From positions 1 to 36,685 of IMG/VR virus record IMGVR_UViG_3300005337_000035: 36,685 bases of DNA. One strand, given 5' to 3'. Below, piece after piece: positions 1 through 36,685 of the stretch. Each line of letters starts with the position of its first letter. Positions within the stretch are counted from its first letter, which is position 1. The notes under the pieces were generated by a model. That model was not told the origin of the DNA. It did not search any database and saw nothing but the letters and a program-made list of their open reading frames with translations. Made by a program: the position numbers and the translations under genes. The DNA comes from a virus.

Positions 1-1
1 G

Positions 2-319
2 GCAGCTGCGCCGGTCGGTGCAAAGGTGATCGACCCTGCCACCCGGCAACGGTGGGACCGGGCCTGGGCTGTTGCGGTACGGGCCGGAAGAGATGTCGCG
101 GAGGTTGTTGATGGGGAAGGGTTGCTTGTGACTTCCCAGCGGCGGACCTTGATTGTGGCGGCGACGTTGCGGGATGCTCAGGTGACACTGTCGCGCCTGG
201 GTGCCTCGGAGGTGATGCGGGCACGGCATGGTCGGGTGCATGGAACGCCGGCTGACATGTTCGGCGCGGTGGAGTTCTGGTTGGAGACCTATCTGAAAGG
301 TGTGACACGTGACGGATGA
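2..319 (+). CDS. Hypothetical protein, 5' partial
   Basis: The reading frame is open to the left edge, so the true start is probably outside the window; the first start codon inside is GTG at 26. The visible part, about 105 residues, is mixed helical with Arg- and Val-rich stretches (WAVAVRAGRDVAEVV, RRTLIVAATLRDAQ) and has no motif I recognise. Its stop (317-319) lies inside the start of the next gene, which indicates translational coupling in a plus-strand operon of small phage genes. Function unknown. Confidence 0.7.
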   Translation, partial: AAAPVGAKVIDPATRQRWDRAWAVAVRAGRDVAEVVDGEGLLVTSQRRTLIVAATLRDAQVTLSRLGASEVMRARHGRVHGTPADMFGAVEFWLETYLKGVTRDG

Positions 320-566
320 AGTGTCATCGGCGAGGCGTAAGCAGTTGGCGTTGACGTTGGCCTACCAGAAGCAGGTGCATTGGGGGGCGGTGTTCCTGGT
401 GCTGGGTGGCCTGGCGATCAGTGGTGCGGTGTGGTGGGGCTGGTCGGGGAAGGCCGTTGGGGCGATGATGTCGCTGGCGGGGATGGCGGCGTTCATGATC
501 GGCATGTGGGTGGGTCGGGCTGCCCAGATCGACGATGACTTCCCGCCGATGAGTGAGGAGTGGTGA
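309..566 (+). CDS. Small two-helix membrane protein
   Basis: 85 residues from a GTG start that overlaps the end of the upstream gene by 11 bases. Two hydrophobic segments (about residues 25-45, rich in V/L/G/W, and 50-69, beginning AVGAMMSLAG) are separated by a short polar turn. A charged N-terminus and an acidic C-terminus (DDDFPPMSEEW) flank them, predicting a hairpin in the membrane. Size and topology would suit a holin-like or superinfection-type protein, but no lysis gene adjoins it and I assign no function. Confidence 0.75.
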   Translation: MTDEVSSARRKQLALTLAYQKQVHWGAVFLVLGGLAISGAVWWGWSGKAVGAMMSLAGMAAFMIGMWVGRAAQIDDDFPPMSEEW

Positions 567-901
567 CGCCGCTGCATGCCCTCCTCGCCCGGGTGGAGCG
601 GGTGCTGCGCTGTGACACTGAAGTGTCATTGGTGGGGGCGGTGAAGGTGGCGTTGGGGCATCCGTCGGATACGGGGATGATGCGGTTGCATCGGGCGGAG
701 CAGCAGCTGATCTTGTCAGTGTTGGAGTGGACGGAGTGGTGGGCGCCTCGGTATGAGGCGGAACCGTTGCCGGTGGACGAGGCGGGTAAGCCGAGCGTTA
801 GTAAGTGGCTACATACCCGGTCTTCCGTGCAAATTGCAGATCTCGTAGGATGGAGGTTGGCGCAGGTCAGCGCCACTAAACGTTCTATCGTCCGGGGATA
901 A
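563..901 (+). CDS. Hypothetical protein
   Basis: 112 residues if translation starts at GTG 563, which forms a GTGA overlap with the previous stop; GTG 560 is the alternative and adds one residue. It is a soluble, mostly helical protein with Trp-rich middle (LEWTEWWAPRYEAEPLPVDEAG). No recognised domain. A TAGGAT box near 848-853 within its 3' end could be a promoter for the next gene, but nothing else supports that. Confidence 0.7.
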   Translation: MTPLHALLARVERVLRCDTEVSLVGAVKVALGHPSDTGMMRLHRAEQQLILSVLEWTEWWAPRYEAEPLPVDEAGKPSVSKWLHTRSSVQIADLVGWRLAQVSATKRSIVRG

Positions 902-904
902 ACC

Positions 905-1483
905 ATGCCCGAAGTATCTCAGATTGAGTGGATTGCCCAACTAGCTAGCGCTTGCGGACTGTGCAGTGCTGTCGCCGGGGTCGGCGGGTATCTGGTTTTC
1001 CGCGAGAACCACCGCCGCAGTCTCAGCGATGAGAAGCGGTTGAAGGAGGAGCGGCTGGCCAACGAGGCGAAGCTCCTCGCCGCTGTCCGCGCCGCCCAAG
1101 TGTCACCAGGTCCCGTCGATGTGATCTGGACGGCGGAGAAGGCGACGGCACCTTACTCCACACAGTCCCGGCCCACCTCACCGGTGCCAGCTTTCGTCCC
1201 GACCTCACCGATCCCCACGTCCGAGGTGTTCACCGCTGCGGCGAGGGACACAACGGAGACGATGGTGAACCCGCCGATGTTTCAGCGGCCGACGCGTCAC
1301 AAGCCGTCACCGTCACCGCTGGCGGACACTGCGGCACGGCTGCGGTGGGCTGACTTCGTAGGGCCGGAGTTGGTGGAGAAGTTGACCACCACCGACGTGC
1401 TGCATTTGGAGACCATCACCGAGGAAGGTGGGGAGGATCGGTCGGCATCCGTCTTCCACGGCTTCCAGCCGGCCACGGCATGA
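905..1483 (+). CDS. Membrane-anchored coiled-coil protein
   Basis: 192 residues, starting at ATG 905 right after the preceding stop. One hydrophobic segment (about residues 12-33, LASACGLCSAVAGVGGYLVF) is followed by a charged heptad-like helix (SDEKRLKEERLANEAKLLAAVRAA). A long low-complexity region rich in Pro, Thr and Ser comes next. This predicts a single-pass membrane protein with a flexible tail. Family unknown. Its TGA stop (1481-1483) is also part of the first copy of the TGATAGTSTGACT promoter. Confidence 0.7.
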   Translation: MPEVSQIEWIAQLASACGLCSAVAGVGGYLVFRENHRRSLSDEKRLKEERLANEAKLLAAVRAAQVSPGPVDVIWTAEKATAPYSTQSRPTSPVPAFVPTSPIPTSEVFTAAARDTTETMVNPPMFQRPTRHKPSPSPLADTAARLRWADFVGPELVEKLTTTDVLHLETITEEGGEDRSASVFHGFQPATA

Positions 1484-1493
1484 TAGTCTGACT
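1481..1493 (+). promoter_or_regulatory. Promoter P1 of small RNA array (extended -10)
   Basis: TGATAGTCTGACT. It contains TG-A-TAGTCT, which fits an extended -10 box with the hexamer at 1484-1489; no -35 box is evident. The TG comes from the stop codon of the upstream gene. The same 13-mer recurs with at most one change at 1592, 1705 and 11389. Expected transcription start is near 1496. Confidence 0.65.
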
Positions 1494-1495
1494 GG

Positions 1496-1582
1496 ACCTC
1501 TCGCTACCGGAATGGCCGAGACGCAAGGATGCCCCGCCCCTGGGGACCGGTTCTAGCCGGGCTGGGGCGGGGCATCTTTCTT
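1496..1582 (+). ncRNA. Candidate small RNA 1 with terminator
   Basis: A short unit of about 87 nt follows promoter P1 and ends in a very strong hairpin. GATGCCCCGCCCC (1528-1540) pairs with GGGGCGGGGCATC (1564-1576), followed by TTTCTT. I see no start codon with a ribosome binding site inside. The internal loop contains a small CCGG/CCGG stem. The 5' end is estimated from the -10 position only. It could be a terminator for the upstream operon alone, but the dedicated promoter after the upstream stop argues for a separate transcript. Confidence 0.55.
1528..1582 (+). terminator. Rho-independent terminator of unit 1
   Basis: A perfect 13-bp GC-rich stem (1528-1540 with 1564-1576) with a 23-nt loop and TTTCTT behind it. 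It also ends transcription arriving from the upstream genes. Confidence 0.8.
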
Positions 1583-1591
1583 CGCCGGGCA

Positions 1592-1604
1592 TGATAGTGT
1601 GACT
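1592..1604 (+). promoter_or_regulatory. Promoter P2 of small RNA array
   Basis: TGATAGTGTGACT, one base different from P1. The -10 hexamer TAGTGT is at 1595-1600 and is preceded by TGA. It lies 111 bases after P1, directly behind the first terminator, so it can serve only the second unit. No -35 box is recognisable. Confidence 0.65.
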
Positions 1605-1606
1605 GT

Positions 1607-1703
1607 GCTTGCTCTCCTGCAAAGCGAAATGGGTAACACCGCGAAGATGCCCCACCTCTATCGGCACACCCTGTTGGGCCCGGTCAGGAGTGGGGCATCT
1701 TTC
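1607..1703 (+). ncRNA. Candidate small RNA 2 with terminator
   Basis: About 97 nt follow P2. A 5' hairpin is possible (GCTTGC with GCAAAGC, one bulge). The unit ends in AAGATGCCCCAC (1644-1655) pairing with GTGGGGCATCTT (1690-1701), with TTTC at 1700-1703. The lower stem GATGCCCC/GGGGCATC is identical to that of unit 1, so the two units are probably duplicates that have diverged. No open reading frame of substance. Confidence 0.55.
1644..1703 (+). terminator. Terminator of unit 2
   Basis: A 12-bp perfect stem (1644-1655 with 1690-1701) enclosing a 34-nt loop that can fold further through a CCC/GGG stem. The T-tract is short. The 3' arm sequence GGGGCATCTTTC is shared with unit 1. Confidence 0.7.
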
Positions 1704-1704
1704 G

Positions 1705-1717
1705 TGATAGTCTGACT
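1705..1717 (+). promoter_or_regulatory. Promoter P3 of small RNA array
   Basis: TGATAGTCTGACT, identical to P1. The -10 hexamer is at 1708-1713. It begins one base after the T-tract of unit 2 and 113 bases after P2, giving a regular repeat period of about 112 bases. Confidence 0.65.
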
Positions 1718-1719
1718 GG

Positions 1720-1843
1720 ACACCACGGAATCTGTCGCATCTAGCGCACGGCCCCGAAACCTGTGCGCCACCCTGCCGGCGAGGGTGACGGTGCGACACC
1801 ACAGCGGCCCCTCCCCTTATGCCAGGGAGGGGCCGCTGCTTTG
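1720..1843 (+). ncRNA. Candidate small RNA 3, three-way junction
   Basis: A 124-nt unit with several nested pairings. TGTCGCA (1733-1739) pairs with TGCGACA (1792-1798) and encloses two hairpins: GCGCACGG (1744-1751) with CTGTGCGC (1761-1768, one GU pair) and CACCCT (1769-1774) with AGGGTG (1782-1787). This is a three-way junction. A terminator hairpin follows at 1803-1837. Such multi-helix agreement is unlikely in spacer DNA. Target unknown. The transcript could continue into the gene at 1860 if the terminator leaks. Confidence 0.6.
1803..1842 (+). terminator. Terminator of unit 3
   Basis: AGCGGCCCCTCCC (1803-1815) pairs perfectly with GGGAGGGGCCGCT (1825-1837) across a 9-nt loop, followed by GCTTTG. 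It isolates the RNA units from the leaderless gene downstream. Confidence 0.75.
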
Positions 1844-1846
1844 TCA

Positions 1847-1852
1847 TAGACT
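1847..1852 (+). promoter_or_regulatory. -10 box for a leaderless gene
   Basis: TAGACT lies exactly 7 bases before ATG 1860. No Shine-Dalgarno precedes that ATG. The spacing predicts transcription starting at the A of the start codon. Confidence 0.5.
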
Positions 1853-1859
1853 CCATACC

Positions 1860-2135
1860 ATGCCTGAGCTGCGCTGCTCCACGCCTGGTTGCCCCGAGAA
1901 GTACGAAGCCCCGGGCAGCCTGGCTAGCGTTGAGTACCGTGCGGGCTTGCACGGCTGGGGCATAGCTGGGATAGTAAGACTGTGCACGGCCCACTCCGGC
2001 AGGAAGAAGATTCGGACACCTGAGCTAACTCACCTGCCCGATCAGCTCCCCCTGTGGGGTGAGGAGGAAACACCGGCGCCAGTGCAGCGACGCCGGCCAC
2101 CGCGCAAAATGCAAGCCAAAGACCACCATGCTTAG
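1860..2135 (+). CDS. Small Cys-containing protein, probably leaderless
   Basis: 91 residues from ATG 1860. The in-frame ORF extends upstream to 1785, but that part lies inside the terminator of RNA unit 3, so the ATG after the TAGACT box is chosen. The N-terminus has a CSTPGC motif and a third Cys in RLCTAHSG, suggesting a small metal-binding knuckle. The C-terminus is basic and Pro-rich (RRRPPRKMQAKDHH). It may bind nucleic acid. Family not recognised. The next gene follows after 11 bases. Confidence 0.65.
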   Translation: MPELRCSTPGCPEKYEAPGSLASVEYRAGLHGWGIAGIVRLCTAHSGRKKIRTPELTHLPDQLPLWGEEETPAPVQRRRPPRKMQAKDHHA

Positions 2136-2146
2136 GGAGGAACAGC

Positions 2147-2560
2147 ATGACCGTCACCACCGACACCCCCGTTGAACTGCTCATCGCCCTCGATGACCGC
2201 CTGGCCCTCATCCAGGAGCTGATCACGCTGCAGGACCAGGAGGAGCGGGTCAAGACCCGCATCGAAGCGATCAAGCGGGAGCTGAAGGCCAGCATCCCCG
2301 TCGGCCACGTCGCCACCGTCGGCGGGGCGCCGATCTACAAGCACTCCCGCACCGACCAGTTCGCCACCGACGTGTTCCGCCGGGCGCACCCCGAATGGCA
2401 CGAGTTCTACCTGCAGCCGGTCGTCAAGCCCACCTTGAACCTCGTGGCTCTACGCGGTGACCTGCCGCAGGTTGATCGGGAGTTCAGCGTCTACAAGTTG
2501 ACCCCGGTCGGCAACCGGGCATCGCTGGCCATGGCCCTCGGGCTGCCGTCGGCCGCATAG
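2147..2560 (+). CDS. Hypothetical coiled-coil phage protein
   Basis: 137 residues. ATG 2147 is preceded by GGGAGGAACAGC, a strong ribosome binding site. Residues about 10-48 form an amphipathic helix (ALDDRLALIQELITLQDQEE and on), then a mixed alpha/beta part (VGHVATVGGAPIYKHSRTDQF, HPEWHEFYLQPVV). The order of a helix then a small domain is common among uncharacterised phage recombination or replication accessory proteins. A nuclease gene follows directly. I do not recognise the family. Confidence 0.75.
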   Translation: MTVTTDTPVELLIALDDRLALIQELITLQDQEERVKTRIEAIKRELKASIPVGHVATVGGAPIYKHSRTDQFATDVFRRAHPEWHEFYLQPVVKPTLNLVALRGDLPQVDREFSVYKLTPVGNRASLAMALGLPSAA

Positions 2561-2586
2561 TCGCACCCCGGTGGCATGATCGGCAT

Positions 2587-2964
2587 GTGACAGCAGCTAG
2601 CAACAAAGCCAAGGGACGCAACTGGGAAACCAGCTGCGTCTCTTGGCTTATCGAGCATGGATATCCGTTCGCGGAGCGGCGCCGGCTGACCGGTGCCCAA
2701 GATAAAGGTGACATCGCCGGGGTTCCTGGCGTCGTGTGGGAGTGCAAATCGTCCCGCACCTACTCCCTGCCACAGTGGGTCCGTGAAGCCGAGGTGGAAC
2801 GGGCTAACGATGGGGTTCCCGTGGGGCTAGTGTGGGCGAAGCAGAACGGTAAGACTGATCCAGGGCAGGGGTTCATCGTGATGACACCGCTGGTGGTGGT
2901 GAACCTGCTGCAGCGTGCCGGCCATGTCTCCGCGCCGCACTGGGAGCGGTTGACACCGGGCTGA
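2587..2964 (+). CDS. PD-(D/E)xK nuclease, Holliday-junction-resolvase-like
   Basis: 125 residues. The order KGRNWE (E14), DKGDI (D42), VVWECK (E52, K54) matches the active site of PD-(D/E)xK nucleases, and the overall layout resembles archaeal Hjc-type resolvases and small phage nucleases. Likely substrate is branched or replicating phage DNA (inference). The start is GTG 2587 without a convincing Shine-Dalgarno. CATGAT at 2575-2580, six bases upstream, may be a -10 box for a leaderless message. Length is normal for small single-domain members of the fold. Confidence 0.75.
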   Translation: MTAASNKAKGRNWETSCVSWLIEHGYPFAERRRLTGAQDKGDIAGVPGVVWECKSSRTYSLPQWVREAEVERANDGVPVGLVWAKQNGKTDPGQGFIVMTPLVVVNLLQRAGHVSAPHWERLTPG

Positions 2965-3118
2965 TGCTCAGCCACACTCACATCCAGACCAGGCCGCAGG
3001 GTGTTACATGGGCGTCGCGCTGGCATGGCGCTCACCTTTCCGCCCATCAAGGCAGCCCGTCAGCAGCCACTGACAGATAGCTGCCTGCACCCTGCGGCCA
3101 CCCAACAGAAGGAAACGC

Positions 3119-3469
3119 ATGCTCATCGAAGACAAGTGGACCAAGTCGACCAAGTCTGCAGCCAACGGCCAATGCCTCGAGGCCAAGTGGACCAAGGCCA
3201 CCGCATCCAGCGGCAGCGGCCAGTGCGTGGAGGCGAAGGTCAACGACGCTGGGCTCGTAGCCGTCCGGGACTCCAAAGACCCCCAGGGCCCGGTGCTGCT
3301 GTTCACCCCCGACGAATGGGAAGCGTTCCTCGACGGGGCAAAGAAGGGCGAGTTCGACCTGCCCTACGAGGCGATCGTCGACCCGGCAGTCCTCGCCGCC
3401 GTGGACTCCGCGCTCACCGTGCCCACGGCTGAATGGGTACGTCGCGAACGGCCAGCCGAAGTAGCCTGA
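3119..3469 (+). CDS. DUF397 domain protein with duplicated N-terminal motif
   Basis: 116 residues from ATG 3119, with GAAGGAAACGC before it. It shows the DUF397 signature: W-x-KS...SGQCVEA, then VAVRDSKDPQGPVLLFTPDEW and AFLDGAKKGEFDL. The first part of the motif occurs twice (KWTKSTKSAANGQCLEA and KWTKATASSGSGQCVEA). In Streptomyces, DUF397 proteins are typically encoded beside XRE regulators of the WhiJ type and take part in developmental control. Here no such long XRE partner adjoins it. In a phage it may act on host regulators (inference). Confidence 0.85.
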   Translation: MLIEDKWTKSTKSAANGQCLEAKWTKATASSGSGQCVEAKVNDAGLVAVRDSKDPQGPVLLFTPDEWEAFLDGAKKGEFDLPYEAIVDPAVLAAVDSALTVPTAEWVRRERPAEVA

Positions 3470-3475
3470 TATAGC
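3470..3475 (+). promoter_or_regulatory. -10 box directly after DUF397 stop
   Basis: TATAGC follows the TGA stop (3467-3469) at once, giving TG-A-TATAGC, an extended -10 arrangement. A structured RNA segment begins within the next 10 bases. Confidence 0.4.
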
Positions 3476-3477
3476 TT

Positions 3478-3570
3478 GGCCGCGCGGCGTCAAGGCGGGT
3501 TTCTCAAGTGTCCCGCCAAGGACCCACCATGACCCCTCAGAATAGGTCCGGGTACCTGCGCCGCGCGGCC
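3478..3570 (+). ncRNA. Structured leader or small RNA with three-way junction
   Basis: GGCCGCGCGGCG (3478-3489) and CGCCGCGCGGCC (3559-3570) are perfect inverted repeats 69 bases apart. Between them lie GGCGGG (3494-3499) pairing with CCCGCC (3512-3517) and GGACC (3520-3524) pairing with GGTCC (3545-3549). Together they give a closed three-way junction upstream of the small membrane gene at 3594. No T-tract follows, so a 5' leader or cis-regulatory element is more likely than a terminator. It matches no riboswitch class I recognise. Confidence 0.45.
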
Positions 3571-3593
3571 TCCCCACCAACCAAAGGATCCAC

Positions 3594-3728
3594 ATGAAGC
3601 ACCGCATCGAGCACGCCGTCACGAAGATCAAACCAGGCAGCCCCGAACCCCTCGGCATCATCGTTGCGATGCTCATGCTGTTCGGCATCATCATCGCCGT
3701 CGTCGTCACAACGATCAGCCTGCTATAG
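3594..3728 (+). CDS. 44-residue single-span membrane protein
   Basis: ATG 3594 to TAG 3728, preceded by AAAGGATCCAC. The protein starts with a charged helix (MKHRIEHAVTKIKPGSPEP) and continues with one long hydrophobic segment (about residues 19-44) rich in Ile, Val and Leu, ending ISLL. The next gene starts at the base after the stop, so the pair is coupled. The structured element 3478-3570 would lie in its 5' leader. Function unknown; small phage membrane proteins may act in lysis control or exclusion. Confidence 0.7.
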   Translation: MKHRIEHAVTKIKPGSPEPLGIIVAMLMLFGIIIAVVVTTISLL

Positions 3729-4010
3729 ATGGCCACCTCCCGGCAGATCGCCATCGCCGACCACACCTACACTCAGCCCCCCGACGTTGACAAACAGCTC
3801 AGCATCAAAGGGGCGCCGAAGAAATGGACCGGCGCGGAACTCCTCCACACCAAAGCGAAGCTGAAGAAACTCCTCGAAGGCGACGACGACCTGCTGCAGA
3901 CCGTCCTGGAAATGCTGCACCTCAACCGGAACTTCGAAGACGGCGAAACCTACAGTCTGCGATCAGACCTGCCCGGCCGGCACAAAGGCCACCCTGTGCC
4001 GAAGAAGTAG
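3729..4010 (+). CDS. Hypothetical protein
   Basis: 93 residues from ATG 3729, adjacent to the previous stop. Lys-rich helical protein (SIKGAPKKWTGAELLHTKAK) with an acidic patch (EGDDDLL) and a polar C-terminus ending PVPKK. No motif recognised. Last plus-strand gene of the left block; transcription meets the minus-strand genes just beyond it. Confidence 0.65.
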   Translation: MATSRQIAIADHTYTQPPDVDKQLSIKGAPKKWTGAELLHTKAKLKKLLEGDDDLLQTVLEMLHLNRNFEDGETYSLRSDLPGRHKGHPVPKK

Positions 4011-4035
4011 CGGGCGTCCGATTTGCACGGCGCCT

Positions 4036-4052
4036 CGGGGTTATGGGCCCCG
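4036..4052. terminator. Weak hairpin between convergent genes
   Basis: CGGGG (4036-4040) and CCCCG (4048-4052) form a short stem with a 7-nt loop in the 49-base gap between convergent genes. There is no T-tract, so it would be a weak terminator at best. Confidence 0.35.
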
Positions 4053-4059
4053 CGTGGTA

Positions 4060-4278
4060 CTACTCCACCACGCCCGCGATGAAAGCCTCCAGAGTCATCG
4101 GCAGCAGGCTCAACGTGAACGAGTCTAACGGAACTTCGAGCAGCAGCGCGATGGCGTCGCGGGCCATGAACTCCACCTCAGCGAGACTCCGCGCCTGAGT
4201 GTGGCAGCCCTTCAGTTCCGGGATGCGCACCGCCCACCAGTCACCCTGCTTGCAGCATTCCACCTGGTAGTTGTTCAC
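4060..4278 (-). CDS. HicB-like antitoxin-family protein (orphan)
   Basis: 72 residues from GTG 4278, preceded by GGGGAGGAACGCA. The sequence follows the HicB N-terminal fold: a beta-strand, GDWWAVRIPELKGCHTQARS, then a helix (LAEVEFMARDAIALLLEVP). In HicAB toxin-antitoxin pairs this RNase-H-like fold neutralises the HicA mRNase. No HicA-sized gene with its conserved His is next to it, and no DNA-binding C-terminus is present. It may be a free antitoxin used against a host HicA, or a repurposed family member (inference). Confidence 0.75.
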   Translation of the reverse strand: MNNYQVECCKQGDWWAVRIPELKGCHTQARSLAEVEFMARDAIALLLEVPLDSFTLSLLPMTLEAFIAGVVE

Positions 4279-4432
4279 TGCGTTCCTCCCCTACCCACTC
4301 CCGCTGCCACGAGCGGGTTTCGATGCGTCGAGTGCGACGCCGCCACCCCTTGGCGCCGCGCTTCCCGTCCGGAACGCAGCAGCCATACCTGCAGCCCTCC
4401 ACGCGGTTACACCGCGCCGACATCTTTCCCAT
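4241..4432 (-). CDS. Small Cys/Arg-rich protein (uncertain)
   Basis: 63 residues if translated from ATG 4432 (or 60 from 4423, which has GGGAAAG nearby). Four Cys in CNRVEGCRYGCC and a strongly basic middle (KGWRRRTRRIETRSWQREW) resemble many small phage proteins. It overlaps the upstream gene by 26 bases and the HicB-like gene by 38, which lowers confidence, but otherwise 4279-4406 would be empty. Confidence 0.4.
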   Translation of the reverse strand: MGKMSARCNRVEGCRYGCCVPDGKRGAKGWRRRTRRIETRSWQREWVGEERSEQLPGGMLQAG

Positions 4433-4766
4433 GGCTAGCTAGCTTAGCGGCGCCGATCAGCTTCCGCTTCCCCCTGTTGCGGTGCGGAGCAAGCGGTAGG
4501 GAGAACGGCACACCCTTCGCCTTCGCCCGGATCAGAGCATTCGTCGCCACATCCTGCGCCAGCTGCCCGGCGGCATGCCGATCCCTACCCCGGCAGCGCA
4601 GGCGCATCTGCAACACGTTCCCGCCCAGCGCCGCACTGGTCACATCCCATGAGATCATATCCACGTGCTCGGCATACCAGGTGAGGACCGCAGTCAGCTG
4701 CCGGCGGGTCCACTCTACTTCGCGGCCTGGTGTCACCGTCCACCAGAAATCCCTAGTCGCCACCAT
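4407..4766 (-). CDS. Hypothetical protein
   Basis: 119 residues from ATG 4766; ATG 4775 is three codons further upstream. The start overlaps the end of the preceding gene by 14 bases. Mixed alpha/beta sequence with VEWTRRQLTAVLTWYAEHV and a basic C-terminus (HRNRGKRKLIGAAKL). No family recognised. It lies in the minus-strand run that leads from the lysis genes. Confidence 0.6.
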   Translation of the reverse strand: MVATRDFWWTVTPGREVEWTRRQLTAVLTWYAEHVDMISWDVTSAALGGNVLQMRLRCRGRDRHAAGQLAQDVATNALIRAKAKGVPFSLPLAPHRNRGKRKLIGAAKLASHGKDVGAV

Positions 4767-5079
4767 GTGGCACATCCAGCTGCAGGGCGGCTCTTACGAA
4801 GCAGTCTTTGGCCCGGAGCAGGTCGTGCAGACCGAGGGTCAGCTGTGGCGTATCAGGCAGGCTGGCGATCATCGTGTAGGCCAGCTGACAGGCGGCCTTA
4901 GACACCTCCCGCATCGGTCCGGCGGGGAGATGGCCGAAGTCGAACCAGCGGGCAGCGTCCTGCACGGACGGATGCCTCTCCTGAGTCAGCAGCCACAGCG
5001 AAGCCTGCAGATCCGTGACAGGGTCAACGTTCTCCTGACACATGCCCAGGCATGCGCACAGCTCGGCCCCACAACTCAT
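4753..5079 (-). CDS. Hypothetical phage protein near lysis genes
   Basis: 108 residues from ATG 5079, overlapping the upstream stop by 4 bases (ATGA). It contains HPSVQDAARWFDFGHLPAGP, then REVSKAACQLAYTMIASLPD and LTLGLHDLLRAKDCFVRAAL. I recall this pattern (FxxxHLP, REVS, LLxAKDxxVRA) from uncharacterised actinophage proteins next to lysis genes, from memory only. All helical, soluble. An N-terminal Cys cluster (CGAELCACLGMC) is unusual. Confidence 0.7.
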   Translation of the reverse strand: MSCGAELCACLGMCQENVDPVTDLQASLWLLTQERHPSVQDAARWFDFGHLPAGPMREVSKAACQLAYTMIASLPDTPQLTLGLHDLLRAKDCFVRAALQLDVPHGGD

Positions 5080-5420
5080 GACTCATCCTTACGCTGGGAG
5101 GGGGCAGACCGGTCCATGATGTCCGCCAGCTGCATCGTGTTATGGGCCACCGTCTTACGGTCGATCATGTCCGCCAGGCGGGTGATCTGCCCGTTAGCCA
5201 AATCCTTCACCTGAGACACGCGGCCATACAGCAGCACACCCAGCGCGTTCATCACGAACGCGCCCAACGTGACCAGCACCGTCGTGACATCCTTGTCACT
5301 GAACGCCAGCCAGCCGATCACCCCGATCAACGCGATGAACGACGCCGCCCCTGCGATGATGCCCGTCTTCGCAATCGTTGCCTTCTGCTCCGCCGGCATG
5401 TCATCGAAGAAACCGGCCAT
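5076..5420 (-). CDS. Holin candidate, two membrane segments
   Basis: 114 residues from ATG 5420, whose first base overlaps the stop of the endolysin-like gene (TGATG). Two hydrophobic segments (about residues 17-40 and 45-66) are followed by a charged helical tail (GRVSQVKDLANGQITRLADM and on). Position right after the endolysin-like gene, length and topology fit a class II holin or a phage membrane protein of the lysis cassette. The role rests on context and topology only. Confidence 0.6.
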   Translation of the reverse strand: MAGFFDDMPAEQKATIAKTGIIAGAASFIALIGVIGWLAFSDKDVTTVLVTLGAFVMNALGVLLYGRVSQVKDLANGQITRLADMIDRKTVAHNTMQLADIMDRSAPSQRKDES

Positions 5421-6166
5421 CAGGGCACCACCTGGTAGGTCACCGTCCCCGTCGTCGGGAACGTCACCGGAGTACCCACCTTCAGCAGCGACAGCACCTC
5501 ATCGAGCTTCGCCTCAATGCTGGCCAGCTTCGCCGCGCTCTCCGCCTCCGCCTCCGCCAGCGAAGTGACCTGCTTCACCAGCCACTGCGGCTCCTTCGGC
5601 GCGGACAACCCCTCCCACGCCTTATCAATGACCAGCTTCCCCTGCGCCAACGCCTCCACCCGGGCCGTCGTCGCCCACAAACGCTGCTCATCCGTCTTGT
5701 CGAACACCGCGTCAGCCATCAGTTCTCCTCCCAACAAGTTCAGATCCCTACCCGCCATCTCCCGGTTGTAGGAGATGTGCGACCACGTGTCATGCCCGGA
5801 ACCCGTGTACCTCTCGGTCCGCCAGCCATTCCAGCGGGCCCAGTACAAAACGTTGACCCCATCCAGGGATCCGATGATCTCCACCACCGGCAGATACGCC
5901 GGCTTGCTCCGCACCGCTGACACCAGGCGGGCAAGCCACTCCCGGGAACCCGGCCAGCCCATCCCGAAGTCCCCCGCGCACGCCCAGTTCGGATTGCCAG
6001 GGCCGTACCGCAAGGAGTAATCGTCGGGATCGCAGGCACAACTAGGCTTGTGGAACCCGTACGTGTGCGACAGATCCCCACAGCAGCCCAGCCAGGCACC
6101 GCCGAGACGCTCAAGGCGCGGCTTCTCCGCCAAGATCCCCGGTGCACACGTGCAGCTGCATGACAC
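5420..6166 (-). CDS. Endolysin-like peptidase
   Basis: 248 residues from GTG 6166. DLSHTYGFH (H34, H39), DDYS (about 48-51), WACAGDFGMGW (D66) and SGHDTWSHIS (H125, H130) follow the order of metal ligands in a family of actinophage lysins related to M15-type D,D-peptidases (family recalled from memory). The rest is an amphipathic coiled-coil tail (about 200-225). Expected role: cutting peptidoglycan at lysis, released by the neighbouring holin candidate. The N-terminus is Cys-rich (SCSCTC). Substrate bond and metal are inferred. A structural or unrelated role is not excluded. Confidence 0.6.
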   Translation of the reverse strand: MSCSCTCAPGILAEKPRLERLGGAWLGCCGDLSHTYGFHKPSCACDPDDYSLRYGPGNPNWACAGDFGMGWPGSREWLARLVSAVRSKPAYLPVVEIIGSLDGVNVLYWARWNGWRTERYTGSGHDTWSHISYNREMAGRDLNLLGGELMADAVFDKTDEQRLWATTARVEALAQGKLVIDKAWEGLSAPKEPQWLVKQVTSLAEAEAESAAKLASIEAKLDEVLSLLKVGTPVTFPTTGTVTYQVVP

Positions 6167-6183
6167 GGTTAGCCTCGCTCAGC

Positions 6184-6189
6184 TACTGT
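6184..6189 (+). promoter_or_regulatory. -10 box for a leaderless gene
   Basis: TACTGT ends six bases before ATG 6196, and there is no Shine-Dalgarno. It lies in the 29-base gap between divergent starts. Confidence 0.45.
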
Positions 6190-6195
6190 GTGCGG

Positions 6196-6483
6196 ATGCA
6201 GCTGATTGACATCCTCGCCATCGGACCCGACGACAACATCGACCACCTGAATTCCGGCGCATATCCCGACGCTCGCTACATCGGTGTCATCTCCGCAGGC
6301 GGAGATGGTGGAGCAGCATCGGATGGCACCCCCGGGGAGGAGGGCCAGATCGTCGCCAAAGAATTCGAACTTCCCGGCACCTGGCAGTTCATCGTCACCA
6401 ACCCGAAGCGCGGGCGGCGCTCCACCATCAAAGGCGCCGGGGACGGCAAAGACGGCACCCTGATCGTGGCGTTCTACGCATAG
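6196..6483 (+). CDS. Small protein with fibre-like glycine-rich C-terminus
   Basis: 95 residues from ATG 6196. The middle is Gly/Asp-rich (SAGGDGGAASDGTPGEEGQ) and the end, STIKGAGDGKDGTLIVAFYA, resembles the ends of both large glycine-rich tail proteins here (AGAIIIVTYF and ADGIAILHLYV). It is encoded on the opposite strand to them and probably has its own leaderless promoter. It may be a small cap or chaperone for the fibre, or a free-standing copy of its terminal domain (inference). The convergent fibre operon ends two bases away. Confidence 0.7.
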   Translation: MQLIDILAIGPDDNIDHLNSGAYPDARYIGVISAGGDGGAASDGTPGEEGQIVAKEFELPGTWQFIVTNPKRGRRSTIKGAGDGKDGTLIVAFYA

Positions 6484-6484
6484 G

Positions 6485-6613
6485 TCACTCATCCAGGCCT
6501 GCCAACGCGGTCAGCATGATCTCGATGTCCTGCAACTCCTCCGGAGACAACTCCTCGGTCCATTCCTCCGGTGGGGAGTTGCCTGGATCCATCGGCGGCC
6601 ACGGCTGCGTCAT
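6485..6613 (-). CDS. Acidic 42-residue protein
   Basis: ATG 6613 overlaps the stop of the upstream gene (ATGA) and the frame closes at TGA 6485-6487. Sequence opens MTQPWPPMDPGN and continues with an acidic helix (PEEWTEELSPEELQDIEIM). The tight coupling and clean amphipathic helix support a real gene. It is the last gene of the tail-fibre operon. Function unknown, possibly a fibre assembly helper. Confidence 0.6.
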   Translation of the reverse strand: MTQPWPPMDPGNSPPEEWTEELSPEELQDIEIMLTALAGLDE

Positions 6614-6825
6614 GCCGGCACCATCGCCGTCACCGACAGGATCGTCACCGCAGCCTGCGACTCGTCGGTGAGCAGCAGCGCCAAAGCCTCGTAGTCTTCC
6701 CAGGTGTTGCCGATGGGACGGTTCGCGATCTTCCGCACCGCGACAGGATCACCGAAGGTTCGATAGACGATGCGGTAGTCGTGGGTGTACTCGGTATCGA
6801 AAGAGTTCGACAGTTCCAGTTCCAC
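6610..6825 (-). CDS. Hypothetical protein downstream of tail fibre
   Basis: 71 residues from ATG 6825, nine bases after the fibre gene stop. Beta-rich start (MELELSNSFDTEYTHDYRIV) and a helical middle (TWEDYEALALLLTDESQ). No motif recognised. Its place between the fibre gene and a tiny acidic protein suggests a role in fibre folding or attachment. Confidence 0.65.
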   Translation of the reverse strand: MELELSNSFDTEYTHDYRIVYRTFGDPVAVRKIANRPIGNTWEDYEALALLLTDESQAAVTILSVTAMVPA

Positions 6826-6834
6826 GGATGGCTC

Positions 6835-9225
6835 CTAGAAGTAGGTGACGATGATGATGGCGCCAGCCGCACCCGCACCGCCGGCACCAGAGTTATTTCC
6901 GTTAAGCGATGCACCACCGCCTCCACCGCCACCGCCGTACGTGCCCCCGGCGCCGCCCGCTCCTGCGACGCCGGTAATGGAACCTGCGCCGCCGCCGCCG
7001 CCATTGCCGCCGTTAACGCCGAGGGCTGATTTCCCGGCGCCGCCGGAACCGCCAGGTTGGGCACCCGCCGTGCCTCTAGTTTGATCGAGTAGGGCCGTAA
7101 CCCCGCCCGCTCCGCCCGAACTTGGCGAATCACCGTTAGTAATCCCACCGCCACTAGCCCCTGCGGCTGCGCCACCGTTCGCGTCAGGGCCAACAACGCC
7201 AGTACCTCCCGTGACAGATGCCGCCGCGCCGCCCGCACCGCTAAACATCGCAAATGCCGACCCGCCGCCAAGTCCGGTCGCGTTGGTGCCACCCGAACCA
7301 GCGCCACCTCCCGCAGCTCGAACCCGGCTAGCAGAGGTGGCGGTTGCCACGGTGTCGTTAAAAACGCTCGCCCCACCCCCGGTTCCTGGAAATCCGTCAT
7401 TGTTGTCTGCGGTTTGAACCGCACCGCCCGAACCCGCTCCGCCAACGCTGTAGGGAACGGAACTAGGCAGCGCACTGGCCGGCATCAGTGCGCGGCTCCA
7501 CCCGCCGCCAGCACCACCACCGCCGCCACATCGAACCGACAGCGCTGCACCACGTCGACCCGATCCACCACCACCACCGCCACCAACAACGGTCACGTCA
7601 ACCAGCGTGGCCCCGGTCGGCTTCGACCAGTTGCCAGACGCGCCGCCGACGATGACATCGATTTGCGGCGATCCGCTGGATACCCAGTTGCCGGGTGTGC
7701 CGCCTGCGGTGCAGTACCAGATCCGGCCGTTGACATCCTGAACGGTGTCGGAGGTGGCCCAGGTGCCGGTGGTCGGTGGGCCTGCCGTGGCTCCGCGCCC
7801 ACGTAGCTGGGTTTTGCTAGTTGAATTTTTTCCACCAATGTCGGCACCGCCGTCAATGGTGGTAAGGGCTAGTCCCGTGCTCCCGGTAAGAACATTGAAA
7901 GAAACGACATCATTTGAGTTCCGAATTTGGAACTGTTTAGCACTTGCTGTGGTAAACAGGGCAAGTGCCGCACTTGCTCCCGTGGCAACCTGCTTGAACA
8001 CCCATGGTTGTTCGGTGTCGAAGTAAAGCAACCAAGTGCCATCAGTGGGCGTAGTCGGATCAATCTTCAGCTGTGCCGTGGCACCCGATGCCGCAGCGGC
8101 GATGGTCTGATATCCGGACCACGTCTTATCCCCGGCGGCGGTTTGCGTGCCAACCAGGTTGACGGTGCCGGTTACCCAGGTGCCGGGGGTGCCTCCAACG
8201 GTGCACAGCCACCACACACCGTTGACGTCGAGGACCAGGTCGAATTGCGCCCACGTGTTGGCGATGGGCGCACCGGCGGTGGTCGTTTTCCCCGCGAACC
8301 GCAGGTTGACGTTGCTGTTCTTGGCACCCAATGCGGCAACGCCGGCTGCGTCGATGCTGCCGGTGCCGGTAAATACGGCACCAGATGAGAATGTGGCCTG
8401 GTCGGACCAGGTCTTCGCTCCAGCGGCGGTTTGGATGCCGGTCAGGTAGACGACCGTGTTGGCTTGGGGGACCTGGTTTGCTCCGGTGCCGAATTCGACG
8501 CTGACGGTGACGTTTCCGGTGGCGCTGGACACGTCGATGCCGATGCCGGCGATGATGCTGGTGACGATGCCTGCGGTGATGGCATCGATCTCTGCTTGGA
8601 GGGCTGCGTCAGCTGCCGCCCTGGCTGCAGCTTCGGCGGTGATGTTGTTCTGCAGCACCAGGTCGGCGGCGATGCGCGCCGCCACTTCGGTGTCGATGTT
8701 GCCTTGCAGGAGGATGTCGGCGGCGATCCGCGCGGCTTCCTCGGCGTCGAGGTTGCCTTGGAGCACGAGGTCTGCGGCGATGCGGTCGGCGATTTCTTGC
8801 AGGATCTGCGCCTCGAGGGTGGCGACTTCTTCCTGGCTGGCGCAGGTGACGATGTCACATTCGGTGGGGTCGGTGACCGGGTTCACGTCGGCGAGGTCGA
8901 CTGTTGCTCCCAGCGATGACGGGAACTGGTAGTCGTTCGAGGTGAACGTGGCGTCGGTGAGGGTAGCGGAGACTGCGTATGCCCAGCTGGGGCTGCCGAC
9001 GTAGTAGCTGGGGTCGGTGACAAGCAGTACGACGCTGAAGGCACCGTTGGCATCGAGGGTGGCGGTGAACGACTGCCTCGGCAGGATGGTGTTGTCGGCG
9101 GCGACGCGCAGCTGTGGGGAGGCGAAGGTGATGGTGCCGGCGGCCGGGGCTCCTGCGGATAGCCCGGTCTGCTTGTAGAAGGTGCCGGTGACGGTGATCG
9201 TCGGCACGGATGCTGGGAGTGGCAT
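6835..9225 (-). CDS. Glycine-rich tail fibre / receptor-binding protein
   Basis: 796 residues from ATG 9225, preceded by GGGGAGGGAGA. N-terminal beta domain (about 1-125), then a repetitive coiled coil (about 130-215) with repeats of the form ARIAADLVLQGN, then two copies of a beta module containing GTPGxWV with WYCTAGG or WWLCTVGG. The C-terminal 260 residues are extremely Gly-rich (VGGGGGGGSGRRG, GGAGGAGAAGAIIIVTYF). This layout is typical of trimeric fibres of actinophages and fits host-surface binding at the tail tip. The second glycine-rich gene at 19576 shares the terminal style. Both could be acceptors for the sugar enzymes encoded between them (inference). Confidence 0.85.
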   Translation of the reverse strand: MPLPASVPTITVTGTFYKQTGLSAGAPAAGTITFASPQLRVAADNTILPRQSFTATLDANGAFSVVLLVTDPSYYVGSPSWAYAVSATLTDATFTSNDYQFPSSLGATVDLADVNPVTDPTECDIVTCASQEEVATLEAQILQEIADRIAADLVLQGNLDAEEAARIAADILLQGNIDTEVAARIAADLVLQNNITAEAAARAAADAALQAEIDAITAGIVTSIIAGIGIDVSSATGNVTVSVEFGTGANQVPQANTVVYLTGIQTAAGAKTWSDQATFSSGAVFTGTGSIDAAGVAALGAKNSNVNLRFAGKTTTAGAPIANTWAQFDLVLDVNGVWWLCTVGGTPGTWVTGTVNLVGTQTAAGDKTWSGYQTIAAAASGATAQLKIDPTTPTDGTWLLYFDTEQPWVFKQVATGASAALALFTTASAKQFQIRNSNDVVSFNVLTGSTGLALTTIDGGADIGGKNSTSKTQLRGRGATAGPPTTGTWATSDTVQDVNGRIWYCTAGGTPGNWVSSGSPQIDVIVGGASGNWSKPTGATLVDVTVVGGGGGGGSGRRGAALSVRCGGGGGAGGGWSRALMPASALPSSVPYSVGGAGSGGAVQTADNNDGFPGTGGGASVFNDTVATATSASRVRAAGGGAGSGGTNATGLGGGSAFAMFSGAGGAAASVTGGTGVVGPDANGGAAAGASGGGITNGDSPSSGGAGGVTALLDQTRGTAGAQPGGSGGAGKSALGVNGGNGGGGGAGSITGVAGAGGAGGTYGGGGGGGGASLNGNNSGAGGAGAAGAIIIVTYF

Positions 9226-9240
9226 TCTCCCTCCCCACGT

Positions 9241-9257
9241 GTAGTCAGCCTACCTAT
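9241..9257 (-). promoter_or_regulatory. Promoter/operator A for the tail-fibre operon
   Basis: GTAGTCAGCCTACCTAT on the plus strand, that is -10 TAGGCT on the minus strand at 9252-9247. The same 17 bases occur at 12734-12750. With the following bases it forms an imperfect inverted repeat (CAGCCTAC, spacer CTATC, GTAGCTG) similar to the perfect one at 27000-27022. Leader to the fibre ATG is about 15 nt. Confidence 0.6.
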
Positions 9258-9304
9258 CGTAGCTGCCGACGATCATGCGGTTGTGGGGAATGGCGGAGGA
9301 TAGT

Positions 9305-9310
9305 TAGGCT
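9305..9310 (+). promoter_or_regulatory. -10 box for a leaderless XRE gene
   Basis: TAGGCT in the context AGTTAGGCTGT, seven bases before ATG 9318, with no Shine-Dalgarno. The same 11-base context recurs at 12791, again divergent from a copy of promoter A. Confidence 0.6.
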
Positions 9311-9317
9311 GTACACC

Positions 9318-9683
9318 ATGACGACGAATGGTGACCTGGTTCAGGGTCAAAATGGCGATGAGATGGTGTCGTATGCCACGTTGGTGGGTGCCCGGGTGCG
9401 GCATTTGCGGGTGCGGCGGCGCATGTCCCTGGTGGAGGTGTCAGGCCTGGCACGGGAAGCCGGGTGGGAGATTTCCCTTGATTCCGTGTCGAAGATTGAG
9501 ACGGGGGCGCGGGTCAATGTCAGCGTCGATGAGTTGATGGCGCTGGCGAAGGTGTTCAACCGGGAGCCGATCTGGTTCCTCACCAACCTGCCGATGTGCG
9601 ACAACTGCGGCGATGATCCGCCGCAAGGGTTCGAATGCGTGAAGTGCTACCGGCGGTGGGCCGGCGCTCCGAGCCCGTTCTGA
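9318..9683 (+). CDS. XRE regulator with C-terminal zinc knuckle
   Basis: 121 residues from ATG 9318. The helix-turn-helix spans about 20-75 (VGARVRHLRVRRRMSLVEVS, then SLDSVSKIETGARV, then DELMALAKVFN). A CDNC...CVKC pair close to the C-terminus (about 94-110) suggests a bound zinc ion. It is divergent from the tail-fibre operon, so it may control promoter A and its own expression (inference). The ORF could be read from further upstream, but the -10 box placement favours this ATG. Confidence 0.8.
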   Translation: MTTNGDLVQGQNGDEMVSYATLVGARVRHLRVRRRMSLVEVSGLAREAGWEISLDSVSKIETGARVNVSVDELMALAKVFNREPIWFLTNLPMCDNCGDDPPQGFECVKCYRRWAGAPSPF

Positions 9684-10411
9684 TGGGAGACAAGGTGAAG
9701 GTGCTGGCATGGCACGGTGATCCGCAGCTGAAGGCGGACACGGTGGCCGCGATGATTGAACATCGGGCGCTGGATCAGATCGCAAGGGGCAACTACCTGC
9801 AGTTCTTCCCCGGGGAAGCAGCCGCATTCAAGGGCTGCTTCCATGGCTGTCTGCTGGTGAACGATCTGGCAGCGGAGCGCGGGCTGACCCCCGCCCAGTT
9901 CGCCGACAAGGCGTGGGGGATGGCGATCTCCGTCGACTGGCACGAGGAGACAGAGAAACACTTCGGCATCCCCACCGACCTGGGGGATCTACTGGATTTC
10001 CTGTTCGAAACGCGGTACGACTCGGATGCGGGGGGCCAGTTCGCCGTGGACGCCTTGGAGGCGATGCAGCCCGGCGCGGATTTGAGCATGGTGTCGTGGC
10101 AGGTGGCGGAGGAGCTTCTCGTCTCCACCTTGGCCGGATATGGGCCGTTGGATGCTGGTCTGGTGCCGATCACGGAGCACGTGTTGGAGTTGGTGCGCCG
10201 TCACCTGGCTGGCCATGGGGTCAACTATGACCAGTGGGTGGAGGCGACGGAGGAGGCCGACAGGGTGGGGGCTGACACGGCTGCCGAGTTGGCGCACATC
10301 GCTGCGGGTGTGTCGAACTGGGGTGGGATGAGCCAACTCTCCAACGATGAGGTGGATGCCATGGCTGTCAGAGTGCTGCGGTTCATGGCCGAGGCTCCGG
10401 TGCCGGCATGA
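9683..10411 (+). CDS. Conserved phage-type protein of unknown function
   Basis: 242 residues. ATG 9683 overlaps the last base of the previous stop (TGATG). The N-terminal part (VLAWHGDPQLKADTVAAMIE, ARGNYLQFF, FKGCFHGCLLV, HFGIPTDLGDLLDFLFE) matches a pattern I recall from uncharacterised phage and bacterial proteins that carry a GCxxGC-like core. The C-terminal half is helical. No catalytic motif is evident. It is co-transcribed with the XRE gene. Confidence 0.7.
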   Translation: MGDKVKVLAWHGDPQLKADTVAAMIEHRALDQIARGNYLQFFPGEAAAFKGCFHGCLLVNDLAAERGLTPAQFADKAWGMAISVDWHEETEKHFGIPTDLGDLLDFLFETRYDSDAGGQFAVDALEAMQPGADLSMVSWQVAEELLVSTLAGYGPLDAGLVPITEHVLELVRRHLAGHGVNYDQWVEATEEADRVGADTAAELAHIAAGVSNWGGMSQLSNDEVDAMAVRVLRFMAEAPVPA

Positions 10412-10776
10412 GCGAGGTGCGGGCAGAGTTCCCCGTCGGCGGCGGGGTCAGCGTCACCATCTACTTCCCCGGCCACCTTGCCCCGGGGGAGTGGGACACG
10501 ATGCTGCGGATCCTGGAAGCGATGAAGCCGGCGATCGTCGAAAAGGACAGCGACACCCCTCCAAGCATTCCCCGGTCGGCAACGCGGCGGCTGGAAGGTT
10601 TGGATAAGCTCGGCGCGGTGACCAGCGGTGGTAGCGCTTCAGTGACCACGGATCTGCGCGGCCAGAACCATCCCTGCACCTGCGGCCATTGGCGCACTTC
10701 TCACGAGGATTCACGTGGGCCGTGCGACTCGTGTGACGGTTGCCTGCGATACAAGATGGTGAAGTCCGATGCCTAG
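10408..10776 (+). CDS. Hypothetical protein with C-terminal zinc-type Cys cluster
   Basis: 122 residues, overlapping the previous gene by ATGA. The N-terminal 45 residues look like a small alpha/beta domain (GGGVSVTIYFPGHLAPGEWD). The C-terminus holds CTCGHWRTSHED, then CDSCDGC (about 90-112), five Cys and two His spaced for metal binding. Similar CxCGHxxxxH endings are common in actinobacterial and actinophage proteins. Role unknown. Confidence 0.7.
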   Translation: MSEVRAEFPVGGGVSVTIYFPGHLAPGEWDTMLRILEAMKPAIVEKDSDTPPSIPRSATRRLEGLDKLGAVTSGGSASVTTDLRGQNHPCTCGHWRTSHEDSRGPCDSCDGCLRYKMVKSDA

Positions 10777-10996
10777 ACAGCCTGACCCGTTGATGGTCAC
10801 CCTGCGCCGGATGCGCAGGGCAGCGAACATGACGCAGATGGATCTGGGTTTGCGGATCGGTTCGGATGGGGCGCAGGTGTCCCATTGGGAGCGGGGGGAG
10901 ACGACACCTTCCATACCGAAGGTGCGGCTGCTGTGCGAGGTCCTCGGCGGGGACCTGGTGATCGTGCCGAAGGGCTGGCTGCCTCCCGTAGAATGA
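10769..10996 (+). CDS. Mini-XRE regulator
   Basis: 75 residues, overlapping the previous gene by 8 bases. Helix-turn-helix about residues 9-60 (VTLRRMRRAANMTQMDLGLR, VSHWERGETTPSIPKVRLL). It then ends in a hydrophobic beta-strand (GDLVIVPKG). The WERGxTTPS motif and the strand are shared with the gene at 27340, so the two are probably paralogues. Likely a small dimeric DNA-binding protein. Confidence 0.8.
   Translation: MPRQPDPLMVTLRRMRRAANMTQMDLGLRIGSDGAQVSHWERGETTPSIPKVRLLCEVLGGDLVIVPKGWLPPVE
10989..10994 (+). promoter_or_regulatory. -10 box overlapping the XRE stop codon
   Basis: TAGAAT, a perfect TAGRRT box, overlaps the stop TGA (10994-10996). It would drive the genes starting at 11024, with a leader carrying GGGAGG. 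Confidence 0.5.
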
Positions 10997-11023
10997 GCTG
11001 CGGTCTAAGTGTTGGGAGGCAGC

Positions 11024-11287
11024 ATGTCGCGTCTTTTGCATGGTGATGAAGCGGTCGCATATCGGGCTGTGATCGTCCGTGCGCACAGTGAATGGATCGG
11101 CAGGGACGGGGAGCGCCGGGACGCTGACGAATACGTCACCTATGCTGGCCCGTTCGGCACCGTCGGTGCGGCGAAAGCGGCGATCACGAAGGCGCGGCGG
11201 GATGCGGCACGGTGGCCACGGGAGTGGACCACCACGGTGACCGGGACGGTGCAGCAGTCTTCGATGGTTTGGGAGGATGTCGCATGA
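11024..11287 (+). CDS. Hypothetical protein
   Basis: 87 residues from ATG 11024, with TTGGGAGGCAGC directly upstream; the GTG at 11009 is rejected because it lacks such a site. Alpha/beta composition with SEWIGRDGERRDADEYVTYA and a helix (TVGAAKAAITKARRDAARWP). It resembles small phage proteins of unknown role. Coupled to the next gene by ATGA. Confidence 0.7.
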   Translation: MSRLLHGDEAVAYRAVIVRAHSEWIGRDGERRDADEYVTYAGPFGTVGAAKAAITKARRDAARWPREWTTTVTGTVQQSSMVWEDVA

Positions 11288-11391
11288 ACTTCGTCTGCGA
11301 GCACTGCAAGGCTGAACCGCACGACTTCCGGCCGAAGGAGTGCCCCGGCGGGACGCGGTGTGACTGCCGGCATCGGCAGCCGAAGCAGTGA
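11284..11391 (+). CDS. 35-residue Cys/His mini-protein
   Basis: ATG 11284 overlaps the previous stop and the frame ends with TGA 11389-11391. CEHC near the N-terminus and CPGGTRCDCRH near the C-terminus give five Cys and several His, enough for one zinc site. Very small, so the case rests on the ATGA coupling and the Cys pattern. Its stop codon supplies the TG of the downstream extended -10 promoter. Confidence 0.6.
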   Translation: MNFVCEHCKAEPHDFRPKECPGGTRCDCRHRQPKQ

Positions 11392-11401
11392 TAGTCTGAC
11401 T
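11389..11401 (+). promoter_or_regulatory. Promoter P4, fourth copy of TGATAGTSTGACT
   Basis: TGATAGTCTGACT, identical to P1 and P3 nearly 10 kb away. -10 hexamer at 11392-11397, start expected near 11404. Followed directly by an inverted repeat (GGTGGCGG 11405-11412 with CCGCCACC 11441-11448), which would form a 5' hairpin in the transcript. Confidence 0.65.
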
Positions 11402-11454
11402 ATCGGTGGCGGCATGCGGACCGGGCACGCCGGGCTGGCACCGCCACCGCTCAA

Positions 11455-11544
11455 GGGGACGGAACGGTCCTGCCGCGCTTGATCGGCGCGGCAGCGGATG
11501 CCTGATCAGCATCTGCGTCCGGGGTTCGATTCCCCGGGTCTCCA
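11455..11544 (+). ncRNA. tRNA/tmRNA-like RNA with G3-U70 and perfect T arm
   Basis: A canonical T arm (CGGGG, TTCGATT, CCCCG at 11520-11536) is followed by GGTCTCC and discriminator A (11544). GGGGAC (11455-11460) can pair with GTCTCC, including a G3-U70 wobble, the alanine identity element. The D arm is missing; in its place is GAACGGT, close to the start of actinobacterial tmRNA, which in M. tuberculosis (from memory) begins GGGGCUGAACGGUUU. Two perfect hairpins follow: a 9-bp stem (11470-11478 with 11486-11494, loop TTGATCG) and an 8-bp stem with one GU pair (11494-11501 with 11509-11516, loop CTGATCA). Position 7 with 66 is a G-G mismatch and CCA is not encoded. It may be a reduced tmRNA-like domain, a decoy, or an aberrant tRNA. 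Confidence 0.5.
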
Positions 11545-11570
11545 CGTAAGCCGGTCCCAGTCAGACCAGG

Positions 11571-11601
11571 AAAAGGTGCACCTTGAAGGGGTGCACCTTT
11601 T
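11571..11601. terminator. Bidirectional terminator
   Basis: AAAAGGTGCACC (11571-11582) pairs with GGTGCACCTTTT (11590-11601). A-tract before and T-tract after make it work in both directions: for the tRNA-like RNA on the plus strand and for the glycosyltransferase gene on the minus strand. Confidence 0.9.
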
Positions 11602-11602
11602 C

Positions 11603-12721
11603 TTATGCGCCGATCAGTGTCTTGCTCCCCACCAGCGGCGCCCCGTGCTCGATGTCGTAGGCGTACTGCCAGGCCTCCATCCACCGCCAGGCGTGCAGTT
11701 CAGCGGTCTGCGTCTCCGCGTAGGCGTGCCCGGCTGCACCTAGTTCCCGGCGCAGGCTGGGATTTTCGATCAGGTCCTTGGTGTACCGGTACCACTGCTT
11801 CGGCTTCTCGGCGAGGATCCCACCGCCGCTGGCCGCAGTGATCCGGGCGTACTCCGGTAGCGGGGACGCGATGTAGGGCACGCTGACCGCACTCATCTCC
11901 AAACACTTCAGCCTGGACTTGGCTGCATTGAAACGAGTGTTCGACAGCGGCGCCCAGCCCACTCCCAACCTCGCCACCGTAGACGCCCAATGCTTCATCG
12001 AGCAGGCACCGGTGGCTTTCATCCGAGCCAGCCCCAGCTGCCGGGCAACCTCCTCCTCATACGGTCCGGCCTGCAGAAACTGGTAGCCGTCGTTTTCAAG
12101 GCGCTGCGCGGCGAATCCGGTGACCATCAGATCGTCGGGGTGGGTTTCGATGCTGCCGGGCCAGCCGAATGTCGGGGAATCCACGTGCCCCATGGACAGG
12201 TAGACCTCGGGGATGTAGTTGTCCAGGACAATGCACCGGCCGGGTTTGCCGTACACCTTCACCAGGGCTTCGGTGCTGACCGTCATCAAGGTGACACCTT
12301 CCGCCGCGACCCGGTTCGCTTCCCACGTGTACGGAGAGTCGGACTTGGGGTGCAGGTTGATGTACGCCTTGTTGGACGGGTGGATGCAGGTGAAGTCGTC
12401 GTCGGCGTCCATCACTACCGTGTAGCCGGCCTGGCGGAGCAGGGGTATCGCGGCGGCGTGGACAGGGTTGACGACCCGCTGGAAGACCAGCACGTCCGCT
12501 TCGGGGCCCTGGACCTTGGTGACCTTGCCGGAGGTGTCGGCGAACACCTTGATCGGCATCGGCTTGTCGGGATCGTGGATGGTGATGTCGTAGCCGAGTT
12601 CCTGCAGATACAGGCCGGCGTGCACAAGGCGGTAGCGGCCACAGCCCCCAAGATCAGCGGGCAGAATGTGTACCTTTAGCCTATCTGCCATTAGTATGCC
12701 CGATTTGCTGGATGCTGTCAA
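11603..12721 (-). CDS. GT-B (GT4-like) glycosyltransferase
   Basis: 372 residues if started at TTG 12721, which follows GGGAGACG; the alternative ATG 12691 begins the domain directly (MADRLKVHILPADLGGCGRYR) but lacks a ribosome binding site. The N-terminal Rossmann part contains HILPADLGGCGRYRLVHAG. The C-terminal part has FNAAKSRLKCLEMSAVSVPY, then GGILAEKPKQWYRYTKDLIE and LRRELGAAGHAYA, the typical GT4 nucleotide-sugar binding region. It probably adds a sugar to a virion protein, phage DNA or host glycan. It is divergent from the epimerase gene and shares its control region. Confidence 0.8.
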   Translation of the reverse strand: MTASSKSGILMADRLKVHILPADLGGCGRYRLVHAGLYLQELGYDITIHDPDKPMPIKVFADTSGKVTKVQGPEADVLVFQRVVNPVHAAAIPLLRQAGYTVVMDADDDFTCIHPSNKAYINLHPKSDSPYTWEANRVAAEGVTLMTVSTEALVKVYGKPGRCIVLDNYIPEVYLSMGHVDSPTFGWPGSIETHPDDLMVTGFAAQRLENDGYQFLQAGPYEEEVARQLGLARMKATGACSMKHWASTVARLGVGWAPLSNTRFNAAKSRLKCLEMSAVSVPYIASPLPEYARITAASGGGILAEKPKQWYRYTKDLIENPSLRRELGAAGHAYAETQTAELHAWRWMEAWQYAYDIEHGAPLVGSKTLIGA

Positions 12722-12733
12722 CGTCTCCCATAA

Positions 12734-12750
12734 GTAGTCAGCCTACCTAT
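12734..12750 (-). promoter_or_regulatory. Promoter B for glycosyltransferase (copy of A)
   Basis: GTAGTCAGCCTACCTAT, identical to 9241-9257. Minus-strand -10 TAGGCT at 12745-12740, about 12 bases of leader before TTG 12721. Confidence 0.6.
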
Positions 12751-12792
12751 GTTTCTTCGGGAGTCGATGAAAGCCTCGCCAAACGCTGCCAG

Positions 12793-12798
12793 TTAGGC
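12793..12798 (+). promoter_or_regulatory. -10 box for epimerase gene
   Basis: TAGGCT within AGTTAGGCTGT, the same 11 bases found before the XRE gene at 9318. Leader carries GAGGGAGAAAC before ATG 12826. Confidence 0.55.
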
Positions 12799-12825
12799 TG
12801 TTCGCAACGTTGACGAGGGAGAAAC

Positions 12826-13641
12826 ATGAGAGTTGCAGTGACCGGCTCGGCCGGCTTCATCGGAACAGCAACGAAGGCGGCATTGGAGGCGGCGGGTCAC
12901 GAGGTCATCCCGTTCGACCGGGTTGACGGCAATGACATCCTCGGCGACCTGTCGGGCTTGGAAGGCGCCGACCGGGTGCTGCACTTGGCCGGGGTGCTGG
13001 GCACCTCGGAGCTGTTCGACACGGCCGAAGAGGCTATCGAGATCAACATCACGGGAACGCTGCGGATCCTGCAGTGGTGCAAGGAGAACGGTGCCGGCTA
13101 CACCGGCGTGACGCTGCCGACCGCGTTCTACGGCGTCTACAGCATCACGAAGCACGCCGCGACAGCGTTCGCCACCGCCTGGCACCGGGCATACGGGGTG
13201 CCGACGTCCACTGTCATCGCGTTCAACGTGTACGGCCAGGGCCAGAAGTGGGGTCCGGGGCATCCGCAGAAGTTCGTGCCCACGTTCGCCACCAGGGCGT
13301 GGATGGGGCTGCCGCTGCAGATCTGGGGCGACGGCACGCAGACCATGGATGTGGTGTCGACGGGCGACCTGGCCCGCATGTTCGCCGAGGCGGTCAACCA
13401 CGACGATGATGTCGTGTTCGACGCTGGCTGTGGCTTGGAGATCAGCGTCATCGACTTCGCGAACTACGTGAACAAGATGACCGGTAACGAGGCCGACGTG
13501 GAGTTCCTGCCGATGCGTATCGGTGAGACCCCGACGCGCATCAAGGCCATCGGGCGGGGCTGGGATCGGCTGGACTGGAAGCCGGAACTGAACTGGGAAG
13601 ATGTTGACGCAGCGATCGAGTGGTACAAGGACAAGGTGTAG
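12826..13641 (+). CDS. NAD-dependent epimerase/dehydratase (SDR)
   Basis: 271 residues. Rossmann signature TGSAGFIG (6-13), NAD-binding continuation (VLHLAGV, about 51-57) and the catalytic Y105-SITK-K109 motif of extended short-chain dehydrogenases that act on nucleotide sugars. NVYGQGQKWGPGHP and the C-terminal GRGWDRLDWKPE stretch fit UDP- or dTDP-sugar epimerases. It likely supplies the activated sugar for the neighbouring glycosyltransferases. At 271 residues it is somewhat shorter than the usual 310-340. The stop TAG is followed at once by a TAGGCT box. Confidence 0.85.
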   Translation: MRVAVTGSAGFIGTATKAALEAAGHEVIPFDRVDGNDILGDLSGLEGADRVLHLAGVLGTSELFDTAEEAIEINITGTLRILQWCKENGAGYTGVTLPTAFYGVYSITKHAATAFATAWHRAYGVPTSTVIAFNVYGQGQKWGPGHPQKFVPTFATRAWMGLPLQIWGDGTQTMDVVSTGDLARMFAEAVNHDDDVVFDAGCGLEISVIDFANYVNKMTGNEADVEFLPMRIGETPTRIKAIGRGWDRLDWKPELNWEDVDAAIEWYKDKV

Positions 13642-13731
13642 TAGGCTAGTTCTGCGCTAGGCAACCAGCTGCACTGCTTGCCCATGTTGGTTCTTGAAGG
13701 CCCACCGTCGCCTCCCCTTCGGTGGGCCTTC
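13642..13731 (+). ncRNA. Possible small RNA between epimerase and terminator
   Basis: TAGGCT (13642-13647) begins right after the stop codon TAG (13639-13641). A transcript from about 13654 would hold a GGCAA/TTGCC hairpin (13661-13682) and end at the strong terminator. No open frame of substance. The arrangement copies that of the other small RNA units, but the -10 context differs, so it may simply be the 3' UTR of the epimerase gene. Confidence 0.3.
13696..13731. terminator. Bidirectional terminator
   Basis: GAAGGCCCACCG (13696-13707) pairs perfectly with CGGTGGGCCTTC (13720-13731), loop of 12. It lies between convergent genes and overlaps the stop codon of the minus-strand XRE gene by two bases. 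Confidence 0.85.
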
Positions 13732-14068
13732 AGCCATTCAGCAGGTCGCACACCTGCGTGCCGGTGACCTGGGCAATGTCTTGCAGGGTGCCGATGGAGA
13801 CGCCCTGCTTGCCGGATTCCAGGTTGGTGATCGTTCCCCTGGTGCGCTTGATCGCGGCGGCCAGGTCAACCTGGCGCATCCCTGCCGCGAGGCGCGCCTG
13901 GCGCACGTTGATGTGCAGGCGCGGGAAGCGGTTGTGCGTGTCTGCGGGGAACGAGTCGTACGGGTCCCGCTGGCTGCTGCGGACCGGGTCGGTGCGGTCA
14001 ACTGGTTGTACCGTAACAATATCTTCTGCTGCAATAGTTGCTGGTACAACAAACGGGTTAGGGATCAT
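13730..14068 (-). CDS. XRE regulator
   Basis: 112 residues from ATG 14068, preceded by GGGAGGCCCT; an in-frame ATG at 14095 is rejected because that site would be wasted. N-terminal 45 residues are disordered-looking. The C-terminal half is a helix-turn-helix: LHINVRQARLAAGMRQVDLA, AIKRTRGTITNLESGKQGVS, then a helix ending in QVCDLLNG. Its own TAGGAT promoter lies upstream, which separates it from the long sugar operon. It may regulate the glycosylation genes (inference). Confidence 0.8.
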   Translation of the reverse strand: MIPNPFVVPATIAAEDIVTVQPVDRTDPVRSSQRDPYDSFPADTHNRFPRLHINVRQARLAAGMRQVDLAAAIKRTRGTITNLESGKQGVSIGTLQDIAQVTGTQVCDLLNG

Positions 14069-14098
14069 AGGGCCTCCCAGCCTTAGGTTTGTCACACC

Positions 14099-14104
14099 AT
14101 CCTA
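14099..14104 (-). promoter_or_regulatory. -10 box TAGGAT for the XRE gene
   Basis: Minus-strand TAGGAT, a perfect TAGRRT box, 31 bases upstream of ATG 14068. No -35 box evident. Confidence 0.5.
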
Positions 14105-14124
14105 AGAGGTGATCATGCGGGGAG

Positions 14125-14409
14125 CTAGTCGCAGTCCACATCTTCGGCGTCGGCGAAGAAGCTGAAACTGACCTGCATCCGCAGGCCCAACCCGGCCGCC
14201 CAGTGCTCCGCTTTGCGGATCGACATGTTGCCACGGGACTGCTCCATCGCATAGACCGCGTCGTGGCTGACCGGCGGATCCATGGCCTCCCCGACTTCCC
14301 GCTGCGTCATGCCGAGCAGCTCCCGATGCCGCGTCAGCATGCGGCGCACCTCATCGGTCAACTCCCCCACCGGGAACGGTGGCGGCCCCTGCGCCTTCCT
14401 CCACACCAT
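14125..14409 (-). CDS. Mini-XRE regulator
   Basis: 94 residues from ATG 14409, overlapping the stop of the upstream glycosyltransferase gene by one base (TGATG). The helix-turn-helix covers about 22-75: EVRRMLTRHRELLGMTQREV, HDAVYAMEQSRGNMSIRKAE. A hydrophobic strand (LGLRMQVSFSFF) and an acidic tail follow. The strand after the fold is shared with the genes at 10769, 27105 and 27340. The ORF can be read into the upstream gene, but coupling defines the start. Confidence 0.8.
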   Translation of the reverse strand: MVWRKAQGPPPFPVGELTDEVRRMLTRHRELLGMTQREVGEAMDPPVSHDAVYAMEQSRGNMSIRKAEHWAAGLGLRMQVSFSFFADAEDVDCD

Positions 14410-15008
14410 CAAGCATCCCCTTGGCCGGGCTTGCCGGAAGAGTTCATGCCGTGCAGGTGCCACTTCCAGGTGCGTTCTGGCAGGTGGGTGATGTGGTGGT
14501 TCCACTGCACCGCATACTCCGACATGCGCAGCACGAAGATCCAGTCATCGTTCAAGCAGGCCGCCGTGGCACCTTCGCCTGCGGTGGGGAAGCCGCCGGC
14601 CGCGATGGCGGCGCCCCTTCGAACCATGACCGTGGTGGTGGTGTGGTGCGGTGTCGCCGGGTTGAACGGCTTACCGAAGTGCCCCGACTTGGCAAAGGGG
14701 TCCGGGCCGCCGACGGGTTCAAACCACGAGTAGGCCAGGATGCAGTCAAGATCGGCATCCATGACCTGCTCCAGTTTCTGCAGGTGGGTGGGGAGGAACT
14801 CGTCATCACTGTCGAGAAGTGCCACGTACCTGCCCGAAGCTGCCCGCAGCCCTTTCTGCTTCGCCCACCCGGCGCCCCGGCGTTCCGTGTCGAGGATGAC
14901 GATCACTTCATCCGGCTGCCTGGTCTGGCTGCGCACCGAAGCTAATGCCCGGTCAAGCATCCGGCCCACCCTTGCGGGGTGGGCCGGGATTACAACGCTG
15001 ATAGTCAC
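14409..15008 (-). CDS. GT2 family glycosyltransferase
   Basis: 199 residues from GTG 15008. Classic GT-A start (TISVVIPAHPARVGRMLDRA, SVRSQTRQPDEVIVI) and the metal-binding D66-S-D68-D69 in YVALLDSDDEFLP. GGFPTAGEGATAACLNDDW gives the acceptor-side acidic residues. Shorter than many GT2 enzymes but the core is complete. It is followed directly by an XRE gene. Donor and acceptor unknown. Confidence 0.85.
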   Translation of the reverse strand: MTISVVIPAHPARVGRMLDRALASVRSQTRQPDEVIVILDTERRGAGWAKQKGLRAASGRYVALLDSDDEFLPTHLQKLEQVMDADLDCILAYSWFEPVGGPDPFAKSGHFGKPFNPATPHHTTTTVMVRRGAAIAAGGFPTAGEGATAACLNDDWIFVLRMSEYAVQWNHHITHLPERTWKWHLHGMNSSGKPGQGDA

Positions 15009-15012
15009 GTGA

Positions 15013-15240
15013 TCAATCTATCGGAGGACTCATGCGGGAGAGGCGCCACTTGCAGAACAGGTATGGCGTAATGGTGGCGCTGGCAAGGAAGCCGAATATC
15101 ACCAAGAACGTCGGGATCCCGAAGAAGATCCACACCAGGGTGGCGGGAACAGCGAGGCAGGCCAGGATAAGGGTCATTCCGCCTGACATGTCACGGCCCA
15201 CTTCGAGGTTGTTGCGCCGGTCCCATTCCTTGTCGATCAT
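15013..15240 (-). CDS. Small two-helix membrane protein
   Basis: 75 residues from ATG 15240, coupled by ATGA to the gene upstream. A charged N-terminus (IDKEWDRRNNLEVGRDM) precedes two hydrophobic segments (about 21-42 and 44-61) rich in Ile, Leu, Val and Phe. C-terminus basic then polar (CKWRLSRMSPPID). Membrane role in the sugar operon unknown; it could anchor or transport. Confidence 0.7.
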   Translation of the reverse strand: MIDKEWDRRNNLEVGRDMSGGMTLILACLAVPATLVWIFFGIPTFLVIFGFLASATITPYLFCKWRLSRMSPPID

Positions 15241-15575
15241 TCGTCGTCTCCGATGCCTGTGAAGGCGGGGCATTCGGGGGTGTGGTCAACCACGGACCCC
15301 ACGATCGACGCGGCGTCCACGGGGAACGGCACGATCGCCGCCGAGCTGCACGGCATGTGGACCAGGGCGGCTTGGCCGTCGGCTGCCTGGTCGATGTGGT
15401 AGCTGCCCATGATGCCAGTCAGGTAGTCCACCTGCGCCTGGCCCCAGGATAGGAACAGCGACCGGGCGAGGGTGTGGGCCACGTCGGGCAGGTCGTCGAG
15501 GTTGCCGAAGGTGTCTTTGTAGCCCTGCAGCCCGGCGAGCAGGGTTTCGGTGAACTTGTCGCCGACGCTGGTCAC
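15237..15575 (-). CDS. Hypothetical protein
   Basis: 112 residues from GTG 15575, overlapping the RHH gene stop (GTGA). Helical N-terminal half (FTETLLAGLQGYKDTFGNLD, LARSLFLSWGQAQVDYLTGI) and a less ordered C-terminus with two Cys. No family recognised. Confidence 0.65.
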   Translation of the reverse strand: MTSVGDKFTETLLAGLQGYKDTFGNLDDLPDVAHTLARSLFLSWGQAQVDYLTGIMGSYHIDQAADGQAALVHMPCSSAAIVPFPVDAASIVGSVVDHTPECPAFTGIGDDE

Positions 15576-15781
15576 AGGAACTTCACCTCACTTTCCATTC
15601 CGCCGGGGCGGACAAGGACCAACCTGGACCCGTTCGCCATTTCCGCTTCGAGGTAGGCGTACATCTGCAGGGCGCGGTTGACGCAGTCCGTCTTCGTCAG
15701 CCCTGACGTGCGGGCCACTTCTTCCAGGGCTGTGACGGCTTTGGGACTCAGGTTCATGGTGATCCTGGCCGAGCTGGTCAT
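15572..15781 (-). CDS. Ribbon-helix-helix DNA-binding protein
   Basis: 69 residues, starting by ATGA overlap. The first strand ARITMNLSPK, helix A VTALEEVARTSG, turn LTKTDCVNRALQMYAYLEAE fit the Arc/CopG/MetJ fold, which binds DNA as a dimer through the strand. The C-terminal tail (SRLVLVRPGGMESEVKFL) resembles RHH proteins found in actinobacteria. It could regulate the operon it lies in. No toxin partner is evident nearby. Confidence 0.8.
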   Translation of the reverse strand: MTSSARITMNLSPKAVTALEEVARTSGLTKTDCVNRALQMYAYLEAEMANGSRLVLVRPGGMESEVKFL

Positions 15782-16029
15782 GCCGCATCTTCCTCAAAGT
15801 TGGCTGACAGTTCGCAGTTGTCGGGGCAGCAGAAGTGCGGCACGGCAACCTTGCCCAGGTTCTTTACCACCTTGCACCAGGTCCAGTAGTGGCCCTGGTT
15901 GGAGTTGCCGGTGTGATGCTTGCACCGTGCGCACACGGTGCAGCGGCAGACGAAGGTGCCGTCCGGGCCCATGTAGACCGGCGCCGGTGGGGGTGCATCG
16001 CAGCCGGGGGCGTTGGTGGGGATGTTCAT
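15778..16029 (-). CDS. Cys/His-rich protein
   Basis: 83 residues, coupled by ATGA on both sides. CRCTVCARCKHHTGNSNQG, then WTWCK and HFCCPDNCEL give ten Cys and several His in the core, enough for two zinc sites. N-terminus Pro-rich (GCDAPPPAPVYMGP). Probably a small zinc-binding protein. Function unknown. Confidence 0.7.
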   Translation of the reverse strand: MNIPTNAPGCDAPPPAPVYMGPDGTFVCRCTVCARCKHHTGNSNQGHYWTWCKVVKNLGKVAVPHFCCPDNCELSANFEEDAA

Positions 16030-16343
16030 GTCGTGGGCTCCTTGGTGACCCAGGTGCGAGCCATGACGACCTTCGGCCAGACGCGGTACACCTCAACGGT
16101 GGGTCCGTCGTCCCAGGGGCATTCGTTTTCCTGGTTTTCGGTCAGTCCTGCCTGCCAGTCGATGCTCCAGAAAGTGCCGTCGGCGATGCGTTCGATGATG
16201 GTGCTGATGCTTTGGTGCCAATCGCCACAGTCGCCCTCCTCCTGGGAGATGTGCATCCACTCCCCGTTCTCCGAAAGGTCGTTTGCGTCGAGTTGAACCA
16301 GTTCCTCGGCCAGGTCACTGTTGATGGTCAACTTCTCGGTCAT
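16026..16343 (-). CDS. Acidic hypothetical protein
   Basis: 105 residues from ATG 16343, directly after the previous stop, with GGGGAGG seven bases upstream inside the preceding gene. Acidic and Trp-rich (DLSENGEWMHISQEEGDCGD; TFWSIDWQAG). The C-terminal end is a predicted beta-sheet (VEVYRVWPKVVMARTWV). No recognised family. Confidence 0.65.
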   Translation of the reverse strand: MTEKLTINSDLAEELVQLDANDLSENGEWMHISQEEGDCGDWHQSISTIIERIADGTFWSIDWQAGLTENQENECPWDDGPTVEVYRVWPKVVMARTWVTKEPTT

Positions 16344-16433
16344 TTAGAACCCTCCCCACTGTCGGGCCAGCATGAACAGCCCGAACATCCAGACGATCAA
16401 ACCTAGGATGATGAGCCGCTGCAGGAGTATCAC
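16344..16433 (-). CDS. 29-residue single-span membrane peptide
   Basis: GTG 16433 to TAA 16344, with GAGG nine bases before the start. After MILLQR it is almost wholly hydrophobic (LIILGLIVWMFGLFML) and ends ARQWGGF. The longer ORF in this frame runs back through the next gene and is not supported. Third of three micro-membrane proteins in a row. Confidence 0.5.
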   Translation of the reverse strand: MILLQRLIILGLIVWMFGLFMLARQWGGF

Positions 16434-16444
16434 GGCCAGCTGCC

Positions 16445-16618
16445 TCACTTGCCGGCCTTGCCGGTCAGCTGCGCGATGCGGGTTTCCTTGGCCCAGATCA
16501 CGCACCACGCCAGGGCAACCAGTAGGCTCAGGCCACCTTTCATCCATTCCCCGAGGGCCAGCCATCCGAGGGCCAGGATGGTGAACACCACGATGATGGC
16601 GATGATTGCTTTCTTCAT
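16445..16618 (-). CDS. 57-residue membrane protein
   Basis: ATG 16618 is preceded by AAGGGGAGATC, a strong site; stop TGA 16445. Two hydrophobic segments (about 4-21 AIIAIIVVFTILALGWLA and 27-41 GGLSLLVALAWCVIW) with a basic C-terminus (KETRIAQLTGKAGK). The clean ribosome binding site makes it convincing. Role unknown. Confidence 0.7.
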   Translation of the reverse strand: MKKAIIAIIVVFTILALGWLALGEWMKGGLSLLVALAWCVIWAKETRIAQLTGKAGK

Positions 16619-16633
16619 GATCTCCCCTTGGCG

Positions 16634-16741
16634 TTAGTGGCGCTGGGCTGCGATTTCGGCTGCGCCGACTGCGATGAGCAGCAGAATCACGACGAACATG
16701 ATCGCTGCACAGCCGATACCTCCGCGCTGAGTGCTAGGCAT
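16634..16741 (-). CDS. 35-residue single-span membrane peptide
   Basis: ATG 16741 with GGGGAGGCA directly before it; stop TAA 16634. MPSTQRGGIGCAAIM leads into a hydrophobic segment (FVVILLLIAVGAA) and a short polar end (EIAAQRH). First of the three micro-membrane genes, placed just after the DUF616-type gene. Confidence 0.65.
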   Translation of the reverse strand: MPSTQRGGIGCAAIMFVVILLLIAVGAAEIAAQRH

Positions 16742-16750
16742 TGCCTCCCC

Positions 16751-17443
16751 TTACTTCAAATGGTGGCCGAGGTGTGTCCAGGAGTCTTCTCCGTCGTGCC
16801 ACGGCAGCCGATAATCCCACCTATCAGCCTGGCTAGCAAGGTGGAGGAGGACGGGCAGGCTGACCTGGTCCTGGTGGCTGCGGGTGATGCACTCCCACCA
16901 CCAGTCACCCATCAACTTGTCGACCCATTCCACCCCGTTGCGACGGATATAGAAGCCGGTGGCGATCAGGCCGAAGTGGTCGGGGTGCCCGATCCCTGCA
17001 TAGTAGGCAGACTGGGCAAGGATGTGCGGGGCTTCATCGGCGTACCGTGGCAGCAGCGAAGAGTAGGCCGCTTCGTCGTAGATGCAGTCACGCCACGGAT
17101 GGCGCATCACCGCCAGGTCCAGGTCCGCGATGGCGGCGATGCATTTACCAATGAACCATGGACCCTCTTCGGTGATCGTCATCGAAGCATCCAGCCAGAT
17201 CGTCGTGTCGAATTCGCCCAGCCCGGCATGCATCTTCCAGAACTTGTGGTTCAGCATCGGCCCGGTCCGCTCCGGCTTGCCGAGCAGCGTCGCGATGCTG
17301 TGCTGCGCCACCCGCACCTCCCAACCGGGCGCTTTCAGGTTCGGATCATCGGTGTACATGATCGCCGGGCACGGCAGGTCATGGGGCAGCGGCGGTGCAT
17401 CGTTGTAGCCGCCGTAGATCGCCGAATAGATAGCGATACTCAC
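16751..17443 (-). CDS. DUF616/TOD1-like glycosyltransferase
   Basis: 230 residues from GTG 17443 (GTGA overlap). IYSAIYGGYND (5-15), MYTDDPNLKAPGWEV (29-43), LNHKFWKMH (64-72), the metal-binding-type WLDAS (83-87) and HPWRDCIYDEAAY match the pattern of DUF616 proteins, predicted GT-A glycosyltransferases. These enzymes usually act on surface or protein-linked sugars. It is coupled to an XRE gene. Acceptor unknown. Confidence 0.75.
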   Translation of the reverse strand: MSIAIYSAIYGGYNDAPPLPHDLPCPAIMYTDDPNLKAPGWEVRVAQHSIATLLGKPERTGPMLNHKFWKMHAGLGEFDTTIWLDASMTITEEGPWFIGKCIAAIADLDLAVMRHPWRDCIYDEAAYSSLLPRYADEAPHILAQSAYYAGIGHPDHFGLIATGFYIRRNGVEWVDKLMGDWWWECITRSHQDQVSLPVLLHLASQADRWDYRLPWHDGEDSWTHLGHHLK

Positions 17444-17841
17444 CGCTGCCCTTTCCGCTTCGAAGGCTTCTTCCGGGTCTTGCGGGGAGTGTCGCGCGTC
17501 GCTTCCCGGCGGGCAGCGGCCTGCACCATCGCCGGGTTGCGTCGCCGCTCCTCATCGGACTCGTCGACCCACATCCGCACATCGGTCAGGTAGGGAGTCA
17601 TGGTGAACTCGAACCTGACGATCTCGGCATACTGCAGGAACCGGTAGAACGGGATGTTGCCGCCGTTCTCCCAGTACCCGATGGTTGACGCGGCGACAGT
17701 GCTGGTCGGGGTCGACATGTAGCGGGCCACGGCAGCCTGCGACATGCCCAGCTCGATACGCCGGTTACGCAGGGCGTCGATGAAGCCGGCGGCCAGCTCC
17801 TCGTAGGCGAAGTCGTTCAACGGCTCCAGTGGCTGTGTCAT
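17440..17841 (-). CDS. XRE regulator with basic tail
   Basis: 133 residues from ATG 17841, overlapping the methyltransferase stop (ATGA). The helix-turn-helix spans about 20-75 (GFIDALRNRRIELGMSQAAV, ASTIGYWENGGNIPFYRFLQ). A strand (RFEFTMTPYL) and a long, very basic tail (RDTPRKTRKKPSKRKGQR) follow, which may add non-specific DNA contact. It lies inside the sugar operon. Confidence 0.8.
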   Translation of the reverse strand: MTQPLEPLNDFAYEELAAGFIDALRNRRIELGMSQAAVARYMSTPTSTVAASTIGYWENGGNIPFYRFLQYAEIVRFEFTMTPYLTDVRMWVDESDEERRRNPAMVQAAARREATRDTPRKTRKKPSKRKGQR

Positions 17842-18518
17842 GACGCCTGCTCCAGCCAGGCCCGGACCATGCTGAACGCCTCTTCGGGGTCGATGGCGTC
17901 GGCGCGGGTGAGGATCTCGTTGGGGACCGGCATGTAGTCGCAGATCATGTCCCAGGCGATTTCGCGCTCCGGGTGCACGCTGTGGTCCAGGCTGTTGGGG
18001 AACACGAGCAGCTTGCCGCAGGGCTGCACGTCAACGAGGTGCATCTGCATGGTCGGCCGGCGTTCCTGCAGCAGGCCCCAGATCTTCCACGTGTCCCCGG
18101 CCCACGCGCCTTCGTGAGCGTCCCTGGTGGCCTCGTAGTTGTTCCTCGGCAGCACGTCGTCGAAGCAGATGATGGTGCGCGGCCCGGCGAGTGTCTCCGC
18201 GCCGAGGAAGTCCTGCCACACGTCTTCGATGAGGTGGCTTCCGTCGATGAGCACCAGGTCCAGTTCGGACTCATCGGTTTCCGGGTTGACGAAGTCGGGC
18301 ACGTGGACGTGGAAGAAGTCGTACGAGGTGCACTCGTACAGCCCGACGCGCAGTCCACCGACGTGCATCGCGTTGCTGGTGTCGATGTCTACCCCGGCAA
18401 TCTTGCCGGCGTGCGGCAGGGCCAGCTCCAGCGACTTGCCTGCCTGGACACCGATTTCCAGGTAGACGCGCGGCTTCGTGATCTCGTACAGCTTGGCTAG
18501 GAATTCGTAGTGATCCAT
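17838..18518 (-). CDS. SAM-dependent methyltransferase (class I)
   Basis: 226 residues from ATG 18518, six bases after GGGAGG. Motif I is VYLEIGVQAGKSLELA (18-33), the acidic end of strand 2 is AGVDIDTS (41-48) and DLVLIDGSHLIEDV (87-100) is the post-motif region seen in TylF/Methyltransf_24 enzymes that methylate sugars or hydroxyls. A longer ORF extends upstream through other genes and is not supported. In this context methylation of a sugar is likely (inference). Confidence 0.85.
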   Translation of the reverse strand: MDHYEFLAKLYEITKPRVYLEIGVQAGKSLELALPHAGKIAGVDIDTSNAMHVGGLRVGLYECTSYDFFHVHVPDFVNPETDESELDLVLIDGSHLIEDVWQDFLGAETLAGPRTIICFDDVLPRNNYEATRDAHEGAWAGDTWKIWGLLQERRPTMQMHLVDVQPCGKLLVFPNSLDHSVHPEREIAWDMICDYMPVPNEILTRADAIDPEEAFSMVRAWLEQAS

Positions 18519-18520
18519 AA

Positions 18521-18850
18521 TCATCCTCCCGGGCGCCAGGGCAGCGCCAGTCCATCCCCGGCGAGCCGGGGAATAATGTGCAGATGTAGATGAAACACCG
18601 TCTGCGTTGCCTCGGCACCCGCAGAGGTGATGATGTTGAACGGCGGCCGGGCCAACTCCCCAGCCCGCGCCATGGCCTGACCGGCGATGTGCGGCGACTC
18701 CGAAGCATCCCGGATGTGCGCGGTTGGGATGACGAGCAGGTGCCCGTCGGTGACCGGGTTGAGCGGGACGATCGCGATTGCGTCGACCCATTGGCGGACG
18801 ACCGTGGCCGGTTCGGTGCCAGCGATGATGGCGCAGAAGACGCAGCTCAT
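18521..18850 (-). CDS. HIT family nucleotide hydrolase/transferase
   Basis: 109 residues from ATG 18850 (ATGA overlap). CVFC (3-6) with H45 and the H87-L-H89-L-H91 active site in HLHLHIIPR form a full HIT domain, with SAGAEATQTVFH before it. HIT proteins cleave or transfer nucleoside phosphates, and the GalT branch acts on nucleotide sugars. Between a GT2 gene and a methyltransferase it may release or recycle nucleotides in sugar transfer (inference). All key residues are intact. Confidence 0.85.
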   Translation of the reverse strand: MSCVFCAIIAGTEPATVVRQWVDAIAIVPLNPVTDGHLLVIPTAHIRDASESPHIAGQAMARAGELARPPFNIITSAGAEATQTVFHLHLHIIPRLAGDGLALPWRPGG

Positions 18851-19542
18851 CCTCCCGGCCACCATCTGATGGGGCCCCAGATTGATTCGTATGTTGCCCG
18901 GTCCCGCCCGGCCTGCTCAGCCAAGGCGCCAACAGTGGTGCTGTTAGCCCTGGTGTTCTGCACTTCGTAGCCGCTGATGAGCACCGTGCCACCGGTGACC
19001 CTGGCCCGCATGTCGATGTCGGTGTCTCCGAACCACCAGCGCAGATCCTCGTTGGCCAGTGGGCCAGTGGGACCGATGATGAACGCCCAGCCCTGCAGCC
19101 GGTCACCGACGTGGCGAATGGGGGCGGTAAGGTGATACCAGCCACGCTGGGGGCCGCCCGAACTCCCCGCCACGGCGCCGGTGGTCTTCATCGCCGATTC
19201 GACCGCGTCGAACCAGCCGACGGGGACGATAGCGTCGTCGTTGAGGACCGCGACCCAGGCTTCCTCGCCCTCGTTGACCAGGGCGAAGTCTCTGGCCTTG
19301 CGGATGCCTTCGTTCCACAGGAAGGACAGGTTGGGAGGCTGCATCGGGCGGTGCAACTTGCAGAAGAAGGTGTCGCTTGTCGAGGTCTCCATGACGTCGC
19401 AGATGTGTTCAACGGCGATGGCGTCGAGTTCCTTGTCGCCGTTGTTGACGATGATGATGCCGTCGACTTGGCCGGCGATGGATTCGATGCAGCGGATCAG
19501 GTCGTCGGGGCGGTTTCTGGTGGGGATGACAGCGAAACGCAT
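18847..19542 (-). CDS. GT2-like glycosyltransferase
   Basis: 231 residues. FAVIPTRNRPDDLIRCIESI (3-22), VDGIIIVNNGD (26-36), LWNEGIRKARD (75-85) and VLNDDAIVP (99-107, N101-D102-D103) form a GT-A fold with an NDD in place of the usual DxD. WWFGDTDIDMRAR adds the second acidic site. It starts the long minus-strand sugar operon. ATG 19542 has a -10 box six bases upstream and no Shine-Dalgarno, so it is probably leaderless. Confidence 0.8.
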   Translation of the reverse strand: MRFAVIPTRNRPDDLIRCIESIAGQVDGIIIVNNGDKELDAIAVEHICDVMETSTSDTFFCKLHRPMQPPNLSFLWNEGIRKARDFALVNEGEEAWVAVLNDDAIVPVGWFDAVESAMKTTGAVAGSSGGPQRGWYHLTAPIRHVGDRLQGWAFIIGPTGPLANEDLRWWFGDTDIDMRARVTGGTVLISGYEVQNTRANSTTVGALAEQAGRDRATYESIWGPIRWWPGG

Positions 19543-19548
19543 CCCCGG

Positions 19549-19554
19549 AGTGTA
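19549..19554 (-). promoter_or_regulatory. -10 box of the sugar operon
   Basis: Minus-strand TACACT, six bases before ATG 19542, no Shine-Dalgarno. It lies in the 33-base gap after the glycine-rich tail gene. Genes from 19542 to about 14125 follow with overlaps or tiny gaps. Confidence 0.45.
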
Positions 19555-19575
19555 ACAGCCAGACTGGTGATCTAT

Positions 19576-20493
19576 CTACACGTAGAGGTGCAGGATCGCG
19601 ATCCCGTCCGCCCCGTCCGCCCCGACCCGCGCCGCTGTCGACGCATCGGAGAAGGAGCCGCCAGCCCCACCTCCATACAAGCGCCCACCAGTACCAGCCC
19701 CGTTGGTGCTGGCCCGGGTTCCACCTCCCAGCAAGGATGAGCCGCCAAACCCCAGGGAAACGTTGATGCCGGCGTTGCGAATGCCGAAGCCGCCGTCGCC
19801 GCCCTGAACGTTCACGTCGCCCCCGGTGGGGATGCCGCCGACACCGCCAGCGTGGCGCACATAGCCGGCACTGGCGCTGGATCCGGTTCCACCGGCGCCA
19901 CCAAGGCAGGTAACAGTGGAGAAGACGGTGGAGGTTCCGGTGCCGCCAGTGCCACCACCCGACGACCCCGCCGTCCCGGCACCACTTCCCACGGTAACGG
20001 TCTCGCTAGCGGACAGGGCGGAGGCGAGGAACAGTTTGCGGGCATACCCTCCGGCACCGCCACCACCGGCCGCAGCGGACTGGCCGGCAATGGTCGCCGC
20101 CGTACCTCCCGACCCGCCGCCGGCACCGACCCCTTCGAACATGACCGCCTGCAGCCCGGGATACGTGGCCTGGGTGAATGTTCCCGATGCGGTGAAGTAG
20201 ACGGATCGCAGGTAGCGGTAGCCGGACACGTCACCTTGGAAGCCGATGACGTACATGCCCGACGGTGGCACCACGTCCACCATGACCCGCTGGCCCGCGC
20301 CCAGATGTCCAACGAGGCTAGTAGCTAGCAGCGTCTGGTCATCGCCGTCGATGGTAATGGTGACGCTGGTGGCCGTGGATTCGTCGATGACCGTGGCCGG
20401 CAGCCGCCGCCACGTCAGCCCGTACCGGCCAGGGTTGTCCAGGACTTCCCGGATCCCAGCCGCGACCAGGCCCTGCACTTCCTCCGGCGTCAT
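19576..20493 (-). CDS. Glycine-rich minor tail protein
   Basis: 305 residues. N-terminal helix (TPEEVQGLVAAGIREVLDNP) and an OB-like beta part (about 30-100, ATVIDESTATSVTITIDGDD), then VYFTASGTFTQATYPGLQAV and a highly Gly/Ser-rich tail (GVGAGGGSGGTAATIAGQ) ending ADGIAILHLYV. Probable tip or fibre component, last gene of the virion block. Coupled to the upstream minor tail gene. The ending resembles those of the fibre at 6835 and the small protein at 6196. Confidence 0.8.
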   Translation of the reverse strand: MTPEEVQGLVAAGIREVLDNPGRYGLTWRRLPATVIDESTATSVTITIDGDDQTLLATSLVGHLGAGQRVMVDVVPPSGMYVIGFQGDVSGYRYLRSVYFTASGTFTQATYPGLQAVMFEGVGAGGGSGGTAATIAGQSAAAGGGGAGGYARKLFLASALSASETVTVGSGAGTAGSSGGGTGGTGTSTVFSTVTCLGGAGGTGSSASAGYVRHAGGVGGIPTGGDVNVQGGDGGFGIRNAGINVSLGFGGSSLLGGGTRASTNGAGTGGRLYGGGAGGSFSDASTAARVGADGADGIAILHLYV

Positions 20494-21623
20494 CGGTAAG
20501 CCTTCCGCAAGGTCCGCACTGTCGGGCCGCCCTCTTCAAGCTGCATCGACCAGGCGATTTCCATCCACAGCTGCTCCTGCCACAAGATCACGTCATAGGA
20601 GTCATGGCGTGGATCGGGTGCCGTCGACAACTGGGTGCGCTCGTAAACGATGTCCTGCTGGGCGATGGTGGCGGCCATCGCATTGGCCTGCGGAATGCTG
20701 CCCGCACCTTGAATGTCGAGGACCTTCGGCACGAAGAAGCCTCGGTTAGCCACACTGTGGGGAGCGGTGGAGGGCACCTGGTAGGTCCCGACGATCGGGG
20801 TGTCGGTGTTGCCACTGTTGTCGATGACCACGTACAGGTTGGGAGCATTCAGCAGGTCGTTGGTGTAGGAGATGGTGTCGCGGTAGACACCGCGCGTGGC
20901 ATCGAAGTCGAAGTTCGGGGTCTGGTCGGCCGGGTCGAAGCTGCGGATGATGCGCAGGATGCCGTCGTTGTCGAACCAGGGCTGGAAGTAGGCGCCCTGC
21001 TTGCACAGGTCGGTCAGTACCGCTGCTCGCGAAGTGCCCGCAGCCCAACTACCTGATGCTGGCAGTGGGGAGTCTTCGATCAGGTAGCGGATCAGCCCAG
21101 CGTCAACCAGTGGGGCTAGCAGCCGGGCGATGACCGATTGGACGCTGAACACCCCGTTGCCGAACGTGGTGCCCAGGTTCGAGGTGAAGCCCTTCGTCAA
21201 CGCCTGATCGATGATGAACATCTCATCGAACAGGTTGTTGCTAGCCAGATTGCCGCCGGTGGTGATCGCCGACGATGTCGAGTCGTACATGTAGCGACCC
21301 AGGGGGAACTCCAACGTGCCCGCCGTGGTCGGCAGCAGCATCACGGGCACGATGCGATCGGTGATCGGATTCATCGCCGCCGTGTCATCGCGGCCGAACG
21401 CGATACCAGTCAGGCTGCGCACGATGGTGTTGCCCGTGTTGTGGGTCAACACCGGGATGGTGGTACGCAGTGGCGTCACCGTTCCCAGGATGACCCCGGT
21501 CAACCCGTTGATCAGGTCATAGCGGAACGTTGCGGTCCGCTGCCCCAGGGCGTCGGAGATGTCCAGCACCGCACTGGCGGGGCTGTTGGCGAGAAACCGG
21601 GGCACGCCCGGCAGCACCGTCAC
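20490..21623 (-). CDS. Minor tail protein (baseplate hub-like)
   Basis: 377 residues, coupled by ATGA to both neighbours. FLANSPASAVLDISDALGQR, LIEDSPLPASGSWAAGTSRA, AYFQPWFDNDGILRIIRSFD and DFDATRGVYRDTISYTND resemble siphovirus tail-tip hub proteins that join tape measure, tube and fibre. Position two genes after the tape measure supports this. No enzyme motif seen. Confidence 0.75.
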   Translation of the reverse strand: MTVLPGVPRFLANSPASAVLDISDALGQRTATFRYDLINGLTGVILGTVTPLRTTIPVLTHNTGNTIVRSLTGIAFGRDDTAAMNPITDRIVPVMLLPTTAGTLEFPLGRYMYDSTSSAITTGGNLASNNLFDEMFIIDQALTKGFTSNLGTTFGNGVFSVQSVIARLLAPLVDAGLIRYLIEDSPLPASGSWAAGTSRAAVLTDLCKQGAYFQPWFDNDGILRIIRSFDPADQTPNFDFDATRGVYRDTISYTNDLLNAPNLYVVIDNSGNTDTPIVGTYQVPSTAPHSVANRGFFVPKVLDIQGAGSIPQANAMAATIAQQDIVYERTQLSTAPDPRHDSYDVILWQEQLWMEIAWSMQLEEGGPTVRTLRKAYR

Positions 21624-24600
21624 GGGTCCACCGGGTATGCGGTGGCGGTCACCTCGGTGATGGAAATCTGGGAGAACTGTGGGATGCGGCTGGGAGGCTG
21701 CACGGTGCCGCCCGGGATACGGATGCTGGCCAGCCAGCGGGAACCGTGCTCATCCCGGACCGCCACATAGGGCAGGTCACTCCACGCCAGATCGCGCAGG
21801 TACTGGAACAACTGCTCATAGTTGATCAAGCTGATGGCGGCGTTGTTCATCAACAGCACCCGGTCGAACGTTTCCCCACCGCGCTCCGTGCCATGGAAGG
21901 CGACCTGGTAGTCCCTGTTGTACATCGGCTGGTAGCGCACCATGCCGCCTTCGAGGAACTCGAAGTTCTCCGACGGGGTGCCATCCCACACGGCGATGTG
22001 CGCCAGGGCGCCGGAGCCATCCTGGTTCACGTTCGACGTGAAGATCAGGACCGACCCATCGACACAGTCACCGTCCACGCCCGGAGCAGGGGGGGTATCG
22101 GCCACTGTCGCAGACCAGTTGCCACAAAAGTCCAGCTCATGGCACAGCCGCACCTGATACGTCGACTCCACGCCAACCCGTGGTTCCAGGTCGTTGAAGA
22201 TCGCTGTGGGGAACGTGGTCGCCGCCATGATCGTCTGGTAGTCAGTCCAGCGGTCGGTGCGCTGAATCTCCCACGCGCCCAGGCCCGGCATCGGATTCGC
22301 CGAAAAGTCGTCCACCGTAAACGTCACCGGCGTCGGGCCGTTGTAAGAGCTGCCAATGTTGGCGTGCACGCTGACCGGGCCGACAGTGGTGATATTGGTG
22401 GCGTTGGACAGCACCGTCTCCACCTGCCAGTCAGGTGGCTCGTCATCCGTTTCCCGCCACACCTTCGCGCCGACCCAGTTGCCGTTGAACTCGAACGCCA
22501 ACCAATACCGGGAATTGACCTCCTGCGGCGGGTCAAGCATATTGACGATGGAATCGGATGCCGTCTGCCCGCCAGCGAAGGCACCCGTCTCCAGCTGGAA
22601 GAATCCCGAAGCTGCCCACGTCAGCTCCGCGAACACGTAAGTAGCCAGCCCCAGTGTGCGCCCACGCAACTGGACTGACACGCCACCAGTGCTCACCGGT
22701 TCCTGGCTGGAAGAGATCAGCGCCCGCATCTGCCCATTCAGGATCGGCACGTTCTGCTGCAAGATGTGCCGATTGTTGATGGTGGAGCTGGTGACAACGC
22801 CGGTGCTGCCATTGACGGACACTTCACTGGCCAAGCCGTTGGCAATGACCCATGCCAGGCCAGAGTCGGCCGTGCCCCACCCGTTCGACACGGTCCGGCT
22901 GAACGTGTCATACACGCCCAAGGATCCCGTGGACCAGCCCAACTCCTCGTAGAAGATGCCGGTGGGGATACCTGCCGGTTCCTCCACACAGTCGATGTTC
23001 GCCGTTACCGGCAGTGTGCGGGGAGTGATGCTGAACCCCGTCACCGTCGGTACGGAGGCGAACATCATCACCAGGTCGCCGGGGCGGTCCAGGGTCGCGG
23101 TGCCTGACCCCTGATCCCAGGTCGCCTCCGCTGTCGTGCCGCCATAGGTGGTCGGTGGCAGCCACTGGTTCGGGCCGACAGCAGCGAAGTTCAGGCCGGT
23201 GACATTCGGCGCCCTAGCTCCCAACACCTGCCACTGGCCGCCGACCGCTGTGGAAGAGAATGCCTCCCACGTCGACACCCCGGAGGTGGTGAACGTGGGG
23301 ATCGGGGGGGAGTATTGGAAGTCGAAATCGACCTGCTTCCACCCGTCGGCGATCTCCGGCAGGGCATCGAATTCGGCGACGGTGATGATGGCCGAGGCAC
23401 CCGAGCCGCCAACTTCCCGCAGCCCCAGGGGTGAATCGGTGGGGCCGAAGCGGCGGGCGTAGAGGCGGGCCAGGTTGTAGCTGGTCGACGCGACGGCGGC
23501 GTTGTTGATGATGCCCTGCTGCGCGGTCACTCCACTGTAGACAGGTGCAGCGATCTGCTTGTAGTAGCCGTGCGTGTCAGGCATCACCGCGCCGGCAGTG
23601 TGCAGGGAGATGGCGGGGATCTGATCGGTGTGCACGGCCTGGCGCACATCGCCGGGTTCCAGCAGCTTCGTGATGCTGATCCCGTGAATGCCCGGCTCCG
23701 GCAGCTCATACAGCTGGTGCAGGGCACCGATCTGCGCCTCATCGCCCAGGTAGTAGAAGAGGCTGTCGGGATAGGTGCCGTAGGTGGCGGTGATGACATA
23801 GTCCCCGACTGCCATGGTCGGGGCGAAACTGTATGTCGGGTCGAGCAGCGGAATGGAGAACGCGGTCCCCGCCGGGCCCCAGCCGCGCTGTGGGGTGTAG
23901 TCCCCGGATGAGCGGGCACCCATGGCGGTGCGGGTCTCCGCCGCATATGTGACCCGGATCGCGGCGTAGAACACGTCGAAGTTGGTGGCACCGGCCACGC
24001 CCATGGTGATCCCCACCCGCTGGGCTGCCGTGGTCGACGGGTCCATCCGCAGCAGGGCCGAGTAGTTCCACGGGTATGTGTCGCCGGCCAGGGCCGTGGT
24101 GGTGCCCCAGAAAGGGGTGTACTCACCCAGGTCAACGGTTTGGATGTTGGAATCCGCCGCGCTGGAGATGGATGGCAGGCCGGTATCGGTGACCACGCCG
24201 GCAGTGGTGGAAGCCGCCGAGGAGGCCAGGCCCACGTTGATACCGGTGTCCCCGGTGGCGAGGTCGACGATGGTCAGAAACTCCACGTCGAGGATCCGCT
24301 TGCCGGTCAGCTGTGCGGAGAAGTACGACACCCCGAAGTTCAACGTCACCGTCGGCCCGGTGGCGCTGGAGAAGATGGCGAACCCGGCGTCGGAGGGTGA
24401 ATACAGGGCTTCGACGGCGGAGCTGGCAGCGTTCAGCGTGGTGGCGGTGTCAGCGGCCGGTGTGACGAATGTGCAGGGGATCGTGACCTGCTTGATCGGG
24501 CCGAGCTGGTCTTCCTGGCCGGCGGGGTATACGTTGATGCCGGGCAGGTCATAGGTCAGCGCGGTTGCCGGGGGCTCAGCGACATACACGCGGGCGGTGA

Positions 24601-24739
24601 CGGGCGTGGCGGACGTGCCGAGCCGGAACCAGTAGCCCCTCTCCTCACCCAGCGACAGGGCGTATGGCTGCTCCACGATGGGCACCCAGTCCATGCCGAG
24701 AACTGTTGGCGCGTAAGGAGAGTATGCGTCGGTGGCCAC
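21620..24739 (-). CDS. Large minor tail protein with lectin-like domain
   Basis: 1039 residues from GTG 24739 (TAGTG overlap with the tape measure stop). Beta-rich throughout. About 610-810 (DTFSRTVSNGWGTADSGLAW, then RYWLAFEFNGNWVGAKVWRE) looks like a concanavalin/laminin-G-like carbohydrate-binding domain common in actinophage tail proteins. A fibronectin-like part (VESTYQVRLCHELDFCGNWS) follows. Likely surface-exposed near the tail tip and involved in host recognition. Confidence 0.8.
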   Translation of the reverse strand: MATDAYSPYAPTVLGMDWVPIVEQPYALSLGEERGYWFRLGTSATPVTARVYVAEPPATALTYDLPGINVYPAGQEDQLGPIKQVTIPCTFVTPAADTATTLNAASSAVEALYSPSDAGFAIFSSATGPTVTLNFGVSYFSAQLTGKRILDVEFLTIVDLATGDTGINVGLASSAASTTAGVVTDTGLPSISSAADSNIQTVDLGEYTPFWGTTTALAGDTYPWNYSALLRMDPSTTAAQRVGITMGVAGATNFDVFYAAIRVTYAAETRTAMGARSSGDYTPQRGWGPAGTAFSIPLLDPTYSFAPTMAVGDYVITATYGTYPDSLFYYLGDEAQIGALHQLYELPEPGIHGISITKLLEPGDVRQAVHTDQIPAISLHTAGAVMPDTHGYYKQIAAPVYSGVTAQQGIINNAAVASTSYNLARLYARRFGPTDSPLGLREVGGSGASAIITVAEFDALPEIADGWKQVDFDFQYSPPIPTFTTSGVSTWEAFSSTAVGGQWQVLGARAPNVTGLNFAAVGPNQWLPPTTYGGTTAEATWDQGSGTATLDRPGDLVMMFASVPTVTGFSITPRTLPVTANIDCVEEPAGIPTGIFYEELGWSTGSLGVYDTFSRTVSNGWGTADSGLAWVIANGLASEVSVNGSTGVVTSSTINNRHILQQNVPILNGQMRALISSSQEPVSTGGVSVQLRGRTLGLATYVFAELTWAASGFFQLETGAFAGGQTASDSIVNMLDPPQEVNSRYWLAFEFNGNWVGAKVWRETDDEPPDWQVETVLSNATNITTVGPVSVHANIGSSYNGPTPVTFTVDDFSANPMPGLGAWEIQRTDRWTDYQTIMAATTFPTAIFNDLEPRVGVESTYQVRLCHELDFCGNWSATVADTPPAPGVDGDCVDGSVLIFTSNVNQDGSGALAHIAVWDGTPSENFEFLEGGMVRYQPMYNRDYQVAFHGTERGGETFDRVLLMNNAAISLINYEQLFQYLRDLAWSDLPYVAVRDEHGSRWLASIRIPGGTVQPPSRIPQFSQISITEVTATAYPVDP

Positions 24740-26988
24740 TATGCTGCCGCCCTCATCTGTGCACGCATGGTTTGCTGGCTGACGGTGTTAGCGATCGCGG
24801 ACCCGGTGGCGTTGCCCATCGATGTCGCCACCGCCGCCGTCGGGGACCCGTTGAAGTTCTGCTGGATCGCTCCACGCCCGAAGTTGAACGTGTTCGGATT
24901 CGCGTTGACGGAGATCAGGCCGGTCAATGCGGAAAGGTCGCCGAGGACCTGGGCGGCCCCGGCGGCGATGCCCTCCCCGAACCCTTGCATGACGGCGACA
25001 CCGGCGGGTTTGAGGATTTTCTTGTCCTTGTCCTCCGGGCCTTTCCAGGAGGGCAGCATGTCGGTGACCCAGTTGAGCAGGCCCGTAAGTCCAGGGATGG
25101 CAGATTTGATGCCGTCGATAAGCCCGTTGATCATGCTGAGGCCGGCATTGAATAGCACGTTGCCGTTGAAGAAGCCGGCAATGCGCTCAGGGATCGACTT
25201 GACGAAGTTCAATATGTTGGTAGCGCCGGTTTCAATGGACGACCTGGCATTCGTCCAGAACCGGGCAAGGGCTTGCACGATCTTCTGGAAAATGTCGTAG
25301 AACCACTGATAGATGCCTCGGACGAAGTTGAACACCCAGATACCCAGCGGCATGAAGAAGTTAATGATTGACCGGGCGAGGTCGGTGACGAAGTTGAGGG
25401 CGTTCGTCTTCAATGCGAGAAGCTGCTGACCTACCCACAAAACGAAATCGCCGATGGCTTGTGTGGCGGTGGCGCCAAAGTTGTAGATGCCGCCGGCCAG
25501 GTTGCTAATCCAGTCCAGGATCCCGCCGAAGAAGTCGGCAATGGCCGGACCTGCGGTGTTGTACAGCCAGTTCGCCATGTCGTTGATGCCGGCGAAGATA
25601 AGTCCGAGACCAATAAACAGGCCCGCGAAGGTGATAATTGCCAGCTCGGTAATCTTCAAAAAGCCCGCAAGGGCCTCGTGTCCCTCTTTGCTGGCCAGGA
25701 AGTCGGCAATCCATTGCAGCGCTGTTTGCAGAATGGTAAGGAAGGTGTCGCCTTCGCCCGACGAATTGAGCCAGGCGAGGAGGTCCTTCACCATCCCGAT
25801 GACGGTGAGGAGGATCTGGCCGATGATGCCGAGAGTGTCTTGTGCGTTCTTCAGGAATTCCTTGAACGAGCCATCGCTGATCGACGTGTTGATGAACTCG
25901 GTCAACTGATCCAGGATGAACCCGATGAACAGGAATAGGTTTTCCAGGAACGGCATCGACTCGATCATCAAGCCGACCAGGGCGTCGAAGAATCGCAGCA
26001 GCGGTCGGCCCAGGGTCTTGACGATCTGAGCTACCGCTGGGAAAACTTCCTGAACGAATTCCTTGAACCGTGGGGATTCGAGGAACACGCCGAAGTCTTT
26101 GAAGAACTTCCCGAGTTCGGTGGCAACCAGAACAACGCCGTCACGGATGGGCCCGGCGAGGTTGGTGACGATCTTGTCGAAGCCGTCCCCTGCTGCGGTG
26201 AGAAATGCCTCCGAGGCGCGGTCACCGATGTCCTTCCAGATTTCCTTGATGCGCCCCAGCAAGGTAATGAAAGCAAGCGTCGCAGGGCTCAGCCCAGCGA
26301 TCGCCGCTTCATATTCTTCGACAGTCTTCGCATCGAATACGGCTTTGGCTTTCTCTCCCAACGTGCCGAAGATGGCATTGAGGGATAGGGAGACAACGCC
26401 GATGACGGTCAGGATGCCAGGGATCAATGTGAGGAGGGCGATGACAGGGTTCAGGACTTGCGACAGGCCGATGACGGCACCGATGAGTGCCGTTATGCCG
26501 GCGATGATGAACGGCACGGTGAATTCGTTGCTGCCCAGCTTGCCGATGCTGGAGAACGCGCTGCCCAGGCCGGATGAGATGTCGGAGCCAATGTCGGTAA
26601 CCCAGCTGAGGATGCTGCTGCGGTTGCGTCGTAGGCCTTCGTCGAGGCCATCGCTGTTGGTGGTGAACGGGATGTTGATGCCTTCGAAGTTGCCGTCGCC
26701 GAGGTCGCCGAGGCCTTGGCGCACTGCGGCAGCTGCGCGGCGACCACCTTCCTCCCCACCTTTGGCGAGGCCTTCGGCCAGCTCATCACCGATGTCGTCG
26801 GCGCGGTCCCTGACAGCGAGTTCCACGCCGTCGCTGTAGGCGTTGCCGGCGTCGCGCCCATGCTGGCGCATGACAGCTTCGGCCTTGATGAGGGCGGCTT
26901 CGAGTTCCGCCACCAGTTCCCGTTCGAACGGGCCAGCGTCGGCATGGATCTCGATGAAGGCGTCACCCAGGGTGGCCACGTAGATCAT
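24739..26988 (-). CDS. Tape measure protein
   Basis: 749 residues from ATG 26988 (starts MIYVATLGDAFIEIHADAGP); a longer frame to 27078 crosses the promoter region and is rejected. Start is typical of actinophage tape measure proteins: HADAGPFERELVAELEAALI. Hydrophobic segments about 140-200 (VPFIIAGITALIGAVIGL, ALLTLIPGILTVIGVVSLSL) and many amphipathic helices follow, including LPSWKGPEDKDKKILKPAGV near the C-terminus. It sets tail length inside the tube and is one of the longest genes, as expected. No muralytic motif seen. Confidence 0.9.
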   Translation of the reverse strand: MIYVATLGDAFIEIHADAGPFERELVAELEAALIKAEAVMRQHGRDAGNAYSDGVELAVRDRADDIGDELAEGLAKGGEEGGRRAAAAVRQGLGDLGDGNFEGINIPFTTNSDGLDEGLRRNRSSILSWVTDIGSDISSGLGSAFSSIGKLGSNEFTVPFIIAGITALIGAVIGLSQVLNPVIALLTLIPGILTVIGVVSLSLNAIFGTLGEKAKAVFDAKTVEEYEAAIAGLSPATLAFITLLGRIKEIWKDIGDRASEAFLTAAGDGFDKIVTNLAGPIRDGVVLVATELGKFFKDFGVFLESPRFKEFVQEVFPAVAQIVKTLGRPLLRFFDALVGLMIESMPFLENLFLFIGFILDQLTEFINTSISDGSFKEFLKNAQDTLGIIGQILLTVIGMVKDLLAWLNSSGEGDTFLTILQTALQWIADFLASKEGHEALAGFLKITELAIITFAGLFIGLGLIFAGINDMANWLYNTAGPAIADFFGGILDWISNLAGGIYNFGATATQAIGDFVLWVGQQLLALKTNALNFVTDLARSIINFFMPLGIWVFNFVRGIYQWFYDIFQKIVQALARFWTNARSSIETGATNILNFVKSIPERIAGFFNGNVLFNAGLSMINGLIDGIKSAIPGLTGLLNWVTDMLPSWKGPEDKDKKILKPAGVAVMQGFGEGIAAGAAQVLGDLSALTGLISVNANPNTFNFGRGAIQQNFNGSPTAAVATSMGNATGSAIANTVSQQTMRAQMRAAA

Positions 26989-26989
26989 G

Positions 26990-27022
26990 CTACCGGTAGG
27001 CAGGCTACATATCGTAGCCTGC
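26990..27022. promoter_or_regulatory. Operator C: two palindromes over the tape measure promoter
   Basis: CTACCGGTAG (26990-26999) is a perfect palindrome. Next to it GCAGGCTAC (27000-27008) and GTAGCCTGC (27014-27022) form a perfect 9-bp inverted repeat around ATATC. The minus-strand -10 TAGCCT (27007-27002) lies within it. The repeat resembles promoter A at 9241. It sits between the tape measure gene and two divergent XRE genes, the usual place for an XRE operator. Confidence 0.6.
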
Positions 27023-27045
27023 GGCGATGGCGGCGTGGAGGCTAT

Positions 27046-27074
27046 TTGCGCTGTACCTGGAAGACGCCTATTAT
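27046..27074 (+). promoter_or_regulatory. Promoter for the XRE pair (-35 and -10)
   Basis: TTGCGC (27046-27051), 17-base spacer, TATTAT (27069-27074). It is one of only two promoters here with both boxes. ATG 27105 follows after AGGGAGG. Confidence 0.65.
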
Positions 27075-27104
27075 CCACTTACACGGATACAGGGAGGATG
27101 GCAT

Positions 27105-27335
27105 ATGGACAAAGAGCTAGCCGCAGACCTGCGAGAGCAGCTGTTCGAAGCCCTGGTAGCACGTCGCCGGGAACTCGGGATGTCCCAGTTGGAGGTGGCC
27201 AAAGCCATGGGGACGACGCAGTCCCACATTTCCATGATGGAAGGGGGAGGCAGGGACGTCACCGTAGGCACGGTGTTCCTCTACCTCCGCGCCGTCAAGC
27301 TGAAGATGCAGCTGGCCTTCGACTACGAGGATTGA
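27105..27335 (+). CDS. Mini-XRE regulator 1 (moron)
   Basis: 76 residues from ATG 27105, the ATG after AGGGAGGATGGCAT and downstream of the promoter; the ORF upstream of it overlaps the promoter and is rejected. Helix-turn-helix: ALVARRRELGMSQLEVAKAM, SHISMMEGGGRDVTVGT. Ends in the strand LKMQLAFDYED. On the opposite strand to the virion genes, inside them, with its own promoter: a moron-like insertion. Likely binds operator C (inference). Confidence 0.8.
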   Translation: MDKELAADLREQLFEALVARRRELGMSQLEVAKAMGTTQSHISMMEGGGRDVTVGTVFLYLRAVKLKMQLAFDYED

Positions 27336-27339
27336 TGAC

Positions 27340-27570
27340 ATGGACCGCGAAGAAGCGAACACGTCTCTAGCCGAGATGATTGCCAGGATGAAAAGTCGCC
27401 GTCAGGCCCTAGGCCTGACACAGAAGGCGGCAGCCGAGAAAATGGGAACCGTGAAGTCCAACATCTCCTACTGGGAAAGAGGAAAGACGACCCCGAGCGC
27501 GTCGGCGCTGATCCTTTACGCCGATGCGCTCGACTGGAAGATCCAGCTGGTCGACAAGTTCCCTAGCTAG
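27340..27570 (+). CDS. Mini-XRE regulator 2 (moron)
   Basis: 76 residues, four bases after gene 1. Helix-turn-helix: ARMKSRRQALGLTQKAAAEK, SNISYWERGKTTPSASALIL, then the strand DWKIQLVDKF. The WERGKTTPS motif is shared with the gene at 10769. The pair could form a heterodimer or antagonists, as in lambda CI/Cro-like switches, but there is no lytic/lysogeny gene nearby to support that. Its last 8 bases overlap the convergent tail gene. Confidence 0.8.
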   Translation: MDREEANTSLAEMIARMKSRRQALGLTQKAAAEKMGTVKSNISYWERGKTTPSASALILYADALDWKIQLVDKFPS

Positions 27571-27757
27571 GGCGGTGTCCACGGGCGTGAAAGTCGTTCA
27601 GGTGCATGAATGCCATCGCGTCCGTGGACATGCCCCGCTCAATCCCCACACTGGCCATGGCGGAACGCAGGGAGATCGTGTAGGAGTCCTGGCATACACG
27701 GCAGTCGGGGTGCATGCGCCCCCAGCCGTCTTCGTACCACTCCAACCGCTTCGTCAC
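27563..27757 (-). CDS. Small protein before the tape measure
   Basis: 64 residues from ATG 27757 (ATGA). WYEDGWGRMHPDCRVCQDSY has one CxxC pair. It lies in the usual place between tail chaperones and tape measure. Function unknown. Converges with, and overlaps, the XRE 2 gene. Confidence 0.65.
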   Translation of the reverse strand: MTKRLEWYEDGWGRMHPDCRVCQDSYTISLRSAMASVGIERGMSTDAMAFMHLNDFHARGHRPS

Positions 27758-28362
27758 CCGACACCTCCGCGCATTTGGGCGAGGAATACATCCTCTTCCC
27801 GCTTCGCGTTGATCGCAACGTCTACCGGGGTGTCAATGCCCGCCGGTGGCTTGTTGAGGCGGACCAGGAAACCGTTGCGGTCCTCGGGTTTCATGTGCAG
27901 CATCACCACGGCCAGCAGGGCATCAATCCAGGCCTGTAGGGAGAGGGCGGCGGCGTTGGTGCCTCGTATGGCGAGGTAGCCGCCGATGGTGTCCCAAGCC
28001 CCGCTGACTGTGGCGACCAGGCCGATGGTGAACCACCATGGCCTGCCGGACAGCATCGTCACGAGTTCCATGATGGCCTCGGACAAAGCGTCGAAGTCGA
28101 CGGTGCCGGCGGCGAGCCCTTCAATTACCTGCTGGGCGTCGCCCTCGTGGGCCAGGGCGAGGAAGTCGCCGAGGAAGTCATCGGACAGCAGTGCCCCCAG
28201 CCACGCCGATGCGGGCAGCGCGGCGAAACGCAGGTCCACTCCGGACACGGTGATGGTGACCGGCCACGGTTGCAGGGCGAACAGCATCGACGTTGCCGTC
28301 GATGGGGGCGTGGCGGCCTCTTTGCTATCGGGTGCGGCGGACCGCCTTGGCCGGCTTGGCAC
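27754..28362 (-). CDS. Tail assembly chaperone, GT-type second product
   Basis: 202 residues in the frame after the first chaperone, +1 relative to it, overlapping by 38 bases. It continues SVTITVSGVDLRFAAL-like strands, LGALLSDDFLGDFLALAHEG and RNGFLVRLNKPPAGIDT. In most siphoviruses this part is made by programmed frameshifting as a G-GT fusion. Here GTG 28362 follows GGGAGGGCGGCA, a good ribosome binding site with six-base spacing, so independent translation is also possible. No stop occurs in the shared window. Confidence 0.7.
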   Translation of the reverse strand: MPSRPRRSAAPDSKEAATPPSTATSMLFALQPWPVTITVSGVDLRFAALPASAWLGALLSDDFLGDFLALAHEGDAQQVIEGLAAGTVDFDALSEAIMELVTMLSGRPWWFTIGLVATVSGAWDTIGGYLAIRGTNAAALSLQAWIDALLAVVMLHMKPEDRNGFLVRLNKPPAGIDTPVDVAINAKREEDVFLAQMRGGVG

Positions 28363-28666
28363 TGCCGCCCTCCCGGTCCTTGAAAGCGTCCAGCAGGGCC
28401 ATCACTTCGGGAATGTCGCGTTCCCCGGTGGACAGCACGTCAACGATGTAGGCCCGGTCGGATTCGTTGAACAGGTTCGAGATGATGTTGATGAAGTGGC
28501 CGAGGGCTTCGATGGCTTCCCCGGACAGTGCCCCACCAACGCTGGATCGCTTGATCAGGTTCGTGTAGTGGGACAGCATGGCGAGCTGGCCGGGCAGCGG
28601 CAGCTTGATGACAAGGCTGCGCTCTCCCAACTGCACGACACGAGTCTCGCGCGTATCAGTAGTCAC
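28325..28666 (-). CDS. Tail assembly chaperone, G-type
   Basis: 113 residues from GTG 28666. VVQLGERSLVIKLPLPGQLA, HYTNLIKRSSVGGA, VLSTGERDIPEVMALLDAFK. Place (before the tape measure, after the neck genes), length and the overlapping second frame identify it as a tail tape chaperone. The start has no Shine-Dalgarno; TAGTAT (28679-28674) lies seven bases upstream and its TAG is the stop codon of the preceding gene. This predicts a leaderless, separately started mRNA. Confidence 0.75.
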   Translation of the reverse strand: MTTDTRETRVVQLGERSLVIKLPLPGQLAMLSHYTNLIKRSSVGGALSGEAIEALGHFINIISNLFNESDRAYIVDVLSTGERDIPEVMALLDAFKDREGGSAKPAKAVRRTR

Positions 28667-28673
28667 GCTACTG

Positions 28674-28679
28674 ATACTA
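28674..28679 (-). promoter_or_regulatory. -10 box overlapping upstream stop codon
   Basis: TAGTAT, minus strand. The stop codon TAG of the gene at 28677 supplies its first three bases. Exactly seven bases separate it from GTG 28666, with no ribosome binding site. Confidence 0.5.
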
Positions 28680-29141
28680 GATCAGCCTGCCGCCGAAAGT
28701 TGTTCGGACAACCACCTTGAATCCTCGCGCGGTGCCCCGGGCGAACAGTGGCCCGGTGAGGAAGAAGTGGCCCTTCGTCCCGGGGTGGTTGACGTGCTTC
28801 AACGACACGACGCGGCCGACCTTGGCCCAGAAGAAGACCAGCCGACCGTTGGCCTTGCGGGGATCGATGTCGTGGGCTTTGGTGCCGCCGTGGGGGAAGA
28901 TCGCATACGGTGCCGGGGTGCCGACGCGGTAGGTGACAGTCCAGGCGGCTGTCGACTTGTTCCAGATGCGGATCTGGGACCGCATGTAGCCGGTCCTCTT
29001 CGGCGCCAGGGCCTTGCCTTCCCGCACGACCTCATTGGCCAGGGGCTTGACGTAGTTCTCTTCAGCCCAGTTCGTCGCGTACCGCTGCGTCCGGGTCCAG
29101 TTGATCTCCACCCGGCTCGGCCCGAAGCGGATTCCTGGCAC
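28677..29141 (-). CDS. HK97 gp10-like neck/tail-completion protein
   Basis: 154 residues from GTG 29141, preceded by GAGGAGGAGCC. ANEVVREGKALAPKRTGYMR, YRVGTPAPYAIFPHGGTKAH and the end NHPGTKGHFFLTGPLF match the HK97-gp10-like fold, a neck component that connects head and tail. Its start overlaps the end of the previous gene by 80 bases. Confidence 0.8.
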   Translation of the reverse strand: MPGIRFGPSRVEINWTRTQRYATNWAEENYVKPLANEVVREGKALAPKRTGYMRSQIRIWNKSTAAWTVTYRVGTPAPYAIFPHGGTKAHDIDPRKANGRLVFFWAKVGRVVSLKHVNHPGTKGHFFLTGPLFARGTARGFKVVVRTTFGGRLI

Positions 29142-29412
29142 GGCTCCTCCTCGGGTTAGCTAACTTCTTACTGCCATCTGCTTCCAGTTTGGCAGCATCT
29201 TCCACCACCACGGCGGCCACCAGCTGTGCCACCTGGCCGGACTGCTCCCAGTCCTCCATGGATGGGCTGACCGCGCCGGGAGGGTCGAGGCTAACCCGCT
29301 GCAGGTAGCCGTTGACGATCAAGCTGGCCGTGGCGACATCCAGCTCCCGTTCATACACCGCACCCCGGCGGTAGATGTCGTGGGCTTTCAGCACCTTCAC
29401 CTTGATCAGCAT
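29062..29412 (-). CDS. Head-tail connector-type small protein
   Basis: 116 residues from ATG 29412. N-terminal beta part (LIKVKVLKAHDIYRRGAVYE; RELDVATASLIVNGYLQRVS) resembles small head-tail joining proteins; an Ala-rich helix (VAQLVAAVVVEDAAKLEADG) and a basic tail follow. The last 80 bases overlap the next gene, more than elsewhere in this block. Confidence 0.65.
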   Translation of the reverse strand: MLIKVKVLKAHDIYRRGAVYERELDVATASLIVNGYLQRVSLDPPGAVSPSMEDWEQSGQVAQLVAAVVVEDAAKLEADGSKKLANPRRSRARNPLRAEPGGDQLDPDAAVRDELG

Positions 29413-29421
29413 CTGGCCACG

Positions 29422-29952
29422 CTAGCAGGTAGAGCACTGGGGGATCTGGACCGAGATGCTGCCCTGCACCCCGGCGCACCCTCCGAACGGTGCCAGCGGG
29501 GTGATGTCGGCGATGCTCACCAACTGCCGCTGCCGGCGGTTCAGATCCCGCAAGCAGCAGAACGCTTCCCGAATCGCCGACGTGTCCGACATCAGCTGCT
29601 CCGTCGCCGCCGTCAACTCCGCGCACGTGGCCGCATTGCTGACATCACCGACCGGCCAGCACCGGAACACGGTTACCTCCAGCCGCAGCGCCCACGCGAC
29701 AACACCGCACGGCCCGGACTGCCGTTCAATGGTCCTGTCCGGGAAGAACGCGAACGACGGGTACGTCTCCAGCATCCGCACATAGGCGGTGCCGTTGCAG
29801 CAGTCATCCTCATTGGCGGCAATATCGGCCAGAGGATCACCCCAGGTCAGGCAGCATTTCGCCGGGGGATTCGGTCGGGAGGCAAGGGCGGCGCACAGGC
29901 AGCTGAGCAGATCGGTCTGCTGGGAGAGGAACTGCTCGTCGGTGGTTGGCAT
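29422..29952 (-). CDS. Virion connector protein, Cys-rich
   Basis: 176 residues. LSQQTDLLSCLCAALASRPN, CCLTWGD, CCNGTAYVRML, FRCWPVGDV, and a C-terminus SVQIPQCSTC give 14 or so Cys, unusual for a cytoplasmic virion protein. Place suggests a tail-terminator or stopper role. Disulphides in the mature virion are possible (inference). Confidence 0.65.
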   Translation of the reverse strand: MPTTDEQFLSQQTDLLSCLCAALASRPNPPAKCCLTWGDPLADIAANEDDCCNGTAYVRMLETYPSFAFFPDRTIERQSGPCGVVAWALRLEVTVFRCWPVGDVSNAATCAELTAATEQLMSDTSAIREAFCCLRDLNRRQRQLVSIADITPLAPFGGCAGVQGSISVQIPQCSTC

Positions 29953-29953
29953 G

Positions 29954-30769
29954 TCACCCCATCGGATAGCGGACGCGGTGCTGCGACTCCCACGAGGAAA
30001 TCCGGGGGCGCCCCTTCAACCCGAACGGGTTGTACGAAGCAATCACTTGATCGACTTCGGTGATGCCGGTCAGACCCCTGTCCAGCAAGGTGTCGATGTT
30101 CACCGTCGACAGGCTGATCCCCTGCCGGGTCAGGTTCTGCACCCGGGAAGGCAGCCTGCACACCCCACCGGTGCAGGCGCGGGCCCACTCCACCTGCAGA
30201 ATCCCCGCCGCGTCGTTCAACACCGCTGGAACGGGGATGCCCTTGGTGTAAGTGACCGACCAGGTGTCCTCCTCGCCCAGGGCGCGGTTCATGTCCTGCG
30301 ACTCAGGCCAGCAGTCGTTGACACCATCAACTTCCTGGCGCACCAACCACCAGGCCCCATCGGTCGCATCCAGCCGGTACGACCCGGTCACCACCGGCGA
30401 GCCGGAAATGCTGACCTCGGTCACCTCGGACACCGGGCCGGGCAGCCAGATCTGGCAGTTCGGATCACACGACTGGCAGCCTGGGCCTGTTCCACACCAG
30501 CAGTTACGCCACAGCCCATCCAGGATGAACGGCTGCCACGTGCCGTAGGACCAGAACCATCCGTACGAGCCACCGTTGGACTCGCACCACCGACCGCAGG
30601 GCCGGACAATGGTTTCGCATTCGCTGAAGCGGCGACCGGTCGCCGACCACAACGTCAGCTCGGCGTAGCGGGTCGCCGCCGCGCGCACGGTGGAGGAGTA
30701 CCCCAGCCACTCATCGTCTGAGCAGGTGCGGCACGGATTCCACCCGCACGGCGGCGACTCGCTAGCCAT
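29954..30769 (-). CDS. Head-to-tail adaptor-type protein
   Basis: 271 residues from ATG 30769 (TAATG). CGWNPCRTCSDDEWLGYSST, RAAATRYAELTLWSATGRRF, a Cys/Trp-rich middle (CWCGTGPGCQSCDPNC) and a C-terminus with LSTVNIDTLLDRGLTGITEV, which is typical of phage head-tail adaptor proteins. Context is right. High Cys again. Confidence 0.7.
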   Translation of the reverse strand: MASESPPCGWNPCRTCSDDEWLGYSSTVRAAATRYAELTLWSATGRRFSECETIVRPCGRWCESNGGSYGWFWSYGTWQPFILDGLWRNCWCGTGPGCQSCDPNCQIWLPGPVSEVTEVSISGSPVVTGSYRLDATDGAWWLVRQEVDGVNDCWPESQDMNRALGEEDTWSVTYTKGIPVPAVLNDAAGILQVEWARACTGGVCRLPSRVQNLTRQGISLSTVNIDTLLDRGLTGITEVDQVIASYNPFGLKGRPRISSWESQHRVRYPMG

Positions 30770-31695
30770 TAGACAGTCACACTCCCGACGTAGCCGGCCG
30801 AAGACGTGTCGATGCGGGTCATCCGCACCGTGTACGTCCCGGCACCGGAGTAGGTGTGAGCCAGGGTGGAGGTTGCCGTCGGGGTCCGGGTGACATTGCC
30901 GTCACCCCAGCTGACATACACCTGCTGGCCAACCCAATCCGTCGGCACCGTGGCACTGACCGCGAAGCCACCAGTGCCGGTGACGGTCAGGTCACCAACG
31001 AGCGCCTGGCAGCCACAGGCCGGCTCCGGCGGCGGCATCTGGGTCACGAAGACCCGTTCATGCTGGGAGGAACCGATGGCGCTGTTCATCGCCTTCGGGT
31101 TGCCCAGTGTGGCGGTGGCCTGCGAGATCCCCACGTAGTACGGGCCGACACCCCACGGCGAGCCGGACTGGGTACGTGCCTCCACGACGAACGTGGCGAG
31201 GTCGTTCTCCAGCGTGACATCGCCGATGGTGCCCTCCACGACCCACGGGTAGACCCGGTAGCCCCAGTCCCCGCCGGTGACGCAGGTCTCCGAACCGGTG
31301 TTGCCCAGCCGCGTCCACGCCTCGAACGCGAAGTTCGAGTCGAACGCCGTGTTCTCCTCGGTGGAGTAACCGATGGCGTCCGGAGTGTCGGCGTCCGACA
31401 GGTACACCGGGTTGCCGGAGACGATCTCGGCCAGCTCCGGGTCGACGTTGCAGAACGTCATCGTCAGGTTGATCCACTTAAGGATCGGCGGGATCGTGTT
31501 ACGGAAGCAGAAGACGCCGTCGCCGTTCTTCTTGAACATGTCGACGCGGTCTTCGTACTCCTTGGTCATCTCGACGGAGATGATGCCCTCGGACACGACC
31601 TGCGAGCAGTCACCGGTGACGGGCAGGCCACAGCTGGACAGCTGGGTCACCCGCACGATCGGGACGTTGTAGGGAGAGAAACATACGGTAGCCAC
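30769..31695 (-). CDS. Major tail protein with C-terminal PKD/Ig-like domain
   Basis: 308 residues from GTG 31695, with AGGAG eight bases upstream. The N-terminal 215 residues (VTQLSSCGLPVTGDCSQVVS, FAFEAWTRLGNTGSETCVTG, VGISQATATLGNPKAMN) look like a tail tube subunit. The last 80 residues form a PKD-like fold: VYVSWGDGNVT and LAHTYSGAGTYTVRMTR. Such domains decorate phage tubes and bind sugars or host surfaces weakly. Confidence 0.8.
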   Translation of the reverse strand: MATVCFSPYNVPIVRVTQLSSCGLPVTGDCSQVVSEGIISVEMTKEYEDRVDMFKKNGDGVFCFRNTIPPILKWINLTMTFCNVDPELAEIVSGNPVYLSDADTPDAIGYSTEENTAFDSNFAFEAWTRLGNTGSETCVTGGDWGYRVYPWVVEGTIGDVTLENDLATFVVEARTQSGSPWGVGPYYVGISQATATLGNPKAMNSAIGSSQHERVFVTQMPPPEPACGCQALVGDLTVTGTGGFAVSATVPTDWVGQQVYVSWGDGNVTRTPTATSTLAHTYSGAGTYTVRMTRIDTSSAGYVGSVTV

Positions 31696-31697
31696 GG

Positions 31698-31952
31698 TTA
31701 CGACTCCTCATCGGGTGAGGTGGCGGGATTCTTGCGCGGCCTACCGCGCTTCTTCGGCGCAGGTGTCTCAGCATCGGGAGTATCGGGAGTATCGAGCGCC
31801 AGGTAGTCCTGGTAGCGGTCCCACAGGTAGTCCGGCATGCGGATCTGGAACCCGTTATCCGTTGACGTGGCTACGTCGCTTTTACGGTCCGCCAGGTCGA
31901 TGAGGATCGGTACCTCATCAGCCCAGCTGGCCGGCGTGTAGAAGACGGTCAC
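31698..31952 (-). CDS. Small protein with AT-hook
   Basis: 84 residues from GTG 31952 (GTGA overlap); the extended ORF up to 31991 lies in the upstream gene and is rejected. VFYTPASWADEVPILIDLAD, IRMPDYLWDRYQDYLALDT, then a tail with KKRGRPRKNP, a textbook AT-hook that binds the DNA minor groove. In the capsid-tail gap it may tether DNA at the head-tail connector (inference). Confidence 0.7.
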   Translation of the reverse strand: MTVFYTPASWADEVPILIDLADRKSDVATSTDNGFQIRMPDYLWDRYQDYLALDTPDTPDAETPAPKKRGRPRKNPATSPDEES

Positions 31953-32776
31953 GGGCACTCCCTGGTCACCTGGACAGCCCACACACCGCACTCGATGGCC
32001 AGCAGATACTGCTGCTCGGCGATGGCGTACTGCTGATTCGTGGACCGGTTGAGCACCTCACGGATCGGCGGGATGAACACGTCCGAGGCCCACACCACAA
32101 CCCGGCCGGATGCGTACATCCATTCCGTCGTTGACGTGGTGGCCTGCCCCGCCGGGCCGGTCCCGGCATACCCCTGACCCAGGGAGTACGGGGTGCCGTA
32201 GGGAGTGGTCAGCAGGTTGGCGCGTGGCCGCTCGATCAGGTGCTCATTGCCGAGCCAGTTGCCAATCCCCGCACGGGCGTGGATGATGCCGCCGGCTACC
32301 GCGTTGTCAGCGAGTGCCTGCTCCAGCAGCTGAACCGCTTCGGTGGTGCAGCCGGCGTTGCCGAGGCTGACCGCTTGGGCGGGGAGCAGCCCCGTCAATC
32401 CCAACCCGGTGCTGCCCTGCCACAGCCGGGCTTCCACGGCCCGCTGTGCTTTCAGGTTCAGCTTGGTCAGCAGCCGGCGGCGGATCTCCTCCTCGGTGTA
32501 GCCGATGGATCCGCACAGCCACGAGGCGTACACGACGAACGGGTCGGCACTGATCGTGTCGGGGCCGTCGTCGAACACCTTCGCGGTGACAGATTCGCAT
32601 TCCGAGGCCCACAGGCGGGCCGGGCCGCACGTGTCGGGCTGGTATTCGATGCCACCGACGGCGGCTTCGAGACGCGGCAGGGGCAGTGGCCCCACGGCGG
32701 CGTTGAAAAGCCCGTACGGCACTGGTGGTGGCGCCGGGGGATCAAGGATGACTGGTGCGTCGGTCAGGATGGCCAT
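31949..32776 (-). CDS. Virion protein downstream of capsid
   Basis: 275 residues from ATG 32776, preceded by AAAGGAGGGGCAG. VGPLPLPRLEAAVGGIEYQP, DPFVVYASWLCGSIGYTEEE, LLTKLNLKAQRAVEARLWQG, YASGRVVVWASDVFIPP. The protein has a two-domain look and lies directly after the major capsid gene, where actinophages encode capsid-decorating or capsid-like structural proteins. No specific family recognised. Confidence 0.7.
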   Translation of the reverse strand: MAILTDAPVILDPPAPPPVPYGLFNAAVGPLPLPRLEAAVGGIEYQPDTCGPARLWASECESVTAKVFDDGPDTISADPFVVYASWLCGSIGYTEEEIRRRLLTKLNLKAQRAVEARLWQGSTGLGLTGLLPAQAVSLGNAGCTTEAVQLLEQALADNAVAGGIIHARAGIGNWLGNEHLIERPRANLLTTPYGTPYSLGQGYAGTGPAGQATTSTTEWMYASGRVVVWASDVFIPPIREVLNRSTNQQYAIAEQQYLLAIECGVWAVQVTRECP

Positions 32777-32810
32777 CTGCCCCTCCTTTCAAGGTCGGTT
32801 GGCAGTTGAC

Positions 32811-32843
32811 GGGGCGCCCCGCTGGGAGGAGACAGGGCGCCCC
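32811..32843 (-). other. Intercistronic hairpin after the capsid gene
   Basis: GGGGCGCCC (32811-32819) pairs with GGGCGCCCC (32835-32843); the minus-strand loop contains CTCCTCCC. No T-tract. It could slow or stop part of the transcription, or stabilise capsid mRNA. The loop is complementary to the AGGAGGGG ribosome binding site of the next gene. Confidence 0.5.
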
Positions 32844-32851
32844 TGGTTCAA

Positions 32852-34579
32852 CTAGCTGCAGGTAACCGACTGCGTGGAGGTGGTTTCACCCGACGGGCAG
32901 ATGCCGATGGTGTAGACCCGGCTGAGCGGGCACATCTTCAGCATCTTCCAACCGGTCTCCGTGAAGAGGTGGGTGACCTGGTTGGTGGCCAGCAGCGTCG
33001 AGTCGTAGACGCTGTTGAGCGTGATCACGTCGGACACGGCGCGCACCCACGTACCGGCCGGGTAGATCACAAAGTCCAGCGAGGTCGGGAGCTTGGTGAT
33101 CGGCGTGGCCGAGCCCGGCTCCCCGGCGGTGACGCTGTCGGAGAAAGCATCCTGCCAGTCGTAGAGCCACTGGACCCGGACACCACGGGTGGCGAACCAC
33201 GAGATGATCTGCGAGTCGACCAGGGAAACATCCTGGGTGTGGTCCCCACCGGTGCGCCGGGAGAAGTCGGCCCGGAACTGCGCCAGCATCCAGAACGGCA
33301 GCAGCAGCTCCAGCGTCGCCGACCGCTGCAGGCGCAGCGCGTACTTGATGTCCACGGCGGCCATCTCGACCGCGCCCAAAACCTGCGACACGACAGTGCC
33401 GTCCGAAGACCACGGCGCCACAGCGGTCAGGGAAACTGCGGTGGAACCGGTGACGATGGCGGCGATCTGCTCCGCGTTGACCTGGTGTGCGGAGACCGCC
33501 AGTGCGCCGGAGGTGAACGTCGACGTGTACTCCGGGTAGCCCCGGATCGCCAGGATGTTGCCGGTCAGGCAGACACCGGTGACACCCAGCCGGTCGTCAA
33601 CGAAGTCCGGGCACGGGATCTCCTTACACGTCTTCACCGTGCCGGCGGCGACCTGCGCCTCGGTCAGGTTGAAGAACCCGGTGCCGTTGCCGAAGATGGT
33701 GGAGAAGTCCAGGCCAGTGTTGTGGCGGACACCTCCGCGCCGTGCCTGAACCTCCGGCACATCGAGCAGGCCGTCGGTGGTCACCTGGGAGCAGATCGAG
33801 TAGATCGTCTCCGACGGTGCACACCAACCTGACGCTGCGAGCAGGGCGTTCGGGTTCTCCTCCGCGCCCAACTCGGCGTAGTGGATCTGCGCGGCCTTCA
33901 GCAGCGATCCGCCCGGCAGCGCTGTTTCGTTGCGAACGTTGGCGAGCACCTGCTCGTCGCGCTCGTCCATCCACACCGACAGCTCGGCCGGGTAGTCGCG
34001 CTCGATGACGGCAACGCCGTGCATGATCTCGTGCTCCATGCGCGGCATCGAAGAATACGATGCGGCGCGGGCCTGGAACGCCCGGCCGAACGCGGCCATG
34101 TCGATGCGCTGCCCGGCGGCGAAGCCCGGCACGTCAGCGGCGGCGATCAGGGTGCCGTAGTTCGCCTGGCGCTGCGCCGGCTCCGTCGACACATCCTCCG
34201 GGTTGATGTCGGAGATCCGCAGCGAGGAAAGCCCAGCCTGCTTGGCCTGCTCCACGTGCTCGGCGGTGTCCTCGGCGGTGGCCTGTGCCGACAGGATCGC
34301 AGCGGATGCCGCTACCTGCGGTGCCGGCTCGTTGACCACGACGGCGGGGATGACAGTCACGTCGGCGAACTTCGCAGTCCGGTTACCGTCGGCGGTCAGC
34401 TTCTCGTTGGCGGCGGTGACGAACGTCTTCAGCGACTCCAGCTCGGTGAGCTGCTCGTCGGTGACGGTGTCCGGGGTGACGGATGCTAGGAGGGTGGCGT
34501 GGGCCTCGGACGCCTCGGTGGCGAGTTCACGCAGGCCCTGCGGGGAGAACCGGTCAAGGTTCTCGGGGATCTGGAACAT
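32852..34579 (-). CDS. Major capsid protein
   Basis: 575 residues from ATG 34579. The first 190 residues are helical and charged (LRELATEASEAHATLLASVT; LESLKTFVTAANEKLTADGN), typical of a fused scaffold/delta domain. The rest is a HK97-type capsid domain: LLLPFWMLAQFRADFSRRTG, FATRGVRVQWLYDWQDAF, DFVIYPAGTWVRAV, NSVYDSTLLATNQVTHLFTE. Its own promoter lies 68 bases upstream. Neither a separate protease nor a portal gene is seen before it. Confidence 0.85.
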   Translation of the reverse strand: MFQIPENLDRFSPQGLRELATEASEAHATLLASVTPDTVTDEQLTELESLKTFVTAANEKLTADGNRTAKFADVTVIPAVVVNEPAPQVAASAAILSAQATAEDTAEHVEQAKQAGLSSLRISDINPEDVSTEPAQRQANYGTLIAAADVPGFAAGQRIDMAAFGRAFQARAASYSSMPRMEHEIMHGVAVIERDYPAELSVWMDERDEQVLANVRNETALPGGSLLKAAQIHYAELGAEENPNALLAASGWCAPSETIYSICSQVTTDGLLDVPEVQARRGGVRHNTGLDFSTIFGNGTGFFNLTEAQVAAGTVKTCKEIPCPDFVDDRLGVTGVCLTGNILAIRGYPEYTSTFTSGALAVSAHQVNAEQIAAIVTGSTAVSLTAVAPWSSDGTVVSQVLGAVEMAAVDIKYALRLQRSATLELLLPFWMLAQFRADFSRRTGGDHTQDVSLVDSQIISWFATRGVRVQWLYDWQDAFSDSVTAGEPGSATPITKLPTSLDFVIYPAGTWVRAVSDVITLNSVYDSTLLATNQVTHLFTETGWKMLKMCPLSRVYTIGICPSGETTSTQSVTCS

Positions 34580-34646
34580 GTATTGGCTCCGTAATAGCCG
34601 TAGAGGTTCACGGCGACACGGCCCACATTCCAGCTATCGCAAGGCA

Positions 34647-34676
34647 ACAATAGATCCACTTCGGGACTTTGTGCAA
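34647..34676 (-). promoter_or_regulatory. Capsid operon promoter (-35 and -10)
   Basis: Minus strand: TTGCAC (34676-34671), spacer 18, TATTGT (34652-34647). Like the XRE-pair promoter, it has both boxes. Leader of about 60 nt to ATG 34579 with GGAG before it. Confidence 0.6.
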
Positions 34677-34692
34677 GTGTCGAGAAAAGGTG

Positions 34693-34708
34693 GCCTAGCG
34701 GGCTAGGC
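34693..34708. promoter_or_regulatory. 16-bp palindrome, operator candidate
   Basis: GCCTAGCGGGCTAGGC lies between the divergent capsid promoter and the -10 box (34710-34715) of the plus-strand gene, a natural operator position. Confidence 0.5.
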
Positions 34709-34709
34709 A

Positions 34710-34715
34710 TACAGT
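34710..34715 (+). promoter_or_regulatory. -10 box for a leaderless gene
   Basis: TACAGT, six bases before GTG 34722, no Shine-Dalgarno. Confidence 0.45.
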
Positions 34716-34721
34716 GAAGGT

Positions 34722-35024
34722 GTGGAGATCTTTAAGATCCCGTTCGTGTTCGCCGACGCTGACCTGGCCACACATAAGGTCATTCGGAATGCCGAGCAGG
34801 GCTACGCCTACACCTCGATTCAAGTGGATACCGAGACGTGCCGTATCTGCGGTGGGCAGTGGTCTCAGGTGCACACCTTGGCCGTCACCGACACCACGGG
34901 TGCGACGCGGGCCATCGGATCGGTGCGGGCCTGCGAAGACTGCCAGCGGCAGTCATGGCTGTTCACGTCACACATGCCCCGCGCGGTCGCGGGGCGGGCC
35001 ATGGACGCCAGGGCCGTGGTGTAG
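34722..35024 (+). CDS. Small zinc-finger-like protein
   Basis: 100 residues from GTG 34722. CRICG (about 40-44) and CEDCQRQSW (about 71-79) form a C2-C2 site, with beta-rich surroundings (FKIPFVFADADLATHKVIRN). Divergent from the capsid operon with a palindrome between. It could be a regulator or DNA-binding protein. A strong terminator follows directly. Confidence 0.7.
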   Translation: MEIFKIPFVFADADLATHKVIRNAEQGYAYTSIQVDTETCRICGGQWSQVHTLAVTDTTGATRAIGSVRACEDCQRQSWLFTSHMPRAVAGRAMDARAVV

Positions 35025-35025
35025 A

Positions 35026-35062
35026 AGAAACCCCAGCTGGACGCTTCACAGCTGGGGTTTCT
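35026..35062. terminator. Strong bidirectional terminator
   Basis: AGAAACCCCAGCTG (35026-35039) and CAGCTGGGGTTTCT (35049-35062), perfect 14-bp stem, loop of 9, A- and T-rich ends. Confidence 0.9.
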
Positions 35063-35095
35063 ATCACCGGCCCTCACCAGGTGAAGACCAACATA

Positions 35096-35242
35096 TCAGA
35101 GCCGGCCTGCCCTGGCGAGCTTTCCGAGCCGCCGCCACTGCACGTCACTGCGGCGGGTGTCGAACGTGTCTCCGTGCTCGGCGAGGAAGACTTTGGTGAT
35201 GGTGGCGTAACTGTCGGTGGGCTTGATTTGGCGCATCGCCAT
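35096..35242 (-). CDS. 48-residue basic protein
   Basis: ATG 35242 follows AGGAGTAACT; stop TGA 35096. AMRQIKPTDSYATITKVFLA and a basic end (RRLGKLARAGRL). Good site and helical content support it. May bind nucleic acid. Confidence 0.65.
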   Translation of the reverse strand: MAMRQIKPTDSYATITKVFLAEHGDTFDTRRSDVQWRRLGKLARAGRL

Positions 35243-35244
35243 AG

Positions 35245-35457
35245 TTACTCCTGGTAGAAGCGTCGCAGATTGTCCTGGTCCCGCAGTTCGTCGTAGGCGT
35301 GGGGGATGGTTTCCTCGCAGTGATAGCAGAAGTCGTCAACCGGTCCGCGATGGCCGGGCATTGGCACGTGCCCACGGATCCGGCAGATCGCCTTCGTCGC
35401 CGGCACCGTCAGCCACCACAGCCAGCTCGGTGCCCCCTCCAACGCATCCCTCACCAT
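35245..35457 (-). CDS. Hypothetical Cys-containing protein
   Basis: 70 residues from ATG 35457, with AAGGA five bases before; the ORF further upstream overlaps the next genes. VRDALEGAPSWLWWLTVPAT, GPVDDFCYHCEETIPHAYDE. One CxxC and several His suggest a zinc site. Confidence 0.6.
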   Translation of the reverse strand: MVRDALEGAPSWLWWLTVPATKAICRIRGHVPMPGHRGPVDDFCYHCEETIPHAYDELRDQDNLRRFYQE

Positions 35458-35639
35458 TTCCATCCTTCGCTGCAGTCGGGGCACAGATCGTATTGGGTGC
35501 TGCGGCGGCCTTTGACCCGGTGGACGCTGTGTTTCCAGCCGGGCAGGCGCAGCATGTTTGACCGCTGGTGGGGGACGGCGGGGATGGTGCCCGTCGCTCC
35601 GCACACATCGCAGGTCAGGTGATGTTCGAAAACGATCAT
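35451..35639 (-). CDS. Zinc-ribbon-like protein
   Basis: 62 residues from ATG 35639 (ATGA). CDVCGATG (10-17) and CPDCSEGW (53-60) form a C2-C2 zinc ribbon. Basic middle (KHSVHRVKGRR). Overlaps both neighbours. Confidence 0.65.
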   Translation of the reverse strand: MIVFEHHLTCDVCGATGTIPAVPHQRSNMLRLPGWKHSVHRVKGRRSTQYDLCPDCSEGWKW

Positions 35640-35929
35640 GAGTGGTACCTGCGGTTGTGCTCGGTGGCCGCCTCGATCTGCTCCCGGATCGTCCACGATG
35701 CCCGGCCGACGGGCAGCTCGTGACAGTCTCCGTCGGGGCATTCGAGGTACGTGTAGGCGCCATTGCCGGCCGTTGTCTCGAAGTCTTCCAACGCAGGCTG
35801 CACCTTCACCAGCAGCGCCTCCCAGACACAGTCACCGTCATGCTCATCCGGCAGTCCACAGTTCCCCCAGGGTGGATCGCCCTCCGCTGAGCCACGCACC
35901 GCACGCTGGCATTTTCCGCGCTGCGTCAT
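35636..35929 (-). CDS. Hypothetical Cys-containing protein
   Basis: 97 residues from ATG 35929 (ATGA). CQRAV...WGNCGLPDEHDGDC and LECPDGDCHELPVG give two Cys pairs. C-terminal helix (IREQIEAATEHNRRYHS). No family recognised. Confidence 0.6.
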   Translation of the reverse strand: MTQRGKCQRAVRGSAEGDPPWGNCGLPDEHDGDCVWEALLVKVQPALEDFETTAGNGAYTYLECPDGDCHELPVGRASWTIREQIEAATEHNRRYHS

Positions 35930-36240
35930 CGGTCCAGTTTCCTTTCCGGGATGAGGAACTCGGTGAACGGTGCCTGCGTCCATGCGATGGAGTCCTGCTT
36001 GAACTGGTCGGCGAGGCGGCGCAGACCTTCCTTGACCGCATCAACGAGTGCATCACTGGCATCGTTGATCTCGATTGCCCAGATGGCGTTCTGCCAGGCG
36101 GCATTCGGTAGGGAGTAGCCGTGGAAGTGGCGAAGGAAAACGGCACCCTTGAGGTGGCGGTCGACCTGCTGGCAGAACTCTGCCCACCGCTGCTGGCTGA
36201 GCTTGTCGTCAGAGTTGCCGATGGTGATGTAGTACAGCAT
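35926..36240 (-). CDS. Hypothetical alpha/beta protein
   Basis: 104 residues from ATG 36240 (TGATG). LYYITIGNSDDKLSQQRWAE, FCQQVDRHLKGAVFLRHFHG, WAIEINDASDALVDAVKEGL. The fold looks like a small ferredoxin-like sheet, with HFHG as a feature. Function unknown. Confidence 0.65.
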   Translation of the reverse strand: MLYYITIGNSDDKLSQQRWAEFCQQVDRHLKGAVFLRHFHGYSLPNAAWQNAIWAIEINDASDALVDAVKEGLRRLADQFKQDSIAWTQAPFTEFLIPERKLDR

Positions 36241-36419
36241 CAGTTGTCCTTCCCGGCCAGCAGGGCAAGGGCTTCGGTTTCGTTGAATCGCATGGCACGT
36301 CCACCGGGGATGCGGATGTGGGAGATCCTGCCGACCTTTGCCCAGGCGGCGACGGTGCGCCGGTCGACTCCGAACAGCTTCGCCACGTCCCGCGCGGTCA
36401 GGAGGTACAGGTTGTCCAT
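36240..36419 (-). CDS. HTH_17/excisionase-like DNA-binding protein
   Basis: 59 residues from ATG 36419 (GAGGTGACC before it; GTG 36425 is possible). YLLTARDVAKLFGVDRRTVA, AWAKVGRISHIRIPGGRAMR, the pattern of MerR-type winged helix proteins (excisionase, HTH_17). In phages these may act as Xis or regulators. No integrase seen, so Xis is not claimed. Confidence 0.8.
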   Translation of the reverse strand: MDNLYLLTARDVAKLFGVDRRTVAAWAKVGRISHIRIPGGRAMRFNETEALALLAGKDN

Positions 36420-36421
36420 GG

Positions 36422-36685
36422 TCACCTCGGGTCCGGGTAGTGGGAGCCGACCTTGAAGTCGTTGTAGGTTTTCTCATCCACGCAGTGTTCGCCTTCGTTG
36501 CCGTCGTCGGCACGTAGGACCAGGCAGTACCGGGGCGGATAGTAGGTGGGGATGCAGATGACCGGTTTGGTGCCGTGGCATGAGACGGATGTCCACGCGG
36601 GGTGGTATTCGTGGCCGATGACATACCCGGCGTCGGGTGCGGTGACGGCTTCGTAGATTCCCCAGCCGATCAGGCCGATGATGCC
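36422..36685 (-). CDS. Hypothetical protein, 5' partial
   Basis: Frame open to the right edge; 87 residues visible, stop TGA 36422-36424. GIIGLIGWGIYEAVTAPDAG at the cut suggests a membrane or hydrophobic N-terminus, then VIGHEYHPAWTSVSCHG, RYCLVLRADDGNEGEHC and NDFKVGSHYPDPR. Pattern resembles membrane-anchored actinophage proteins with the VGxHYP end (recalled). Overlaps the next gene by GTGA if that starts at 36425. Confidence 0.6.
   Translation of the reverse strand, partial: GIIGLIGWGIYEAVTAPDAGYVIGHEYHPAWTSVSCHGTKPVICIPTYYPPRYCLVLRADDGNEGEHCVDEKTYNDFKVGSHYPDPR

Follow-up and report, generated by a model that had tools for sequence, protein, structure and literature searches.

Paired long-span inverted repeats ahead of two start codons in a probable actinophage fragment: a candidate RNA leader module

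What is the long-span inverted repeat that stands ahead of a tiny predicted membrane-protein gene in this viral DNA: a leader belonging to the gene that follows, the 3' end of the gene before it, a binding site for a protein, or an accident of base composition? The window, by which we mean the whole stretch analyzed, comprises the 36,685 bases of an IMG/VR virus record, has a GC content of 64% and is probably a phage fragment. Its major capsid protein (32855-34579, minus strand) matches the capsid of Actinoplanes phage phiAsp2 at 46.5% identity with 65% of the length covered, and the other capsid matches are mostly to Mycobacterium, Gordonia, Microbacterium and Arthrobacter phages; because of these matches to phiAsp2 and to phages of mostly actinobacterial hosts, the window is, judged by its sequence, an actinobacterial tailed phage. 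Plus-strand genes at 1-4010 meet minus-strand late genes, and a tRNA-Met (CAT) lies at the junction of the two gene blocks (4009-4077, minus strand; ARAGORN; Rfam tRNA, 43.7 bits). The plus-strand order is RusA-like resolvase, element A, DUF397 ORF, element B, 44-aa membrane ORF and 93-aa ORF, where B is the repeat that raised the question and A a second one described below; the operon holding both is taken as early. Its relevant genes are as follows.

2587-2964, plus strand: RusA-like resolvase ORF, upstream of element A (PHROG 244, E 2e-25)
3119-3469, plus strand: ORF of 116 aa with a DUF397 domain (Pfam PF04149, E 2.4e-25)
3594-3728, plus strand: ORF of 44 aa with one hydrophobic segment, a predicted tiny membrane protein without family

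The DUF397 ORF stands apart from any XRE gene in the window, and separate XRE-type HTH ORFs of the same phage lie at 9318-9683, 13730-14095, 14125-14505 and 17440-17841. According to excerpts of a study of Streptomyces, DUF397 and XRE genes are often adjacent pairs in that genus (PMC8269248).

The initial annotation had described a perfect 12-bp inverted repeat, preceded by a -10 box, that closes a junction with two inner stems ahead of the gene at 3594, and had taken it for a leader or riboswitch-like element rather than a terminator. The repeat is as claimed, its arms at 3478-3489 and 3559-3570 being exact reverse complements, and the element ends 23 nt before the 44-aa ORF. Element B and its surroundings comprise the following features.

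3467-3477, plus strand: weak extended -10-like TGATATAGC, without a -35 (from the sequence)
3478-3489, plus strand: closing stem, 5' arm (GGCCGCGCGGCG), exact complement of 3559-3570
3494-3517, plus strand: inner stem 1, GGCGGG/CCCGCC with a 12-nt loop (minimum-energy fold)
about 3519-3557, plus strand: predicted inner stem 2 (minimum-energy fold; pairing unlike that first proposed)
3529-3597, plus strand: possible 22-codon uORF inside B, with its own AAGGA at 3518-3522 and a stop TGA at 3595-3597 that overlaps the ATG at 3594
3559-3570, plus strand: closing stem, 3' arm, exact reverse complement of 3478-3489
3571-3593, plus strand: unpaired C/A-rich segment with Shine-Dalgarno AAGGA at 3584-3588, followed by the ATG at 3594 (from the sequence)

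The predicted RNA fold of 3467-3594 reaches -54.0 kcal/mol, where shuffles average -40.7 (z -4.0, 0 of 200 as good), and trimming to 3478-3593 gives z -5.1, again with none of 200 shuffles as good. This significance comes from the closing stem, because, folded by itself, the interior does not stand out clearly from chance (z -1.35, 19 of 200 shuffles). The segment 3571-3602 folds at about 0 kcal/mol, leaving the ribosome-binding segment of B unpaired. The first inner stem is exactly as originally drawn (3494-3499/3512-3517), but the second, although present as a 5-bp complement, gives way to another pairing in the minimum-energy fold. The supposed -10 box fares less well: TGATATAGC amounts at most to an extended -10, it has no -35, and no promoter with a -35 and -10 passed a scan of 1400-4200. 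Were transcription to start at 3482, a site that the weak -10 could imply, the fold would be at z -2.34, with 4 of 200 shuffles as good.

A repeat search of 1-4500 and a long-span repeat scan revealed a second perfect 12-bp inverted repeat, at 2992-3003/3088-3099, which the initial annotation had overlooked. It lies ahead of the DUF397 ORF, with 19 nt between its end and the ATG at 3119, and is arranged as follows.

2992-3003, plus strand: element A closing stem, 5' arm (GGCCGCAGGGTG), exact complement of 3088-3099
3004-3087, plus strand: interior with two inner stems (interior fold z -2.5, 1 of 200 shuffles)
3088-3099, plus strand: closing stem, 3' arm
3100-3118, plus strand: unpaired segment with AAGGA at 3109-3113, followed by the ATG at 3119 (from the sequence)

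The whole of element A folds at z -3.87 (0 of 200 shuffles), and 3100-3127 at about 0 kcal/mol, so that here too the ribosome-binding segment is unpaired. Both elements might be chance inverted repeats in GC-rich DNA, a reading to which the base composition, the failure to find conservation elsewhere and the near-chance interior fold of B lend something. Against it stands the excess of such repeats over shuffled sequence. Perfect arms of at least 12 with a span of 60-140 occur three times in the whole window (shuffle mean 0.34; 0 of 200 shuffles reach three) and twice within 1481-4020, a number reached by 0 of 1000 shuffles. B, moreover, has a twin at a nearly equal distance from a start, and we regard chance as highly improbable. 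Across 323 kb made up of the window, phiAsp2 and four relatives, 33 repeats with arms of at least 11 and a span of 60-140 were found, of which eight were flagged near a possible start; only A and B have this motif and anatomy.

The two elements share more than their position. Both closing stems begin with GGCCGC and consist of 12 Watson-Crick pairs plus a thirteenth T-G pair; both enclose two inner stems, and in both CCTGC leads into the 3' arm. Downstream of each, an unpaired, C/A-rich segment containing CCAAC and AAGGA leads to the ATG. Nine of the 12 closing-stem pairs are identical between A and B, and the other three differ with both partners exchanged (A-T/G-C, G-C/C-G and T-A/C-G). Since A and B were both found as inverted repeats, these paired changes are supportive rather than independent proof. 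One of 1000 shuffles matches the alignment score of the whole leaders, 0 of 1000 that of the 3' arm together with the ribosome-binding segment, and 4 of 1000 that of the ribosome-binding segment by itself; the interiors show no sequence likeness above chance (423 of 1000 shuffles). A MAFFT alignment of A and B misplaced the 5' arms. The arm motif GGCCGCNNGGNGT...GCNCCNNGCGGCC, a pattern written after both copies had been seen, has two occurrences in the window and none in 100 shuffles. A and B appear to be homologous copies.

Such repeats might instead serve at the DNA level, bound by a protein of phage or host as operators or stoperator-like sites, with no part played by RNA structure. The 10-bp palindrome GCCGCGCGGC within each B arm, with 3479 and 3560 as its only positions in the window, is what such a site could look like; several XRE-type HTH proteins are encoded in the window, and dyad repeats before start codons are described for other actinophages in the excerpted accounts (PMC4351075, PMC7302621). 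The arms of A, however, are not palindromic, there are two sites only, and the arms of A and B match at 9 of 12 positions while their pairing is kept. That base pairing rather than sequence is maintained around a long structured interior points to RNA and not to a DNA-binding site, and we consider a purely DNA-level role very unlikely.

We favor, at roughly even odds (about 0.5), a reading of A and B as a pair of diverged copies of a single start-associated intercistronic RNA leader module, which would act post-transcriptionally in an early operon of this actinophage. On a polycistronic mRNA, each element would fold into the 13-pair closing stem with its two inner stems, and the folded element would end about 20 nt ahead of the start codon, the AAGGA segment staying open. 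If the RNA is made and folds in this way, it would most likely act in cis after transcription, separating neighboring cistrons from one another (insulation), giving the downstream message a protected and possibly nuclease-processed 5' end, and offering ribosomes a clean landing site in the exposed AAGGA segment. Processing, stability or translation of the downstream message may each be affected.

The original preference for a leader over a terminator had been argued from the lack of a T-tract after the stem. There is indeed none, the sequence after 3570 being TCCCCACC, but by itself this is a weak argument against a terminator in actinobacteria, because many strong actinobacterial 3'-end hairpins lack one, as excerpts from Streptomyces work indicate (PMC8269248). 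The preference itself is better supported by the second copy before a start codon, by the closing stem kept with paired changes, by the unpaired ribosome-binding segment and by an interior of 69-84 nt, which far exceeds a terminator loop. The first rival to the leader reading assigns both elements to the 3' ends of the genes before them, as either U-less or I-shaped terminators or 3'-processing hairpins, whose site before the next start is incidental; we place it first because such 3' ends are frequent in Streptomyces, the excerpted S. clavuligerus data giving 353 U-poor against 182 U-rich 3' ends (PMC8269248). Strong GC stems without a T-tract do lie directly after the resolvase and DUF397 ORFs, and B folds well on both strands (minus strand z -3.0, 1 of 200 shuffles). 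Yet the 69-84 nt enclosed compare with short loops at the mapped 3' ends in that source (PMC8269248), the phage's own other hairpins at 1525-1845 do carry T-containing tails, and the likeness between A and B takes in the downstream ribosome-binding segment. The scan, moreover, finds no promoter between either element and its downstream gene. We judge the 3'-end reading unlikely. As for a canonical intrinsic terminator, a short-loop GC hairpin with a T run, a scan of 1400-4200 gave no such site on the plus strand.

The other half of the original proposal, a riboswitch-like element, found no support, given that Rfam was empty in A and B, that the interiors share no sequence beyond chance level and that no alternative fold hiding the start site was seen. 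The Rfam 15 scan of the whole window at gathering threshold gave no match in A or B, and at permissive thresholds the stretch 1400-3800 yielded no more than two hits, both sub-threshold and both outside A and B; it is the permissive result that carries weight, because the gathering scan missed the tRNA at 4009-4077, which in permissive mode scored above its gathering score.

Element B could also work as a translational-coupling device, in which ribosomes translating the uORF at 3529-3597 would open the closing stem and be handed on to the membrane-protein gene. The AAGGA of this uORF is six bases ahead of its ATG, and shuffling the gap 2000 times produced a uORF with a Shine-Dalgarno sequence and a stop within 4 nt of the start in only 27 cases; the junction that follows, TAGATG at 3726-3731 after the 44-aa ORF, is likewise tight. 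The uORF peptide is putative, however, the main ribosome-binding site is open already, and a search of A by the same criteria found no counterpart, all of which makes coupling quite unlikely. An extension of the leader reading, which we offer with low confidence, is that the three-way junction defines a phage-specific family of leader RNAs, read by a phage or host factor, that would switch the DUF397 regulator and the tiny membrane protein jointly; its interior would be free to diverge, its closing stem would be kept by paired changes, and further copies would lie in the part of the early region that this fragment lacks.

Other structured segments occur in the window. At 1477-1850 (plus strand) there are three tandem units without ORFs, each combining a promoter-like TGATAGT[C/G]TGACTG (1481, 1592 and 1705) with a strong downstream hairpin whose tail contains T (1525-1579, 1644-1701 and 1795-1845). 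The units, which are possible phage small RNAs, fold at z -2.3, -3.9 and -6.3; the third, which also has a three-way junction at about 1731-1799, is more strongly folded than element B. In 11389-11610 (plus strand), a fourth near-copy of the promoter-like motif (TGATAGTCTGACTA) precedes a folded segment (z -3.7). One part of this segment, 11455-11545, resembles a tRNA-like cloverleaf that has an extra arm (T-arm CCGGGGTTCGATTCCCCGG) and comes before a hairpin with a T-run; for the cloverleaf neither ARAGORN nor Rfam made a call; its tRNA-like 3' part had short-piece matches only, in 3 of 50 relatives. The third perfect 12-bp long-span repeat of the window, at 9195-9275, lies across the start of a 796-aa minus-strand ORF and also upstream of a plus-strand HTH ORF, where GGATAGTTAGGCTG at 9298 resembles the promoter-like motif. 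We also considered a mobile element with terminal repeats as the source of A and B and rejected it, there being no target-site duplication by eye and the arms differing by paired changes.

Relatives of the phage were collected by an alignment-based capsid search that returned 80 related records, 50 of which were searched whole. DNA of the A/B region recurs in 7 of these 50, only within DUF397, a domain present in 19 of them. A pattern joining the 3' arm to the ribosome site was found in none of the 50, nor was the upstream promoter-like motif, nor were the 44-aa and 93-aa ORFs, which had no match in phages either (an apparent match of the 93-aa ORF to L004 was dropped, since it covered 14 residues only). 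Twenty DUF397 loci of relatives, read with strand set over the 200 nt ahead of the start, had no stem of at least 9 pairs ending near the start; two of them (L141 and L159) are the same gene copy, and one locus (L152) has a 9-bp repeat ending 77 nt upstream of the start. No such leader follows the RusA-like gene in the relatives L005-L012. In phiAsp2, the nearest annotated phage by capsid, the intergenic gaps inspected hold promoters and hairpins and not this element, one of them (L015, 8051-8124) having a hairpin with a 12-bp closing stem that encloses the ribosome site. Wider searches gave the same picture: the exact 22-base start of B had no match in IMG/VR, where the arm pattern retrieved 16 stretches, all inside open frames and none with fully paired arms; a tightened arm pattern run over 84,980 species genomes retrieved 20, all in open frames (by script) and with 1-3 of 12 arm positions unpaired. 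Compared as DNA, phage records had no match to A or B and plasmid records none to B. Because these searches found no relative carrying it, the element appears, on present sequences, to be private to this phage so far.

Several known systems invite comparison. In the early mRNA of phage T7, intercistronic RNase III sites are structured segments between the early genes of one long message. A and B likewise lie between presumed early genes, but their stem layout differs. The put antiterminator RNAs of phage HK022 are two related two-hairpin RNAs whose sites follow promoters and precede terminators, whereas A and B stand directly before genes and downstream of the hairpins at 1525-1845. Together with 5'-end stabilizers, these systems suggest by analogy possible ways of working, and are not families to which A and B would belong.

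Unexplained start-associated repeats, SAS/ESAS among others, recur in actinophage genomes. The dyads of Cluster EG Microbacterium phages and Cluster O mycobacteriophages are, in the excerpted accounts, likewise repeated, many of them in short intergenic gaps near starts, but they keep an identical 17-18 bp sequence, as suits protein binding, whereas A and B keep their pairing while the sequence shifts (PMC7302621, PMC4351075). The SAS/ESAS of Cluster K mycobacteriophages are inverted repeats, phage-specific, that directly precede the ribosome-binding sites of some of the non-structural genes (PMC3203893), with similar motifs in Microbacterium Cluster EF phages (PMC7302621). As excerpted, SAS is a conserved 13-bp GGGATAGGAGCCC, in its EF form GGGAAAGGACCCC, at the ribosome-binding site, and ESAS consists of imperfect repeats of about 17 bp with a spacer of mostly 4-13 bp, in many copies (PMC3203893, PMC7302621). 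A and B are similarly repeated ahead of starts in one genome, in two copies, but their arms are perfect 12-bp repeats 69 and 84 nt apart that enclose inner stems, and they have no SAS consensus, the segments before 3119 and 3594 being CCAACAGAAGGAAACGC and CCAACCAAAGGATCCAC. Because two of the three defining features tested thus differ, we do not file A and B as SAS/ESAS; they are closest in kind to the Cluster K ESAS, yet are not ESAS, and represent a variant of that general kind.

Follow-up and report, generated by a model that had tools for sequence, protein, structure and literature searches.

The window, that is, the whole stretch of DNA analysed here, is an entire IMG/VR record of 36,685 bases, linear in form, which may represent a fragment of a genome with part of it missing. 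It has the look of an actinobacterial siphovirus, and the host is probably an actinobacterium. The major capsid protein has a match in Actinoplanes phage phiAsp2 (46% over 65% of the protein), weaker protein matches are mostly to Mycobacterium, Gordonia, and Microbacterium phages, and a search of bacterial genomes with the capsid protein found no relatives. The late genes point leftward: after the capsid gene (34579) come those for the major tail protein, the tail chaperones, and the tape measure, and then those for tail proteins and glycosyltransferases. The rightward genes include a RusA-like resolvase and one with a RecE-like match. A run of glycosyltransferase and methyltransferase genes lies beside the tail genes (13730-19542, minus strand), where it likely serves sugar decoration. 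The genes and RNA units associated with the element under study, including the four leftward units behind sites A to D, are as follows:

6835-9225, minus strand: tail fibre or glycine-rich tail protein gene, downstream of site A
11603-12721, minus strand: GT-B glycosyltransferase gene, downstream of site B
12826-13641, plus strand: nucleotide-sugar epimerase gene, downstream of the rightward promoter at B
24739-26988, minus strand: tape measure protein gene, downstream of site C
28325-28666 and 27754-28362, minus strand: tail assembly chaperone genes, downstream of site D, assigned by synteny and by tblastn to relatives
1484-1860, plus strand: three tandem units, each of promoter, structured RNA, and terminator
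11392-11605, plus strand: promoter, tRNA-like structured RNA, and strong terminator hairpin (11570-11602)

Ahead of the tape measure gene lies a perfect inverted repeat at 27000-27022 (GCAGGCTAC-ATATC-GTAGCCTGC), whose 9-bp arms pair perfectly around a 5-nt spacer, exactly as first read. Perfect repeats with arms of at least 9 and spacers of 3-8 number six in the window as against 1.0 in dinucleotide shuffles, and four of the other five are likewise noncoding; the 27000-27022 repeat alone is unusual and not decisive. An intrinsic terminator at 27000 was considered and rejected, no T run following the repeat. The near copy that the original prediction placed ahead of the tail fibre gene does exist, but its true position is 9246-9265 (CAGCCTAC-CTATC-GTAGCTG) and its right arm is one base short, whereas the supposed half copy at 12734 is in fact a 17/17 exact match to site A (GTAGTCAGCCTACCTAT). 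The 23-bp repeat was rejected as a common operator because only C has an intact copy of it, and the core that stays constant lies 9 nt off its centre.

What the sites share is a smaller unit, a 13-bp dyad of the form GTAG-N5-CTAC (sense strand GTAGSSTGMCTAC), whose left half contains a -10-like hexamer of the actinobacterial type, TAGNNT. A sister form, TGATAGTSTGACTR, occurs at 1484, 1595, 1708, and 11392, before the structured RNA units. Together, the two forms make up an imperfect 13-bp dyad with the consensus RTAGNSTGMCTRB and the inner dyad AG-N5-CT, found at eight noncoding places, several of the noncoding gaps resting on rough gene calls:

9241-9253, minus strand: site A core, GTAGGCTGACTAC; 17-bp form at 9241-9257, three half-sites at 9241-9262, -10-like TAGGCT
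12734-12746, minus strand: site B core, GTAGGCTGACTAC; 17-bp form at 12734-12750, identical to that of A
26996-27008, minus strand: site C core, GTAGCCTGCCTAC; CTAC-N5-GTAG-N5-CTAC spans 26996-27017
28659-28671, minus strand: site D core, GTAGCGTGACTAC, before the tail chaperone genes
1483-1495, plus strand: sister element ATAGTCTGACTGG, a TGN-TANNNT extended -10 before RNA unit 1
1594-1606, plus strand: sister element ATAGTGTGACTGT, before RNA unit 2
1707-1719, plus strand: sister element ATAGTCTGACTGG, before RNA unit 3
11391-11403, plus strand: sister element ATAGTCTGACTAT, in the perfect dyad GATAGTC-T-GACTATC (11390-11404), before the tRNA-like RNA unit

Every occurrence coincides with or adjoins the start of a gene or RNA and is in sense orientation: four precede leftward genes (tail fibre, GT-B, tape measure, and tail chaperone), four precede rightward structured RNAs, and at every one of the eight the left-half TAGNNT shares its strand with the unit that follows. 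Site A lies 15 nt before the tail fibre ATG (9225) and site C 7 nt before the tape measure ATG (26988). GTAG-N5-CTAC occurs in the window at A, B, C, and D exactly. Site D, which the original prediction overlooked together with the four rightward sites, is centred in a 25-bp perfect repeat, GTATCAGTAG-CGTGA-CTACTGATAC (28653-28677), with symmetrical 10-bp arms; the dyad arms are perfect at D and at 11390. Positions 3/11 and 4/10 of the dyad are complementary at all eight sites, and the outer pairs at five to six of the eight. A third half-site, at 9-bp phasing, yields the 27000-27022 repeat in C and the near copy in A, such that half-sites 1 and 2 form that repeat and half-sites 2 and 3 the conserved core. 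The full arrangement CTAC-N5-GTAG-N5-CTAC is exact at A and C and has one mismatch at B and D, with 0.5 matches expected at two mismatches; CTAC-N5-GTAG, initially chosen as a control pattern, was counted in the element because its two matches agree in number with A and C, both of which contain it. The motif is absent from the window before the capsid and major tail genes, and therefore not all late genes are covered.

Motif frequency stands well above the shuffles: TAGNNTGACT has seven matches (rightward at 1484, 1595, 1708, and 11392; leftward at 9252, 12745, and 28670) versus 0.2 in shuffles (maximum 2 of 300); for the 13-bp consensus the counts are eight versus 0.06, the consensus being derived, except in the hold-out tests, from the same sites. 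Since a consensus built from sites always fits its own sites, weight was placed on the hold-outs. With a matrix built from A, B, and D, C comes fourth among ~73,000 positions and is the top match outside the training set. On the strand of the downstream gene, A and B read ATAGGTAGGCTGACTAC and C reads ATATGTAGCCTGCCTAC; with 3 mismatches allowed, three such sites were found where 0.03 would be expected. At 17 bp each, the window's longest exact direct repeats correspond to the two motif forms, and between A and B the divergent elements are identical while the spacers between those elements cannot be aligned. A blind word search of the noncoding DNA counts against the motif, which came first yet only slightly past the best of 15 shuffles, and thus not clearly beyond them. 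The common operator proposed for A, B, and C is partly upheld: ahead of their leftward genes, the three sites share an element beyond chance whose orientation and register agree and which overlaps a -10-like hexamer, as control by a common regulator would demand; its unit is the 13-bp dyad rather than the 23-bp repeat.

Each site overlaps a -10-like hexamer; at C, for which the overlap was originally noted, this is TAGCCT at 27007-27002. Mycobacterial promoters carry TANNNT at -10 and no -35 motif, and a TGN extension, TGNTANNNT, marks the strong ones (PMC3898074). In the window, TAGNNT is present at all eight sites and is preceded by TGN at four; the four rightward sites read TGATAGTST, which is the form TGNTANNNT. 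The divergent AGTTAGGCTGT described as common to A and B is likewise there, in the following two positions:

9302-9312, plus strand: AGTTAGGCTGT, divergent promoter of XRE 9318
12791-12801, plus strand: AGTTAGGCTGT, divergent promoter of the sugar epimerase gene

At the first of these, TAGGCT ends 7 nt before the ATG of XRE 9318, a spacing that fits leaderless transcription. The sites are likely to act as promoters because TAGNNT lies on the sense strand in 8/8, in keeping with the mycobacterial TANNNT/TGN rule, and because of the leaderless-type spacing at XRE 9318. They resemble actinobacterial -10 promoters (TANNNT, extended TGNTANNNT, leaderless) in hexamer type, in lacking a -35 motif, and in the 7-nt spacing to the ATG, but differ in an extra conserved GACTRY half that completes the dyad.

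It is conceivable, although rather unlikely, that nothing more than this is present, namely plain host-type promoters (-10 TAGNNT, some TGN-extended) in which a certain sequence is preferred behind the -10, the dyad is a by-product, and a dedicated regulator does not exist. The sense-strand TANNNT at all eight sites and the strong mycobacterial form of the rightward four would agree with such promoters, as would same-hexamer leaderless promoters without the dyad at 1847 and 9305. However, the hexamer is followed by GACT at seven of the eight sites and by GCCT, one base different, at C, which is beyond what sigma alone requires, and the 10-bp arms at D are perfectly symmetrical. A further argument against them comes from a relative, L010, whose capsid and major tail proteins are 71-73% identical to those of the window. 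When the window matrix is run over L010, the best of ~21,000 positions falls 7 nt before the tape measure ATG, as at C, on a longer dyad, GTACAAGTAG-N5-CTACCTATAC, each arm of which is alike to D at 8/10. This dyad scores better on the antisense strand and its sense strand has no TANNNT; therefore, the -10 role is not conserved there, although the dyad is. Sigma has no need of the right half (GACT, CTAC), and L010 has the dyad in the corresponding position but no -10 on its sense strand; both observations point to another factor that recognises the site, in the simplest case an HTH dimer.

GTAG-N5-CTAC was absent from the stretches examined in 14 other, more distant relatives, and TAGNNTGACT had no matches in six relatives, in which the reversed pattern had nine. 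Among other viral contigs, the exact 17-mer found no match, and the sister 17-mer found three single matches in unrelated contigs (44-57% GC, no second site) that were taken as chance. Among the matches listed for a loose 25-bp dyad pattern, most were in AT-rich contigs, and the L010 contig was the only one from the relatives.

The repeats at A, C, and D might instead act in RNA, as hairpins before the start codon that tune the translation or stability of the tape measure and chaperone mRNAs, a proposal we regard as improbable. C and D do fold well (-17.7 and -22.8 kcal/mol, z ~-3) into 9-10 bp stems just before starts, A folds weakly, and the L010 repeat folds too. Yet at site B and at the rightward sites the motif comes with no such hairpin, and the hairpin is centred differently in C/A than in D/L010, while the 13-bp DNA core stays the same. 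In addition, if TAGNNT is the -10, transcripts would start after it and leave the hairpin untranscribed.

Five HTH_3/XRE proteins of 75-121 aa are encoded in the window, two of whose genes (10769-10996 and 13730-14068, minus strand) had been missed at first:

9318-9683, plus strand: XRE (HTH_31/HTH_3), 121 aa, best candidate regulator
10769-10996, plus strand: XRE, 75 aa, second in the rightward cluster of 9318
13730-14068, minus strand: XRE/HTH_3, 112 aa
27105-27335, plus strand: XRE, 76 aa, first of the pair interrupting the late operon
27340-27570, plus strand: XRE, 76 aa, second of the pair

As the original prediction stated, such genes flank two of the sites, A (9318) and C (27105 and 27340). 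The pair next to C runs rightward, against the direction of the late operon in which it sits, with a chaperone-side gene (27563-27757) on one side and the tape measure gene on the other. It has its own promoter-like site, TTGCGC-17-TATTAT (27046-27074). The corresponding two genes are ~45 nt apart in L010, and in the other relatives with matches to the facing ends of both genes, the distance from match to match is ~60-150 nt. None of the relatives compared has the pair between its tail chaperone and tape measure genes, and since there is no room for it there, the pair looks like an insertion and is a weaker regulator candidate. That it should be the master regulator of the three late units first recognised is very improbable. 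It adjoins site C and both proteins are HTH_3, but L010 keeps the operator without the pair alongside, and the dyad at the pair's own promoter is another one, TATCC-N8-GGATA (27072-27089).

Two points favour XRE 9318: the motif-like ATAGTTAGGCTGT in its own promoter, which ranks tenth of ~73,000 positions with the rightward matrix, and the position of site A just upstream. As it lies between site A and this match at its own leaderless promoter, XRE 9318 may regulate itself. The choice is the least certain step of the reading, a guess among five HTH proteins. Neither XRE 9318 nor XRE 27105 has close homologues in phages or viral contigs, and XRE 9318 found no match among solved structures. It has a CxxC...CxxC tail at the C-terminus, zinc-ribbon-like, and a leaderless-type start.

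The occurrence of the same element at about eight gene starts suggests common control by one regulator protein of the phage's own. In the reading that we favour, with somewhat better than even confidence, the sites are dispersed promoter-operators that a dimeric HTH protein of the phage, XRE 9318 being the most plausible one, would bind. The host housekeeping sigma factor would read TAGNNT as its -10 hexamer (TANNNT, without need of a -35), and the surrounding dyad would bind the HTH dimer, which, by covering the -10 element, would shut off or time the promoters. At A and C, the third half-site 9 bp on might admit a second dimer in an alternative register. The single regulator originally envisaged for three late units thus remains plausible, but it would serve at least four late units plus, through the sister form, four RNA units outside the late structural genes, with XRE 9318 a better candidate than the pair beside C. 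A broader version is tentative and, on balance, doubtful: one HTH protein, through a three-half-site CTAC-N5-GTAG-N5-CTAC, would jointly time the fibre, tape measure, chaperone, and glycosylation genes as well as phage small RNAs, the timing being set by a repressor and not by an activator or antiterminator.

Phage-specific operators over promoters are a familiar kind of system, of which this element appears to be a new one. The L5 stoperator consensus is the 13-bp asymmetric GGTGGMTGTCAAG, and this sequence is not clearly enriched in the window, matching 35 times when 3 mismatches are allowed (exactly 3 in every case but one) against 23 expected and 3/100 shuffles reaching 35. Cluster A mycobacteriophage stoperators (L5, Bxb1, and TipsytheTRex) are 13-bp, phage-specific sites that are spread genome-wide, bound by an HTH protein, and mostly in one orientation (PMC9283540, PMC6550527). 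The window sites share with them the 13-bp repeated site and one orientation relative to transcription (8/8), whereas stoperators are asymmetric, number ~26 per genome, and bind a monomeric repressor, and the window element is a dyad of about eight sites that overlaps the -10. None of the window HTH proteins is sized for the cluster A HTH plus stoperator domain, in a genome that may be incomplete. The SAS/ESAS of cluster K mycobacteriophages are also short repeats with inverted repeats just before gene starts (PMC3203893), but SAS (GGGATAGGAGCCC) is tied to translation initiation whereas the window motif is at the -10 position, and GGGATAGGAGCCC is unenriched in the window (12 found, 14 expected at 3 mismatches). 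Lambda-type Cro/CI operators, bound by XRE/HTH_3 dimers, are likewise short promoter dyads with a small XRE gene beside a divergent promoter; they form one clustered switch region, in contrast to the scattered single putative operators of the window, which precede late and RNA units. The window system would work like dispersed phage operators while belonging to neither the stoperators nor SAS/ESAS. Late-gene timing is poorly known in actinobacterial siphophages outside well-studied clusters, and a defined 13-bp putative operator, one phylogenetic footprint at the tape measure gene, and a short list of candidate regulators make it directly testable here.

The element also directs attention to phage RNA units that have gone unrecognised and that share this type of promoter. 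In each of the three tandem units, a TGATAGTSTGACTG promoter is followed by ~90-140 nt of structured RNA and then by a strong, GC-rich hairpin resembling a terminator; none has an Rfam match at the gathering score. ARAGORN calls an uncertain tRNA-Met at 4009-4077 (minus strand), overlapping the end of a predicted gene, and makes no tRNA call for the tRNA-like RNA at 11392-11547 (plus strand). The latter has an acceptor GGGGAC/GUCUCC, a T-loop UUCGAUU, two long extra arms, and a possible GAU anticodon loop, and the 11570-11602 hairpin, with 13-bp arms, separates it from the convergent GT-B gene.
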